Of a DNA stretch of 64,000 bases, positions 1 through 64,000 are shown piece after piece. The notes below the pieces were generated by a model. That model saw only the letters and a list, made by a program, of their open reading frames with translations. It had not been told where the DNA came from and did no database searches. How positions within the stretch are numbered: the first letter of the stretch is position 1; each line of letters starts with the position of its first letter. Location of the stretch: contig NC_065542.1 of assembly GCF_932294415.1 (NCBI RefSeq), positions 55,114,406 to 55,178,405 on the forward strand, given 5' to 3'. Origin of the DNA: Quercus robur (Eukaryota; Streptophyta; Magnoliopsida; Fagales; Fagaceae). The translations under genes and the position numbers were made by a program.

Positions 1-157
1 TTGAAGCACACTCTAACCACAGAATGAAGTTGCTAAAAATAGTTTAGGAAACCACTTATAATGTGATGGTTCTACAATAATGTCATAAAACACATAAACC
101 AATCTATTTTTGAAATGTCTCTGAACTCTTGTGCTTGTTACACTATGAGCAATTTAC

Positions 158-3100
158 CTGGTGATTGCGCTTAAGAGACCTTAAACATTCTCTCATCTGC
201 TCTGCATTTGTTACAGACTTCAGAGGCAATGATGTCTGCAACTAATAATAAAAAGAACAACATCAAAATAACTCTACCCTCTAGTTCAAGTAAAGAAATT
301 TATATTATGCAATGGCACAAAAGAGTGCTAAGTTCTATAAACATCACTTTCAAAATAACTGTACCGTTTTTTCCTGCAACAAATGAGTGGAAGGTTTTAC
401 AGATGGACTTTCTGGTGGCAATCCAAGTCTTGACCTCCTTTCTACCTATGAAGACATGCATAGTTTTTTGAGTCATGGAAAATTCTTGAGAAATGTATTA
501 AACCTCAAATCAGGAATAATGAACTAAAAAATATAAATTATCACTTGATAAAATTTAAAATAAAATAAAAACCCATTAGTCTCTCTTCTATTCTTGGTTG
601 CTGCTTACTTCAAGTTCTTTGAGAATATTTTTTGAAAACATTTTTCCTGTATTAGCACAACTTCCACAAAATACATATTTCTCTCTAGTTTTATTGACCA
701 TAAAATACTATAAAGAAAAAAAATTCTCCTTCCATAGAAATGGGCAGGCCCTAGGGAATAGGTGTATTAGGGACAATGATAGCGAAATCTATAATATAAA
801 GTTTTCATTTGGGAATTGTGTATTTTCGGTAACTTATTTGCATAGTGTTTATCAAAAGATATAGTTTTTGGTAACATTTATGTTTTTTTATAATTTTTTT
901 ATTTTTATTTTTTATGTTAAATGCGTTACAAAGAACTAAAAGCTAGATTATTAAAACAAAAAAACAAAAAAAAAAAAAAAAAAAAAACAAAAAACAAAAA
1001 ACAAAAAGACAAAAAGCTAAAAGCTAAAATGTTTTCAATGATTCCCAAACGCACACATAATCTACTAGAAAAAAATTATAATCTATTAATAATTGTTCTA
1101 AGCACAATGAAATGTGGAAAAAATTTTTAGGACCTTATCATGTTCTAGTTTCTTAAGTATTTTCTCCCTTGCCCTTTTTTCTTCCTTCTCTTCTTTTTTT
1201 TTCAAGGCTAAATAACTGAAAAAACAAAGTGAATATATTAATATTTAAGATAGAAGGAATAAAATCTAATGTATTTAAAGACAAAAAGGGATAAATAGAC
1301 ATAAAATTGCCAAATAGAAAAAACAATTACTAAATTAAGACAGACCGCTGTTTTTCATTGCTTTCTAGAATTCGTTTTGCCTCAGTGAGGTCCTTACTAG
1401 CTCGAATCCTCTCCTGGAACAATAGCACAACAAAAGTCTTTATAAGTAAATGCCAAGTACATGAAATGAGCTCTTAACAGAATCCCAAAGTACAAACAGA
1501 AGAGTTTGATTTGACAAAAACCAACAATGAAGCATCAATAATATGTTCTAAAATATAAAAAAGCTATGGCAAGTTCACTGTTGAATAATGTCTTTCAGGG
1601 GTAAAAAGAATTTAGGAATCATGATATAAGATCTTTAAGAAATTCAACTATATTAGGCTTCTTGATATGTTCTTGAAATATTCTTGAATGGGTTTGGATA
1701 TTTAAGAACTTAAGGTTAGATAATAAAAAAGGATTGAATCTTGATGAATCCTGAAAAGAATTTGACGTTTGATTGATGGTAAAACAATGAATTGAATGAT
1801 AAACCTAGGCAAGGTTTTAAGAAACCTACTATAATTATTTTCCCAAAAAAAAAAAGTTACAATAATTTTATTAAAACTCACATCTCTCAATGAATTTATA
1901 GTATAAAGGCCTATAAATACTAAGTTTTTGTAAATAAAAAGAAAAAGAATACTAAACCAAGTTTGTATATGAACAATAATCATATCTCCATCATTGAATT
2001 CGAAAAATAATCTTCTAATATTAGTTTGAGCCTTGTATTTCTCATTCCTAAGTGCAACAATTCTTCTTAAGTTATCATGAATTTCCTCTGTGTGACTAGC
2101 AAATGTTTCAAGTTAGACACTTAATCTTGTAGTTGGAATAAAAAGAAAAGGAGTTCAAAACATAATATACGACTCATGGTCCTTTGGTACAGCCAAATCC
2201 CAAGAATCTAGAAATTATCAAATTACCCCAACTTTAATAAAGATTAATTAAAACTAAACAAGAAACAACATTACTTAGATAAACAATAAAATAAGACTCT
2301 TCAATTTAGGCTAGCTAAGCAAGATCCCAAGAGTCCAAAACACTCCATATTTTATGGCTTGAACATTAGAACCAACTTTTTGCCTCTTATAATTCTTCAA
2401 AAGGAGCTGCCATTCACATTCCACTCATTAAATCTTCTCAACCATGATATTGAATTTATCATTATAATCATGGTAATTTTCTAGTATAGAAGAGTCTACT
2501 TAGGAGAAAACTGCAAGGATATATGTAGAAAAACTTGCATTAATCATTATTTGTACAATAAGTTGCATATTATTCCTAATGTCATATTTTATGAACCAAT
2601 AGACAGTATATGCAAGCTTTTAAAAAAGGAAAAGGTCATAATCAATGCACAAAGCTCCCACTATTGTGGGATCTAGGAGTGGTGATTGATTGGCAGCCTT
2701 ACCCCCATTTTTCTGGAGAGGCTAATTCCTAGACTCAAACCTGCAACCTACTTTTGGTGGAAGGCACTTGTTATCACACCAAGGCAAGCTTTAAAGAGAT
2801 TAATTATATATCAATTGATACTAATAAATTGCCCAGCTTCACTTTAAAATTTCTCATACTATACACATTTTCTACTTGTGTTTTAAAGCACTATTTTAAC
2901 TATCTACCCCCATCCCTCCCCAAATCTCTCTTTGTCTTCCATTAGAGAAAAAGCAGTAAAAAAGTTAAAAGGGTAATCAAAATTCTTAACAAGATTTAGA
3001 AAAGGCAAGGTAAATCCATAAAGGAGCTATCAAATAAGGAAAGAGTAAACCATAGAAATAACTGCATAATACCTTCTCCCTTTGCCTTTCCAATTTCTTT

Positions 3101-4593
3101 TCTTCTTCTTCTTTCTTCTTATGTGATTTATTCCTGAAACTCAACAACATAAGTAGTCATGGAAAGGAACCAGTTAGCCAGAAATAGTAAGATCAATCCG
3201 AAATTTCTTTCAAATATTCAACCAGATTAAAGAATTATATATAAAAGGTCAAAAGAGGAGAAAGAATCTGAGGGGGAGTTCTAGAAAAACAGAAAAGGAA
3301 ACCTTAGTTCCTGTGCCTTTATTTTCATTTGTTCTGTGATATCGAAAGGTTGAGGTGAGTCAAGATCAATATCCACTGCTACCTGGGAGAAGTTAAACAG
3401 TCAAGCAAACTAATCTAGTGACAGTATGGGCAACACCAAAGATTTTATAAGTTCATGTAAAAAATGTATCAACATATTCACCAAAGACAATTTTTTTCTC
3501 TCCACCTCCTTTCAATGAAACGGAGTTTACAAGAAGCAAAGATAAAGTCAAATTCCAAATCTCAAAAGCTACCCACAAAAACAAACTTATAAAAACAAGA
3601 TCATATTAGAAAAGATACTTAGCTAAACAACAATTGACAGTTCCGTATAAACTTCAGCTCTTACTACCCAATCAAAACTGGCCGCTAAACAAGCATGTAT
3701 ATGAGAAAGAATTTCAATTGTATGAACACCCTCTATCTTATAATAAGCAGACACCTGGTAGATATACCCAAAATAAAAAAGCTGAAGATTACTGGCCAAT
3801 ATATGTTCTATTTAAAATGTTTCTCTTTATTTCAATATCAAACCAAGAGTATTACAGTTTTGAATCCCCAAGCAATCTTTTAAAATTGACGGATAAGATC
3901 AAAATTAGCAATTGGGATCAGGATTTTTTTTTTTAACAATTATTTGTGAGTTCTATTCAAAATGAAATAGCCGACTATGCCATACAATAACCTTATCTCT
4001 ATTTTTCTCACTTCTTTTCTTTTATTTTAAAGGAATTCTTCTTTTTGTTGGGCATCTTGCCCCTTTGAATATTAGACTTATTAACCCAGGAAGAAAAAAA
4101 AAAGGTATACAAGAAGCTACAATGTGAATATCAAATATTTTGGTTTTGTGAAACACAAACCCACTCCAAACTATAGTTTTAGTGTTATTTCTCAGCATGA
4201 CTGAGGATATGGTACTATACTAGAGACTTCATTATTTGATAAAGATTGAAGTTTAAAAATAAGGATATCATTGAATAAGAATACCAAAAATAAGTAAATA
4301 AAAATCCATGTTCAATGTAAGCAAAGAAGAGAACGAAAATGAGAAATCATCATCATACCAAGGGCATCTGATCAATGTCTGAGTCATTCTCATGATCAAT
4401 CACCCATTCTATAGCTGCCTCTAAGCTAGAATTACCTGATTATTAACACAAACATTTATTCATGTTCATTCACAATTAGGAAAACAAAAATAGACAGACC
4501 AGAAAAATGAAGAGCTCGTGTTGCTCTTGGCCTTGGAAATCCCATGGCTTCAAGTTCATCAAGCAGTTTCTTGTTGACTTGTGGAACAGCCAT
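158..4593 (-). CDS. UBA-domain, coiled-coil protein (plant UBX1/PUB-type), 5' part of gene
   Basis: Eight coding exons join in one frame with consensus splice sites: 4593-4500, 4435-4359, 3382-3303, 3133-3073, 1413-1346, 1215-1134, 445-365 and 235-158. They encode 207 residues, and the gene continues past the left edge. It starts MAVPQVNKKLLDELEAMGF. Residues 5-45 form a UBA domain (LLDELEAMGFPRPRATRALH, then LEAAIEWVIDHE), which binds ubiquitin. A long charged coiled coil follows (KIKAQELRNKSHKKKEEEE, EKRAREKILKKLEHDK) and then VERRSRLGLPPESP. The last visible part, AEQMRECLRSLKRNHQ, is where Arabidopsis At1g04850-type proteins lead into a PUB/PUG domain that binds the AAA ATPase CDC48/p97. 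The family role in ubiquitin and CDC48 protein handling is known; for this copy it is inferred. Intact as far as visible. The intron between the 3073 and 1413 exons carries a SINE. Confidence 0.85.
2621..2783 (-). mobile_element. Au-type SINE in an intron of the UBA gene
   Basis: Read on the minus strand, it has a tRNA-like head with an A-box-like stretch (TGGTGTGATAACAAG) and a B-box-like GGTTTGAGTCT. The body (GGGGTAAGGCTGCCAATCA) and 3' end (GGGAGCTTTGTGCATTG, then a T-rich tail) match what I recall of the Au SINE family. Both sides show gcaagcttt (2612-2620 and 2784-2792), a target-site duplication of at least 9 bp. It lies in the same orientation as the host gene. Confidence 0.75.
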
Positions 4594-4697
4594 TTCTACA
4601 AAAGCTGTTGGATGCATTGAATAACTTTACACAGTCAATTCAACAAACAGATAGCAATCAATCAAAATTGCTTGAGGATGAAACAGAAAGACAATAC

Positions 4698-4880
4698 CTT
4701 GTTGGAGCTGGAGTGGGTTTGATTGAATTTGGTGAAAACCCAGGTAAGGGTAAGGTATAAATTGAGGTTGGAAGTAGTTCTAGGGGCTTCAAAGAAGCCC
4801 TACAATCAAAGCAATAGAGAAAATAGAGCGCCATTGAAGAGGAAGATGATTCTTTACTGTTTGTGGAACAAAGCAATTTC
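4698..4880 (-). promoter_or_regulatory. Probable 5' UTR exon with an upstream ATG
   Basis: A donor site (CAACAAG|GTATTG, edge at 4698) and an acceptor (TTTTGTAG|AA, just before the ATG at 4593) suggest a 5' UTR intron. An ATG at 4834-4832 opens a frame of about 45 codons before the donor. After splicing this frame runs past the main ATG in a different frame, so it would be an overlapping upstream ORF if transcription starts upstream of 4834. The transcription start is unknown. The intron is inferred from splice consensus only. Confidence 0.4.
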
Positions 4881-5376
4881 CTCAACCTTTTTCTGATTCT
4901 TTATACTATAATTGAGGGTTTCTTTTTAATAGTACTATTTATACCTTTCGTTTGCCTTCAAAGCAAAACTTTTTTTTTTTTTTTGATAACAAAGTTCAAA
5001 GCAAAACTTGGTTATCGGTTAAAACACCAAATCAATTGGGCCAACGTGACAGACCAATTTTCACCCCAATTTAACGATAAGCTAGCCTTCTTTTTTTTTT
5101 TTTTTTTTTTTTTTTTAAGAGAGAGTTTCAATTTATGCGTCCGTTCTTTATCATCATATTAAGACATCAATCAATTTTTTGTGTAAGAAAAAATTGAACT
5201 CCAGATATTTTATTCAACCATCAAAAACTTTACTAGATAAGCTAACTAGAGTCCACAACAATAAGCTAACTTGTGTTATTATAAATTGTTGATAAAAAGT
5301 TATGGATTCATATGATTAGTAGTAAGTAAAAAGTAGAAACCATTCATAGTCGCACAATTGTTAGCAAGTCGATAGT

Positions 5377-5409
<33 letters not shown>

Positions 5410-5560
5410 ACTGTTTTTAAGAAGGAGTCATTTATTAGATTGGGTTTGTGATTAAATGCCTTTTTTTAAATTATTTTTCTTATAATTCAACTACCACTTT
5501 TTCATATTTCCAATTCCAATAAAGACGATATAAAAGTAGAAATCCTCTTACCCCCATTAA

Positions 5561-5563
<3 letters not shown>

Positions 5564-5619
<56 letters not shown>
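5564..5619. repeat. poly(A) tract, 56 bases
   Basis: An uninterrupted run of 56 A. It could be the tail of an old retroposed sequence, but no SINE, LINE or processed-gene body is recognisable beside it. Confidence 0.9.
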
Positions 5620-5621
<2 letters not shown>

Positions 5622-7312
5622 GACTAACTAACAAAGATATACAATAACACCTTATTTGCCTACCATTTCATACATATACCATTAAAACAAAATTTAATAA
5701 TAGATTGTGATGGGCACAGATGTGAGGTAGAAGGAAAACTGGAAAGGGGTGTTTTGAAAATATTGTGATTTTTGTTATGACCCTAACTTTACTGATAAAT
5801 AAATATGTAAACCTAAAGTGGTGTCCATTTGCTTCAATCTAAACTATATACTCACATCAAATGAAATTACTCAGCTCCAACTCAACTCTATCTAAGCAAT
5901 AATGGTCACAATAAAAATGATATTACTTAAATCACAATTTGTCATCTTAATATATTATAATAATTTTTTTTTTAAAAAGGCATAATTTATCGTATTTATA
6001 GCATTGTTGTACAATCTGTTGGTGGTGATTTTGAGGGAGACCAACTGTTGGAAAAGTCTCCACTTGATGTACTCTCCATGGCCCAAGTAGGGCTCCCCCT
6101 TGGAGGTTGTCTTCAACCTCTAAAACCCTCATTTTTGAGAAAAACAAAAATCTCAACTCAAACTTCGATCCTTTGTGTCTTTTTCATTTTATAAATAAAT
6201 CAAGAAAATCATATTTCATAGCTTAAGAGGTGTACATTCTAGCCATATAATTAATTTTCTAAAATAACCAACCTAATGCATGAAAATAGAGGCACAAAGT
6301 TTCGGTTCAATACCAATGTTGGAAGACAGAAAAGATTAACATAAGAACATAAATTCATTTCTACCAGTACCTTTAATAGAGAATAATCATCATCTTCACA
6401 AATGAGCCTTTGCTCCCTTTATATGGAAAACCATAGGGTGTACACGGCCGGCCTAAGGCCCCACCAAAAAAATAAATTCCCCTTGGGGAAAAAGGCCCCA
6501 CTTCTCATGGTTAAATATCCAAATTTTTATAAAATTATATATATTTTTTAAAGGTTTAGCAATTTTTTTTTTTAAATTAGTAATGTTAAGGATACTACAA
6601 AATTTTTAAATATTGTTTTTATAGTGCTTTTAGCGTATTTTTCCTTTTCATTCCTATTAAGACTCTTAAAGTACGAGACCAATAGAACCCTGAAATGTTT
6701 CAAAAAAATGTTGTAAATGTGTTAAATCATCAATTATAGATTAATCTCTCCTAATAGTTTGAGACTTTAATTTTCGTAAGCTGATATCCTACAAAACCAC
6801 ACACCAAATAATATAAATATATATATATATATATATATCTCCCTCTCTTAAAAACAAGATATAAAATTAAAAATTAGATCACAACTTTATGCATCGTCAT
6901 ATATTCAAAATAAATTATATTTTTTTAACTGTAATATATTTGTATTTCTTTTTATTAATATTTATGGTTCAACTGTGATATTCAATTCTCTATGTGAAAT
7001 TAACATTAATTTAGTTGGTATTATTCATCAAATTATGTATTTAATGTATTAAATTAACCTTAATTTAATTAATATTAAATAACTTTATTTAATTAATATT
7101 TACATATTAAAGTTCCTACATAAAATTTTTGCCATAGATTATGTTGGGCTACCCTAAGGGTATGCAACAAAGAGAAGTAACTTTTTGACAATGTCAAACT
7201 AAACTAAGCTTTAATACAGTTATTTAGGTTTAGCGGAATATTTCTAGCAAAATAATGTGATAGGCATAAACTATTTTACAAAAAAAAATAGTTTTATTAA
7301 GCCCATTGTATT

Positions 7313-7397
7313 ACACGCGCCATTACTTTTATTAAGCCCTTTGTATTACACGGACTATGGAGTACACGCGCCATTACTTTTATTAAGCCCTTTGTAT
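7313..7397. repeat. Tandem duplication, period about 51 bp
   Basis: The block starting acacgcgccattactttta and running through tattaagccctttgtat occurs at about 7313-7346 and again at 7364-7397. A third, partial match (tattaagcccattgtattacac) precedes them. It lies about 210 bp upstream of the 242-residue gene and might be part of its promoter region. Confidence 0.7.
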
Positions 7398-7609
7398 CAT
7401 GCTATTCTTGCCTACTAGTTTTTGGAAACCAAGAACTCCTAGTCCTACAAGGTTTTACACTAATTAAAGTCGGTTCTATTTTGTATTAATATCTGACTTC
7501 GAGAAGAAACTAAATTAAAGCAACAAAACCAAAAAAAAGCAAAAAAGAAACAAATTACTTTCTCTCCAAGATTTTCTTTCTCGCCAAAGTTTTCAGTAGC
7601 CGACCGGCC

Positions 7610-8338
7610 ATGGCTATGTCTGTGCTTTTGGGTTTAGATGCGAGCACTCGTATGGGAATGCAGCATCGTAACTTGAATAGCAACAAGAAGAAGAAGACGC
7701 TCTTTTCTGGTTCTGGGTGTGACGAGGAATCAGCAATCTCAATGTTGTCTTCTACTACTGCCAGTACCAGTAGTGCCGCCATGAACGGTGAAAAGAAAAG
7801 GAAAGCATGCAATGTTATTAGGATGAAGGTTCCTAAAGACTTCAAGTTGGAGGACTATAACAAGGAGAGTGATGCAAAGACTGTTACGGATTCTACTTGC
7901 ACTACTGACTCTTGTTGTTCTAGTACCACCATGATGAACAGTGATGATGGGATAACAAAGAAAGAGAGGATTGTGGTCAAGATCAATTTGGCTGCATGGC
8001 GGCAAAGGAAAGCGCAACAACAACAGATGGAATCAAGTTCGTCAACTCAAGCCATCAACACATGTTCCGAAAAGCAACAACAACAACAGATGGAATCAAG
8101 TTCATCAACGCAAGCAATCAACACATGTTCTGAAAAGCAAGAGATCCAAAAGGAAGAGGAGGGAAAGGAGAAGGGAAACTCATTAGAGTTGAAATTGGAA
8201 TCCTCAAAAAGAAAGCTACAATTGAGGTACCAACAAGTTCAAAATGCCAAAAGAAAGATTCAATTGGTAGATTTGAGAGACATGCCTAAGCCTGAGCCTG
8301 ACATTAATTTCGCCAAGAAGTCCAAATATCACCGATGA
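7610..8338 (+). CDS. Unrecognised 242-residue protein, low-complexity, likely nuclear
   Basis: Single exon starting MAMSVLLGLDASTRMGMQHR. I do not recognise a family. The N-terminal half is Ser/Thr/Lys-rich. The segment at residues 65-85 (KACNVIRMKVPKDFKLEDYN) and the segment ERIVVKINLAAWRQRKAQQQ look like conserved short motifs. Residues about 135-175 hold two near-identical copies of a 20-residue unit, QQQMESSSSTQAINTCSEKQ, a tandem duplication visible in the DNA at about 8018-8140. The C-terminal half is a Lys/Glu-rich helix (KRKLQLRYQQVQNAKRKIQL) and ends KKSKYHR. Basic clusters suggest a nuclear location (inference). No signal peptide or membrane segment. The upstream DNA is CAA/A-rich. 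Codon use and the long open frame support a real gene, but expression evidence would be decisive. Confidence 0.65.
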   Translation: MAMSVLLGLDASTRMGMQHRNLNSNKKKKTLFSGSGCDEESAISMLSSTTASTSSAAMNGEKKRKACNVIRMKVPKDFKLEDYNKESDAKTVTDSTCTTDSCCSSTTMMNSDDGITKKERIVVKINLAAWRQRKAQQQQMESSSSTQAINTCSEKQQQQQMESSSSTQAINTCSEKQEIQKEEEGKEKGNSLELKLESSKRKLQLRYQQVQNAKRKIQLVDLRDMPKPEPDINFAKKSKYHR

Positions 8339-9422
8339 TCAGCATGCTGATGTTGCACTCTCAAGATTTTTTTGTATATTTTCTGTTTAGATTCGATTTG
8401 ATTTTTTGAATCCTTTGTACTTAGTTGTTTAAGTGATCACCATGTTGATCATTTTAGAATTCTAATTTGTTGCGTTTGGATATGTGTACATCTTTGTTAG
8501 TATGGCATTATGCATGGTTGCATATGCGATCTGTGTGTTATTAAATGAAAGCTTTTCTTTTCAATTGGTTTATTGATTAAAGAGCACACAGTATTTCTTT
8601 AATTTTAGAATACTTATGACTAGGGGTGAAATTGGTCAGTTTCAATTTTTCCGTCAAATTGATGTTTTCAGTTTTTGCCATATTTGGCACTGACACCAAA
8701 CCGAAGTGACTGCATTTCAATCAGTTCAATTCAGTCGGCTTTCAGTTTCTTCTAATTTCTTATCAACCAAACAAAGCAAAAAAAAGAAAAATCATATTTC
8801 CTTTTATTTTCCCACATTTTCTTAGCACCCAAGCGCCAAGCAATACTAAAAGAGCGACAATTTTAGTCTAGAAAATTCGAGGAAAATTAAAAAGGAACAA
8901 ATATGATATGAGAATTAAAACTTTGAATCATATGTTACTGAAGAATCGATCTCTGATTGTAGCATTCTATTGTTCACTAGATTTTTGGAATAAATGTGCT
9001 CTTGTTGTGAATCTTGTAAGTTTCAGTAGATGCGTAAACTTAAGTTATCAAAGTCGGATGGGAGTGGAAGATATGATTGTAGCATTCTATTGTTCCGATT
9101 GTTTACTTATATTTGTAACAGTGGTATTTTATAGAAGATCTATTCCAGGGGTTGTTTTGATAGAACCTTGGAAATTTTCTTTGGACTACAAAAAGTCTTT
9201 TGAACTGCCCATAAGTTCAGTGAGTAAGTGGAAGAACTGCATATTGTATATTTAAATTTCAATGCTTTAATATGGCTCTATGTGCCTGTCAGGACCATGT
9301 GAACAAAGTGTAGGCTAAATGCCCTTGTTCAGTAGGCATTTTTCATGTAGTATTATCTATATTTGATCGGCATCTTTCTAACCCTCTAGCTTATATTTGT
9401 AACGGGTGTGGTTTTTGGGCTT
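8339..9422. other. Intergenic stretch, MITE-like DNA only
   Basis: Holds the 3' flank of the 242-residue gene and a stretch (about 8622-8760) beginning taggggtgaaattggtcag that resembles degraded MITE-type ends. An open frame at 8908-9255 repeats LIVAFYCS/MIVAFYCS but has no other protein-like character, so I do not call it a gene. Confidence 0.5.
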
Positions 9423-9554
9423 GTGAATTTGCATGAATTGGGAATCATTCATTGGGACTTAAAGCCCCAAAATGTGTTGATAATCAAGGAAAGATCTTTA
9501 TTTGCAAAGCTTTCTGACATGGGCATTAGCAAGTGCCTTGTCAGGGATATGTGA
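9423..9554 (+). pseudogene. IRE1-like kinase fragment (catalytic loop to DFG-like region)
   Basis: A 43-codon open stretch reads VNLHELGIIHWDLKPQNVLI, then KLSDMGISKCLVRDM and stop. The HxDLKPQNVLI catalytic loop and KLSDMGIS activation segment are typical of plant IRE1, the endoplasmic-reticulum stress sensor kinase/RNase. The canonical HRD is HWD here. No flanking kinase sequence, KEN RNase domain or membrane segment is present, so this is a fragment, not a working gene. Confidence 0.65.
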
Positions 9555-10042
9555 ACTGTTTTCATCCTTCATCTACAACATTTTTAACCATTCTAGCTTT
9601 AAAATAATGCTTTTCTAAGAATAAATGGATTTTCAAACTGCTATTTCTTAAATCATTTTTAACCATTCTAGTTGTTAAAGTTTTTTTCTTCTGTGATGTG
9701 TGATTGTCCTTGAGGTAAAGTATATTATTTGACTGAACCCAATGGTCATTGAGTAAGGCAGCACTTGGATGCCGCATTAAAAAAGAAGAGTTTACTTTGT
9801 TTTCGATAGCATTTGAAGGCACAAAAGCAGAACCAACAATACCAACTATTTCTAGTTTAGTTTATAGATTGAAGTATTGACACCTTATGATTGGTCTTGA
9901 TCTCTAGTCAAACCTTGTATAGGCTTGTTGGCAGGAGGGTGGCTGATTAGGGATTGTTTACTTTGAACTGATATTTTAATTATATATATATATATATATA
10001 TTAAATGATGTTCTTTCATGGAAATTTAAATATATATCTAAG

Positions 10043-10483
10043 GTTGCAAGAAGACTTCTTGTTGATTGTGAATCCAAGAGGGAAAAATTCTCTCATTAGA
10101 GCTGGATATGGAGGATGGCTTATGTATACTGCTGCCTCAATGGAGACTTGGGTCTTGTTCTAGAACTTCTTGACGGGAACCCTTTACTTGTCTCTGGGGG
10201 AAGGAGAATATGGTGTTACTGATATGCTTTATGCAGCAGCCAGGAGTAAGAGTTCTGAGGTTTTACTTGTCTTTGGGGAAGGAGAATATGGTGGAGCACA
10301 TTGGGGATATACCTTCAGTTTACAAGTGGGAGATGATGAACAAGGCTGTTCATGCTGCTGATAGAGGAGGAAAATTGAATGTTTTAAAGTAGCTTCTTGC
10401 CGATTGCTCTGACATTTTGGCTTATAGAGATATTCAGACTCAACTTTCCTACATGCAGCAGCTGGGAGAGGGCAGGTTGAGGT
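10043..10483 (+). pseudogene. Ankyrin-repeat protein relic
   Basis: Three frames carry pieces of one plant ankyrin protein: VARRLLVDCESKREK, then AGYGGWLMYTAAS, GDLGLVLELLDGNPLLV, GEGEYGVTDMLYAAARSKSS, PSVYKWEMMNKAVHAADRGG and DCSDILAYRDIQ. Frame changes, a stop within the repeat LLADCSDI region and an internal repeat of the GEGEYG segment show decay. It lies 0.5 kb downstream of the IRE1-like fragment in the same orientation; whether they came from one gene is unknown. Confidence 0.65.
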
Positions 10484-11039
10484 GAGGCTCTAACTACTAT
10501 AAGCTAATGGAAAACTGGCCCTTTGTTTTTGTTCTTGTGAACCTGTTTTTTGTTGTACATTATACTTCCTGGTCATGCTTTACCATTACATAGAACTGGG
10601 AAGTTTAATTTTGTCATCTCCACCCCAAAAAAAAAAAAAATATATATATATATATATATTTGGCAGGGCCCCTAGTAGAGCCCAGGCATAAGGTTTGAAA
10701 GGGTATAAAGCTTACCATTGTATAAAGCTAACATTCCCCATAATTAAAAGGTTGGTCAATTCTTAGGAAATTCATGTCTTGGCTCCATTTGGTAGTCACA
10801 CATTGTATGTGCACCAGGCTGTGAGAATGCAAGTGACTGAACTTGGCAGTGTCAAGGGTGAAGGTAAAGCCTAAAACCAAGCTTCATTGAATTGGAAAGC
10901 AATAATTATATCCCCTAGTTGCACATACATAATACATTATACAAGCGAAAATTGCCACCTTTATCATATCATGTGTTCTTTGGTTACTATATATGTCAAG
11001 GGACTGATTGAACTTGGTAGCAGGTAAAGCCTACCAATT

Positions 11040-11469
11040 TGGTGGATTAGAAATCAGATTATTTTTGCAGGGCACACTCCAAAACCACAGGGAGATGCTG
11101 GAAATATTTTCAAGTCATATTTTGATCACTGCTCAGCTTGGTCATCATTAATAATTATCATCTCCTATTTGTTCAAGATGGAATGAATATGGAGATGCTG
11201 TTTTTGCCCAATCTGCCTTCTTCCCCATCTACTAAGCAGCATTCCAAGCAATCAAACTTGCAGTCCACCACAACCTCCACTATGTTATCATTGAAGGAGA
11301 CTCTAAAGAAGTCACTGAAGCCTTATTGCATCTTCACTCACTTCCTCCATGCTTCCTTGCTCCTTTCCTATCTGATATTAAATTGGCCTTAACCTTAAGC
11401 TCACTCTCTTGCTGGGATTTTAATTTTGTTCCTAGAGATGTAAATTTTCTTTTCCATAATATTGCCTGT
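11040..11469 (+). pseudogene. LINE-derived RNase H-like fragment
   Basis: A frame at about 11236-11469 reads AAFQAIKLAVHHNLHYVIIE, then GDSKEVTEALLHLHSLPP and FNFVPRDVNFLFHNIA. This is the C-terminal RNase H-like domain found at the end of plant LINE ORF2 proteins and related domesticated proteins (I.EGDS..V..AL and FVPR.VN..AH.IA patterns). Upstream parts are degraded. It is a decayed retrotransposon end. Confidence 0.6.
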
Positions 11470-12491
11470 TGAACTGTTTTTTGTTTGTGGAACAGTCCAA
11501 TCTCCATCTCCTCCCTTCTTTGATTGGGTCCAATCATCCAAAGATGGAGGTAGGCTGGGCCATCCTCTCTTTCCTCTTAATATATCATTATTCATAATTA
11601 TAAATATTAATAATAAAAAAGGGGGTAAAGCCTACCAATAAGTTTGATTGTGTTGGGCCATAACGATCATGCATACAATTTATGTACAGTTTGGGTTTGT
11701 TGGGCTAGGGGTCAAAATAGTCATTATAACATGTCCATAAATCAAGATATGCTCAAAGTGAAATTAAGGAGTGGTTCATCGGTGAAAATCAAATGTTATT
11801 ATTGTTTATTATTATTATTATCTAAAATAAAAACTAAGAGAAAATTCAATTAGATTTATAAATTGAATTTTAAATTGAGCTATAATTTTTTGACATGTGT
11901 CTATTTAACTTCTTAAGTTTGGTGAAAATATGATTCTAAAAAAAAAGGTTTGGTGAAGATTTGATCACCAAACTTTTTTCTGAAGGAAGCAATGGAAAGA
12001 ATGAGGAAGGGGAAAAAGATTTGAAGGAAGCAATAGAAAGAATGGGGAAGGGGAAAAATCGAAAGAAGGCCTGAGAGAGGAATGTGGAAAGTAATGCCTG
12101 ATCTGACTAAATTTGAAAATGAAATTTGCGACCTTAAATCTCAACTAAAATTTTATGCGAAAAAATGCAATTTCCTCTAATTAAGGTCACCAAACAAAGG
12201 AATTAGTAAATTTCTTCTTCAAATTCTACCATCTAACTTAATTATGTCTCCAAATATTGCTCCACACTAATACACTTGAAGATTCACCTCATTATCTTTC
12301 ATCTCTTTTCATCATCCCAACTATTCGGATTAAATTACGGCGCAATAGTTAAGGTTATTATATGGTGCACTAGATCCAAATCCAAATACGTTGATGTGGG
12401 CTCTTGTGGCTATGAATTGCCAAGCCCATGTTAGTCAATTAACCAAATACAATGTGGAGAAGGATTTTCCCAATTGACCTAATATTAGCAT

Positions 12492-12526
<35 letters not shown>

Positions 12527-12803
12527 TCTACTATGCGGCAAAGTCAAAGAAAATTCCAAAACCTAACAATGTAGCCGCATCAGAGAAAATAGAAAAGAGA
12601 GGTAGTCGCTTCTAGTCTTGTGTTTTCTTGAAAATAGTGTAATGGTGTAATTGAAATTTGAGTTTTTATACTATTGTATATTTTTATTTTTATAGTGAAA
12701 TTTCTTTGTTATCGTCGTGGAAGTAAACAGTTTGCCAAACTATGTAAATTTTTATATTCTTTGTGTGCTTATTATTTATTTTCCACTTATTTACTATTAT
12801 TGA
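11470..12803. other. Intergenic, AT-rich, no gene seen
   Basis: Contains an (AT)n microsatellite (about 12494-12519) and short open frames only. Nothing else recognisable. Confidence 0.5.
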
Positions 12804-13290
12804 CGAAAAAATTGCCAAATGCCCTTTTCGGGCAAAAAAAGCAGTATTATGCCCTCCTTCCCAAACTAATTAGGAAAATGCCCCTCTTTTGAAACTCGAT
12901 TTTCTCAAAATCGAGTTAAACCATATAGTGGTATTTTTAAGGAGCCTATAGTGACGTTTTAAGGACCTATAGTGGCGTTTTGTAACTCGAGCTCCATAAA
13001 CTCGAGTTATAGGCCAAAAAAAAGAAAAAAAATTGCATGTAACTTGACTCCATGGAGCTCAAGTTCCAAAACGCCACTATAGGTCCTTAAAACGTCATTA
13101 TAGGCTACTTAAAACGTCATTATAGGCTACTTAAAACGCCATTATAAGGCTCCAGGAATTTTTTTTTTTTTTTTATAACTCAATTTTGAGAAAATCGAGT
13201 TTCAAAAGAGGGCCATTTCTCTAATTAGTTTGGAAAAAGGGGCAAAATACTGCTTTTTTTGCCCGAAAATGGCATTTGGCAATTTTCTCC
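12804..13290. mobile_element. Fold-back Mutator-like MITE, 487 bp
   Basis: The ends are inverted copies: cgaaaaaattgccaaatgcc at the left and the complement of ggcatttggcaattttctcc at the right. The inverted repeat continues through the gggcaaaa/GCAGTATT, TCGATTTTCTCAAAATCGAG and ACGCCACTATAGG blocks almost to the middle, so nearly the whole element can fold back. The flanks are a perfect 10-bp duplication, ctattattga, at 12794-12803 and 13291-13300. Long terminal inverted repeats with a 9-11 bp duplication are the hallmark of Mutator-like elements. No coding capacity. The perfect duplication suggests a fairly recent insertion. Confidence 0.85.
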
Positions 13291-14223
13291 CTATTATTGA
13301 TTTAAATCGTGGGGTGCTATTTGCACAAATCCAAGTCCATTCAGAGAAAAATCTTCTTTGAACTTTACAACCCTAACATCCAAATCCAATATATACAAAT
13401 ATATTCAAAAAAAAAAAAAAATCAGCAACCAAAAGATATTATTTTGTAGGTGTGTGTTAAAAAGAGATATGTAGGCGCGTGGAATAGGCAAGCCTAGATA
13501 CATTGCACAAGATCAAAGTAGAAGTGCTATTGTACCACCAACTTGCACATATTCTCTCTACAAAGCAAAGTATCATCAACCAACACCATCGTTTATCTAA
13601 TCATCTGTCTCTGACTTACGAGCAATGAAGGATAGAAATAAAAAGAGAGAAACTTTTGTTGACGAATTTTTTTTTTCCCTTTACAAAGAATGCATTGAAT
13701 TGAAACACTGAACCTTGCCGTTGTTTCCGATATTCCAATAATCTTTCCAATATATATATATACACACACACCACTGTTTAATGTACATTATTAATTAAGG
13801 ATCTTCCCTTTAAATTCCGAAAATACTATCAAATTCATCCATTTCTAAGGTTTAAATCATAGGGCTAGACCCTTTTAGATATACATTATTGTCAGTTTCT
13901 TTAAGACCTTCTCCCTTCTCCTGATGTGTATTAAAAATACCAGGTATTATCCAAAAATAAAAATCATATGGCTAGACATGTAAAATTAGTAACTCTTAAT
14001 TTTTAGCTATATTAAAAAAAAAAAAGTTTTTTCTCTCACCTCCACATTCCTCTCTCACATTAGTTGTCAAGAAATAATACTTCTTCTTTTTGAAAAAATA
14101 TAAAAAAATAAAACTATTTTTTTTCCACAAGGTACCACTTTTTTATACTACTAAACTATTTTTTTCCCACCTTCATATTTCTCTCTCACATTAGTAGTTA
14201 AATACTAATAAATAAATAAAAAA

Positions 14224-14262
14224 GCCTCATCGCACTCGCAAAGCGCGTGTGATGAGGCTAGT
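14224..14262 (+). repeat. GC-rich hairpin ending CTAGT, possible Helitron 3' end
   Basis: A 16-bp stem with one mismatch and one G-T pair (gcctcatcgcactcgc / gcgcgtgtgatgaggc) around the loop aaa, immediately followed by TAGT so that the end reads CTAG|T. Helitrons end in a hairpin then CTRR before a host T. Here the hairpin overlaps the CTAG instead of sitting about 10 bases upstream, and I found no 5' TC end, so the assignment is tentative. Confidence 0.4.
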
Positions 14263-14482
14263 GTGTGTATATGAGTCAAAATTGAGAGAAAATTTAATTA
14301 AATCTCAAATTGGACTCTAATTTATATCATATTTCTTATTCTATTTTCTTAATTTTGATGTAGCTATTTATTACACTACAAAATCAAAGAATCCAATTTA
14401 ATTTTCTTAATTTTTTGTGCTAAATGAGCTATTAAGTGAGAAAACCATAAAATCAAAATTAATAAACATTTAAAAAATCAAA

Positions 14483-14483
<1 letters not shown>

Positions 14484-14538
<55 letters not shown>
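14484..14538. repeat. (ATT)n microsatellite
   Basis: About 18 ATT units. It continues as (ATT)n at 18951-18969 on the other side of the LTR element, which therefore inserted into the middle of it. Confidence 0.9.
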
Positions 14539-14539
<1 letters not shown>

Positions 14540-15082
14540 GTAGGGACCAGATTAACCAGTGGCCCAAGCCCACTTAGAATAATGGCTGGATCGGTCCAAC
14601 TGTGGCCCAAAACAATGAATTTATAAGAGAGGGAAACAAACAACTAAAAGGGGACTCCGCCCAAGAAGGAAAATAAGGAGGGAAAGGTTGATCTTATTAA
14701 GAGGATTAACCACTTTCTCAATACAAATTGGCCCGAGGAGACTACATTTACATAAGAATTATTACTATTCACTCTCTTATCTCTCCATTTTCTTCTAGTT
14801 TCTTCTTTGTCTCTTGATCCTTCTCCCTCTCTCTGTGAACCTCACTTTTCTTATATACTCCTTCTTTTATCACATCTTAACCATCCATCCTTACCTAACA
14901 TCCCTCCTCTCATGACACTTGTCACTTTTTACATGTGAAGAAGGTGGTGAAAGGAGTTTGTTTAGCTATGACTTACACTGTTCAGGTCACTTCCTCATAA
15001 ATGCAACTAATAAAGTTGTTGCCCACTACTTAATGCGGAGGCGACAAGTTATTCCAAACTAGAAATTTCCCCTATGATCACT

Positions 15083-15118
<36 letters not shown>

Positions 15119-15268
15119 AGATTCTCACTCCCACTTGGAATGCCTTAGAATACTTTAACTTATCTCTTCCCCTCCTCGGGCGCCTTTCCTTCTCAGGTCC
15201 ATGGACCATGGCATCCTCACAGTTATATGGCAACTCTTTATATCCATCATCGTTCCTCGGCACCCACA
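14539..15268 (+). repeat. 5' LTR, 730 bp
   Basis: Begins TGTAGGGACC and ends CACCCACA. Includes a (CT)n run at about 15087-15117. It matches 18367-18950 over nearly 600 bp. The start and end were set by TG/CA and the flanking attat. Confidence 0.7.
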
Positions 15269-16131
15269 ACAACCCCCTTAAAAAGTTCGCTACAGTCTTT
15301 GAGGCAAAAGCGAAGTTTTAATCACATAGGTAAACTATGCACATGCCCTATGTGTTCCCACGTGTTAACGTCCTTTCACCTATCTCCAACACGCTCCTGA
15401 CGTTTTGGAATCCACAATATCACATTTATGGTGTCAAGCGGCTGCTTATCCCCCACGTTCTACAGCTTGATCAGGATCTAACAGTTCTTATCTCCCCTCG
15501 CTTATGGGTTCCCTCCCAGCCATGCCAGTAGTGACCTAGCCAACTACTCCCGCCCCCACACCCACCTCTTCCGTGAACGCTGCTAAAAAGAAACAAAAGA
15601 GGGTCCAATGAGGCAAGGGCACCAACGGTGCTAAAGAGGGGGAAGTCTCCCAATCCTCCCATCAGCCAAGGATGTCAATACCGTACCGGAGGCCGTACCG
15701 GTTTGGCTACCGATACGGTATATTTCGGATACCGGTCAATTCCGGTGTACCGTTTCGGGTTTACCGCTATTTTTTATATTTAATATATATATATATTAGT
15801 TGTATATCCATTAGTAAAGGCCCATATAATTTGTTTATAATATTTAAAATTATCAACTCATATCTTATTTATTAATTTAAGCTCTAGCTAAAATGTTAAT
15901 TCATTATACTAGTAATATATAATATAAAGTATTCTTGGCAAAAAATAATATATATAAAATATAATATTTATAATAGAATTGATATTGATACTTATAAATA
16001 AAATAAAATAACTTGATATTGATGTATTAAAATACTAAAATAAGCCTCAAATAAGTAGTCTTGATCATTGTACTTGTAGTGTTCTGATGTGTGGCAGAGC
16101 ACACATAAATAGTTATAATGTTATATTAATA

Positions 16132-17431
16132 AGGGATAATTACAGTAAACCCACCTGAGGTAAGGTCCGTTTGCGCTTTGCCTATCCGTGGTTTAAAACT
16201 TTACACTTTGCCCACCTAAACTTCAATCTGTTACCCATCTGTTACCCACCTCACCCCCAGCCGTTAGAAAAACACATTTTTAGAGAAAAACAAACATAAT
16301 AAAAATAAAAAAGCTAGGGTTTTGATTCCTTAAGAACTTCTATAAGAACAAAGTACATGGAGCAAGGATGACTTGGATGCCGATATAAAGTCACGAGCAT
16401 CCAATAAGAAAGGCCAGGCACAGGATTGAATGGAAGAGGGGCTTTGGAAGTTCTTGCAGCACTCCAAAACCTCTTGGGGCAGACCCAACTCGGCGAAGGA
16501 CTTCAAAGGAGCATACTTACCCAATTTCACATTATGCCAGCTCACCACAACCAGACCATCTTTCACAGTTTCATCCTCTTCTTTTCCTTGGTGGGTTTTG
16601 CTTTCCTTGTCATCCTCTTTCGGTTTCTTATTCTTACTCTTCTTCTCTTTGGCTTCGATTTCTTCATGCTTTTGCTTGAGATTATTAGCTTCAAGTTCTT
16701 CGGCTTTGTCCTTGTTCCTTTGCTTATTCTTCTTCTTCTTCTTCTTTATCTTACTTTCTGGGTTTTGTGGGGGTTCTGAATCACTAGGAAGAACGCTGGT
16801 GGTGGTGGAGTCCTTGAGTTTTCGACCCATCAAAAAGCTAGGATTGCCCTGAGTTTAGAGTGAGAGAGAGGGCTCGGTGAGATTTATTGTGGGAGCTTGA
16901 AGGGTCGGCCATGGAGGTCCAATGGAGGCTCGGCCTGGGAAAGCTTCAGAGATTGGAGTGAGAGCTCGGGATTGGTGAGGGCTTGGTAAGGTTTTTTGGT
17001 GAGGAGGAGCTCGCCGCTGAGGTGGCGTCGATGATTAAGGAAAACGAGCTTTAAGGGTCAGCCATGGAGTTTCATTTGAGGCAGCTCAAATGAAACCCAA
17101 CCATAGTAGCAAACCCAGCCCCAATTCCAACTTCAAACCCACTTTGAATCCCAGCCACAGTGGGGAGAGAAGCCAAGATCAGAGTGGGATTTGTGTGCTA
17201 TTCCTCCATTTTGTTCTTATAGAAGTTCTTTAAGCAATCAAAACCCTAACTTTTTGATTTTTGTTATGTTTGTTTTTCCCTAAAAATGTGTTTTTCTAAC
17301 GGCTGGGGGTGAGGTGGGTAACGGATGGGTAACGGATTGAAGTTCAGGTGGGCAAAGTGTAAAGTTTTAAACCACGGGTAGGCAAAGCGCAAACGGGCCT
17401 TACCTCAGGTGGGTTTACTGTAATTATCCCT
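16132..17431. mobile_element. Pack-MULE with 220-bp inverted ends, nested third level
   Basis: The terminal inverted repeats (about 16132-16353 and 17211-17431) start agggataattacagtaaacc on both strands and stay alike for about 220 bp, through the gaacttctataagaacaaa block. A 7-bp attaata flanks both sides (16125-16131 and 17432-17438). The interior (about 860 bp) carries a fragment of a host DEAD-box helicase gene on the minus strand and a second GC-richer part of unknown origin (16850-17210) with a 12-bp hairpin at 17069-17096. Gene capture between long inverted ends defines a Pack-MULE. Confidence 0.8.
16354..16833 (-). pseudogene. Captured 5' fragment of a DEAD-box RNA helicase (RH5-like)
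   Basis: An open frame from MMGRKLKDSTTTSV (16833 downward) holds a Lys-rich N-terminal tail (KIKKKKKKNKQRNKDKAEE). It then reads KYAPLKSFAELGLPQEVLEC, followed by FQSPSSIQSCAWPFLLDARD. This matches the N terminus and Q motif of plant DEAD-box helicase RH5 (F..PSPIQ..TWPFLLDGRD). The frame then leaves the helicase at the place where motif I (AKTGSGKT) should start, where the element's inverted repeat begins. No ATPase core is present, so it cannot be a helicase. It stays open for 160 codons, so a short protein or antisense RNA is possible. Confidence 0.75.
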
Positions 17432-18366
17432 ATTAATAAAAAAGAAAAAAAAAAGAAAAGAGGTAGAGTTTGAATTTTTGAATGATGTTCACGTGAGTTG
17501 TAAGTGAATTGTCACTTATCAAGCACACAAAACAACAAAAAGTTAAAGATTAAAATAAAAGGAAACATAAAAGGCAGAATAAGGTGAAGAAACGTGTGTA
17601 TAAGCCTCTGAGCAGACAAAGAAGAAGAAGAAGCAGCAACAGTAGAAGCTGAAGAGAAGATCGCCAAATGGGTTGCTACAGGCAACGTGGTGGCGACAAC
17701 GTCACCGTGTTAATGACGACAGTGACCCAAGAGTAAGAGCAAGTTAGTAAGTTATTGAGAAAGGAGAGAGATTATTAGATCTAAAATTTTTTTGTTTGTT
17801 ATTTCGATTCGGTATGAAGTTTTCGGCCGAAATCCGGTTTGCTTCCCGGTATGACCGGAACAACTCGGTATAGCCGGTATTTAAACCGGTACGAAACAAA
17901 CACATTTCTATACCGTTTTAGGCGCCGGTGCGAAATATTCTGACCATACCGGCCGATACGGTACGAGATTAACATCCTTGCCATCAGCCCCCTGCCAAGG
18001 AAGCTAGAATAGGGAGAGGGCCCCAAAAGAAGTCCTCTACTGGGACTTCCAAGGAGCTCGGGGGAAATCAGCCCAAGAAACCTTCCATCTAGAGGCCCCT
18101 CTTCACCCTCAGCTCTGGAAACCCGGTGTTGGACGATGCTAACCTGGGGGATCCCCAAAAGGGAAGCTCAGGCTTGCTGGCCGAGTGCCTGGAGAAGGCT
18201 CTATGCCGACTAGAGGACATGGCCGAGCTACGGTCATTTAGGAAGTGTGAAGTGTTCCTAGCCTTAAAACAGGACTTAGCCAAGGTACGTGACCACTTTC
18301 CTTAGTTTACAAAATTAACTTGTAGAAGTTTAACCCAACATTTATGCTTTTTTTTTTTTTTTTTTA

Positions 18367-18950
18367 AAGGAGGGAAAGGCCGATCTTATTAAGAGGATGA
18401 ACCACTTTCTTAATACAAATTGGTCTGAGGAGACCGCATTTACATAAGAATTATTACCATTCACTCTCTTATCTCTCAGTGTTCTTCTAGTTTCTTCTTT
18501 GTCTCTTAATCCTTCTCCCTCTCTGTGTGAACCTCATTTTTCTTATATACTCCTTTTATTACATCTTAACCATCCATCCTTACCTAACATCCCTCCTCTT
18601 ATGACATTTGTCACTTCTTACATTTGAAGAAGGTGGCGGAAGGATTCTGTTTAGCTGTGACTTATACTATTCAGGTCACTTCCTCATAAATGCAGTTGAT
18701 AAAACTGTTGCCCACCATTTAATACGAAGGTGACAGGTTACTCCAAACTAGAAATTTCCCCTATGGTCACTAATTCTCTCTCTCTCTCTCTCTCTCTTCA
18801 GACTCTTGCTCCCACTTACAATGCCACAGAGTACTTTGACTCATCTCTTCCTCTCCTCTAGCGCCTTTCCTCCTCTGGTCCGTGGACTGCGGCATCCTCA
18901 CAGTTATATGGCAACTCTTCATATCCATCCTTGGTCCTCGGACACCCACA
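18367..18950 (+). repeat. 3' LTR, partial
   Basis: Matches the 5' LTR from its ggagggaaagg block to the CACCCACA end. About 140 bp of the LTR start is not recognisable here, and a T tract stands before it. It has the same (CT)n run (about 18776-18797). Confidence 0.7.
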
Positions 18951-18955
18951 ATTAT

Positions 18956-19633
18956 TATTATTATTATTATACAAATAGTGGTTGGACAAACTAAAATTGA
19001 GAATTACATAGATAACAATTTAAATGAATATATATGATTGTATATAAACGTGGTAAAATTTTAATACATAATTAGTTATATTTATTTATAAACATATCTC
19101 ATGTATATTCATGGAGTTATAAGCTAATTTCTATTAGGAAAAAAAAAACATTTTTTAAGGTGCTACATATATAAGTTTGTTGTTAGTTGTTTATTTGGGC
19201 AATTGTGCCGATTGACAAATATTTGACTTTTAATAAAACTAAAGGTTACAACAAAATCTCAAATTTGAAAGGAGGAAGTGGTGATTCAAATAAATATTTG
19301 AAACCTGACTTTCGAAAAGTTTAAATAAGAAGTTTGTTATCTTTTCAAAAATTTTAAAAACGTAGTTGCACAAGCTAACACAAGTTGTAGGTGTCGTGAT
19401 TGAGTGCTCTCTTCAAGAAACAAGATTTTCTTTCTAATTTTATAGTAGTTTTCCTACAGTTGCTTCTAAAGAGTAAAGACTACTAAAATGATGTAATAAG
19501 TTATGGAGGATGGTATGGAGAAGACAACATAGCGTGTAAGTAAGTTAGAGAAAATGATGGCTCACACCCATCATGCTTTTTTCTTGGTTCTTAGCCAATC
19601 TTTGGGGGTTGTCATCCAAACTACGTACCCTTT
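18956..19633. other. Intergenic, upstream of the XTH gene
   Basis: AT-rich with the rest of the (ATT)n run at its left end. No gene. The right end must hold the XTH promoter. Confidence 0.5.
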
Positions 19634-19641
19634 TATATATA
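19634..19641 (+). promoter_or_regulatory. TATA box of the XTH gene
   Basis: TATATATA within ccttttatatatagcac, 76 bases before the ATG at 19717. This leaves room for a 5' UTR of about 45 bases if transcription starts near 19670. Confidence 0.5.
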
Positions 19642-19716
19642 GCACATATTAGCTTCACCAAGACCAAGATCACCAAGACAAAGCTAAGCTGAAAAACTAG
19701 CTAGGGCAGTGAAGCC

Positions 19717-22518
19717 ATGCAGTGCCTTAAAATGAGGTTTTCACTGCTTGATTTTTTATTGTTATTCCTACCTTGTTGGGTGCTTACAAGTGAAGGCAGT
19801 GACAATATAAGTTTTTATGAAAACTATGATGTTACATGGGGTTTTGATCATGTCTTTTCTTTATATCAAGGACACGATATTCAACTCTCTTTGGATATTT
19901 CTTCAGGTTATTCTCTCCCCTCTTGTTTCTTAATTTCCCCCTTTCATTTTAAAAGATCAAAAGATTATATATCCCCCTCAATTTATGATATACTTCTTTT
20001 ACTTTTTCATTCCTCAATATATTATTATATTTTCATTTCGTAAAAAAAGTCTTATTACGTTTTGCCCATCTTGTATTTTGTTTCCCTATTTTTTTTTTTT
20101 TTTTTATATGCTATGTATCATTAATTCATTATTCATTAACATTCAAATTTTCAATATGAATAAACTTTAAGTCAACTAGATTAAAGATGGAAATCCTAAA
20201 GCTTTGCAAAAAGTTCGTTTTTTGGGAAATTCAAAATTTCAAAAAATGGAATAAAGAATCTTACCCTAGTTAGATCTCCTCTTATAGTTTTTGTTTTGTC
20301 AAGGATATTTACGGACGATTGGGTCCTTTTTAGCTCATCTCATATTGTCTCTTGTTATCGAATATAGAAATTGGTTCTAATGTTGATTACATTAAAAACT
20401 ATTTGGTGTGCTGATCTAATAATAAAAAGTAATTATCATAAACCAGATGCCATAGATTTAGAGCCAACCATTTAAACAAATTATTATTGTTGTGAATTAT
20501 AATATGGATTACTTAAAATTAAGAGTTGATAGAGCTACAAAACAAATCGCTTGTTTTGATTGGTTATGGTAGTCCTCCCTTTGGATTCTCCAAGTTCATA
20601 TATGGATGTAAAACATGTTATATTTTATAATTAAACAATATAAAATATAATTGCTGAATATGTTTTGATCGCTTTCACAGTTTCAGAGTATTCATCATCA
20701 AAGGTTTAAAATTATTGTGAAAGTGAAAAATAATATTACTAATAAATTTTTACTATATCATAAATAACATATAGATACTAAAACATGTTATAGAGGAAAA
20801 GTTTTTAAGTTTGAGCCGAGTTTTCAAAGTAATGAAGGATTCCACATCAAGCACAAACTAGCTATTCCACATGGAATCATATATCTTTCTGGGAAAATTC
20901 AATCTGATATTCAATCAAATTTATTTACTAAACGAAATTTTCATGAGATTTGCAGAGTTTTTACATCAGTGATGCAAAAATGGTGGCTCTTAATTCTCTT
21001 TATGTTATAATCTTTTATATCTTGCAGGGGCTGGCTTCGCATCAAAGCTAGGCTATGCTTCTGGGTTTTTTCATTTGAGGATGAAGCTACCAGACAAGGA
21101 TTCTGCTGGAGTAGTTACTACATTCTATGTGAATTCCAAGCCCCTTCTTTTTCATTGTTACATTTAGAGATTTTATGTTTCACTTTTAGTGTTCCATTTT
21201 ATATTCCATTAATCGCATTATATCGCATGCTCCTCTTTTCTCTTTTTTTTCTTTTTTAAGTTGTCAAAATTTTATATATACACACACACGCACACTTAAG
21301 ATATTACCATACAATGTTGGAGTGGAACACTAAAATTAGGATAGAAAAATTTTATTCATTATGTAATGTTCATGTGCATGTGTCTATATATAATTAATTT
21401 TTATTTCCTTTTTTTTTTGCTGAATAATTTTTATTTTCTTAATATCCACAAAATGGAAGAGACTGATTCAAGGTGATATGCATATATGCAGCTAAGTTCA
21501 CATGGTAATAATCATGATGAGCTGGATTTTGAGTTCTTGGGCAATAGGGAAGGGAAGCCATACACATTACAAACAAATGTCTTTGCAAATGGTCTTGGAA
21601 ACAGGGAGCAAAGAATTCTTCTTTGGTTTGACCCCACAGTAGATTTTCACACTTACAAAATTCTTTGGAACGAACATCAAATCGTGTAGGAACAAAATGA
21701 ATAAAATAATAGTATAAATACAAATAAATTACACAATTTTTTTGCAACATTTGAGGTGTCAGATTGTAATTAATGCAACTTTTTATGGTTTTAAAAACCA
21801 GATCAAGGCAAAAACCATTTTTGCCTCTAGTTCCTAGTTCAATCTGGTTTTTGACCGGTTTTGGCAGATTTTTGACCGGTTTTCACTGATTTTGAAGGTT
21901 TTTACTAGATCGAACTGGTACTCGATTCCCAATTAAACCGGTAAGTTTAGTCCAGTTTTTAAAATCATGCAACTTTCACACATAAATTTTTTTATTATTC
22001 ACCAATCACAATCTGCCACCTCAGCTGTCAAAAATAAAAGTTATGATATTTGTTGTGGATCCATACCATTCTCTCTCTCTCTTCTCTCTGGCATAGCTAA
22101 TATGATGCTTTTCAACCTTGGGTATAATTACAGATTTTATGTGGACAATGTCCCCATCAGAGTGTTTAAAAACAACAAAAACATTGGCGTTGACTACCCA
22201 TTACAGCCAATGCACATAGAAGCCAGCTTGTGGGATGGAGATAGTTGGGCAACTGATGGAGGCCAGACAAAAATTAATTGGACTTATGCACCATTCAATG
22301 CACACTTCCAAGGATTTGGCATTGCTGGCTGCCCAATTCAGAACTCAGATATTCAACAATGTTATTCTTCCAAGTATTGGTGGAATTTGGAAAAGTATTG
22401 GAAATTGGATCATAGACAACAAAGAGAGTATGAGAATGTGAGAAAGAAGTACATGAACTATGACTATTGTTCTGATAGGCCTAGGTACCCTACACCACCA
22501 CCAGAGTGCTTTAATTGA
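19717..22518 (+). CDS. XTH: Xyloglucan endotransglucosylase/hydrolase
   Basis: Four exons, 19717-19906, 21028-21128, 21492-21685 and 22134-22518, join in frame to 289 residues, the usual size. A signal peptide comes first ([20 protein letters not shown] after a short MQCLK). The catalytic site of GH16 XTHs is [10 protein letters not shown] (canonical HDEIDFEFLG), with both catalytic Glu present. [34 protein letters not shown] and the C-terminal XET domain with its Cys residues ([19 protein letters not shown]) follow. The enzyme cuts and rejoins xyloglucan in the cell wall. The N-glycosylation site usual just after the catalytic motif is absent (FLGNREGKP). It resembles the XTH1-3 type. The first intron is 1.1 kb; the third contains a MITE-like insert. 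Confidence 0.9.
21788..21966. repeat. MITE-like insert in XTH intron 3
   Basis: The ends are inverted: gttttaaaaaccagatcaa on the left and tttagtccagtttttaaaa on the right. The body is rich in accggtttt repeats and their complements. No clear target duplication. Type uncertain (possibly hAT-like). Confidence 0.4.
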
Positions 22519-22994
22519 TAAGGTAAGGAGCACAAGAATGAAAGATAATGAAGTTAATAAAATACAGGGTGAGCTTCCAGGAGATCCAATGAGACTGACA
22601 CCAAAATTATGAGAAACTTGGATCAATTTCTCACTTTGTTCTTTAAGAATACATTCCTACATTTACAAGTTGTTAAAAATATGTGCGATATTGGTTTTAT
22701 GTGTATTAATGTGTAATGGTTCTAGAGGCCCAATAATATTGTGTATTTTTTTATATAATATTCAAAATATTATTACAGCAAGTTTGATCTTGGCCGAGTT
22801 TATGTAGCAAACACAAATTCCAAAAACACGCTGTAATGGCAGAAATAACACTAATCTATAAACAAAAACAAAAAAAAAAAACCTCCTTATCTTAAGATCT
22901 CCTCTCTCAGTCAAGTATCTTCCACAAACCAGCACACCAAATGCTTATACAGAATTCGATAACCAAAACCCAACAAGAAGTCTAATATCTTGCT
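22519..22994. other. XTH 3' flank, no gene
   Basis: Contains the 3' UTR of the XTH gene with a possible poly(A) signal (ataaaata near 22557). Nothing else recognisable. Confidence 0.4.
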
Positions 22995-23500
22995 AATGTC
23001 AAATGTGTTGCCACATGCCACCATAAACTTCAATGGGGCTCTTTCCATACAGATAATTGGGCTGGAGTTGGAGTGGTCATACGCAGTGCATCTGGATTGG
23101 TTATGGCCTCACTATCTCAACAGATTCCTCTACCTCATACTGTCCATGAAGTTGAAGCGCCGGCAGCTAGACAAGCTTTGCAATTTGCTCTTTTTTTGAC
23201 CAAAGACGATAAAATTTTGCTCTTGAACTAGGAGTTTTTGGAGGGAGACTGAGATACTCACCATTGGCCTTCGAAGTACTTGTAACTGCCTGGAACAATT
23301 TGGTCATATTACGAAGGATGTGCAATACCTTGCCTCTTTTTACTCAAATTTTAATATTTTTCGTGTACGTAAACATTGTAATTCTATTGGTGATGTGCAA
23401 TACCTTGCCTTTTTCTTACTCAGCTTTTAACTTTTTCATGTAACTCTAGTGTAGGCATTGTAACTCTATTGGTTATTCACTTGCAAGACGAGCAATTTTG
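22995..23500 (+). pseudogene. LINE-derived RNase H-like fragment
   Basis: A frame reads INFNGALFHTDNWAGVGVVI, then RSASGLVMASLSQQIPLPHT and VHEVEAPAARQALQFALFLT. This is the plant LINE-type RNase H domain (FDGA..., G.GVVIR...G, E..A...AL.FA). Further on, GDVQYLA-like sequence appears twice about 60 bp apart, a local duplication. First catalytic Asp reads Asn (FNGA). It contains stops and is not functional. Confidence 0.65.
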
Positions 23501-24277
23501 TTTCACTAATTATTAGTCTGGATAGAACATATTCCACTAGATGTTAAAGCTATATTTTAGACTGATTTAAAGAGTCCCCCTTAATAAATTTTAAAAAAAA
23601 AAAAAAAAAAAAAACCCACATTTACCCATCTCTCCTTTTTGGTTCAACTTATACGTGAAATTTGCCAACTTTCTCACAAATTCACTCCACATTATGCCCA
23701 ATCTATCATCCATCAAATTTGGTCACCTTCAAGGCATCTTGGAAGGACCAACCTAGTCAACCGGTCAAAGTTACAAGCTTTATATTCCAAACACAAAGAA
23801 TCATCAAACTTCTGCTTTGAGTTTTACAGGGAGAGTTAAAATATATATTTGTGATATTAGGTTTATGTGTATTAATATTAGAGTATATTTAAAGTTCTAT
23901 TTCACAATTTACCCTACATTCCATCTTCTATCTTAACATACAACCTATTAATTAAAATAATATAAACACCCATTAAAAAATATAAACCAACCACCCAAAA
24001 ACCCAAAAAAACTAGCAATTGCTACCACCGCCACCCACAACCCACAAATGCACATAAACTAATCTTAAAGGCCCACACCACCATCACAAGACCCACCAAA
24101 ATACACAACGCACACCACCACCACCGTACCAGCACATGACCCACCAACAATCCACAACCCACAATGCTTCCATTATATGACCCATACAACCATTGTCACA
24201 CCATTGCATGATCAGAGAGAGAGAAGTGAGAGAGACAAGACACAGAGAGAAGGCTGAAAAAGGGAGACAATAAGTCA

Positions 24278-24314
<37 letters not shown>

Positions 24315-25577
24315 AAATACAATTAAAAAAAATTGCAACTTTCTATGATAAACTCTAAGCATTTACTATAGCATGATGCTAAATTTTTCCAAGTATAAGA
24401 AACCGGATGTAGCCGAGATTTTGCATCAGGTGTTCTAGAATAGCAATTTTAGTGTTTTAGACACCCTAAATCTAATGATAAGCTCATGTAGGACTTACCT
24501 TAACTCCTATAAACCTTATATATACAATACTCAAATTCATTGTAATACATGGACTTGCCTTTTGAGTTTTATTTTCCTTTTTCATAGGTAAACAAAAAGG
24601 AAATGCTAAAAGTCCTATTAATTTTATTACAATAGCTTAACAAACTTACATTGAAATGACGTGAAATTCAAAATTCCTAGTATCATTCACATGGTAAAAA
24701 ATTGTCAATCTTGCTAGAGGAAATTTTTTCATCTTTTGTACAAGCTAAACACATAAAAATATTTTTGGATGTTCTCAGGAATGCAATAAAACATCAAAAA
24801 ATAATTAATACGAAGCCTAAATAATCAATTGAGGCTAAAACCCAAATTATACGCTTTAAGTTTGGATGAATTATACTTTTTTGTTCCTAATACTTTTTAC
24901 TTATCATTTTAGTTCTTAAGCTTTAAATTTCTCAATCAAGTTAGTTATTCTGTCTATTATTGTTTATAAAATTAACATTGTTTCATATGTTTAAAAAATG
25001 TTGTGAAAATATCATTTTAGGATTACTGTCAATTTGTTTCGAACATTTTGTTAGCTTGGTACTTATTATTTTCTACATGCAATGAATTTCCTTTAATGAG
25101 TTGATTGTAGAAACCAAATTCACTATAAATTAAAAATAAAAGAAACTAAATTGGCAACTATCAAATTGTAAATGACCAAATTGAAAGTAACCTTAACATG
25201 TAGAGATCAAAATGATATTTTCAAAAAAAAAAGAAGAAGATTTTTTAATTTTCTATAATTACTTAACAAAACATTATAGACGGAAATGGACTGAAAAACC
25301 AATTTGATAAATAAATAAATAAATTGGAGAAGAATTTGATAAAATTTGAAGTTTAATTGTTTAAGGGTTAAAATGATAAAAGTTAAACTTTAATTAAATA
25401 AATAAAAAATTGACAATTCCCCCAAAAGGCCAAAACATAAAAACGGCGTAGTTTGAATTTTGGTTCACTCAACATTTTTCTTTGAAGAAAAGGTGAAAAA
25501 CAAACCGATGCTACAGCTTGAAAGTTGAAACTCACACAATCTCTCTTCCTTTCTTCAACTCTCTCTCTCTCTCTCTC
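23501..25577. other. Intergenic, AT-rich, no gene
   Basis: Contains a strand-asymmetric C/A-rich stretch (about 23990-24150), a (GA)n microsatellite (24279-24312), and then AT-rich DNA up to the PIG-T promoter. No gene or recognisable element. Confidence 0.5.
24279..24312. repeat. (GA)n microsatellite
   Basis: About 16 GA units. Confidence 0.9.
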
Positions 25578-25595
25578 ATGGCGGACTCTCTATAG
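25578..25595 (+). promoter_or_regulatory. Five-codon upstream ORF before PIG-T
   Basis: ATG GCG GAC TCT CTA then TAG, just after a (CT)n tract (25559-25575) and 29 bases before the PIG-T start at 25625. If it is inside the transcript it could lower PIG-T translation; re-initiation on the main ATG is possible because the gap is short. The transcription start is not known. Confidence 0.45.
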
Positions 25596-25624
25596 CTTCA
25601 CACACCTTCCAAAGTCCTCGCTCA

Positions 25625-28600
25625 ATGGCCCACCTTCCAAGACGGACTCACTCAATCCTTCTCATACTCTCCTTCCAAATCTGCTTCTCCACAATCTTCG
25701 CCGTCTTCGGATCGGTTTTTTTCCAAGAAGAATTCTCGGAAGAGTTGCTTTTGAAACCACTGCCCGATCGGAAAGTATTGGCGCACTTCCACTTCGAAAC
25801 CACAGCTCCTCCGCTCTCCACCTCCTATGGCCGCCACCACCACCTCTTTCCCAAAGCCATTGCTCAACTTGTATGTTATTATTCCATTTCCTTTACCTCT
25901 GTTTTCTTTTTCTTTTTTTTATAATGAGAAACTGAGAAATTTTGTTGGATCTTGTAGTTTTGGTCATCTGGGTCTTTTGCTTTTCGCTTTATTTGTTAAT
26001 TCCAAGTTGGGTTTTTTGAGTATTTGATATTGTACCCAAAAAGCAAAAATATTGATATCTGTGAGTAGCAGTGCTAAATTGGAAGAGAAAAAAAATGGGT
26101 ATCTGTTTTTATTTTGTAATTTTTTTGGGGGTGTATCAAACTCACAACAACCTGCCCCTTTAGAAGCTGAATTGGATAAGTAATACCCATTTTGGATATA
26201 GGGACTAGGGAGGGACAACTTACTTTTGTGCTATGTGACTAATGTTCTACGCTTAACTACAAGTCTTGTCTTGTTCAATTACATATCCTGGAAATTGTGA
26301 CCATTTGCTGTTTTGAAATTCTTCTTTACATTTTTAACTTATTCTCAAGTGAAGACCTTCAATGCAATGGGGTTGCAATTCATTATGTTCTTGCCTTTTT
26401 TAATGAAAACACACCCCTCCCTTTCTGGTACCTTTGATTGGCAAACAAAGACAAGGTAATACTAATCAATAAGTCTAGGGACACAATATTTTTCAAAACT
26501 ACTTATATGGCACGTTGTGATTGGTGTACTCCAGTGGGAGTGATGTTGATTTAATCACAACAGGCCAAGCCATAAAAGTTGTGAGAAAATTTTGTGTTCC
26601 TAAGATTACTTAATACTAATTGCTGCCTTAGGTTTCTCTTTTGTTTTTCTTTGCCCCCAAAGAACAGTCTCAACCTAAAATTAAGGTGAATTTTTGTAAT
26701 ATGTTGAATATTCTAAATAACTCCTGAAATAGTATTGCTTGGGCAGGTTCAGAAATTTCACGTTAAGGAAATGGAATTGTCTTTCACACAAGGCCGATGG
26801 AACTATGATCGCTGGGGTGGATTTGACCCCATCTCAAGCAGCAATGCAAAGCCTCCTGGAGTAGAGTTGTGGGCTGTCTTTGATGTCCCTAAGGATCAGG
26901 TTGATGCTTCCTGGAAGAATTTAACCCATACTCTTTCAGGTCTTTTTTGTGCTTCCATAAACTTCCTAGAGTCTTCTACAACTTATTCTGCTCATGAATG
27001 GGGCTTTCACCCATCTTCAGGTGGTCTGAGGTATGGTACATTACCCCGTGAGGCTGTTTGCACCGAGAACCTAACTCCCTGGTTGAAGCTACTTCCATGT
27101 CGAGACAAAGCTGGGCTTTCTGCCTTATTGGACAGACCTTCCATATATAGAGGATTTTATCATTCTCAACGGTTGCACTTGACCTCATCTGAATTTCATT
27201 CAAGCGGCGTGGAATCAGGAATTGTACTAGAACAAGCTCTTACAGTTGTTCTTCAGCCTAATAGTCACAAAACGAGTAAAACTTTTTCGAGTGAGACAAA
27301 ATTGCAACCAAGCTGGTCTTTGAGTTCAATTTTTGGTAGGAAAGTCACAGGAAGATGCGTTCTCGCAAAGACTAGTAATGTTTACCTTCAACTTGAGAGA
27401 GGCTTAGTCACTGAGCTTGAGAATCTGCAGAAGGACAACACGATAACTGGGCCTGATCATGTAGGCTCTGGAGGGTTGAAGGATAACCCTGGTTTTGAAT
27501 TGTCTGTTAGGCCGGACAAGATGTTTAAAGAAGTAAATAGCTTGCATAGGAAGAGCTCATCTGTTCTTTATGAATATTCAATTGAGAGGTACAGTGTCTT
27601 TGAGCCATTTGATTTGGGCCTTACATGGAAGTTTCCTGTAGTTTGGTCATGTCCACGAGCACCATTACACTCTAGTAGGTTCTTAATGGGTAGTGGGAAT
27701 CAAAGGGGCACTATTGCTATATCTTTTATATCCACAGATTTGGAGGAGGGGTTCCTGAGTGCTAATATTGGTGAAGAAAGTTGTAAGTTGCAAGCCGACA
27801 TTTTTCAAGTTGTGCCTTGGTATATTAAGGTCTATTATCATACTCTACGGGTTTTTGTTGATGGGCAACCTGAGGCTATCACTAATGTTGTAGAAAAGAT
27901 GCATGTTTCACCTTCTGAAGACAAGGTATCGCCTGGGGTGATGGAGCTGGTCCTAAAATTTCCTTGTGCTGTGAAATCAGCAGCTTTAACTTTAGAGTTT
28001 GACAAGGTATGAATCATATGATTTAGCTATACTTCACTTTTTTTTTCTTTTTTTTTTTTGGGATTTCATTTATTTGATAAAAAACTTCTTCTGAATCTAA
28101 GCTCTGGTTTTGTCTGATTGAATCACTGATCTTCTTTGATCAGATGCACAACACCATTTTCTAAGGTTTCATAAATGAATAACTTTGTATCTTAGAGTGA
28201 AACACTGCCAATTATGTCATGTGTTGCATAGGATGTCAATATAGTGACTCTAATAGTGAATCCTGCTAATTCATTGAAATGACTTCGTAGCTTAAAAATG
28301 GACAAAGTTGATGATGTTATTTATAAATATAGGTTGTCAAATTCACTAGTTTGAACTTTCATCAACCACCTAGGGCTGTAAATGAACCGACCTGTTTACT
28401 AACAGCTCTGGCTCAGCTTGAAAAAAATGTTACTTTATTTGGCGAATGAGCTATGCTTAAGCCTAAGTTTAAGCTCGGCTATTAAACAAGCCATCCTCAC
28501 ACGTAATAATGTGTTTGTGAACAAGCTTGTGAGTTTGAGGCTTGATTTAAGTATATATGATATATATTTATATTTATACATGTATACGTGGGAGTTTTGT

Positions 28601-31069
28601 GCATTGTGTACAACCTTTATAATGAATACATGTATAAAATAATTTCCACTATAATTTAGTTATTAATTATCATCATAGATTTGTGAATGGGTAAAATAAT
28701 TATAGTTGTAGTAAAATAATTATAGTTGTAGTGTTTACTCAATATGAAAAAAAATGAGTTAATCAAGTAGCTCCTAAACAAGCTTGAGCTTGTTCGACAA
28801 TAAAATGAACCGAGCTTGAACATATAATATAGTTTGGTGATTAGCTCAAAGTTAGCTCATGTTTGAAGTAAAACTAAATGAACAATCCTGAAATTTTAAA
28901 TTCTTTGCTCAGCTCGTTTACACTCCCACCTCCCCAAAAAAGTAAATTAAATATTCTGTTGTGGATATCTGACATCATTAACAATATTCAAACATATCTG
29001 ACTGTAAATTTTACTCAACTCATTTGAATATTGGACCGATATCAACAGTGCATTCAAACTGCAATATCTGTTTAGTATACTTGAGAGGGCTATGTTTAAA
29101 GAAATCGATCATTTTGAAATTTAACAGGTGATATTTTTTTTACTTATTCAATCTCATTGCCATACAAAAGCAGTCTCTCATTTCATGTGTTATAATGACT
29201 AGGACTTATCTTCCATACTTGGTCCTTTTTTAATGCTTCAATTAGTTTAACTGGAATTTGTGTTTATTTACTTAAAACTTGATGAAAATTTGCATCATCT
29301 TGTCTTAGAAGTTCTAAGTTTGGCATTGTATATGGACTTAACAATTTTTCCAAATTTGAGGGGCCTAAATAATGTTTAACTTGTCAAAGTAATGATCATA
29401 CATTAATTATGTATATATAGAAAAGTATATTATAGATATAAAAAGGCAAGCATATGCTGGTTTTGATGAAGGTGAAGATGATAATATTTAGGAACACTAT
29501 GCTGGCCTTTCAACAAAATTGAAAAGGAAACCCATGTAGTTCACTTTGAATGCACCTTCTTTTCTTAAGTTCTATTTATTTTTAGAAATGTTCCTATCTT
29601 CATGAAGCATTGCTTTCTTCTGCAATTTGGGCCACTTAGATTGGGGGACCTTATTGCCTCAATGTTACTTTGAGCCTATTTATTAGACGGGACCTTAGTG
29701 AGCTACCTAACTATAATTCTTACTTTATGTTACTCTATGCCAAAGTTATCTATCAAGGTGCAGCCTAGTGGTTGGAGGCTTGGGATGAGCAGTAAACCCA
29801 AATATCCTGAGTTCAATCCCTACTAGGAGTTCCCTTGAATCACCTGATACATATGGGGTTGTTTATATGTAGTTTACTCCCCAGGGTTGGGTCCAAAAGG
29901 CCAAAAAACAAAAAAAGAGGAAGGAGAGAGAGAGAGATTACTCTATGCCAAAGTTGAGTGTGCATTTAGCTCCTCATTATAATTTGTTGATATTCTTGCT
30001 TACTTCTTTATTATGTCTGAATAGGGATTTTTGCACATCGATGAATATCCTCCAGATGCTAATCAGGGGTTTGACATTCCGTCAGCTGTAATAATCTTTC
30101 CAAATTTCCAGACAAGGATGCATTATCTTGAAGATAACTCTTCAAACAAGTCACCCATGTTGTCTAAATTTCAGGTACTATCTACTGCTTGCATGCCATC
30201 AGTTCATCAGTTGTATTTATGCTTTAAATTTTGCCTATTCATCTGATCTATTATCTGAGTCTGGTGCAGGAAAAGAGCCCAGTTCTGTCTTACACAGAAG
30301 TATTACTTGTACCATTGACAACTCCTGATTTTAGTATGCCTTACAATGTCATCACAATTACATGCACGGTGTTTGCATTATATTTTGGATCTTTGCTCAA
30401 TGTACTTCGAAGACGTGTTGGCGAAGAGGAAAGAATTCTGAAAAACAGTGGTAAGTCTCTCTCGGTTTATTTATTATTATTATTATTTTTGGGGAAGAAA
30501 AGGCAATCTCAAGGCCTGAGAAGGGTCTATCGGTTTAAATCATTGACTCATTTGTGATCTTACAAGTTTGTAGAATAATTAGTAAGCAACACAGTACTAC
30601 CCTCACCTAGGGTGCCTCGACAGTAAGGGAGAGTGTAAACTTGGTTCGATTCCTAGTTGAGGCATTTCACGATTTACCCGATGCCTGCTTACTGGGGTGT
30701 GCAGGCATCCAGGGTTTGCCCCTCAAGGGTGGTCCTACTGGCCCATACCTTCAGGGCGATTCCTCGTCATCAAAAAAAAAAGAGGGAGCTGGCTTGCTGT
30801 CCATGTGTCTTTGATATATATCCTGCAATTTAGCTGGCTTGCTGTTTCCCTGCTTCTAATGTTTGCCTTTTGTTATCCTGCTTGCAGCTTCCAAGAAAGC
30901 TGGTCGGCTTCCTCAGCTGCTATCCCAGTTGTCTGCCAAGCTTAGAGGAAAGGAATGGGAACCCCCTCAGTCTCCCTCAACTTCATCATCCTTCATCAGT
31001 TCAAAACTTATACTAAAAGTCTTAATAGTGGCTGGTGTGGCTGTTTTTTGGCAATACTACTCTGAATGA
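25625..31069 (+). CDS. PIGT: GPI transamidase subunit PIG-T
   Basis: Five exons, 25625-25870, 26747-28006, 30025-30174, 30270-30450 and 30888-31069, join in frame to 672 residues, close to other plant PIG-T proteins. The subunit belongs to the endoplasmic-reticulum GPI-transamidase complex, which attaches GPI anchors to proteins. A signal peptide ([20 protein letters not shown]) leads to the lumenal domain with family-typical blocks [38 protein letters not shown] and [20 protein letters not shown]. Then come [20 protein letters not shown] and the membrane segment ([20 protein letters not shown]) followed by [12 protein letters not shown] short hydrophobic stretch ([17 protein letters not shown]) ends the protein. 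No break found. Introns 2 (2.0 kb) and 4 (0.44 kb) carry SINE insertions. Confidence 0.93.
28372..28925. mobile_element. MITE-like element in PIG-T intron 2
   Basis: The left end is agggctgtaaatgaaccga; the complement of the right end is gggagtgtaaacgagctgag, so the ends are imperfect inverted repeats. Similar ends are common in plant hAT-type MITEs. A possible duplication ccacct on both sides is too short to be convincing. No coding capacity. Confidence 0.45.
29748..29937 (+). mobile_element. SINE in PIG-T intron 2, with 18-bp target duplication
   Basis: A tRNA-like head with an A-box-like AGCCTAGTGGTTGGAGG and a B-box-like GAGTTCAATCCC, a short body, and a purine-rich tail ending (GA)n. 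A perfect 18-bp duplication, ttactctatgccaaagtt, flanks it at 29730-29747 and 29938-29955. This is a clean SINE insertion. It differs from the Au-type SINE at 2.6 kb. Confidence 0.85.
30598..30783 (+). mobile_element. Second, different SINE in PIG-T intron 4
   Basis: A B-box-like GGTTCGATTCC (30643-30653) stands about 40 bases after a weaker A-box region (AGGGTGCCTCGACAG). The body is followed by gtcatc and an A10 tail. No clear target duplication was found, so the left border is approximate. The promoter-like boxes and the tail support a tRNA-derived SINE. Confidence 0.55.
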
Positions 31070-32571
31070 CATTAGCAAGCCAACTAGATATTTCAATGTA
31101 CACTATGTGCCAATGAGTATGTACAATATGAGCCTCTAACCCAAAACTAACACCCTAGTTTTATGAGTAGGGTACACACTTTGCTAAGAATCATCTTAAA
31201 TGAATCGACTTATTTACTGACTTTTTTAAATATTAATTACCTTCATCCTTCATTTCCTGGTTAATCACTATTCGACAGTTTTGAGTTTGCAACAGGAAAC
31301 TAGGCGAGGCCAATCAAACTTGCCTATGCTGTACTTTTCTTCTTTCCTGCATTCTTATTTGCACTATCAGATTCAAAATTTATTATACAGAAATTCCCTT
31401 TCTTTTTGTCTTTTCCCTTATTCTTCCCTCTCAGGACATCCAAGTGTTCTTTTTGAAAACAGAAGGCAGTCTCAGCCCTCCACAAACTACAACTAAAATC
31501 GGAACCATGCTTTAGATTCCTTTAAGCCCCAGAAAACTTACAAGTCTATTGCGTGAGGTGTCAGAAATATCCGCCCAAGTGGTTACTTTGGCTTGAACGT
31601 TTTATAAGCTGCACAACTTGGTTCAGTGTGAAATTGATTACCCTACTACTTGATACGCTTCTCCATCCATACTCATTAATGTGTGACTCTACCAAGTTTT
31701 GCACTAAAACATAGATTTTGCCTTTACATGTATGTTTATCCTACAATTATCTTATACATCCGACATGAATCCTTACTCTCATGGTTTTAGTCCCACAATT
31801 GTATGTGACTCATGCTGGGGGAACACAGATTATTTTTACACGACAAGTTGTAATGACTCTTCAAGCTGCCTGTCTTATTTCAATCGAGTTTGTTCTGAAT
31901 TGCTAGCCAACTTATAAAGCCAAGTTTAGGTATGGTTATTGATTGCCAAATAATTTCATATACAGTACAAATGGTAATCACCAAGATCAAGTTGTCCAAA
32001 CAATTTTTACCTAATTGAACTGATTTCAACATCCACGGCTGAACTCATGGAGTCTCAAGCAGAAAAGACATTAAAATATGAATATTATTTTCGTAAGTAG
32101 AGTCACACCATAGATGTTTCTGTTTGTGTAACGTGAAAAAAGAAAAAAAAAGAAAATATACTCTAACACAAAGCAACTCAACCCAGTATAGGAATTTATT
32201 TATTGCAAGTGACCAAAGGAAATAACCCATAAACTGGAATCCCAAGATGATTTCATGTGTGCAAAGAGAATGAAAATCAAATCATGTTCTAAACTGCTGA
32301 AAATCAATTGTTGGTAGATCACAAACATTTATTTGTAACAATGGCCATTAAATTACAAGACCTTTCAAGCAATATATATGTAGCAAAAGCCTTATATTTG
32401 TATCAAAGGCAATTAAATTACAAGATTTTACAAACTTACAACGCTCATATCCTCATCTAAAACCATTTACAAGTTGACAATCTATCAGGAGACAAGAAGT
32501 AAAGAAAAAAGAAACTTATAAGGGGGTGAAACCATGGAAGAGAACAAAAGAGAAAGAAACAAAAAGAAGCT
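31070..32571. other. Convergent intergenic stretch with 3' UTRs
   Basis: The 3' UTR of PIG-T and that of the minus-strand 221-residue gene lie here, tail to tail. Open frames are short and not protein-like. No mobile element recognised. Confidence 0.5.
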
Positions 32572-35045
32572 TCATGTCATCCTCTTGCAAGGAGAAGCTT
32601 CAATTGTCTCATCTCCTCGCATCCGCTTCAAATTCTTACTCATATAACTGCATGTAAATTGGGTGTGTACAAAGGTTTTTGGGAGGTCATTTCCTCTTCC
32701 TTGAATATCTGCAAAATGGCCCAAACAGTATCATTTACAATTTGTTATTTTGCATGGTAAACAAAACACAAAACAAATCTTTTGTATCTGGGGAAGGGGG
32801 CAATTGGTTGGACATTTAGAAAGATAATGGTCATTAAATTGTTAGTCAGGTCAGATATTATGAGGATAGGCCATTTAGTTAAACCCAAGCTCTGTTAAAA
32901 AAAAACAAGAAATTCCAACATGAGCCAAATTAAGCAAAGGTGAGATCATGTGGGTAGCCATTGAGATTCAAGGGAGAGATAATGCTTTCATCTAAGCAGA
33001 AATATTTAACACAAATCCAACAGGGACCACCTGGCTTCCATGTCTATGGAGGAAAGGAGAAATATTACATGTAGTTGATGACTTCATGCAAGAGTAACAA
33101 ACAGTATAAAACTAATATATACAGATGAAATTTAAGTCACATGTCTAGTCAATGTACCTGACTCAGTTTCATTTATCTTTAACTTCTTGAGTAGGCTTAC
33201 ATCTTCCAACATCTGCTTTCTCTTGGAGCTCAGGCCAAGGAGAGCTTCGCCTCCTGAAAGAGCCAACCACAGGTTTGTTAGTGTTGAGTGTCGACATAGC
33301 AAAAATAGTTTCAGAAAGCATATTTTCTAAGCCACAATGTTATGCCAATCTTTCATTATCAAGTACATTCCAAATTGACATATGACTTGAAGACATTTCT
33401 TATTATCGTCCTTAATTATCACAACCTGTAAAACAAGCACACAAATTCCTTTTATTGTTTTCTTTAAATATATGTCTCTTCACTGCACATGACAAAAATT
33501 CCCACAGTTGCAACATCAATTCCAAATATGGTACAGTATGGCTAAAGTTAAAAAATGACCATGTTATGAAAGCAGATTAGGAAATTCTCATTTCCAAAAC
33601 ATTATTAATTTATCACAATGACATCTGAATGTTTACCTGTGTCCCTTTCCTTCAACCTTTTATTCTTCACCAAGTTGAAATCTTCAGCTTGTGGCCTTGT
33701 ACTATCACCATCAACTTTATCTGCTGCTACATAGTAACTTCCATTAACAGCATCTTGAGGGTCACACACCCCTGGAAAAACCATAAGCATATCTTAATGA
33801 AAGAACTGAGTGATCTAATCACATTCGGGATAGACTGTGTACAACATTGTATAGCACTGTGCACACCATTGGACAACATCATTCAACTTTTTGGATAAAT
33901 TACTGAAACCATTTGTGACCCAATCCATCTTGCAACAGTGTTACAACATTATATTACAAATTAATATCACAAACAACTCAACCCTTCCCAGATAGTCTCA
34001 CCATGAAAGTTTGAAGTGACTGCTTTTACTCCCTAAAAATATAAAATGGAATTGATTTTAGTCTTTGACAAACTTTTTAGTCGCCTATGTGTCTAACAGA
34101 GCAATAATGTGTCAGTTTTTAGTTTTGTCCAAGTCATATAAGAGACTAAAAGAAGACGTTCTAAAGTTTAGGGACCTTAAAAATCTCAAAAAAAAAAAAA
34201 AAAGAGTTTTACTTCACTTTTTCACATTTTTTTGAAGAAACCCAACAGAGCATAATGCAACCATTATCTTTATTTCCAATAAAATTTAAATAAACATATA
34301 ACATTAACTATATATTCCAAGTCCAACCTACAGGTTAAAAGAAAAGCTAAGCAAATAAATAAAGTACAAAATTTAGTTACAAAATTGGTTATAACCTAAG
34401 GTTAAAGTCTTAATAAAATAAACATTACTACATATTTTAAAATTTTAATCGTTGAATTGCATATCATTTATACTCTTAATACACATGATAAATTTTATAT
34501 CAATCGAATATTATTTACTATATATAAGCATAAGACTATATATAAGCATATCTTATGCATATAAAGGAAGATATATTTTAATAGTAGGTTTGTCAAAATT
34601 TACCTAAAAAGATTGAGCAAGGTTAGATTACAATCACTCAATTTGTAACTAAACTTTGTATATAAATAAATACAAGTTTTTCTTTCATTCTTCCATATAC
34701 TCTGAGAAACCCTTTAAAAGTAAAGAGAAAAGAAAAGAGCAACTTACTCTTAGAGCCAAGTTTGGTAAGCTTGCCATCAACAATAAGAGCGTCTTGGTGA
34801 TTTTTCCCAGTGGAGAAGCCTCTGGCAGAGAAGAAAGAAATAAGGGAGTTCCAGGTGACTGAGGAGGCTATGAAATCAACCCCTCTACTAATGAAGTGAC
34901 CATTGAGCTTGAGAGTTGATGGGTCGAGCCCAAAGGTCCGAGCTATGGAGCCCAGGTCGAGTCTCTGCTCGTCCCACACCACCAACCATACCGCCTTTGA
35001 TACTAAGGGACAGAACAGCTTGATGCTTCTCTGTTTATTGCTCAT
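32572..35045 (-). CDS. Unrecognised plant protein, 221 residues
   Basis: Four exons, 35045-34748, 33771-33637, 33253-33158 and 32708-32572, join in one frame with consensus splice sites. Exon 1 encodes the best-structured part: MSNKQRSIKLFCPLVSKAVW, then WDEQRLDLGSIARTFGLDPS, LNGHFISRGVDFIASSVTWN and SLISFFSARGFSTG. The rest is hydrophilic with several basic clusters (VKNKRLKERD, LSSKRKQMLEDVSLLKKLK, SKNLKRMRG), suggesting a nuclear protein (inference). I recognise the type as a conserved plant protein of unknown function but cannot name a domain. No signal peptide or membrane segment. A (CT)n tract (GA on the coding strand) sits directly before the ATG. No break found. Confidence 0.8.
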
Positions 35046-35046
35046 T

Positions 35047-35080
<34 letters not shown>
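35047..35080. repeat. (CT)n microsatellite in the 5' UTR or promoter
   Basis: About 14 CT units immediately upstream of the minus-strand ATG at 35045. Such GA-rich leaders are common near plant gene starts. Confidence 0.85.
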
Positions 35081-35083
<3 letters not shown>

Positions 35084-37048
35084 TTGTCTGTCGAGACTCT
35101 GCGGCAGTTGTCTGACGATATCGGTTGACAGTGTTTACTGTGCTATGGTTCTAACGGCTTCTGGAATTGTCTCTCTCTACTCTCTAGAACTTGTTACTAC
35201 TTATATTATTATTATTAATTTTTTTATTATAAAAAAAAACAAAATAACTAGGCGGAATCAGAGTTTTATTAGGAAGGTTAAAAGCAAAACTAATTTTAGC
35301 ATTTTAATTTATATTATTTACAATTTATAATCTACGGTATAATATTTTGTCATATAAGTTTTTTAAAACTTCACAATTTTACACATTATTATTTTAATAC
35401 ATATTTTTAAATTTGATTTTATAGTTAAATTCTTCATTAAATTCTCAAAAAATATAAATAAAAATATTTAGTGCATCTCGCCATTTTAGCCGTATAGTGA
35501 ATGTTGCAATTAAATAAACAAATTAAATGTCTTATTTAAGAAAGTTTTTGATATTTTTTGCCTTAAATTTAGTTGTAGCAATTTGGTATTAAACTAGTTA
35601 GTACTTGTGTCTTGGTCGGTTGATACAGAGCAATCCTTATAAATGTAGAATAGATAATCTGACATGGATGTTTTTAAAAAGTGGTTGTGTAAAATAGAAA
35701 AAATAGGTTCTTAAGTTAAAATAGATATAAATTTTTGCACAAACTAATGCGAGTATGCTCATCCAAACCTCAAAATCACTCACGTTAGTTAAGTAAAAAA
35801 TGTGTAAATTTACAAAATTGCTATAGTAATCGTATAAATTTATACTGATACATTCATTTTATATTTAGTTTTTTTTTTTACGTATTTCAATGAAGAAAGA
35901 GAGTGAATGATAGTTGTTGTATGTGAAAAAAGAAAAATAATTATAAAAAAAATGAATATTTCAATGAAATAAAGTTTAGAATAGATTATTTTTAAGTAAA
36001 ATTTTTTGAAAAGTAGTTACTATATAAAATTATACTAAAATAAAAATAGAAATTTTGATCGGGTTAAAGCGAAATAATCTACAATATGTAAAATAAATCC
36101 ATTCTTGAGAGAGAGAGAGAGGGGGTCTGCAGGCCCCGTGGGCCATCTAGGTCCTTTAAGAATCAGTTTTTGATAGGTAGTAGGTACTATTATTATAGTA
36201 TTATATTGATGCAATTCCGCAAGTAAAAAAGTGCATTAAAATGCGTAAAATATTATTTAAAAACTAAAAATGATTATTTAAAAACACAAACTAAACACCC
36301 CATAATATTTTAGAAACCCTTTTTTTTTTCCTTTTTATTTTATGGAAGATTTTTTTTTTTTTTTTTTTTGATCCCTATGGAAGATCTTTTAGGATATTTA
36401 TTGCCCCCCACTCATTTCCGTAAAAAATATTTAAAAATATCAAATTACGTGCTTCCTTGACCAAATAAACTTCAAGTTTTTTTTTTTTTTGGTTGTTGTT
36501 TTGGGAAGAACTAAACTTCAAAATTATTCGCAAGTAGTAGGGGAGTTATTATCAGGACTACTATATTATATTATCAGGATAATGTTGATTTTGAATGTTG
36601 AAGAATGTTTGAGTTTCAAATTCTCTCCTCTCGTTGAATTATCAATTATTATTATATGTCACATACCCATTCATGAAAAAGGCATAAGAAAAAAAAATGT
36701 AGCATGAATACATAACACATTCAAAAAGATCCTTGAAGTCAATATGTGCCCTATTTAATTAATCAATATATCAATTCAAAATAAAACCTTTCATTTACTA
36801 ATGCATACTTGGTATACCGTAATCATGTATAATTTAAAGTTGTTGGCTTTTTTTTTTTTTTTTTTTTTTTTTTAGAGGGAAAGTTGTTAGCTGTTAGGAC
36901 AAGGATTTTACATAATTCAGCTTAATGGCCTATGTCTAGAGCAAAAAAGTCCTTACGACTACATCTTTGATATTAAGCTCTTCACTTTATAATGAATTTA
37001 TAGTTATTAGTATTGTACAGTACGTGATATATATCATACTATACATAC
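35081..37048. other. Intergenic, very AT-rich, no gene
   Basis: Between the promoter of the 221-residue gene and the LINE. Holds T tracts (36353-36369, 36848-36873) and a MITE fragment (36219-36302). No gene-like frame. Confidence 0.5.
36219..36302 (-). repeat. Fragment of the 48.6-kb MITE family
   Basis: Its complement contains ggggtgtttagtttgtgttt, followed by taaataat, attttc/agttttt and cgcatttt blocks also found at 48602-48754. The far inverted end is missing. Confidence 0.5.
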
Positions 37049-37067
37049 TATATTGAGTAAAAAATAA
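37049..37067. repeat. LINE target-site duplication, left copy
   Basis: tatattgagtaaaaaataa, identical to 43043-43061. Confidence 0.9.
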
Positions 37068-37071
37068 AAAA

Positions 37072-38868
37072 ATGAAGGCACGGGTTCTCTCTAGAGCAGA
37101 GGAAGTAGAACTTATGCGCAGCAACAAGAAAGTAAAAGATAGCCATCACTCCAACTTCAGTGACTGCTCAGGTGAGGACTCCCCATCTCAGGGTAACCAA
37201 AGCCCATGGAATGAGCAGAAAGCTTCCTTGAAGGACAAGCTTATGGGTGAGATACCGGGGGCATTTGCTCAAGCCTTTGATTTCTCGGACTCAATGGAAG
37301 CAGACAGCGATTCAGATGACGACGAGGCAGAAGCGGAAAGCCGCGAAGGCAGAGTTCTAATTAAGCTAACCAGGGAGACAAAAATCCGGATTCGGGGACC
37401 TTGGACAAAAGCCATTTTTGTCAAGCTTGTGGGCAGGACAATGGGGTTCAACTACATCCAAACAAAACTCACCCAGTTGTGGAAATCGTCAGGTCGTATG
37501 GACTGTGTGAATCTCGGGTATGGATTCTTTTTAATTCGTTTCTACGCTAAGGAGGATTTGGACTTTGTCTTACAGAAAGGTCCCTGGTTCATTGGAGATC
37601 ACTTCCTCTCCCTGAGACCATGGGAACCGTTCTTTAAACCTTCCATGGCAAGTGTTTCAACGATAGCTGTTTGGGTGAGGCTTCATGAGCTGCCCTTTGA
37701 GTTGTATGCTAGAGACGTGCTTCGGCAGATTGGTGAGGCGATTGGGAAGGTACTAAGGATTGATACGCATACAGCCATGGAGGATCGGGGTGAGTACGCA
37801 AGGCTGTGTGTCCAAATTGACATGAATAAACCTTTGGTTAACACCGTCGCCATTGGACGATTTGAACAACTGGTCATGTATGAGGGTGTCCAGAGCCTTT
37901 GTTTTGCCTGTGGACGCGTCGGCCACCGGAAAGAGGTTTGCCTGGCTATTATTCGGAATGAAAAAGAGAAGCCAGTACCGGCAGGCACGTCGCTGGAAGT
38001 GCCGGAAAATAGCTCACGTAGTGTGCATGAAGCAGGTCGTACTGACACCTGTAGCAACATGACAAAAGTTAGTGGCACAGAAGAGGAGGAGGGGCTGTAT
38101 GGTCCTTGGATGGTAGTGTCTAGGAAGAGGAATGGACACAAGGGGACAAAAAAAGGTACAAATCTCATACAGACACAGAAATTTGGCTCAAGGACAACAC
38201 ACGCTCACTCCTTTAAGGGGCCCAGCCACGTGACTAAGCATTATACAACTGGCTCAAAGAACTCGGCTGGTCTTTATGAGGCTGGGGTTCCGTCCATGAT
38301 GGGCCTATTTAAGCTAAACGGGCTTCAGCCCAATGTGGATATGGCAGGGACTTCTCTTGGTCATTCTCAGACCCAAAATGGTAAGTTAAGAAACTCTGTT
38401 AAGGGCAAGAAAGTCATTGCCCGTAGCAAAATATCTTCCCCTAGCCTCAAAAGTGGCGTTGACACTCCAGTAGTTACAGCACCCTTCAAGCTTGATAGTA
38501 TTTCCAACCATGGAGCCGATTCTCTTCCTAACGCACCTTTTAAGTTCGTGGCCAATGAGGAGGCCGTGGTGGGTCATCAACATGCAAGGGAAGATGATCA
38601 AGGTGCTATGGTGAGCTACTGTACTTCCTAGAGTCTTGGCTTAGGGACCCATGTTGTTTCTAAGGTGGAAGCACCACAAATTCAAGCCAATCTAGAGTGC
38701 CAAACCAATTTGGAGGTGCAACCTGCACTTTGTAGCTCGAGTAGCAACGATGGGAGTCCTTGTTCAGCGGTGGATCCTCAGTCTTGGGTTCGGCCAGTCG
38801 AAGGGAAGGATGGGGTGGTTCAGATGGACTCTGAGGATGGAAGTGAAGTTATTCCCTCTTCTTGTTGA
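37072..38868 (+). pseudogene. LINE ORF1 (RNA-binding protein), one in-frame stop
   Basis: Starts MKARVLSRAEEVELMRSNKK. A long open stretch runs to a TAG at 38629-38631, and the frame stays coding to a final stop at 38868. Residues about 85-235 form the DUF4283-type domain (GPWTKAIFVKLVGRTMGFNY, FVLQKGPWFIGDHFLSLRPW, WVRLHELPFELYARDVLRQI). A zinc knuckle CFACGRVGHRKEVC (C-x2-C-x4-H-x4-C) lies near residue 280. The rest is low-complexity. The protein would bind LINE RNA. Only one disabling change is seen. Confidence 0.85.
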
Positions 38869-38899
38869 GGTCTGTCTCTCTTTGTATTATCAGTTAATA

Positions 38900-41800
38900 A
38901 TGAATATAATCGTCTAGAATAGTAGGGGCGCTCTGAAGCCCAATTTTCAGAACCATGTCCGAGATCTTACTCGAATTCATGATCCGGCCATTTTTGTGAT
39001 TATGGAAACCAAATTAGGTGGTGAAAGAGCTAGAGAGATTATTGACAGACTCCCATTTGACGGAGCCATACATACTGACACCATCAGCTTATCGGGTGGG
39101 CTATGGCTTTTATGGAACTTTGATAAAGTGGAGATTGAAGCTCTTGCTAACACAGAACAGGAAATTCATGTGGAGGTTAAGGTACGCTCCTCAGACTCTG
39201 CTTGGTTATTTTCAGCAATTTATGCTAGTCCTAGGAGTGAGGAGAGATGTGTATTATGGAGTAATTTGTCTAAGGTGGCTGAGCTTCACAACAAGCCCTG
39301 GATCATGGCAGGGGATTTTAATGAGCCTCTGGTTGGAGGGGATAAATTTGGGGGGAGGGGTTTGAGCCTTAATCGTTCCCTGTTATTTAAAGAGTGTCTG
39401 GATAGATGCAACATGATTGATATGGGTTTTTCCAGTCCAAGGTATACTTGGACAAATAAAAGGGATATTAATGATCTCATTCTTGAAAGGATTAACAGGT
39501 TCTTTATGAACCCAAGCTGGTGCACACTATATCCGGATGCTAAGGTTACTCATTTGCCCAGATGCCACTCTGATCATTGTCCAGTCCTCATGGAAGCCTT
39601 TCCAACCCAAACGGTCAAACTAACCCGACCTTTCCGCTTTCAGAGTTTCTGGTTAACTGATATGTCTTTTCCGAAGGTCATGTCTAATGCTTGGAGCCAG
39701 AATAGAAGACTGGGGGATTCTATTGATACCATTACCAGAGATGTTGCCTTGTGGAATAGAAACAGTTTTGGAAACATTCATGCCAAGAAAAAAAGAGTCA
39801 TTGCAAGAATTTATGGGGTTCAGAGAGTTTTGTCAGCAAGGCCGAGTGCTCCTCTTATTGAGCTAGAAAACAATCTTCATCTAGAGCTGGGGAAAATTCT
39901 GGATCAGGAACGTGACTTATGGGCTCTGAAATCTAGGATTAACTAGATGATTCAAGGGGACCGCAACACCTCCTTTTATCATATATCTTCCCTTGCTCGA
40001 AGGAAGAGAAACCACATTGCTTTAGTTAAAAACAGTGAAGGTAAGTCGATCACAGATGAGAGGGAGGTGATGGAGCACTTCAGGTCTGGGTTTATCTCTT
40101 TATACACTACATCTCAATCCAAAGCTGACTGGCACATGAGTCTTATTTCTAATTGGCAAGTCCAACTTTCTGAGGAGGACAAGTCCAAGCTTGCTGAGGT
40201 GGTGTCTCCTACTGAGATAAAAGATGCCCTCTGGTCCATGAAAGCCTTTAAAGCCCCAGGCCCGGACGGGCTGCATGCTAGGTTCTTCCAAAGATTTTGG
40301 CTTGTAGTTGGGGATTCAGTGAGGGAGGAAGGTTCCCGAATACCTTAACCGTACCCTTATAGTCCTCATCCCAAAAATCCAAGGTCTTGAGACTATTGGT
40401 AACTATAGGCCAATCAGTTTATGTAATTCTATCTATAAGATCGTCACTAAGATCATCGTGGCGAGAATAAGACCGCACTTGGAAAGGTTGGTGTCCCCTT
40501 ACCAAGTGGCTTTTGTTCCGGGTAGAAGAGGTGTACACAATACCATTATTGTCCAGGAGCTTATCCACACTATAGGGAGGGTCAAAGGGAGGAATGGCTA
40601 TATGGTGATTAAATTAGACCTTGAGAAGGCCTATGATAAACTCGAATGGAGCTTTATTAGAGAGATGCTTACTCGATTCAATTTTCCGGAAAACCTTATT
40701 GAGCTCATTATGAGCTGCATCTCCACAGTATCTACCTCGCTCCTTTTTAATGGCGAATGTATGGACCCCTTTTGGCCCTCTAGAGGCATCAGACAAGGCG
40801 ATCCGCTCTCTTCGTATCTTTTTATTTTGTGCATGGAATTCCTGGGGCAGCTAATTGATGAGAAATGCAGTGAGCATCTTTGGACGAAGGTGAAAACCTC
40901 GAGAAGCGGACCAGCCTTCTCACACCTCTTTTTTGCCGATGACTTGGTTCTCTTTGCTGAAGCTTCCCTAGAAAATTGCAGTACAATCAAAAGAGTCCTC
41001 CAGGAATTTTGTTCCAAATCCGGGCAAGTGGTAAGTGAAGCAAAATCCCGGATTTATTTCTCGCCTAATGTAGATCTTGATCAAAGGGAGGCTCTAGCGG
41101 ACATTCTCGGGTTTCAAACAACTCCAAACCTAGGAAAATACCTAGGCTTTCCTTTGAAGCACTCAAGGAGCAGAAGCTTTGATTTTGATTTTGTCCTTGA
41201 TAGAGTGAAGCAAAAGCTTGCGGGATGGAAAGCAAATCTTCTCTCAATTACTGGGAGAAGGGTTCTTATCCAAGCCTCTTCCTCTACAATCCCAGCATAT
41301 GTCATGCAAAATGTCTACCTTCCAAATAAGGTCCTTGAGGGGATTGATAGAGTAAACAGGAATTTCTTATGGGGTTCAACTGATACTGAGAAGAAAATGC
41401 ATTGGGTTAACTGGGGGAAGGTAACTAAACCTAAGGACCTAGGAGGATTGGGGCTTTAAGCAGTTAAAGGGAGAAACACAGCTTGATTAGCTAAACTCAA
41501 TTGGAGATTCCATACGGAAACTGATGCTCTTTGGGTTCGGGTTCTCAAGAAAAAGTACTGTACTAATAGGCGAATTAATTCCAGCCGGAAAGCTAGGCTG
41601 CCTTCTTCCCTCACTTGGAGAGGTATGAGAAGAGGTGAGGACACGTTTAAAAAGGGAATTAAATGGAATCCGGGTTGGGACAGTACCCTGAACTTCTGGA
41701 CTGATGTTTGGTCTAATCTCGGTCCGATTAGGAATGTCATTCATGGCCTTATTCCTCAGGCCGAATTGGATTTAAAGGTAAGAGATGTCATTACACCTTA

Positions 41801-43004
41801 TGGTAGCTGGGATTGGTCCATGATTCCTTTCGAGCTTGCTGAGAATGTCAAGGCAGAGATTCAAGGCACCCCTATTACCATCGTTGTGAGGGGAGGTGAC
41901 AACTTGGTTTGGAAACTATCTCAAAAGGGCAATTTTGAAACGAGAAGTGCATATTTGCTGGCCATCAATGCAATGGAGGACCCCCCTTTCACTGGAAGCT
42001 GGATATGGAAAGCTCATACCCTCCCAAAAATCCAAGTTTTTGTTTGGAAAAGCATGCATGAGAGTGTTGGAGTTAATAGTTGCTTAGCTAGGAGAGGAAT
42101 GCCAGTGGACCCTTCCTGCCCTTTGTGCCAAACAGAGGTGGAAACTATAACCCATGCCCTTCGGGATTGCAATATGGCTAGAGCTATTTGGTATCAGCTA
42201 GGCATCCATGTCTCAAACACTAGCTTCTTCACTCAAAATTTGAGGGATTGGCTCACTGCCAATGGCAAAAGTGTTCAAAAGAATAGTCCAACCAGCCCTC
42301 CTTGGAATGTTCTATTTTTATTCGCTGTTTGGGAGATTTGGAGACAACGTAATAATTTTTTTTTCAAGCGTAGAAGCAGTAACCCGAGTCTGGAAAAAGG
42401 AATAGTTGCTTAAGCCACAAAATTTTCCTTGTGCGCAGATCGTGCTAGGAACATCAGCAGTAAGAGAGTTCGGAAAATTAGGTGGGATAAGCCAGAGGTA
42501 GGCTGGATGAAATTGAATACAAATGGGGCCTCAAACGCTTTGTTAGGCTTGGCTGGTGGAGGGGGTCTGATAAGGGATGAAGCTGGCGCTTGGGTGGCAG
42601 GTTTTACAAGGAAGCTTGGGAAAGTGAACAGCTTTTGTGCAGAATTATAGGCCCTTAGGGATGGTCTTCTCCTCTGCCAACAGATGAATATGTCTGCCCT
42701 TATTGTGGAGTTAGCTGCTAAGGTTCTAGTTGAAGCTCTAACCAACCCGAGCTATTCTAATACTATTGTCTTTGGTCTTTTTGATGATTGCAAGCAGCTG
42801 CTGAGTTTTTTTCCTCAATGTCGCATTCAACATGCTTTCCGTGAAGCTAACATGTGCGCTGATCAACTAGCTAGATTAGGCTTGCTACAAGAGTCTGAGC
42901 TTGTTGTCTTTCCTTGTCCGCCTATGGACATTAAGAAAACCTTTGAGGCTGATAGCCAGGGATTGTACTCTTTCAGGCTTTGTCTTGAGTTAAGTTGCTC
43001 TTAG
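38900..43004 (+). pseudogene. LINE ORF2 (endonuclease-reverse transcriptase), several stops
   Basis: Starts MNIIV at 38900. Domains in order: AP-type endonuclease (IMETKLGGE, IMAGDFNEPLVGG, CHSDHCPVLM); reverse transcriptase (VAFVPGRRGVHNTIIVQELI, IKLDLEKAYDKLEWSFI, GIRQGDPLSSYLF and the catalytic FADD at 40932-40943); zinc-binding zf-RVT (CPLCQTEVETITHALRDC); and RNase H (LNTNGASNAL, AFREANMCADQLARLG). Six premature stops and one small deletion near 40330, with loss of frame, interrupt it. Five stops replace expected Trp or Gln codons in conserved places: TAG at codon 6, TAG at 39944, TAA at 41457, TGA near 41484 and TAG near 42648. One TAA is at 42411. The first RNase H Asp reads Asn. Confidence 0.88.
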
Positions 43005-43042
43005 TTTTTTATAATATTTCCCTTTTTACCAAAAAAAATATA

Positions 43043-43061
43043 TATATTGAGTAAAAAATAA
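43043..43061. repeat. LINE target-site duplication, right copy
   Basis: Identical to 37049-37067, directly after the A-rich 3' end of the LINE. Confidence 0.9.
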
Positions 43062-45711
43062 GTCTTGTATTATAAGGGCACATCTAAAATGTTCATGAAT
43101 CATACAATACATAGATGCATATTGTTTAAATCATATCATAAAATCATGTGTCGTACGATACACAAACACGTGGATTTAAAATGAGTTATTTATTTATTTA
43201 TTAAAATTTGTGCTTTTACTTGAGTCTAAGGAGTTGTTAGACTTGTTTTTGACACAACATTACTAAGCTACTTAATTGAGCCCAATAAAATAACTTGTCC
43301 ATGAGAGAGAGAGTGTGTGTGTGTGTGTTTTTTTTTTCCTTAAAAAATTTAGACTACACACTTGATATTTCACTTCCATATTTGCAAATATATTTTATAT
43401 ACTATTAATTTGGTATTAAACGACAAAATAATTATTTATTTCTTTATTATTATTATTACAAGTCTAAGAAGTTAGAATGCCAAGAAGAAATATAAAGAAA
43501 TTTCATTAAAATAAAAGAACAAGAACAAATAGTAAATGTTGATAATGAATATGATAATAACATTAGCTTAGGTTGAGTTGATTAGGTAAGACGATTAATA
43601 TAATGAAAAGAAATTATTATTTTAGTTTTTATGTCGTGTATTATCACTTTTGAGTTTAATAAATTTGAATGTATATGTTATAAATATATGTTAATTTGAT
43701 TTATTTAATTAGTATTGTTAAATATTATTAAATAAGTGATGATTGAATTAGTCATTATTTGAATATATTGCAAATTTATAATGAAGATACCTCTTATATA
43801 TTATATAGATATATAATTTTTTTTTTAAATTATTAGGTGTCTATGTATTTATAATACACGATACAAAAAAATTAAAATTCAGTTCATGATACGATTATCA
43901 TTTTGACAATTATGAATGAATGTAATGTAGGGTCTATATACTAGAGAATATTTGACTAACTCTAAGTTAATTTTAGACTAACTCAATGTTAATTTGCTTG
44001 TTGTACATATATATAGACCTAAAATTGGTTCAGAGTTAGTTTAACTAGTAAAATCTTTTATCATCGAAAAAAGTTATGGAGTTTATTTCCCACTTACACA
44101 AAAAACCAATTGGTGTATTGATATGATGATAAAAAGCAATCATCAAAAGTAGATGCTCTATATATATACACACATATTTTGTACCATTTAAATAGATGTA
44201 ATCAAAACAAAGTGCCGCAAAACTAAATACATACTATAAGATTCAAATAACAAATTTATAGTGCCAATGGGAAAGAATCAAAGAATTGACAAAATGATAG
44301 TAAAAACTAAATGAAAGATATACAAAAATAATCTTTAAAATTGCATGGGTAATGGTATGGAAGCATGTTCATCAACGACGACAGTAATATTTGAACTCCT
44401 TGGTGATCTTAATCCCAATAATTGAATCTTCTTTTTGGTATTTTGTACTTGGAATCGTAGTTTTACTTTCTTTTTTCCTTTTTGCAACTTCGGGTTTCAA
44501 CTCTAATGACTTCTCTTATAAAAAATAAAAAACTCCGATGACTTCTCCTTCTCTTTTTGGAACCTTTTCTTTTTGAAAGAGTTGAACTTGCATTAGCTGC
44601 AGGCGTAAATCCCATTTGTGATTCTGTAGCAATAAGATAGACAAGTTGATATTGATCACACCATAGTCTTGTTGTCTTATCACCGTTCATCATTAACATA
44701 CCACTCTTGCATTAAAGTATGTGCAAATATGTACATTTAAAAAAAGTTTATTACAAGTTTCAAAAAGAAAAAAAAAAGTTTATTACACGTGTTAATTAGA
44801 GAAGTCAAAATTTCAATTGTTTTTTTATGCTTGTAAAAATATGTATATTACCGTATTTGCAATAAGTTTTTGCCTTTTCAAAAATACTCCCTTCTATTAA
44901 AATTTGAAAACTACAAAAATAATGAAAAACTTTATGGTAATGGCCCCTTCAATTTTTTTTTTTTTTTTTTTTTTAAGTATAAACACTCATTTTGTATTAG
45001 TGTCTAATTTGTTCTTTTATTATTCAATTTTTGCCACATATAACTCATTAATTTTGTGAACGTTTAAGAAATATGTTTATAAAAATATATAACTAAATCT
45101 CTTTAGTAAATGTTACTTTTCTTTTCCAAAACAAACTCATTTTCATTTGCATTTAGAAAGTTTGGAATGCAAGGATACAATTTTATTTATTTTTTACATA
45201 TTTATATTAGATTGTATATGTTAAGGCATTAGAAGATGACATTTATTAGTTTTTTTTTTTTTGAGAAACAAACACACACACAAAAAAAAAAAAAAATGAG
45301 GTACATTTATTAATTAATTTGTAAGCATTTTATGCTTTTGAATCTTTGATAGCTAATTTTAAAAAAGAAACTGCAACTATAATTTTTGCCCCTTCGATCA
45401 AATTGAAGAAAATGGAGAAACCCCCAATTAATAATTAACACTTGCTTGTATGAAAAAAAATAAAAAAAGTTAGAATTCTACCAAAGTTCTCAACATTTAT
45501 CTTATAAAAAAAAAAAAAAAGTTAAAAAAAAAAAAAATTCAAGATTTACATGCTCAATGAAGGTCAATGTGGAAATCAAAAAAGAAAAAAAGAAAAAAAA
45601 ATGGAAATCCATCAAAGCAAAACTCTACACTAGTCTGGAAAAAAAAAAGTCCTCATTTGAAAAAAAGAAAAAGAAAATCTTGTTAAACAATTATTACTTC
45701 ACATTCCATAG
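43062..45711. other. Intergenic, AT-rich, no gene
   Basis: Short open frames only. Ends with a 165-bp direct repeat (44900-45045) and A-rich DNA before the AUG3-like fragments. Confidence 0.5.
44900..45045 (+). repeat. Direct repeat, left copy, flanking the AUG3/SAD2 chimera
   Basis: Contains gaaaaactttatggtaatgg, ccccttcaattt, then a T tract, and acactcattttgtattag with cttttattattcaattt. The same blocks in the same order recur at 47885-48068. Confidence 0.7.
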
Positions 45712-46960
45712 GACGACGCTCGCCCCATTCTCGACTGGATCTGCTCCAGTCTCCGCTTCTCTCTTTTTCAATTTTCCATTTCAATTAGGGTTTCTTATTT
45801 TCGTTTACTTTAAATCACAGGCGTGAGCAATTTTCCACTGAATTTGAATTTTTTGGGTGATTACAGGGAGAGAGAGGACTTGGACTTTGCTTTTGATGAT
45901 AGCATTTCTGCCTTTTCTGCTAGATCAGGAACGAAGCACCTTGTTGTACATTTTTCGCTTTGAATTGACAAATTATGTATGAAATATATATGAGGCATCA
46001 AACATATTTGGGGTTAGGGTTTCAAATTTGCATCATAGTAATGTTTGTTGTAGTATATTTGGGGTTAGGGTTTCAATCTTTGTTAAATATGCATATTTAT
46101 TGCTTGCCTTTTTTTCATGATTGAGAGATAGGGCTTTTAAAGTTGAAACCGTAACTTTTGTATTAGGTTCATCTCCATTTGAAATGGGTTTATTTCGTGG
46201 TTTTTATTAAATATTACTAATCTAAAGATGTAATGAGTACTGTTCCATAACTTTTAGCCTTTCCCAGTAAAGTGTGAAATGGATTTGTTGGGTTTGTGGT
46301 TTTACTTTTGGCACAAAGGATTAGGGTACGCACATTGTGTTTGATACTTTATTTCTCTGATTTTAATCTGTTGATGGTTTTGAGTCCAAGATTTTGGACG
46401 CAATGAAATGGAGTTTCATTTTAGGAGCAGAAATTTTAGTGAGTTTGAATCATGATGGATGATATGTATCTGTGTCTTAATTTGATGCTGAATCCAATGA
46501 TTATCTTCTGGGTTGTATTTGGTTTTCACTTTATTTTATTATATTAACTAAACATGGTGTTAGATTCATTATGACATGACACATTTTTGTGTGCCCACTT
46601 AATGCAGCAAAAGATGCTGAAGGTAAAACCTTATCCAAGCCACCCCTTCTAGGGCCTCACTTAGTTGGGAGACAAATTCTCTCTCTCTTAGCTTCTGATG
46701 AAATTTTTTGTTGTTGATGTATTTGTGGTCAATTTTTTGGGTTAGTGATAATGAAATTCTAGTATTCTGCTTCCAATGCTGATTTTTTTAATTAAAGGAT
46801 TCTTAAAAATTGTAATTTATTTCTAGGGTTGCAACTTTGGCATATAAAGCTGAAGCTTTAGAGTTGCAGAAACAACTCAGGCATATTCAGTCTCAATTTG
46901 ATATGCACAACTTACAGATCTAGATGATAGTCTTTCAGTGAGAAATATGTAAGCTATGAT
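45712..46960 (+). pseudogene. Augmin subunit 3 (AUG3) gene fragments, left copy
   Basis: Three exon-like pieces still separated by intron-like DNA. 45712-45756 reads DDARPILDWICSSLR; 45867-45929 reads EDLDFAFDDSISAFSARS after a tacag acceptor; and 46830-46912 reads ATLAYKAEALELQKQLRHIQ then SQFDMH. All match plant AUG3 (HAUS3), a subunit of the augmin complex that recruits gamma-tubulin to microtubules. The last piece has lost about 24 codons seen in the right copy (GRRARVAATSTVNGRLTN) and continues out of frame. Gene start and remaining exons are absent. Retained introns show a DNA-level copy, not a processed transcript. Confidence 0.75.
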
Positions 46961-47032
46961 AAATGGAATATACTTTTGAACTTGTTCACTTTTATGATAG
47001 TTTTGATTTAAACTATGCAAATTTGATTAGTC

Positions 47033-47443
47033 TGGTTCTGGAGTTCTTTAAACTTATGAATGAGGTTGAGAATGAGGACCTTGTCTTTATTTTGGAGACT
47101 ATAGTGGATAAGTTTGGGGAGGAGATGGCACCTTAAGCTCTTGGGTTATGCCAAAATTTGGTACTGTTAGCCTCCATTTTTATTTGATTTTACACACGTA
47201 TATTCAGAAGTGCTTGACAACTTCTTTTTTTAATAAATATTCAAACAGCTGCATTTTGGAGGTGCATGAACACAGCTGAAGCTGAAGATGAAGCTGATGA
47301 TCCTGGTGCTTTGGCTGCAGTTTGCTGTTTGCGTGCCATTAGCACAATTCTTGAATCAGTGAGCAGGCTTCCTCAACTTTTTGTCCAAGTTGAACCAACT
47401 GTGGTCCCTATTATGCATAGAATGTTAACAAGTGATGACCAAG
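47033..47443 (+). pseudogene. SAD2-like importin-beta gene fragment, left copy
   Basis: Two exon-like pieces. 47033-47160 reads [20 protein letters not shown], then [12 protein letters not shown], a stop, and ALGLCQNL. 47248-47443 reads [20 protein letters not shown], then [20 protein letters not shown] and [20 protein letters not shown] before a GTATG donor. These match plant SAD2 (importin 7/8-like nuclear import receptor), whose [20 protein letters not shown] is contiguous once the intron is removed. Only a small part of the roughly 1000-residue protein is present. It follows AUG3 pieces with the same orientation. Confidence 0.75.
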
Positions 47444-47884
47444 GTATGTATTCTAATACCTCAATTTGGCTTATTTTTGACATTGTTTGTATTCTTTTTT
47501 GAATCTTTTTATTTCCTGATAAGGTTTTGCTGCCAAAGAGGATTGGTGGGCCTTGTATATGTTGTTATCAATAACTCTCAAGGGTATTTAGTTTGATTGT
47601 GTATTATGTTTTCTGTATATATTGGATTCTTTATCTTCTTGAGTGTTTGCGGTTGACAATTGTTTAAAGGATTGGAATTTCTGCTATTTTGTATGGGTAC
47701 GTAAAGGGTTTCTGTATCCTGTCCTTGTGCCTTCACATGTAAATATACACAAGCACTTCTGCGTAAAGGGTAATTCTACTTTGTTACTACTGTTCATTTT
47801 TCTGTTGAATTTTCTTGTGGCTTGCCAAGTAAAAAATTTAATTTTTTTCTTATGCCCCGTCTTTGAGTTTTGATAATACTTGGC

Positions 47885-48068
47885 CCATTGAAAATTACAA
47901 AAATAATGAGAAACTTTAAGGTAATGGCCCCTTCAATTTTTTCTTCTTTTTGTTTTTGTTTTTTGTTTTTTTGTTTGTTTTTGTTTTGTTTTTTTTTTTA
48001 AAGTAAAACACTCATTTTGTATTAGTTTCTCACTTGTTCTTTTATTATTCAATTTCTACCACATACTT
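47885..48068 (+). repeat. Direct repeat, right copy, flanking the AUG3/SAD2 chimera
   Basis: Same blocks as 44900-45045, with a longer T/G-rich middle. It suggests that the chimera is bounded by a direct repeat about 3 kb apart. Confidence 0.65.
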
Positions 48069-48601
48069 CACAATGCTACTGAAGGAAACAAAGTTGGCAC
48101 TGTGACGAGTATTTCTTGCACATTTGTATCATAAAGTATTGTACTACGGTGTGCATGTAACTTGCTAAAAGCTTACTCTGTGGGAATACAATTGATTATT
48201 GCAGGACCTTGTGTATGCTTCCGAAGGCAGCTCAGGTTCATGTGCACCGTAGTGGTATGATTTCTGCCTATGATCTGTACGAACTATTTATGTACGGAAT
48301 GGTATGTCTATTCACTTTGCACTAAAAAGAATAGAACACTAGGTTAGTTGTCTATTTATGTACGGAACATGGACAACCGACATCTACTGGGAAAGCTCAA
48401 ATCTTGAAGCACGTAAGCTTTGTTCATGACAATAAGTATGCCACGTCCAATATTTATATACCATCCGAATCCTTTTGTTCTTATCATCACTCAGATGTGC
48501 TCTATGGTGCTAATCATAGATACGGTTAAAATCACGGGACAAGTAAAAAATGTCCATATCTTTCCTATGCAGAGCGGGGTATGTATAAACACGAAAAACA
48601 T
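48069..48601. other. Intergenic, no gene seen
   Basis: Short open frames only; no domain or repeat recognised. Confidence 0.4.
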
Positions 48602-48754
48602 TAGGGGGTGTTTGATTTGTGTTTTTAAACAACCATTTTCAGTTTTTAAATAATATTTCACGCATTTCAACGCACTTTTTCACCCACACGTATTTCCACA
48701 AATATTTTCAAACAACAATTTTCAGTTTTTAAACCCATGTACCAAACGGGCCCT
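48602..48754. mobile_element. Short MITE, 153 bp
   Basis: The ends are imperfect inverted repeats: tagggggtgtttgat on the left and, on the complement of the right, tagggcccgtttggt. Inside are two direct copies of caaccattttcagtttttaa / caacaattttcagtttttaa. No clear target duplication. A fragment lies at 36219-36302 on the other strand. Confidence 0.6.
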
Positions 48755-51700
48755 AGATATTCAAAATATCACTTTTGTAAATATTGACTCAAGTGTCGAA
48801 GTAATTTTAGCCAACACCATACTAGTGTCACTTCAAACTTATTTGTGGTCTTTTTTTTGCCAGCCTTTAAAACCCTTAGTAGAACATGTGACTGCTAACT
48901 TAACCCCTTGACAATTGTTGAATATGTTATGAAAATTATTTTGACTCCACACTAAAATTATGAAAAGTTATTGTCTTAAAATTATTTGGGTTTATATGTA
49001 TATATATAAAATCAAAAAGTGTAGCTTCTATTCTCACGCTTGTGATGAAAAGGGGATGCACTATCTTGTCCCGCAGTCATAAACTTCCACTCCCACTATT
49101 ATCATTAGACAACCAGGTGCTGCTGTGCTGCTGAGTGGTAAGTGCGACTAAAAATTGAAATTGGGGCATAGGAATAGGAATAGGATTTGTCATTAGGCAA
49201 AGACAGACATTGAGATTTATTTAGGTAATGTACACTGTACAGATGAGTTGTGTTGTGTTGTGTTTTTGTGTGTTAGCCGTCTTGGTCGTTGTAATAAGAC
49301 TTAAGTATAAACGATAAAACTACCCACTCCCATCATTTTGTATTCCTCTTCTCACCTTCCACCCTGGCATCCTCGTCCGTACCCTGTCCCCTTCCACGTC
49401 CCGATTCCCCACCTCACCGGTTACCTCCTAAACCAGTCACTACCCCCCCTCACACGTGTTATCCACTCTAGCCCCCGATCCTCTCACACGTGCGTACTAC
49501 ACCCCCCATAAGACGCTTCCCCTTCTTTCTTTCTTTCAGTGGTGGAATTGGTGCAACAAATAACAGTTAGAGAGAGAAAGAGAACCCAAAGATATTAAAA
49601 AAAAATAGGGTAAATTTCAGAAAACACCTCTGAGATTTGGATTAATTACAGTTAGGTCTAATATATTTTTAAAATGACCAATTTGGTCCTTAAAAGACAA
49701 AAATACCCTCACACCGTTACCCCTCTTAACCCTCCGTTACACTTTTCTTTTCTTGTCTTTCTTCCTCACAGACCTGCTCTCCCACTCTTCCTCTTGGTGG
49801 TTCCTTTGATCCTCCCAGCCAAAACCCCACTCTCCCTCTCTAACCTCAGATCTGCTACTACCACCACCAGCCATAAAACTTAGCCAAACCATAGCATCAA
49901 GACCCAAATCCAAAAAGCCTTTAGCATCCTCCACTGCAAATCCAAAAAACCATAGCATCCTCCACTGCAAATCCACCCCATACCGGAAACCACCACCCAC
50001 CACTGAAAACCACCGCCGGCCAGAAAACCCAAAGAAAAAAAAAACCCCAAAACCCAAAACAAGCCACACAAACATCGGATCCCACCACCACCGCCGGCCA
50101 CAAGACCCAAAGAAAAAAAAAAAAAACCCACAAACCAACCACATCAGAGCCCACCAAAAAAATCATCAACAAACCAAAACCAACCACTAGAAAACGCACC
50201 ACCACCGCAAAAACCACCTAAACCACAACTCACAGCCACCAAACCCACGCACCACTATGAAGAAAAGAGGCATGGACGAGAGAAACAGAGGCTTGAGAGG
50301 GAGGAGAGTGGATCGGCTTGGAGAGAGAGAGAGTCAAATCTTATATATTTTTTTGTGCACCGATGAGGATCCGTAAAAGACAGGTACCTTTCCCTCTCTC
50401 ATCTCTCTCTCCGGTTCCTCTCTCAGATCCCCTGTGGTGCAACTCCAGCTCCACAATACCACACAACCAAAAGCCTCACACCCACTTGAAAATCTCTCCC
50501 CACAAAGTGATAGATATGCCCACTTTGGTCCTCAGCAGTCTGATCAGCCCAATCAACGTCTCCCACCGATCCGTGGAGGAAGCAACGGCTTGGATCTCTC
50601 TGATGATGTTGCTAGTGGGCCACACAACGAGGTGAAGAAGAAAGATTGTTTGGTTAGTGGAAAATGAAACAACCTTTTATCATCAATTTCTTTTTTTTTT
50701 TTTTTCTCTTACTGTTGTTTGTTTTTATTTATATTTGTGTGTTTATGACAGTGCACTTTGGTTCAATGTGCCCTAAAGATTTCATGTGTATGAATTTTCC
50801 CTTATGTTAAATTTTAAGGAACAAGCATATATGTGTGAGTGAGTGGATCATGGGTGTGTTTTTTGATTTTGCAGGAGTTGTTTTTGCAAGGAAAAGATGA
50901 GAGAGGCGGAGTGGAAGAGAAGAGTAATGATACCAGGTTAGAAAAAAAAGTCCCCTCAAAAAAAAAAAAAAAAAAAAAAACAAAAACAAAAGCTAATCCA
51001 TGTTCTTATTCATCTTTCATGAGATCTTGTAGTGAAAAAAGTGAAAAGAAGGAGACCCATAATTTGATTTTACCCATGTAGAAAAAAAAATTTTAAAAAG
51101 AAAAAAAAAAGAAGGGAAAAGAAAAAAACTGTAAGTGGAAATACTGTTTAAGGTGTTTTTATATCAGCTTTGCTAGCCACCATACCTTCCCATCTAATCT
51201 AATCTAGCTAGTCTTTTTTATCTCTTATTTATCTTTGGCTCTTAACTAATATTCCCCATGCGGTGCACGTTAGCATGGGTTGCTTGCTGGTCCCAGCTAC
51301 TATATATCTTGCCCTCTATTGCACCTTTATTAATTTTTGGGGTTTTATTTGGTTCTTTCTCTTGGGCTGTACAAAATTTCATGTTTGTGGTTGTGTGTAT
51401 CTTCTGGGTCTGTTGTGCTTTCAGGATGGGAGGCATTTTGGGTGCAGAAACTGTTACTGGGGTTCTTTCAGAATCAAGTGCTTCCCGTCAAGGTAATAGT
51501 TTATGTAATTATACTAGATAAATTAGTGATCATAGAATCTCTTATATATATGCCATTAGATAGTATTCAAATGTGGTGTTGAGAATGTTAGTAATGGTGG
51601 TAGCAATATTGCGAAGAAGAGAGCAAGAGGTGTTGTTCAGTTGTTGTGCTTTAAAAAAAAAAAAAATGTTCTTATGCATTTTTTTTGAGATAAATCTTAT

Positions 51701-52276
51701 GCATCTATTTTGGTGATAACATATTACTAAAAACTTTTAAATCTATATTTCTGAATTTTAGTATAACATGATTTGATGAAAGAATAGTGCTATATTTCAA
51801 TCAATTTTCATCAAATATTTTTATATAATTATATTTAAATTATGTTGGCCTCACTTACCATCTAATTTTCTATAAGAGTCTGTTTGGTTTAAGTGATTTG
51901 AGCGCTTAAAAATGTATTTTTAAAATCTAAAATGATGCTTGCAACAACTCCTTGTAAATTTTTTACAAATGTTTATTTTAAACCCAAAATGTATCAAGGT
52001 GACCTGAAAAACAAGAGAGTCAACTTTCATAGACAACATTGCACACCAAATTGCCTCCAAAGAGGAGAAGTGTTCTGCCTGGAAGCCAAATCTAATTTGG
52101 CATCCAGTTTCTAGTTCCATTATGTCATTAGCATTTTGAGAGTACTTACATTAATTGGGAAGCAAAATTTGCTATGATTTTTTCATCAAAATTTTTGTAC
52201 ATGGTATACCAAAGGAGAAACATTAGTCTTTTAGCATGCATATAGACTTACTTGAGGAAAAGTAGAATTACCATGC
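48755..52276. other. Mostly unannotated stretch; possible gene at 50.3-51.5 kb not resolved
   Basis: Contains a C-rich region with two G-box motifs (listed separately), a stretch beginning gggtaaatttcagaaaacac (about 49608) that resembles a degraded Mutator-like end, and a Pro/Lys-rich low-complexity region (49740-50260). A frame at about 50400-50667 reads QPNQRLPPIRGGSNGLDLSD and may be an exon. A later frame (51424-51493) reads MGGILGAETVTGVLSESSAS up to a GTAAT donor-like site. I could not join them into a gene or recognise a family. A(18) lies near 50960. Confidence 0.3.
49453..49492. promoter_or_regulatory. Paired G-box (CACGTG) motifs
   Basis: CACGTG at 49453-49458 and 49487-49492, both in the context tcacacgtg, in a C-rich stretch. 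They are palindromic sites for bZIP/bHLH factors in plants. They would suit a promoter of a gene to the right, but no gene is proven there. Confidence 0.3.
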
Positions 52277-52478
52277 AGTGAAAAAAATCTTGCTTTTTTG
52301 GCAATCCTCATCAGTGATGAAATACAAATCATAGACAGCATAGTGACACCCATTTGCAGGCAGAGACTCAGCTAAGTCCTCAGGTTTCATCTAGGCTTCC
52401 AAGTTCCTCTTCGCTTTTAGCTCCAAGAATTTCAGTTTACATTCATCACACAGCCATTCCAGATGGTGCATTTGCCTA
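52277..52478 (-). pseudogene. Actin-depolymerising factor (ADF/cofilin) relic
   Basis: On the minus strand, pieces in slightly different frames read NAPSGMAV, then [42 protein letters not shown] and [14 protein letters not shown]. This is the plant ADF order (SGMAV.DECKLKFLELKAKR ... SLPA.ECRYAVYDFDF ... [10 protein letters not shown]). A 2-base loss follows MAV, and the segment between KAKR and ELG (about 20 codons in functional ADFs) is missing. The C-terminal third is absent. It is a decayed fragment, not a gene. Confidence 0.7.
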
Positions 52479-53059
52479 ACCCAAAGGTTTTATTTTTGGA
52501 AAGAAAGAAAGGTATTATCAATCACAGAAGGCTTAACAGATGTCATCATGCATATACAATAAAGATGATAGGATTTATTTGTTTGGAGAGGAAAACAATA
52601 TCAATAAATGCATATCAGCATTTCTTTTATATGCTATAATTATCAGAAAAAGCATATTATCATTACTGGATTGCATCATAACTTAGTGCACTTGTGAGAT
52701 TACTGAAAGGCACTTTGAAATTACCCTCTATTTTTGATTGTGGCACCAAGTATAAGAGAATAAGAGATGATGGAAATAGCTAAATGTTGTTTATTTTGTT
52801 AAAATCTTCGCATCATGGAACAAAAATGATTTTATTCTCTTATGCTGCTTGTGTAGGATCAAATGAATATAGTTGCATGTCAAGAATATTTTCATAAATG
52901 AAATAACAGGAAGTAGCATGCAATGTTCATTTTGGGAAATTGAAAGTAACAACATACCAAAACTAATCCTAACTAAACTCAAATACTAATCCCCATCTAA
53001 TCTCAAATCGAATCCCTATCCAAATACTATTTGTCACATATGATGTTTTACAAATAGTC
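52479..53059. other. Intergenic, no gene seen
   Basis: AT-rich with no recognisable gene or element. Confidence 0.5.
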
Positions 53060-53070
53060 ATTCTAGGCTG

Positions 53071-54587
53071 ATGTCTCTCCCTCCCCCACCCCTCCCACCC
53101 TCCCCCACCCTCACCCTCACCCCCAACCCCCCCCCCCCCCCCCCCCCAACTCCCTCTCTTTTCCCTTGTATACCACCGGCTGTCCCACATACCAACTCCC
53201 TCCCTCCTTATCCTTTTACTTTTCCACCTCTACTCCCACCTTTTGGCCTGCCCTCTTACACCTTTTGTCATCCCTCTTTCCCTTCTAGTTTATGCCCTCC
53301 ATCATACCCCCTATTACCATCCTCTTTGCCTTTTAAACGTTCTGAGCCATCACCTCCACTGTTACCTGTTATCCCCATCTCTAAAACTGATACCAAACCA
53401 GCTTCAAACCTTCATACCACTCCATCTTTATCGGTTCAGGGGGGGAGTAAGATTCCTTTCCGTATTGATGCAAAGTTTTTCTCTTTTTCTTTCAATGGTG
53501 GGCGACATGACTCGTATGCTATTCATGAGAGCAGCTGGCATGTCAAGCACACTATTTGGGTAGGTCGTTAAGGATTGGAGTGGATCCTTTCTTGTTTTGC
53601 TGATATTCGTGATTGAGTTCCGGGAAAAGTTCCCATTTGCAAACGCTTCCGGGAAAATAATAAGTTGTTGGAATTCTGTGGGAGGTCGAATAGGTTGGTG
53701 TTTTTGTGGTCATAGCTGAATACTATGGTAGGGCTCATCGTGGGTGTGTTATGATACCAGCAAGCTCCAATCGTGCAGGTTGGTCTTTGTTTCAGAGAAA
53801 AATGAGGAATTTTTTCACCGGTGCTAAACTGCCTTCTATGGCTGAAGCATCCTCCAAAAATGGTGGTGATGGAGGTAGTCAGTCTGCTGGTGGTGACCGG
53901 AGTGGGAACCTTTTGTCTGCTTATAGTCATCAGCAAAAGTTTAGGAATTTTGAAAAAGTTGGAGCAATTCTGGGGCAGAGCGTGATTCCTGAAGTCCCTA
54001 CTGTAAATGGTTTGGTCTTAAATGGTAATGTTTCAGTCATCAATGGCAGACCCACTCGGGCTTTCACTTTTAAACGGACTCCTGCTACTTTGGCTCTGAA
54101 AGTGTGTAAGCCTGAGGGAGGGAAACGTTTTGTATCTTGTATGGATATAAATGAGTTCAGTTGGCCCAGAGTGTTTAGTGGCGAGTCTGAACTTATAATC
54201 CAATCTGATGGGCTTGCCAAAGCCCAACCCGTGGAATCTTTTAAGGGCACTTTGGTCAAACCTGGATTTTTTAAAGAGCCACTCGATGATCAGGCAACGT
54301 GGGTACAAGGGGAGAGCTCGAACGGTCGTGTGAGTTTAGTTGCCGGGCCGTCGGTGTCAGCAGCGTCGCCGGCGAGGGCAACGGTGGGTTCTAGGTCGCC
54401 GGTTATGTCAGTAGTGTCGTCGATGAGGGTGACAGTGGGTTCTGGGTCGCCGGCGGTGTCAGCAGCTTCATCGGCAAGGGTGACGGTGGTTTTTGGGTCG
54501 CCGGCGTTGTCAGCAGCGTTGCCGGCAAGCGCGAAGGTGGTTTCTGGGTTGCCGGTGACTACGGTGGCACCGGCGAGCGCGATGTAG
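53071..54587 (+). pseudogene. Transposon-associated ORF of unknown family, left arm
   Basis: A Pro-rich start leads to a conserved-looking stretch: KFFSFSFNGGRHDSYAIHES, HTIWVGR, GLEWILSCFADI, then AHRGCVMIPASSNRAGWSLF and FVSCMDINEFSWPRVFSGES. It ends in a repetitive Ala/Ser/Val-rich tail. I have the impression of a repeated ORF type from tree genomes that accompanies retroelements, but I cannot name the family or its function. The part from about 53550 on is repeated in reverse at 59693-60758. It is broken and directly abuts the truncated start of the receptor-like gene. Confidence 0.4.
53127..53147. repeat. poly(C) tract, 21 bases
   Basis: Lies within a C/T-rich stretch (53070-53300) that encodes proline-rich low-complexity sequence. 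Confidence 0.85.
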
Positions 54588-57072
54588 GGGTCCATTTCTA
54601 GGTTTTCTGAAGTGGAGGGGACTAATCTGAGGTCGAGGGAAGAGACCAAGACTCCGGCGAAGCTTATGGGACCTGGGTATGTCGTTTCTTCTCAACTTCA
54701 AGCAAGACCTTATTGATCCTTCAAATCGGCTCTCCTCTTGGACTGTTGATGGGGATTGTTGTCACTGGCTTGGTGTTGTCTGCCACAACCTCACTGCTCA
54801 CGTACATCAACTCCATCTCAGAAGCTTCCCTCCTGTTTGGGATGATTCAATGAGTCAGGAACAAAATGATGCTGAATATGAAGCTTATTGGCGGTCAAGG
54901 TTTGGTGGTAAGCTAAATCCTTCTCTCCTTGATTTGAAGCATTTGAATTACTTTGACCTCAGCTTCAATAATTTCTTTGCTTCTCCTATTCTCGAATGTC
55001 TCAGTTCAATGAAGAGTTTAACATCTCTTAATCTCTTTAATGCGGGATTTGTGGGACTCATACCTCATCAACTTGGAAATCTCTCCAATTTGCTCTATCT
55101 TAATCTTGAAGGCTATGGATCTAATGATTTATATGTGAATAACCTTCAATGGCTTTTTGGTCTTTCTTTGCTACAACATCTCGTTATGAGTTATGTTAAT
55201 CTTAGCAAAGCCTCTGATTGGCTACAACTCACAAACACACTCCCTTCCTTGTCAGAGCTACGATTGATAGCTTGCCAACTTCGTCTCATTCCACCGACAC
55301 TTACTATTAACTTTTCATCACTCCTCACCCTCGATCTTTCAGGAAACCAATTTGAAAACACTTTGATCCTATCATGGATATTTGGTCTTCGTAATCTTGT
55401 TTCTCTTGATCTATATGACAATTACTTTCAAGGTCCAATTCCTATTGATCTCCAAAACATGACTTCTCTTAGTCACCTCGATCTATCTTTGAACAATTTC
55501 AACTCTTCAATTCCCAATTGGTTGTATAGTTTTAGTCGGCTTGAGTTTCTTAACCTTCGCTTCAGTAATTTGTAGGGTACAATCTCCAGTGCCATTGGAA
55601 ACCTAACATCTGCCATTAGTATTGACTTGTCAAGAAATGAACTTGGAGGAAAGTTGTCAAGATCGTTGGGTAATCTCTGTAACTTAAGGGAAATCAGATT
55701 GTCATACAACAAATGGAGTCAAGAGATATCTGAAATCTTAGAAAGTTTATCAGGGTGTCTTTAAGATAGACTAGAGATCTTAGACTTAAGTAATTCTCAA
55801 CTTCATGGTCATTTGACAAATGAACTTGGGGTATTTAAAAATCTAGTCAAACTTTCTTTTCAGTATAATTCAATTTCGGGTCCAATTCCAGTGTCTTTAG
55901 CAAATCTTCCATCTTTGACATACCTGGATTTTTCAAACAATCATATCAATGGAACTCTCCCTCAGAATTTTGGACAATTGAAAAATCTAGTCGAACTAGT
56001 TCTTTGGAATAATTCAATCTCAGGTCCACTTTCGGTTTCTTTTGGAAATCTCTCATCTCTGACATACCTAGATCTTGGGAATAATCAATTGGAAGGAAAC
56101 CTCCCTCAAAATTTTGGACAGCTTTCCAAAATTGAGACTTTATATATTTATTCTAATATGTTGAAAGGTGTCGTGTCTGAAGTTCATTTTTCCGATTTAA
56201 CCAGTTTGAAGACACTTTCTACATCTGGAAACCAACTGACTTTAAAAGCAAGTCAAAATTGGATTCCTCCTTTTCAGCTTGAGTCTTTATCCTTGCGATC
56301 ATGGAATTTAGGGCCAAAATTTCCCCCATGGCTTTGTTCACAAAGGCATTTGCAGTCGTTAGACATTTCTGATACAAGGATTTCAGATGTGGTTCCTCCT
56401 TCATTTTGGAACTTGTCTTCTCAGTTCCAAATTTTAAATCTCTTCCACAATCTAATCCATGGAGAAATTCCCATGATTTTGTCTGCTTCAGTGATTGATT
56501 TAAGTTCAAACAATTTCAAAGGTCCGCTACCTTATATATCCTTTGATGTGTATGTGCTAGATCTTTCTAACAATTCATTCTCTAGATCCATTTCTCACTT
56601 TTTGTGTTTTAGAATGAATGAGCAAAAATACCTAGGATATCTCAATCTTGACAAAAATCATTTATCAGGAATAATACCTGATTGTTTGATGAAATGGAAC
56701 TACTTGGGGGTCTTGAGTTTGGGGAACAACAATTTTAGTGGCAGTATTCCACCATCCATGGGGGAAATTTTGGCCCTAAATTCCATGATTGCAAGGACAA
56801 AAACTCAAGCTGAAAAGGAGGAATCCAATTTTGACTTGCTTTTAGAGTCAGTTGGTTTCCAGATGCATAAAGTATCCTCAAACTGGTTAAATTGGAAAAA
56901 TGAACTTCAGACACCACACATTTCAACAAATTAGAACCAATATATAAAGTCTCAAGTTTGGAAAGCTGTCCAAAATTTTGAGGGAGAGTTCCATTGAATT
57001 GATTATTCCTAAGATCCAAGTATGTCAAAGATTGAAGATTTTCAAAAAAAACCGAAAGTGGACCTGAGATTG
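53550..57072 (+). repeat. Left arm of a 3.5-kb imperfect palindrome
   Basis: The sequence from about actatttgggtagg (53550) is found inverted down to 60758, and the match continues to about 57072/57268 near the centre. It includes the unknown ORF, the receptor-like N-terminal part and a short reversed receptor-like tail. Small differences between arms (substitutions, small indels) are visible throughout, which argues against a trivial assembly artefact. Borders are hand estimates. Confidence 0.8.
54679..56757 (+). pseudogene. Receptor-like protein (EIX2/Cf type), N-terminal LRR part, left arm
   Basis: The frame reads MSFLLNFKQDLIDPSNRLSS, then WTVDGDCCHWLGVVCHN, the LRR N-cap typical of plant receptor-like proteins. 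About 20 LRRs follow (for example LSSMKSLTSLNLFNAGFVGL and NLPSLTYLDFSNNHINGTLP), ending GNNNFSGSIPPSMG. The family consists of plasma-membrane immune receptors lacking a kinase. The signal peptide and the C(...)ERQALL start are missing; the unknown ORF stands there instead. Two in-frame stops interrupt it, at about 55573 (in RFSNL*GTI) and 55762. The first is shared by the right arm. At 56757 the sequence switches into reversed receptor sequence. Confidence 0.85.
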
Positions 57073-57597
57073 AATTATTCCAAAGAACCAGTTCGATTAG
57101 ATTTTTCAATTGTCCAAAATTCTGAGGGAGAGTTCCATTGATATGATTGTTTGAAAAATCCAAGTATGTCAAAGATGGAAGATTTGCTAAAGACACTAGA
57201 ATTGGACCCGAAATTGAATTATACTAAAAAGAAAGTTTGACTAGATTTTTAAATACCCCAAGTTCATCCGTCAATCTCAGGTCCACTTCCGGTTTCTTTT
57301 GAAAATCTTCAATCTTTGACATACTTGGATCTTAGGAATAATCAATTCAATGGAACTCTCCCTCAAAATTTTGGACAGCTTTCCAAACTTGAGACTTTAT
57401 GTATTGGTTCTAATATGTTGAAAGGTGTGGTGTCTGAAGTTCATTTTTCCAATTTAACCAGTTTGAGGATACTTTATGCATCTGGAAACCAACTGACTCT
57501 AAAAGCAAGTCAAAATTGGATTCCTCCTTTTCAGCTTGAGTTTTTATCCTTGCAATCATGGAATTTAGGGCCAAAATTTCCCCCATGGATGGTGGCA
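56757..57597. other. Centre of the palindrome: receptor-like pieces in both orientations
   Basis: 56757-57262 is minus-orientation receptor sequence running from the GPKFPPW region back to the DELGVFKNL region. 57263-57597 is plus orientation from ISGPLPVSFENLQS to LGPKFPPWM. The two outer switch points (ccaccatccatgggggaaat near 56757 and its complement near 57590) are mirror images, so they belong to the arms. The true asymmetric centre is the spacer at 57073-57267. A third switch at about 57272 joins tcatccgtcaa to tctcaggtcc. Confidence 0.75.
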
Positions 57598-59664
57598 TAC
57601 TGTCACTGAAATTGTTGTTCCCCAAACTCAAGACCCCCAAGTAGTTCCATTTCATCAAACAATCAGGTATTATTCCTGATAAGTGATTTTTGTCAAGATT
57701 GAGATATCCTAGGTATTTTTGCTCATTCATTCTAAAACACAAAAAGTGAGAAATGGATCTAGAGAATGAATTGTTAGAAAGATCTAGCACATACACATCA
57801 GAGGATATATAAGGTAGCAGACCTTTGAAATTGTTTGAACTTAAATCAATCACTAAAGCAGACAAAATCATGGGAATTTCTCCATGGATTAGATTTATGG
57901 GAGAGATTTAAAATTTGGAACTGAGAAGACAAGTTCCAAAATGAAGGAGGAAGCACATCTGAAATCCTTGTATTAGAAATGTCTAACGACTGCAGATGCC
58001 TTTGTGAACAAAGCCATGGGGGAAATTTTGGCCCTAAATTCCATGATCGCAAGGATAAAGACTCAAGCTGAAAAGGAGGAATCCAATTTTGACTTGCTTT
58101 TAAAGTCAGTTGGTTTCCATATACAGAAAGTATCCTCAAACTGGTTAAATTGGAAAAATGAACTTCAGACACCACACCTTTCAACATATTAGAACCAATA
58201 TATAAAGTCTCAAGTTTGGAAAGCTGTCCAAAATTTTGAGGGAGAGTTCCATTGAATTGATTATTCCTAAGATCCAAGTATGTCAAAGATTGAAGATTTT
58301 GAAAAGAAACCGGAAGTGGACCTGAGATTGAATTATTCCAAAGAACCAGTTCGACTAGATTTTTCAATTGTCCAAAATTCTGAGGGAGAGTTCCATTGAT
58401 ATGATTGTTTGAAAAATCCAGGTATGTCAAAGATGGAAGATTTGCTAAAGACACTGGAATTGGACTTGAAATTGAATTATACTGAAAAGAAAGTTTGACT
58501 AGATTTTTAAATACCCCAAGTTCATCCGTCAAATGACCATGAAGTTGAGAATTACTTAAGTCTAAGATCTCTAGTCTATTTGAAAGAAACCTTGATAAAC
58601 TTTCTAAGATTTCAGATATCTCTTGACTCCATTTGTTGTATGACAATCTGATTTCCCTTAAGTTACAGAGATTACCCAACGATCTTGGCAACTTTCCTCC
58701 AAGTTCATTTCTTGACAAGTCAATGCTAATGACAGATGTTAGGTTTCCAATGGCACTGGAGATTGTACCCTACAAATTACTGAAGCGAAGGTTGAGAAAC
58801 TCAAGCCAACTAAAACTATACAACCAATTGGGAATTGAAGAGTTGAAATTGTTCAAAGATAGATCGAGGTGACTAAGAGAAGTCATGTTTTGGAGATCAA
58901 CAGGGATTGGACCTTGAAAGTAATTGTCAGATAGATCAAGAGAAACAAGATTAGGAAGACCAAATGTCCATGATAGGATCAAAGTGTTTTCAAATTGGTT
59001 CCCTGAAAGATTGAGGGTGAGGAGAGATGAAAAGTTAACAGTGAGTGTCGGTGGAATGAGATGAAGTTGGCAAGCTATCAATCGTAGCACTGACAAGGAA
59101 GGGAGTGTGTTTGTGAGTTGTAGCCAATTAGAGGCTTTGCTAAGATTAACATAACTCATATCGAGATGTTGTAGCAAAGGAAGACCAGAAAGCCATTGAA
59201 GGTTATTCACATATAAATCATTAGATCCATACCCTTCAAGATTAAGATAGAGCAAATTGGAGAGATTTCCAAGTTGATGAGGTATGAGTCCCACAAATCC
59301 CGCATTAGAGAGATTAAGAGATGTTAAACTCTTCATTGAACCGAGACATTCGGGATTAGGAGAAGCAAAGAAATTATTGAAGCTGAGGTAAGTAATTCAA
59401 ATGCTTCAAATCAAGCAGAGAAGAATTTAGCTTACCACAAAACCTTGACCGCCAATAAGCTTCATATTCAGCATCATTTTGTTCCTGACTCATTGAATCA
59501 TCCCAAACAAGAGGGAAGCTTCTGAGATGGAGTTGATGTACGTGAGCAGTGAGGTTGTGGCAAACAACACCAAGCCAGTGACAGCAATCCCCATCAACAG
59601 TCCAAGAGGAGAGTCGGTTTGAAGGATCAATAAGGTCTTGCTTGAAGTTGAGAAGAAACGACAT
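57598..59664 (-). pseudogene. Receptor-like protein N-terminal LRR part, right arm
   Basis: Reading down from 59664: MSFLLNFKQDLIDPSNRLSS with the same N-cap, the same LRRs and the same end (NNNFSDSMPPSM). It differs from the left arm by scattered substitutions and by a 2-base loss near 59388 (after LKHLNY), another frame change near 57880, and a different residue pattern where the left arm has its second stop. It keeps the stop after RFSNL, at about 58770, seen in the left arm. Not functional. Confidence 0.85.
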
Positions 59665-59692
59665 ACCCAGGTCCCATTAACTTCGTCGGAGT

Positions 59693-60758
59693 CTAGGTCT
59701 CTTCCGTTGACCTCAAATTAGTCCCCTTCACTTCGGAAAACCCAGAAATGGACCCCCACATCGCGCTCGCCGGCGCCACCGTAGTCACCGGCAACCCAGA
59801 AACCACCTTCGCGCTCGCCGGCAACGCTGCTGACGACGCCGGCGACCTAGAACCCATCGTCGCCCTCACCGGCGATGCTGTTGACATAGCTGGCGACCCA
59901 GAACCCATCGTCGCCCTCATTGGCGACGCTGCTAACACCACCGGCGACCTAGAAATCGCCGGCGACGCTGCTGACACCGACAGCCCGACAACTAAACTCA
60001 CACGACCGTTCGAGCTCTCCCCTTGTACCCACGTTGCCTGATCATCGAGTGGCTCTTTTAAAAATCCAGGTTTGACCAAAGTGCCCTTAAAAGATTCCAC
60101 GGGCTGGGCTTTGGCAAGCCCATTAGATTGGATTATAAGTTCAGGCTCGCCACTAAACACTCTGGGCCAACTGAACTCATTTATATCCATACAAGATACA
60201 AAACGTTTCCCTCCCTCAAGCTTACACACTTTCAAAGCCAAAGTAACAGGAGTCAATTTAAAAGTGAAAGCCCGAGTGGGTCTGCCATTGATGACTGAAA
60301 TATTACCATTTAAGACCAAACCATTTACAGTAGGGACTTCAGGAATCACGCTCTGCCCCAGAATTGCTCCAACTTTTTCAAAATTCCTAAACTTTTGCTG
60401 ATGACTATAAGCAGACAAATGGTTCCCACTCCGGTCACCACCAGCAGACTGACCACCTCCATCACCAGCATTTTTGGAGGATGCTTCAGCCATAGAAACG
60501 GGTTTAGCACCGGTGAAAAAATTCCATATTTCTCTCTGAAACAAAGACCAACCTGCACGATTGGAGCTTGCTGGTATCATAACACACCCATGATGACCAC
60601 AAAAACACCAGCCTTATTCGACCTCCCACAGAATTCCAACAACTTATTATTTTCCCAGAAGCGTTTGCAAATGGGAACTTTTCTTGGAACCCAATCATGA
60701 ATATCAGCAAAACAAGAAAGGATCCACTCCAATCCTTTACGTCCTACCCAAATAGTAC
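59693..60758 (-). pseudogene. Transposon-associated ORF of unknown family, right arm
   Basis: Inverted copy of the left-arm ORF. The stretch VCMDINEFSW-type block (FVSCMDINEFSWPRVFSGEP) and the repetitive Ala/Ser/Val-rich tail are both present, the tail with a different number of repeats. Stays open for about 295 codons. Family unknown. Confidence 0.4.
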
Positions 60759-60768
60759 CTTTCTCCAA

Positions 60769-61323
60769 TTGGTAAAAAGTATAGACTTTTCCAAGAATAG
60801 TTTATCAGGAAAGATCCCCGTCGAAGTTACTAGTCTCCAAGGATTACAATCTTTGAATTTGTCATATAATCTCTTGATCGGAAGTATTCTTGAGAATATA
60901 GGTGCTATGGGATCACTGGAATCTATTGATTTCTCTTTGAACCAACTTTCGGGGCAAGTTCCCTCAATAATGTCAAGTTTGACATTTTTAAATCATTTGA
61001 ACTTGTCAAACAACAATTTGACTGGGAAAATTCCTTTAAGCACTCAACTACAAAGCCTTGATCCATCTAGTTTTATTGGAAACAAACTGTGTGGACCGCC
61101 ACTTACTAATAATTGTACTACAGATGGTGTAAAACCTAACATAAGAAGTAAAGATACTAGTGGAATTGAAGTGGATTGGTTCTATGTGAGCATGTCACTC
61201 GGCTTGGTGGTTGGGTTTTGGGGTGTATGTGGTCCTTTACTAATTAATAAGCAATGGAGAATGATGTACTTTCACTTCCTAGATCACATAGGGTACAAGC
61301 TTAAGAGTGTTGTCTTGTTGTAA
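60769..61323 (+). pseudogene. Receptor-like protein C-terminal part, severed from its N-terminal part
   Basis: The frame begins LVKSIDFSKNSLSGKIPVEV and continues through LRRs (GLQSLNLSYNLLIGSI, FLNHLNLSNNNLTGKIP). It then shows the C-terminal cap FIGNKLCGPPLTNNC, an acidic stretch, a membrane segment (FYVSMSLGLVVGFWGVCGPL) and a short basic tail (NKQWRMMYFHFLDHIGYKLK). This is the normal end of an EIX2-type receptor-like protein. The part joining it to the left-arm end (about 150 residues in relatives) is missing. It is in the same orientation as the left arm, suggesting that both came from one gene. Confidence 0.8.
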
Positions 61324-61627
61324 GATTCTTAATACTTTGTGCAAATGTTAAATATTGTAAGTAAATGCTGTCTTGATCATGTTAATATTTTGATGATTTC
61401 CAAATAATCTTTTTGTTGGTTAATACTTATATTATTAGTTAATTCACTCCATTAGCATATCTAAATATGGTGTTTCTTCCTGCTAGACCAAGAAGGAAGC
61501 ACCTTTTTGGCATTGAAGAAAGATATTGGGTATTCTTTCTACATATTGCTTTTACTTGTATATGGTTGTCAACTACCATGGACTGAAATTCACTCACCGC
61601 TTCTATAACTTACCAATAAGAACATGG
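61324..61627. other. Receptor-like 3' flank
   Basis: No gene; AT-rich DNA between the receptor C-terminus and the second AUG3/SAD2 copy. Confidence 0.5.
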
Positions 61628-62870
61628 CTGTTGTACATTTTTCGCTTTTATTGACAAATAATGTATGAAATATATATGAGGCATCTACAGCAAACTCATT
61701 TAGGGTTAGGGTTTCAAATTTGCATCATAGTAGTGGTTGTTGTAGTATATGCCTTTGATGATGAGTTTCCTTTTCAGTTAAATATGCATATTTATTGCAT
61801 TCCTTTTTTCATGTTTGAGAGATAGGGCTTTTAAAGTTTAAACTGTAACTTTTGTATTAGGTTCATCTCCATTTGAAATGGATTTATTTCGTGGTTTTTA
61901 TTAAATATATTTACGAATCTAAGATGTAATGAGTGCCGTTCCATAACTTTTAGCCTTTCCCAGTAAGCTTATCAACAAAACGCTTGTGTTTGTGTATAAA
62001 AGCTTTCTTCTAGAAATTAAAAACGCCTTACATATTCAAGTACTTCTTAGCTGTGAATCAAGAATTTTGGTTTACAGATGAAACAGAGGTAAAGTGTGAA
62101 ATGGATTTGTTGGGTTTGTGATTTTACTTTTGGCACAAAGGATTAAGGTATGCACATCGTGTTTGATACTTTATTTCTCTGATTTTAATATGTTGATGGA
62201 ATTAATGTGGGCAAGGATTTTGTTTTGAGTCCAAGATTTTGGACGCTATGAAATGGAGTTTAATTTTAATAGCAGAAATTTTAGCGAGTTGAATCATGAT
62301 GGATGATATGTATCTCTGTCTTAATTTGATGCTGAATTCAATGATTATCTTCTGGGTTGTATTTGGTTTTCACTTTATTTTATTATATTAACTAAACACA
62401 GTGTTAGGTTCATTATGACATGAGACATTTTGTGTGCTCACTTAATGCAAAAAATGCTGAAGGTAAAATCTTATCCAAGCCACCCCTTCTAGGACCTCAC
62501 TTAGTTGGGAGACAAATACTCGATCTTTTAGCCTCTGATGAAATTTTTTGTTGTTGATGTATTTGTGGTGAATTTTTTGGGTTACTGTTAATGAAATTCT
62601 AGTATTCTGCTTCCAATGCTGATTTTTTTAATTAAAGAATTCTTAAAAATTGTAATTTATTTCTAGGGATGCAACTTTGGCATATAAAGCTGAAGCTTTA
62701 GAGTTGCGAAAACAACTCAGGCATATTCAGTCTTAATTTGATATGCACCCTGGCCAGGCTTTGTCCGTAATCCAAGGAAGACGGGCACGGGTTGCTGCAA
62801 CATCTACTGTCAATGGACGCCTTACAAATCTAGATGATAGTCTTTCAGTGAGAAATTTAGAGGTATGTAA
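61628..62870 (+). pseudogene. AUG3 gene fragment, right copy
   Basis: From ttgttgtacatttttcgctt on, the sequence follows the left copy (from about 45943) through intron-like DNA. The AUG3 exon at 62667-62862 reads DATLAYKAEALELRKQLRHI, then QS, stop, FDMHPGQALSVIQGRRARVA and ATSTVNGRLTNLDDSLSVRN before a GTATG donor. It keeps codons lost in the left copy. It also has about 120 bp near 61968-62090 absent from the left copy. One stop in the exon; upstream AUG3 exons are absent. Confidence 0.75.
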
Positions 62871-62954
62871 GCTATGATAAATGGAATATATTTTTGAACT
62901 TGTTCACTTTTATGATAGTTTAGATTTAAAATATGCAATTTTGATTAGTTCGGT

Positions 62955-63235
62955 TCTAGAGTTCTTTAAACTTATGAATGAGGTTGAGAATGAGGACCTT
63001 GTCTTTATTTTGGAGACTATAGTGGACAAGTTTGGGGAGGATATGGCACTTTAAGCTCTTGGGTTATGCCAGAATTTGGTACTGTTAGCCTCTATTTTTT
63101 ATTTTTATTTTACACATATATTCAGAAGTGCTTGACAACTTCTTTTTTTAATAAATATTCAGGCAGCTGCATTTTGGAGGTGCATGAACACAACTGAAGC
63201 TGAAGATGAAGATGGTGGTTCTGGTGCTTCCTAAA
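62955..63235 (+). pseudogene. SAD2-like importin fragment, right copy
   Basis: [20 protein letters not shown], then [10 protein letters not shown], a stop and ALGLCQNL. After the intron comes [20 protein letters not shown], where the copy ends in AS and a stop. It shares with the left copy a stop at the Tyr of the expected APYALG. It is shorter than the left copy at its 3' end. Confidence 0.7.
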
Positions 63236-63362
63236 AGACACGTCTCTCAGCAGTTCTTACCTCCAGTTTCAAGACATTTATACTGGAGTTTCATATTTTT
63301 TTAGAGATATTATTCATTTAATATATTGGTTGTGCTTGCTGGGGAGCAATAGCTAAAAGGTA

Positions 63363-64000
63363 ATGTCTGTAAGGGATCTAGACTCTTACTTGCGATTGGT
63401 CATATGGAAGTTTTACACTTTTCTAGGCCCCAATTTAGGTGGACAATTTCTCAAACATCATATTGAAGAGGGAAATGGTACTTATCTTTCGATGGATAAT
63501 TGGCATCTTGAGGATCCTCTGTTACTTGAATATGGACCTTGGATCAGTAATGACAGTCAGTGCTGTGAATGCAAATGTCTTGTCTGCTCGCAATGGAGGA
63601 AACTAAAATTGGCAGCCAACAAATTTGAGGCTTTGGTTCATATTCATGGCAAGTTTTTTGAGGTGAACATTGATCAAAATGCAGCAGAAAATTTCAATTT
63701 AGAAATAACAAAATCTTGAAACTTCAAATTTAGGGGCATCATGGAATGCTATTAGACTTACTGCACCAAATGTTTAGCAGTGCAAGGTTTCCTGGTTTTC
63801 TAAATCTATTTGCAAGCTTAGTTTCATAGCTTGGCTAGCAATTAAGACTAGATCTAGGGATTGGTGGCTGCAATGGGGTTACCAAGATGGTGTACTGTGT
63901 TGCTTGTTTAGAAGATGGGGAAAGTAGAGATCATCTATTCTATTCTTGTGGATGTTAAAAACATTTTTGGGAGAAACTATTAGGCTTTGTTCAATTCCTA
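63363..64000 (+). pseudogene. LINE ORF2 relic (zf-RVT region), runs off the right edge
   Basis: GQFLKHHIEEGNGTYLSMDN then WHLEDPLLLEYGPWISND is the plant LINE segment after the reverse transcriptase (GNG..T..W.DNWHP.GPLL..Y). Further on, SWFSKSICKLSFIAWLAIKT and a ...LFRRWGK...SILFLW-type zinc-binding region follow in decayed form. It continues beyond the window. Only the region after the reverse transcriptase is seen here. Confidence 0.65.

Follow-up and report, generated by a model that had tools for sequence, protein, structure and literature searches.

Mimulus YUP and Antirrhinum SULF are close cases of the locus considered here. Arabidopsis PAI1-PAI4 is described as a tail-to-tail inverted gene duplication. 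A minority of its transcripts cross the center and can fold back, and its methylation is CMT3-dependent (PMC3203196). Maize Mu killer is described as a partial inverted gene duplication with a proposed hairpin of about 4 kb, and its silencing is tied to short antisense RNAs, not to read-through hairpins (PMC3440606). Rice has adjacent inverted pseudogene copies with hairpin siRNAs, for which the study gives two criteria, geometry and small-RNA density (PMC2708354). For NLRs, inverted gene duplications have also been put forward as a seed of the small-RNA regulators that control plant immune genes (PMC10575705).

We analyzed a window of 64,000 nucleotides from Quercus robur (NC_065542.1, positions 55,114,406 to 55,178,405). 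It contains a palindrome made from a broken receptor-like protein (RLP) gene, and this locus belongs with the already known kind of PAI1-PAI4 and Mu killer. It shares the inverted duplication of a gene with PAI1-PAI4. That paper presents measurements of transcripts, small RNAs, and methylation and an effect on two unlinked PAI genes, whereas the oak locus is known from its mutational footprint and its arms are half-genes that were already broken (PMC3203196). It shares the partial inverted duplication with Mu killer, whose reported target is a transposon and whose silencing was shown genetically (PMC3440606). It shares adjacent inverted pseudogene copies with the rice pairs, and its dimensions fall within their geometry. 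The example stem given there is 185 bp, whereas the oak stem is 3.5 kb (PMC2708354). No inverted-repeat RLP locus was named in the title or the start of the abstract among the matches listed from the open-licence literature.

Structure of the palindrome

The palindrome is real. An earlier note on this DNA had described two arms of about 3.5 kb facing each other across about 195 bp, and this was borne out. In a self-BLAST of the window, the arms (53551-57073 against 60756-57271 on the minus strand) were 94.498% identical over 3526 columns with 151 mismatches, 18 gap openings, and an E value of 0.0. The spacer was 197 bp. The MAFFT alignment of the arms contained 5 gaps, with 156 substitutions in 3484 gap-free columns. 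With softer scoring, 53551-60756 also aligned over its full length to its reverse complement (93.0% over 7265 columns). The mirror-image sequence is 7.2 kb overall. It contains and adjoins the following features.

53551-57073, plus strand: left arm, with ORF X, the N-terminal LRR half of the RLP gene, and a nested inverted piece (self-BLAST, MAFFT)
53694-54587, plus strand: left copy of ORF X, with a 51-bp tandem array near its end (ORF list, domain search)
54634-56755, plus strand: left copy of the RLP N-terminal half, with LRRNT_2 and LRRs, ending at the nested fold-back junction (domain search, alignment)
56756-57274, minus strand: nested piece, LRR segment 55813-56331 copied in inverted orientation over 519 bp, in the same direction as 58014-58532 (self-alignment)
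57074-57270, no strand: loop, 197 bp, the inner end of nested inverted LRR piece 56756-57274 (self-alignment)
57271-57274, no strand: central junction, a 4-bp overlap common to both joined sequences (junction inspection)
57271-57588, plus strand: right-arm mirror of the nested piece, 318 bp, where 58014-58331 is repeated inverted (self-alignment)
57271-60756, minus strand: right arm, the left arm copied in inverted orientation (self-BLAST)
57589-59703, minus strand: right copy of the RLP N-terminal half, with further frame damage (ORFs, domain search, alignment)
59693-60613, minus strand: right copy of ORF X, its protein 85.9% identical to the left over 283 residues (ORF list, alignment)
60757-61323, plus strand: RLP C-terminal LRRs and tail, adjoining the right arm and added here to the earlier account (domain search, structure match)

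The loop occurs once between the arms, and homologues of its LRR sequence lie further out in the arms. The same upstream ORF and N-terminal LRR half had been claimed for each arm, and ORF, domain, and alignment evidence agreed.

ORF X has no Pfam family at the curated cutoff. The best Pfam match for the left copy was Bac_transf at 13.2 of 27 bits, far under the cutoff, and the right copy had none at E up to 1. A PDB search with X retrieved just two matches (E = 1.6), and no relatives were found among viral contigs. X may itself be transposon-like and attract silencing on its own account.

The RLP pieces encode LRRNT and LRR domains and match many plant LRR receptors. One of these is chain 7drb_C, a solved receptor-like protein. 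The N piece aligns to 343-680 of this chain and the C piece to 817-932, with about 136 residues absent between them by this alignment. The earlier note calls the gene EIX2/Cf-type, a label that we keep. LRRNT and LRRs are present, and an uninterrupted frame running from a leader through LRRNT and LRRs to a membrane tail was not found. The three-frame translation of 54540-54720 shows X fused to the RLP sequence and contains no leader-like stretch. Both arms contain this fusion and a common premature stop (55573-55575 in the left, 58770-58772 in the right). Because the stop and the fusion are common to both arms, the RLP gene was probably already broken when the palindrome formed. The earlier description of a palindrome made from a broken immune-receptor gene thus stands and is sharpened as to the order of events.

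The RLP C-terminal end starts where the right arm stops on its outer side, which gives this arm the look of an inverted copy placed inside the gene. When the arm pieces and the C-terminal piece were used as tblastn queries, the window yielded no RLP copy beyond the locus itself.

Fold-back anatomy and proposed origin

Each arm contains a nested fold-back, which is added here to the earlier account. The inner junction carries CCATGG. The nested fold-back, the 4-bp overlap, and CCATGG appear to be the anatomy expected of fold-back template switching. The outer junction has no clear microhomology, and the outer flanks share at most 2 bp (AC, by eye) as a possible target duplication. The right arm ends against RLP coding sequence, and the left arm ends inside an open frame.

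Human fold-back inverted duplications are similar in having an unduplicated spacer and short inverted microhomology at the junction, reported as 2-8 bp in 13/21 sequenced junctions (PMC3907307). The oak locus contains an unduplicated spacer of 197 bp and a 4-bp microhomology at the arm/spacer junction. The human cases are described as large duplications beside terminal deletions with spacers of 766-70,466 bp, whereas the oak arms are 3.5 kb with the 197-bp spacer and lie inside a gene. The 4-bp overlap is at the top of the 0-4 bp range given for simulated human junctions, the upper limit of what chance produces there (PMC3907307).

We favor a fold-back origin, decay as silenced DNA, and, if the locus is transcribed, hairpin siRNAs most likely kept for self-methylation. 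The probability of this whole account is roughly 0.62. The starting piece would be ORF X fused to a 5'-truncated and already stopped RLP gene, with a break inside the RLP gene. The free end would fold back first at CCATGG and then at the 4-bp match, copying its own strand. The product would contain X, the RLP N-terminal half, and the nested piece, plus their mirror image. The anatomy suggests that the mirror image was joined to the remaining RLP gene with a loss of about 0.4 kb. The substitution pattern suggests later decay as silenced, CG- and CHG-methylated DNA. A transcript running through both arms would form a near-perfect hairpin of 3.5 kb, which DCL enzymes should cut. By analogy with Arabidopsis PAI1-PAI4, the likeliest use of the siRNAs would be to keep the palindrome itself methylated. 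With birth scars still readable in the nested fold-back, the short overlaps, and the loss of about 0.4 kb, and with later silencing recorded in the substitutions, an RLP case of this kind would offer a clean natural test of how such loci arise and whether they act in cis or in trans.

Divergence of the arms and methylation-type footprint

The arms differ by 115 transitions and 41 transversions, and 77 of the 115 transitions are at CG or CHG in loose contexts. In unambiguous contexts, C/T differences were present at 24/135 CG, 26/170 CWG, 9/38 CCG, and 33/981 CHH sites; ambiguous sites (23/174) were counted apart. The difference between CWG and CHH was significant in the arms (P = 2e-8), and the footprint held in the RLP part alone (P = 3e-6). 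The T side was split evenly between the arms, at 13:18 for CG, 22:24 for CHG, and 22:16 for CHH. This concentration at CG and CHG, even in both arms, points to ageing and not to read error. It appears to be the footprint of transposon-like methylation.

Three further repeat pairs of the window were compared, and one of them (14675-15269 / 18367-18951; CWG 8/14, CHH 22/176) also has the CG and CHG footprint, so it is not specific to inverted repeats. The footprint bears on a small-RNA role indirectly, and ordinary transposon silencing would also be expected to leave it.

The left LRR tract 56045-56221 is an outlier: in 21/34 variable columns the left copy differs from all the others, so the history has been obscured by conversion or fast change. 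No better match for the tract was found in the window, a hint that the genome contains another RLP relative.

The two LRR pieces had Nei-Gojobori ratios of 0.44 and 0.64, and X had 0.88. Under a null that keeps the context-biased substitution spectrum, purifying selection was not supported overall. The LRR parts jointly had 51/78 non-synonymous differences (null 0.714, P = 0.11), and X had 37/50 (P = 0.68). Minus the outlier tract, the LRR parts had 34/55 (P = 0.059). N1 alone gave P = 0.047 and N2 alone P = 0.46. Two stops were present versus 5.7 expected (P = 0.055). The arms show little sign of coding constraint and appear to decay near-neutrally; N1, the LRR parts minus the outlier tract, and the stops may retain a trace of it.

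This near-neutral pattern, the frame damage in both arms, and the same footprint in another repeat of the window would also suit an inert relic. The palindrome would then be a silenced pseudogene without transcript or small RNA, its footprint coming from transposon-type neighbors. Such a relic is compatible with a fold-back origin, and we consider it somewhat unlikely. Against it, the RLP part of the arms shows the footprint even when taken by itself. The CWG footprint was not seen in gene-fragment pair 45942-47311 / 61629-63229, whose right copy starts about 0.87 kb beyond the palindrome (small numbers: CWG 5/50 versus CHH 28/345, P = 0.59; CG 9/16). PAI1-PAI4, as described, is an inverted gene repeat that is recognized (PMC3203196). 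If inert, the oak locus would matter solely as a legible fossil of fold-back repair.

Predicted hairpin RNA and other explanations

The earlier note had also proposed a very long RNA hairpin if the palindrome is transcribed through, and the fold prediction agrees. In the predicted read-through RNA, 3370/3502 arm positions pair with their mirror, and 47 helices are at least 21 bp. The predicted energy is -6273 kcal/mol, a value with no shuffled control. Identical 21-nt windows number 1616 between the arms, and identical 24-nt windows 1473. The geometry used for hairpin siRNAs is a stem of >100 bp and a loop of <2 kb; here the arms are 3.5 kb and the loop is 197 bp. No known RNA families were found at the gathering score in 44000-64000. 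On the predicted fold, the palindrome could be a small-RNA source.

The earlier note suggested that such small RNAs could act on functional receptor-like relatives. It is doubtful that the palindrome works in this way, as an siRNA locus tuning RLP genes in trans, comparable to Mu killer with MuDR or to inverted duplications turned miRNA genes. Such a role is compatible with a fold-back origin. The long predicted stem, the many identical 21-nt and 24-nt windows, the rice-study geometry (PMC2708354), and the relative hinted at by tract 56045-56221 argue for it. In the window, tblastn turned up no RLP target beyond the locus itself, and near-neutral decay with a silencing footprint favors an inert or cis role. 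In the Mu killer paper, read-through transcripts accompanied failed silencing, with minor long hairpins left possible (PMC3440606).

It is improbable that fold-back repair made the dead RLP gene into a long-hairpin locus whose siRNAs restrain a surface immune receptor family in trans. The locus would then be a young, long-stem precursor on the path from inverted duplication to miRNA, with surface receptors in the place of NLRs.

Long-read data are known to contain fold-back chimeras. An assembly artifact of this type, or a misjoin, appears unlikely from the sequence, and we give it very little weight. Among the 156 substitutions in 3484 columns, transitions account for 115, of which 77 fall at CG or CHG in loose contexts, and read errors are not expected to track methylation context. 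Gaps between the arms are few by both MAFFT and BLAST, and the flanks differ on the two sides, one supplying the RLP end.

A terminal-inverted-repeat transposon of foldback or Pack-MULE type with a captured gene fragment would account for long inverted arms containing gene fragments. It is very unlikely given a target duplication of at most 2 bp by eye and ends that lie against RLP coding sequence (right) and within an open frame (left), and Pfam found no transposase domain in the nine ORF pieces scanned.

The neighboring direct repeat, 45942-47311 / 61629-63229, was ruled out by eye as a pair of retrotransposon LTRs; there are gaps in its interior, and its coding pieces resemble exons. One of these pieces, searched against PDB, gave no match at E up to 0.01. 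The pair looks like a copied gene fragment, presumably of an importin-type gene. One piece has a stop at the same place in both copies, so the left copy is not necessarily an intact gene.

Palindrome geometry and parts

The two arms were retrieved as the longest repeat pair in the BLAST self-comparison list (E=0.0, beyond chance). They lie at 53551-57073 and, inverted, at 57271-60756. Across 3526 aligned columns they are 94.498% identical, differing by 151 mismatches and 18 gap openings. The loop between them is 197 bp (57074-57270). MAFFT aligned the two arms in 3525 columns and placed five gaps, of 1, 1, 25, 12 and 2 bp; the 3484 columns free of gaps contain 156 substitutions. An earlier note had located this palindrome almost to the base, and had described the N-terminal LRR half of a receptor-like protein gene (RLP) and the same ORF, here X, in each arm. 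Self-comparison bears out the first description, and the anatomy of the arms agrees with the second.

53044-53571: ORF, its end crossing the left arm boundary at 53551
53694-54587 (+): ORF X, left copy
54634-56755: RLP LRR N-terminal domain and LRRs, left arm
56756-57274: inverted copy, 519 bp, of part of the RLP LRRs
57271-57588: forward-sense piece, 318 bp, of the same LRR segment
57589-60756: RLP half and X a second time, inverted
60757-61323 (forward): RLP C-terminal end

ORF X has no Pfam family at the cut-off. No relative of it that would mark one arm as the original was found in the PDB or among viral contigs. A 51-bp tandem array sits close to its end, with 4.0 copies at 54355-54556 and 3.3 copies at 59788-59954, in the least similar arm region (86% in a 200-column window at 54350).

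Probable fold-back doubling of a dead receptor gene

The left-arm RLP piece aligns to 343-680 of 7drb_C, a solved plant LRR receptor-like protein known as RXEG1, and the C-terminal piece (60757-61323) aligns to 817-932. Other LRR receptors outscored 7drb_C in both match lists, as is usual for repeats. Since the N piece runs to 680 and the C piece starts at 817, about 136 residues are missing at the inverted-copy site. The simplest reading of the sequence is a single RLP gene, contributing both ends, into which its own 5' part was inserted as an inverted copy. The C end could instead be the remnant of a neighbouring copy. The left arm is probably the original copy, judging by gene order and the open frame across 53551.

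An identical TAG occurs at the matching place in both arms (55573-55575 and 58770-58772). The arms also have the RLP-X fusion in common, and their alignment is gap-free there. No leader-like frame was found in 54540-54720 of the left arm. These features support the earlier note's "broken immune-receptor gene", and with the stop and fusion shared, the gene had probably died before the doubling. The remaining lesions differ between arms. Compared with the left arm, the right carries a 2-bp gap, one extra base in the LRRs and, within the first LRR piece, one further stop. In the left arm, a stop interrupts the stretch after that piece.

The selection test retained the context-biased substitution spectrum as its null. 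In the LRR halves 51 of 78 changes were non-synonymous (null mean 0.714, P=0.11), and in X 37 of 50 (P=0.68). Counting against neutrality are the first LRR piece by itself (22/36, P=0.047), the LRR pieces minus the left-arm tract 56045-56221 (34/55, P=0.059) and the stops (2 observed vs 5.7 expected, P=0.055). We read the arms as decaying near-neutrally, with a trace of constraint at most.

The palindrome is real, and its best explanation is that a receptor gene already dead underwent fold-back repair. At the central junction (57271-57274) four bases match both joined sequences. At the inner junction (56756) the self-complementary hexamer CCATGG is on both; the share of it that was microhomology would depend on the lost gene continuation. 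Each arm contains a nested turn (56756-57274 and 57271-57588), so this turn either predates the other or belongs to a single event with it. The polymerase, after the second turn, would have copied its own product. The resulting four-copy segment has 318 columns, 34 of them variable. Four columns group nested against main copies and one favours cross pairing, a slight hint that the nested turn is older or its copying was less exact.

Fold-back repair has been described for human inverted duplications (PMC3907307), in which the spacer is not duplicated and 13/21 junctions show inverted microhomology of 2-8 bp. The palindrome has the same anatomy; its 4-bp overlap is within the 0-4 bp that simulated junctions reached in that study, and its spacer is shorter than every human spacer there.

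Predicted hairpin and probable silencing footprint

The predicted fold of the 7206-nt RNA has an energy of -6273 kcal/mol, computed for the native sequence. The very long hairpin that the earlier note expected is recovered as a predicted fold, with 3370/3502 arm positions paired with their mirror position because of the inverted repeat. Counting only uninterrupted helices of 21 bp or more, the fold has 47, and the longest, G-U pairs included, spans 222 bp. Between arms, 1616 21-nt windows are identical in register.

PAI1-PAI4 read-through RNA folds back, small RNAs help maintain CMT3-type methylation on the repeat, and methylation extends to unlinked copies also (PMC3203196). If at all, the palindrome would work as PAI1-PAI4 does. 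Mu killer is the other model; there, read-through transcripts went with failed silencing (PMC3440606). Geometry and the fold prediction make the palindrome a candidate for this class. A trans-acting immune role is a minority reading. No further RLP copy was found by tblastn within the window.

The left-arm LRR tract 56045-56221 stands apart from its three sister copies, which agree with one another, at 21 of the four-copy segment's 34 variable columns. Self-comparisons gave no better match for it within the window. The pattern points to a relative elsewhere as the donor in a conversion, though rapid change in place may also explain it.

Arm differences comprise 115 transitions and 41 transversions. 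For the counts below, cytosine context had to be identical in both arms and ambiguous sites (23/174) were set aside. The RLP part leaves out 56040-56225 and the tandem array (54340-54560).

C/T differences by cytosine context
Arms: CG 24/135, CWG 26/170, CCG 9/38, CHH 33/981
RLP part: CG 7/38, CWG 14/90, CCG 6/12, CHH 18/671
X part, weaker: CG 7/49, CWG 7/54, CCG 0/10, CHH 10/241 (CWG vs CHH P=0.02)

The CHG excess in the LRR pieces is present at codon positions 1, 2 and 3 (CHG 8/33, 5/25, 7/26; CHH 3/219, 7/168, 6/169). The T side is even between arms. In Arabidopsis, methylated cytosines at CG and CHG have a raised mutation rate (PMC8145854).

Three other repeat pairs in the window were tested as controls. 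In the gene-fragment pair 45942-47311 / 61629-63229, differences are frequent at CG (9/16) but not at CWG (5/50; CHH 28/345), and its CHG/CHH odds ratio differs from that of the arms (z=2.97, looser contexts). The pair 14675-15269 / 18367-18951 does carry the footprint (CWG 8/14, CHH 22/176). The third is too small (CWG 1/7, CHH 5/66). The arms look, by this pattern, like silenced repeats, and the palindrome is probably silenced. Because one control pair is also positive, the footprint cannot separate repeat-driven from transposon-driven silencing.

Neighbouring repeats and elements

Exon-like pieces of a conserved gene, presumably importin-type, flank the palindrome at 45942-47499 and 61629-63229, one copy on each side, in the same orientation and 15.7 kb apart. 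One exon-like piece had no PDB match at E up to 0.01. Similarity stops sooner on the right copy, and one piece has a stop at the matching place in both copies. The window also contains a xyloglucan endotransglycosylase, a GPI transamidase subunit and a LINE, a gene content that fits plant nuclear DNA. The LINE (37057-42413) is scattered over several frames and includes DUF4283, endonuclease, reverse transcriptase and zf-RVT parts. The direct repeats at 14675-15269 and 18367-18951 are 87% identical with a CG and CHG transition bias, and are possibly a silenced transposon. An inverted repeat pair of ~230 bp (16124-16352 / 17210-17438) is 95% identical, with its copies ~860 bp apart.
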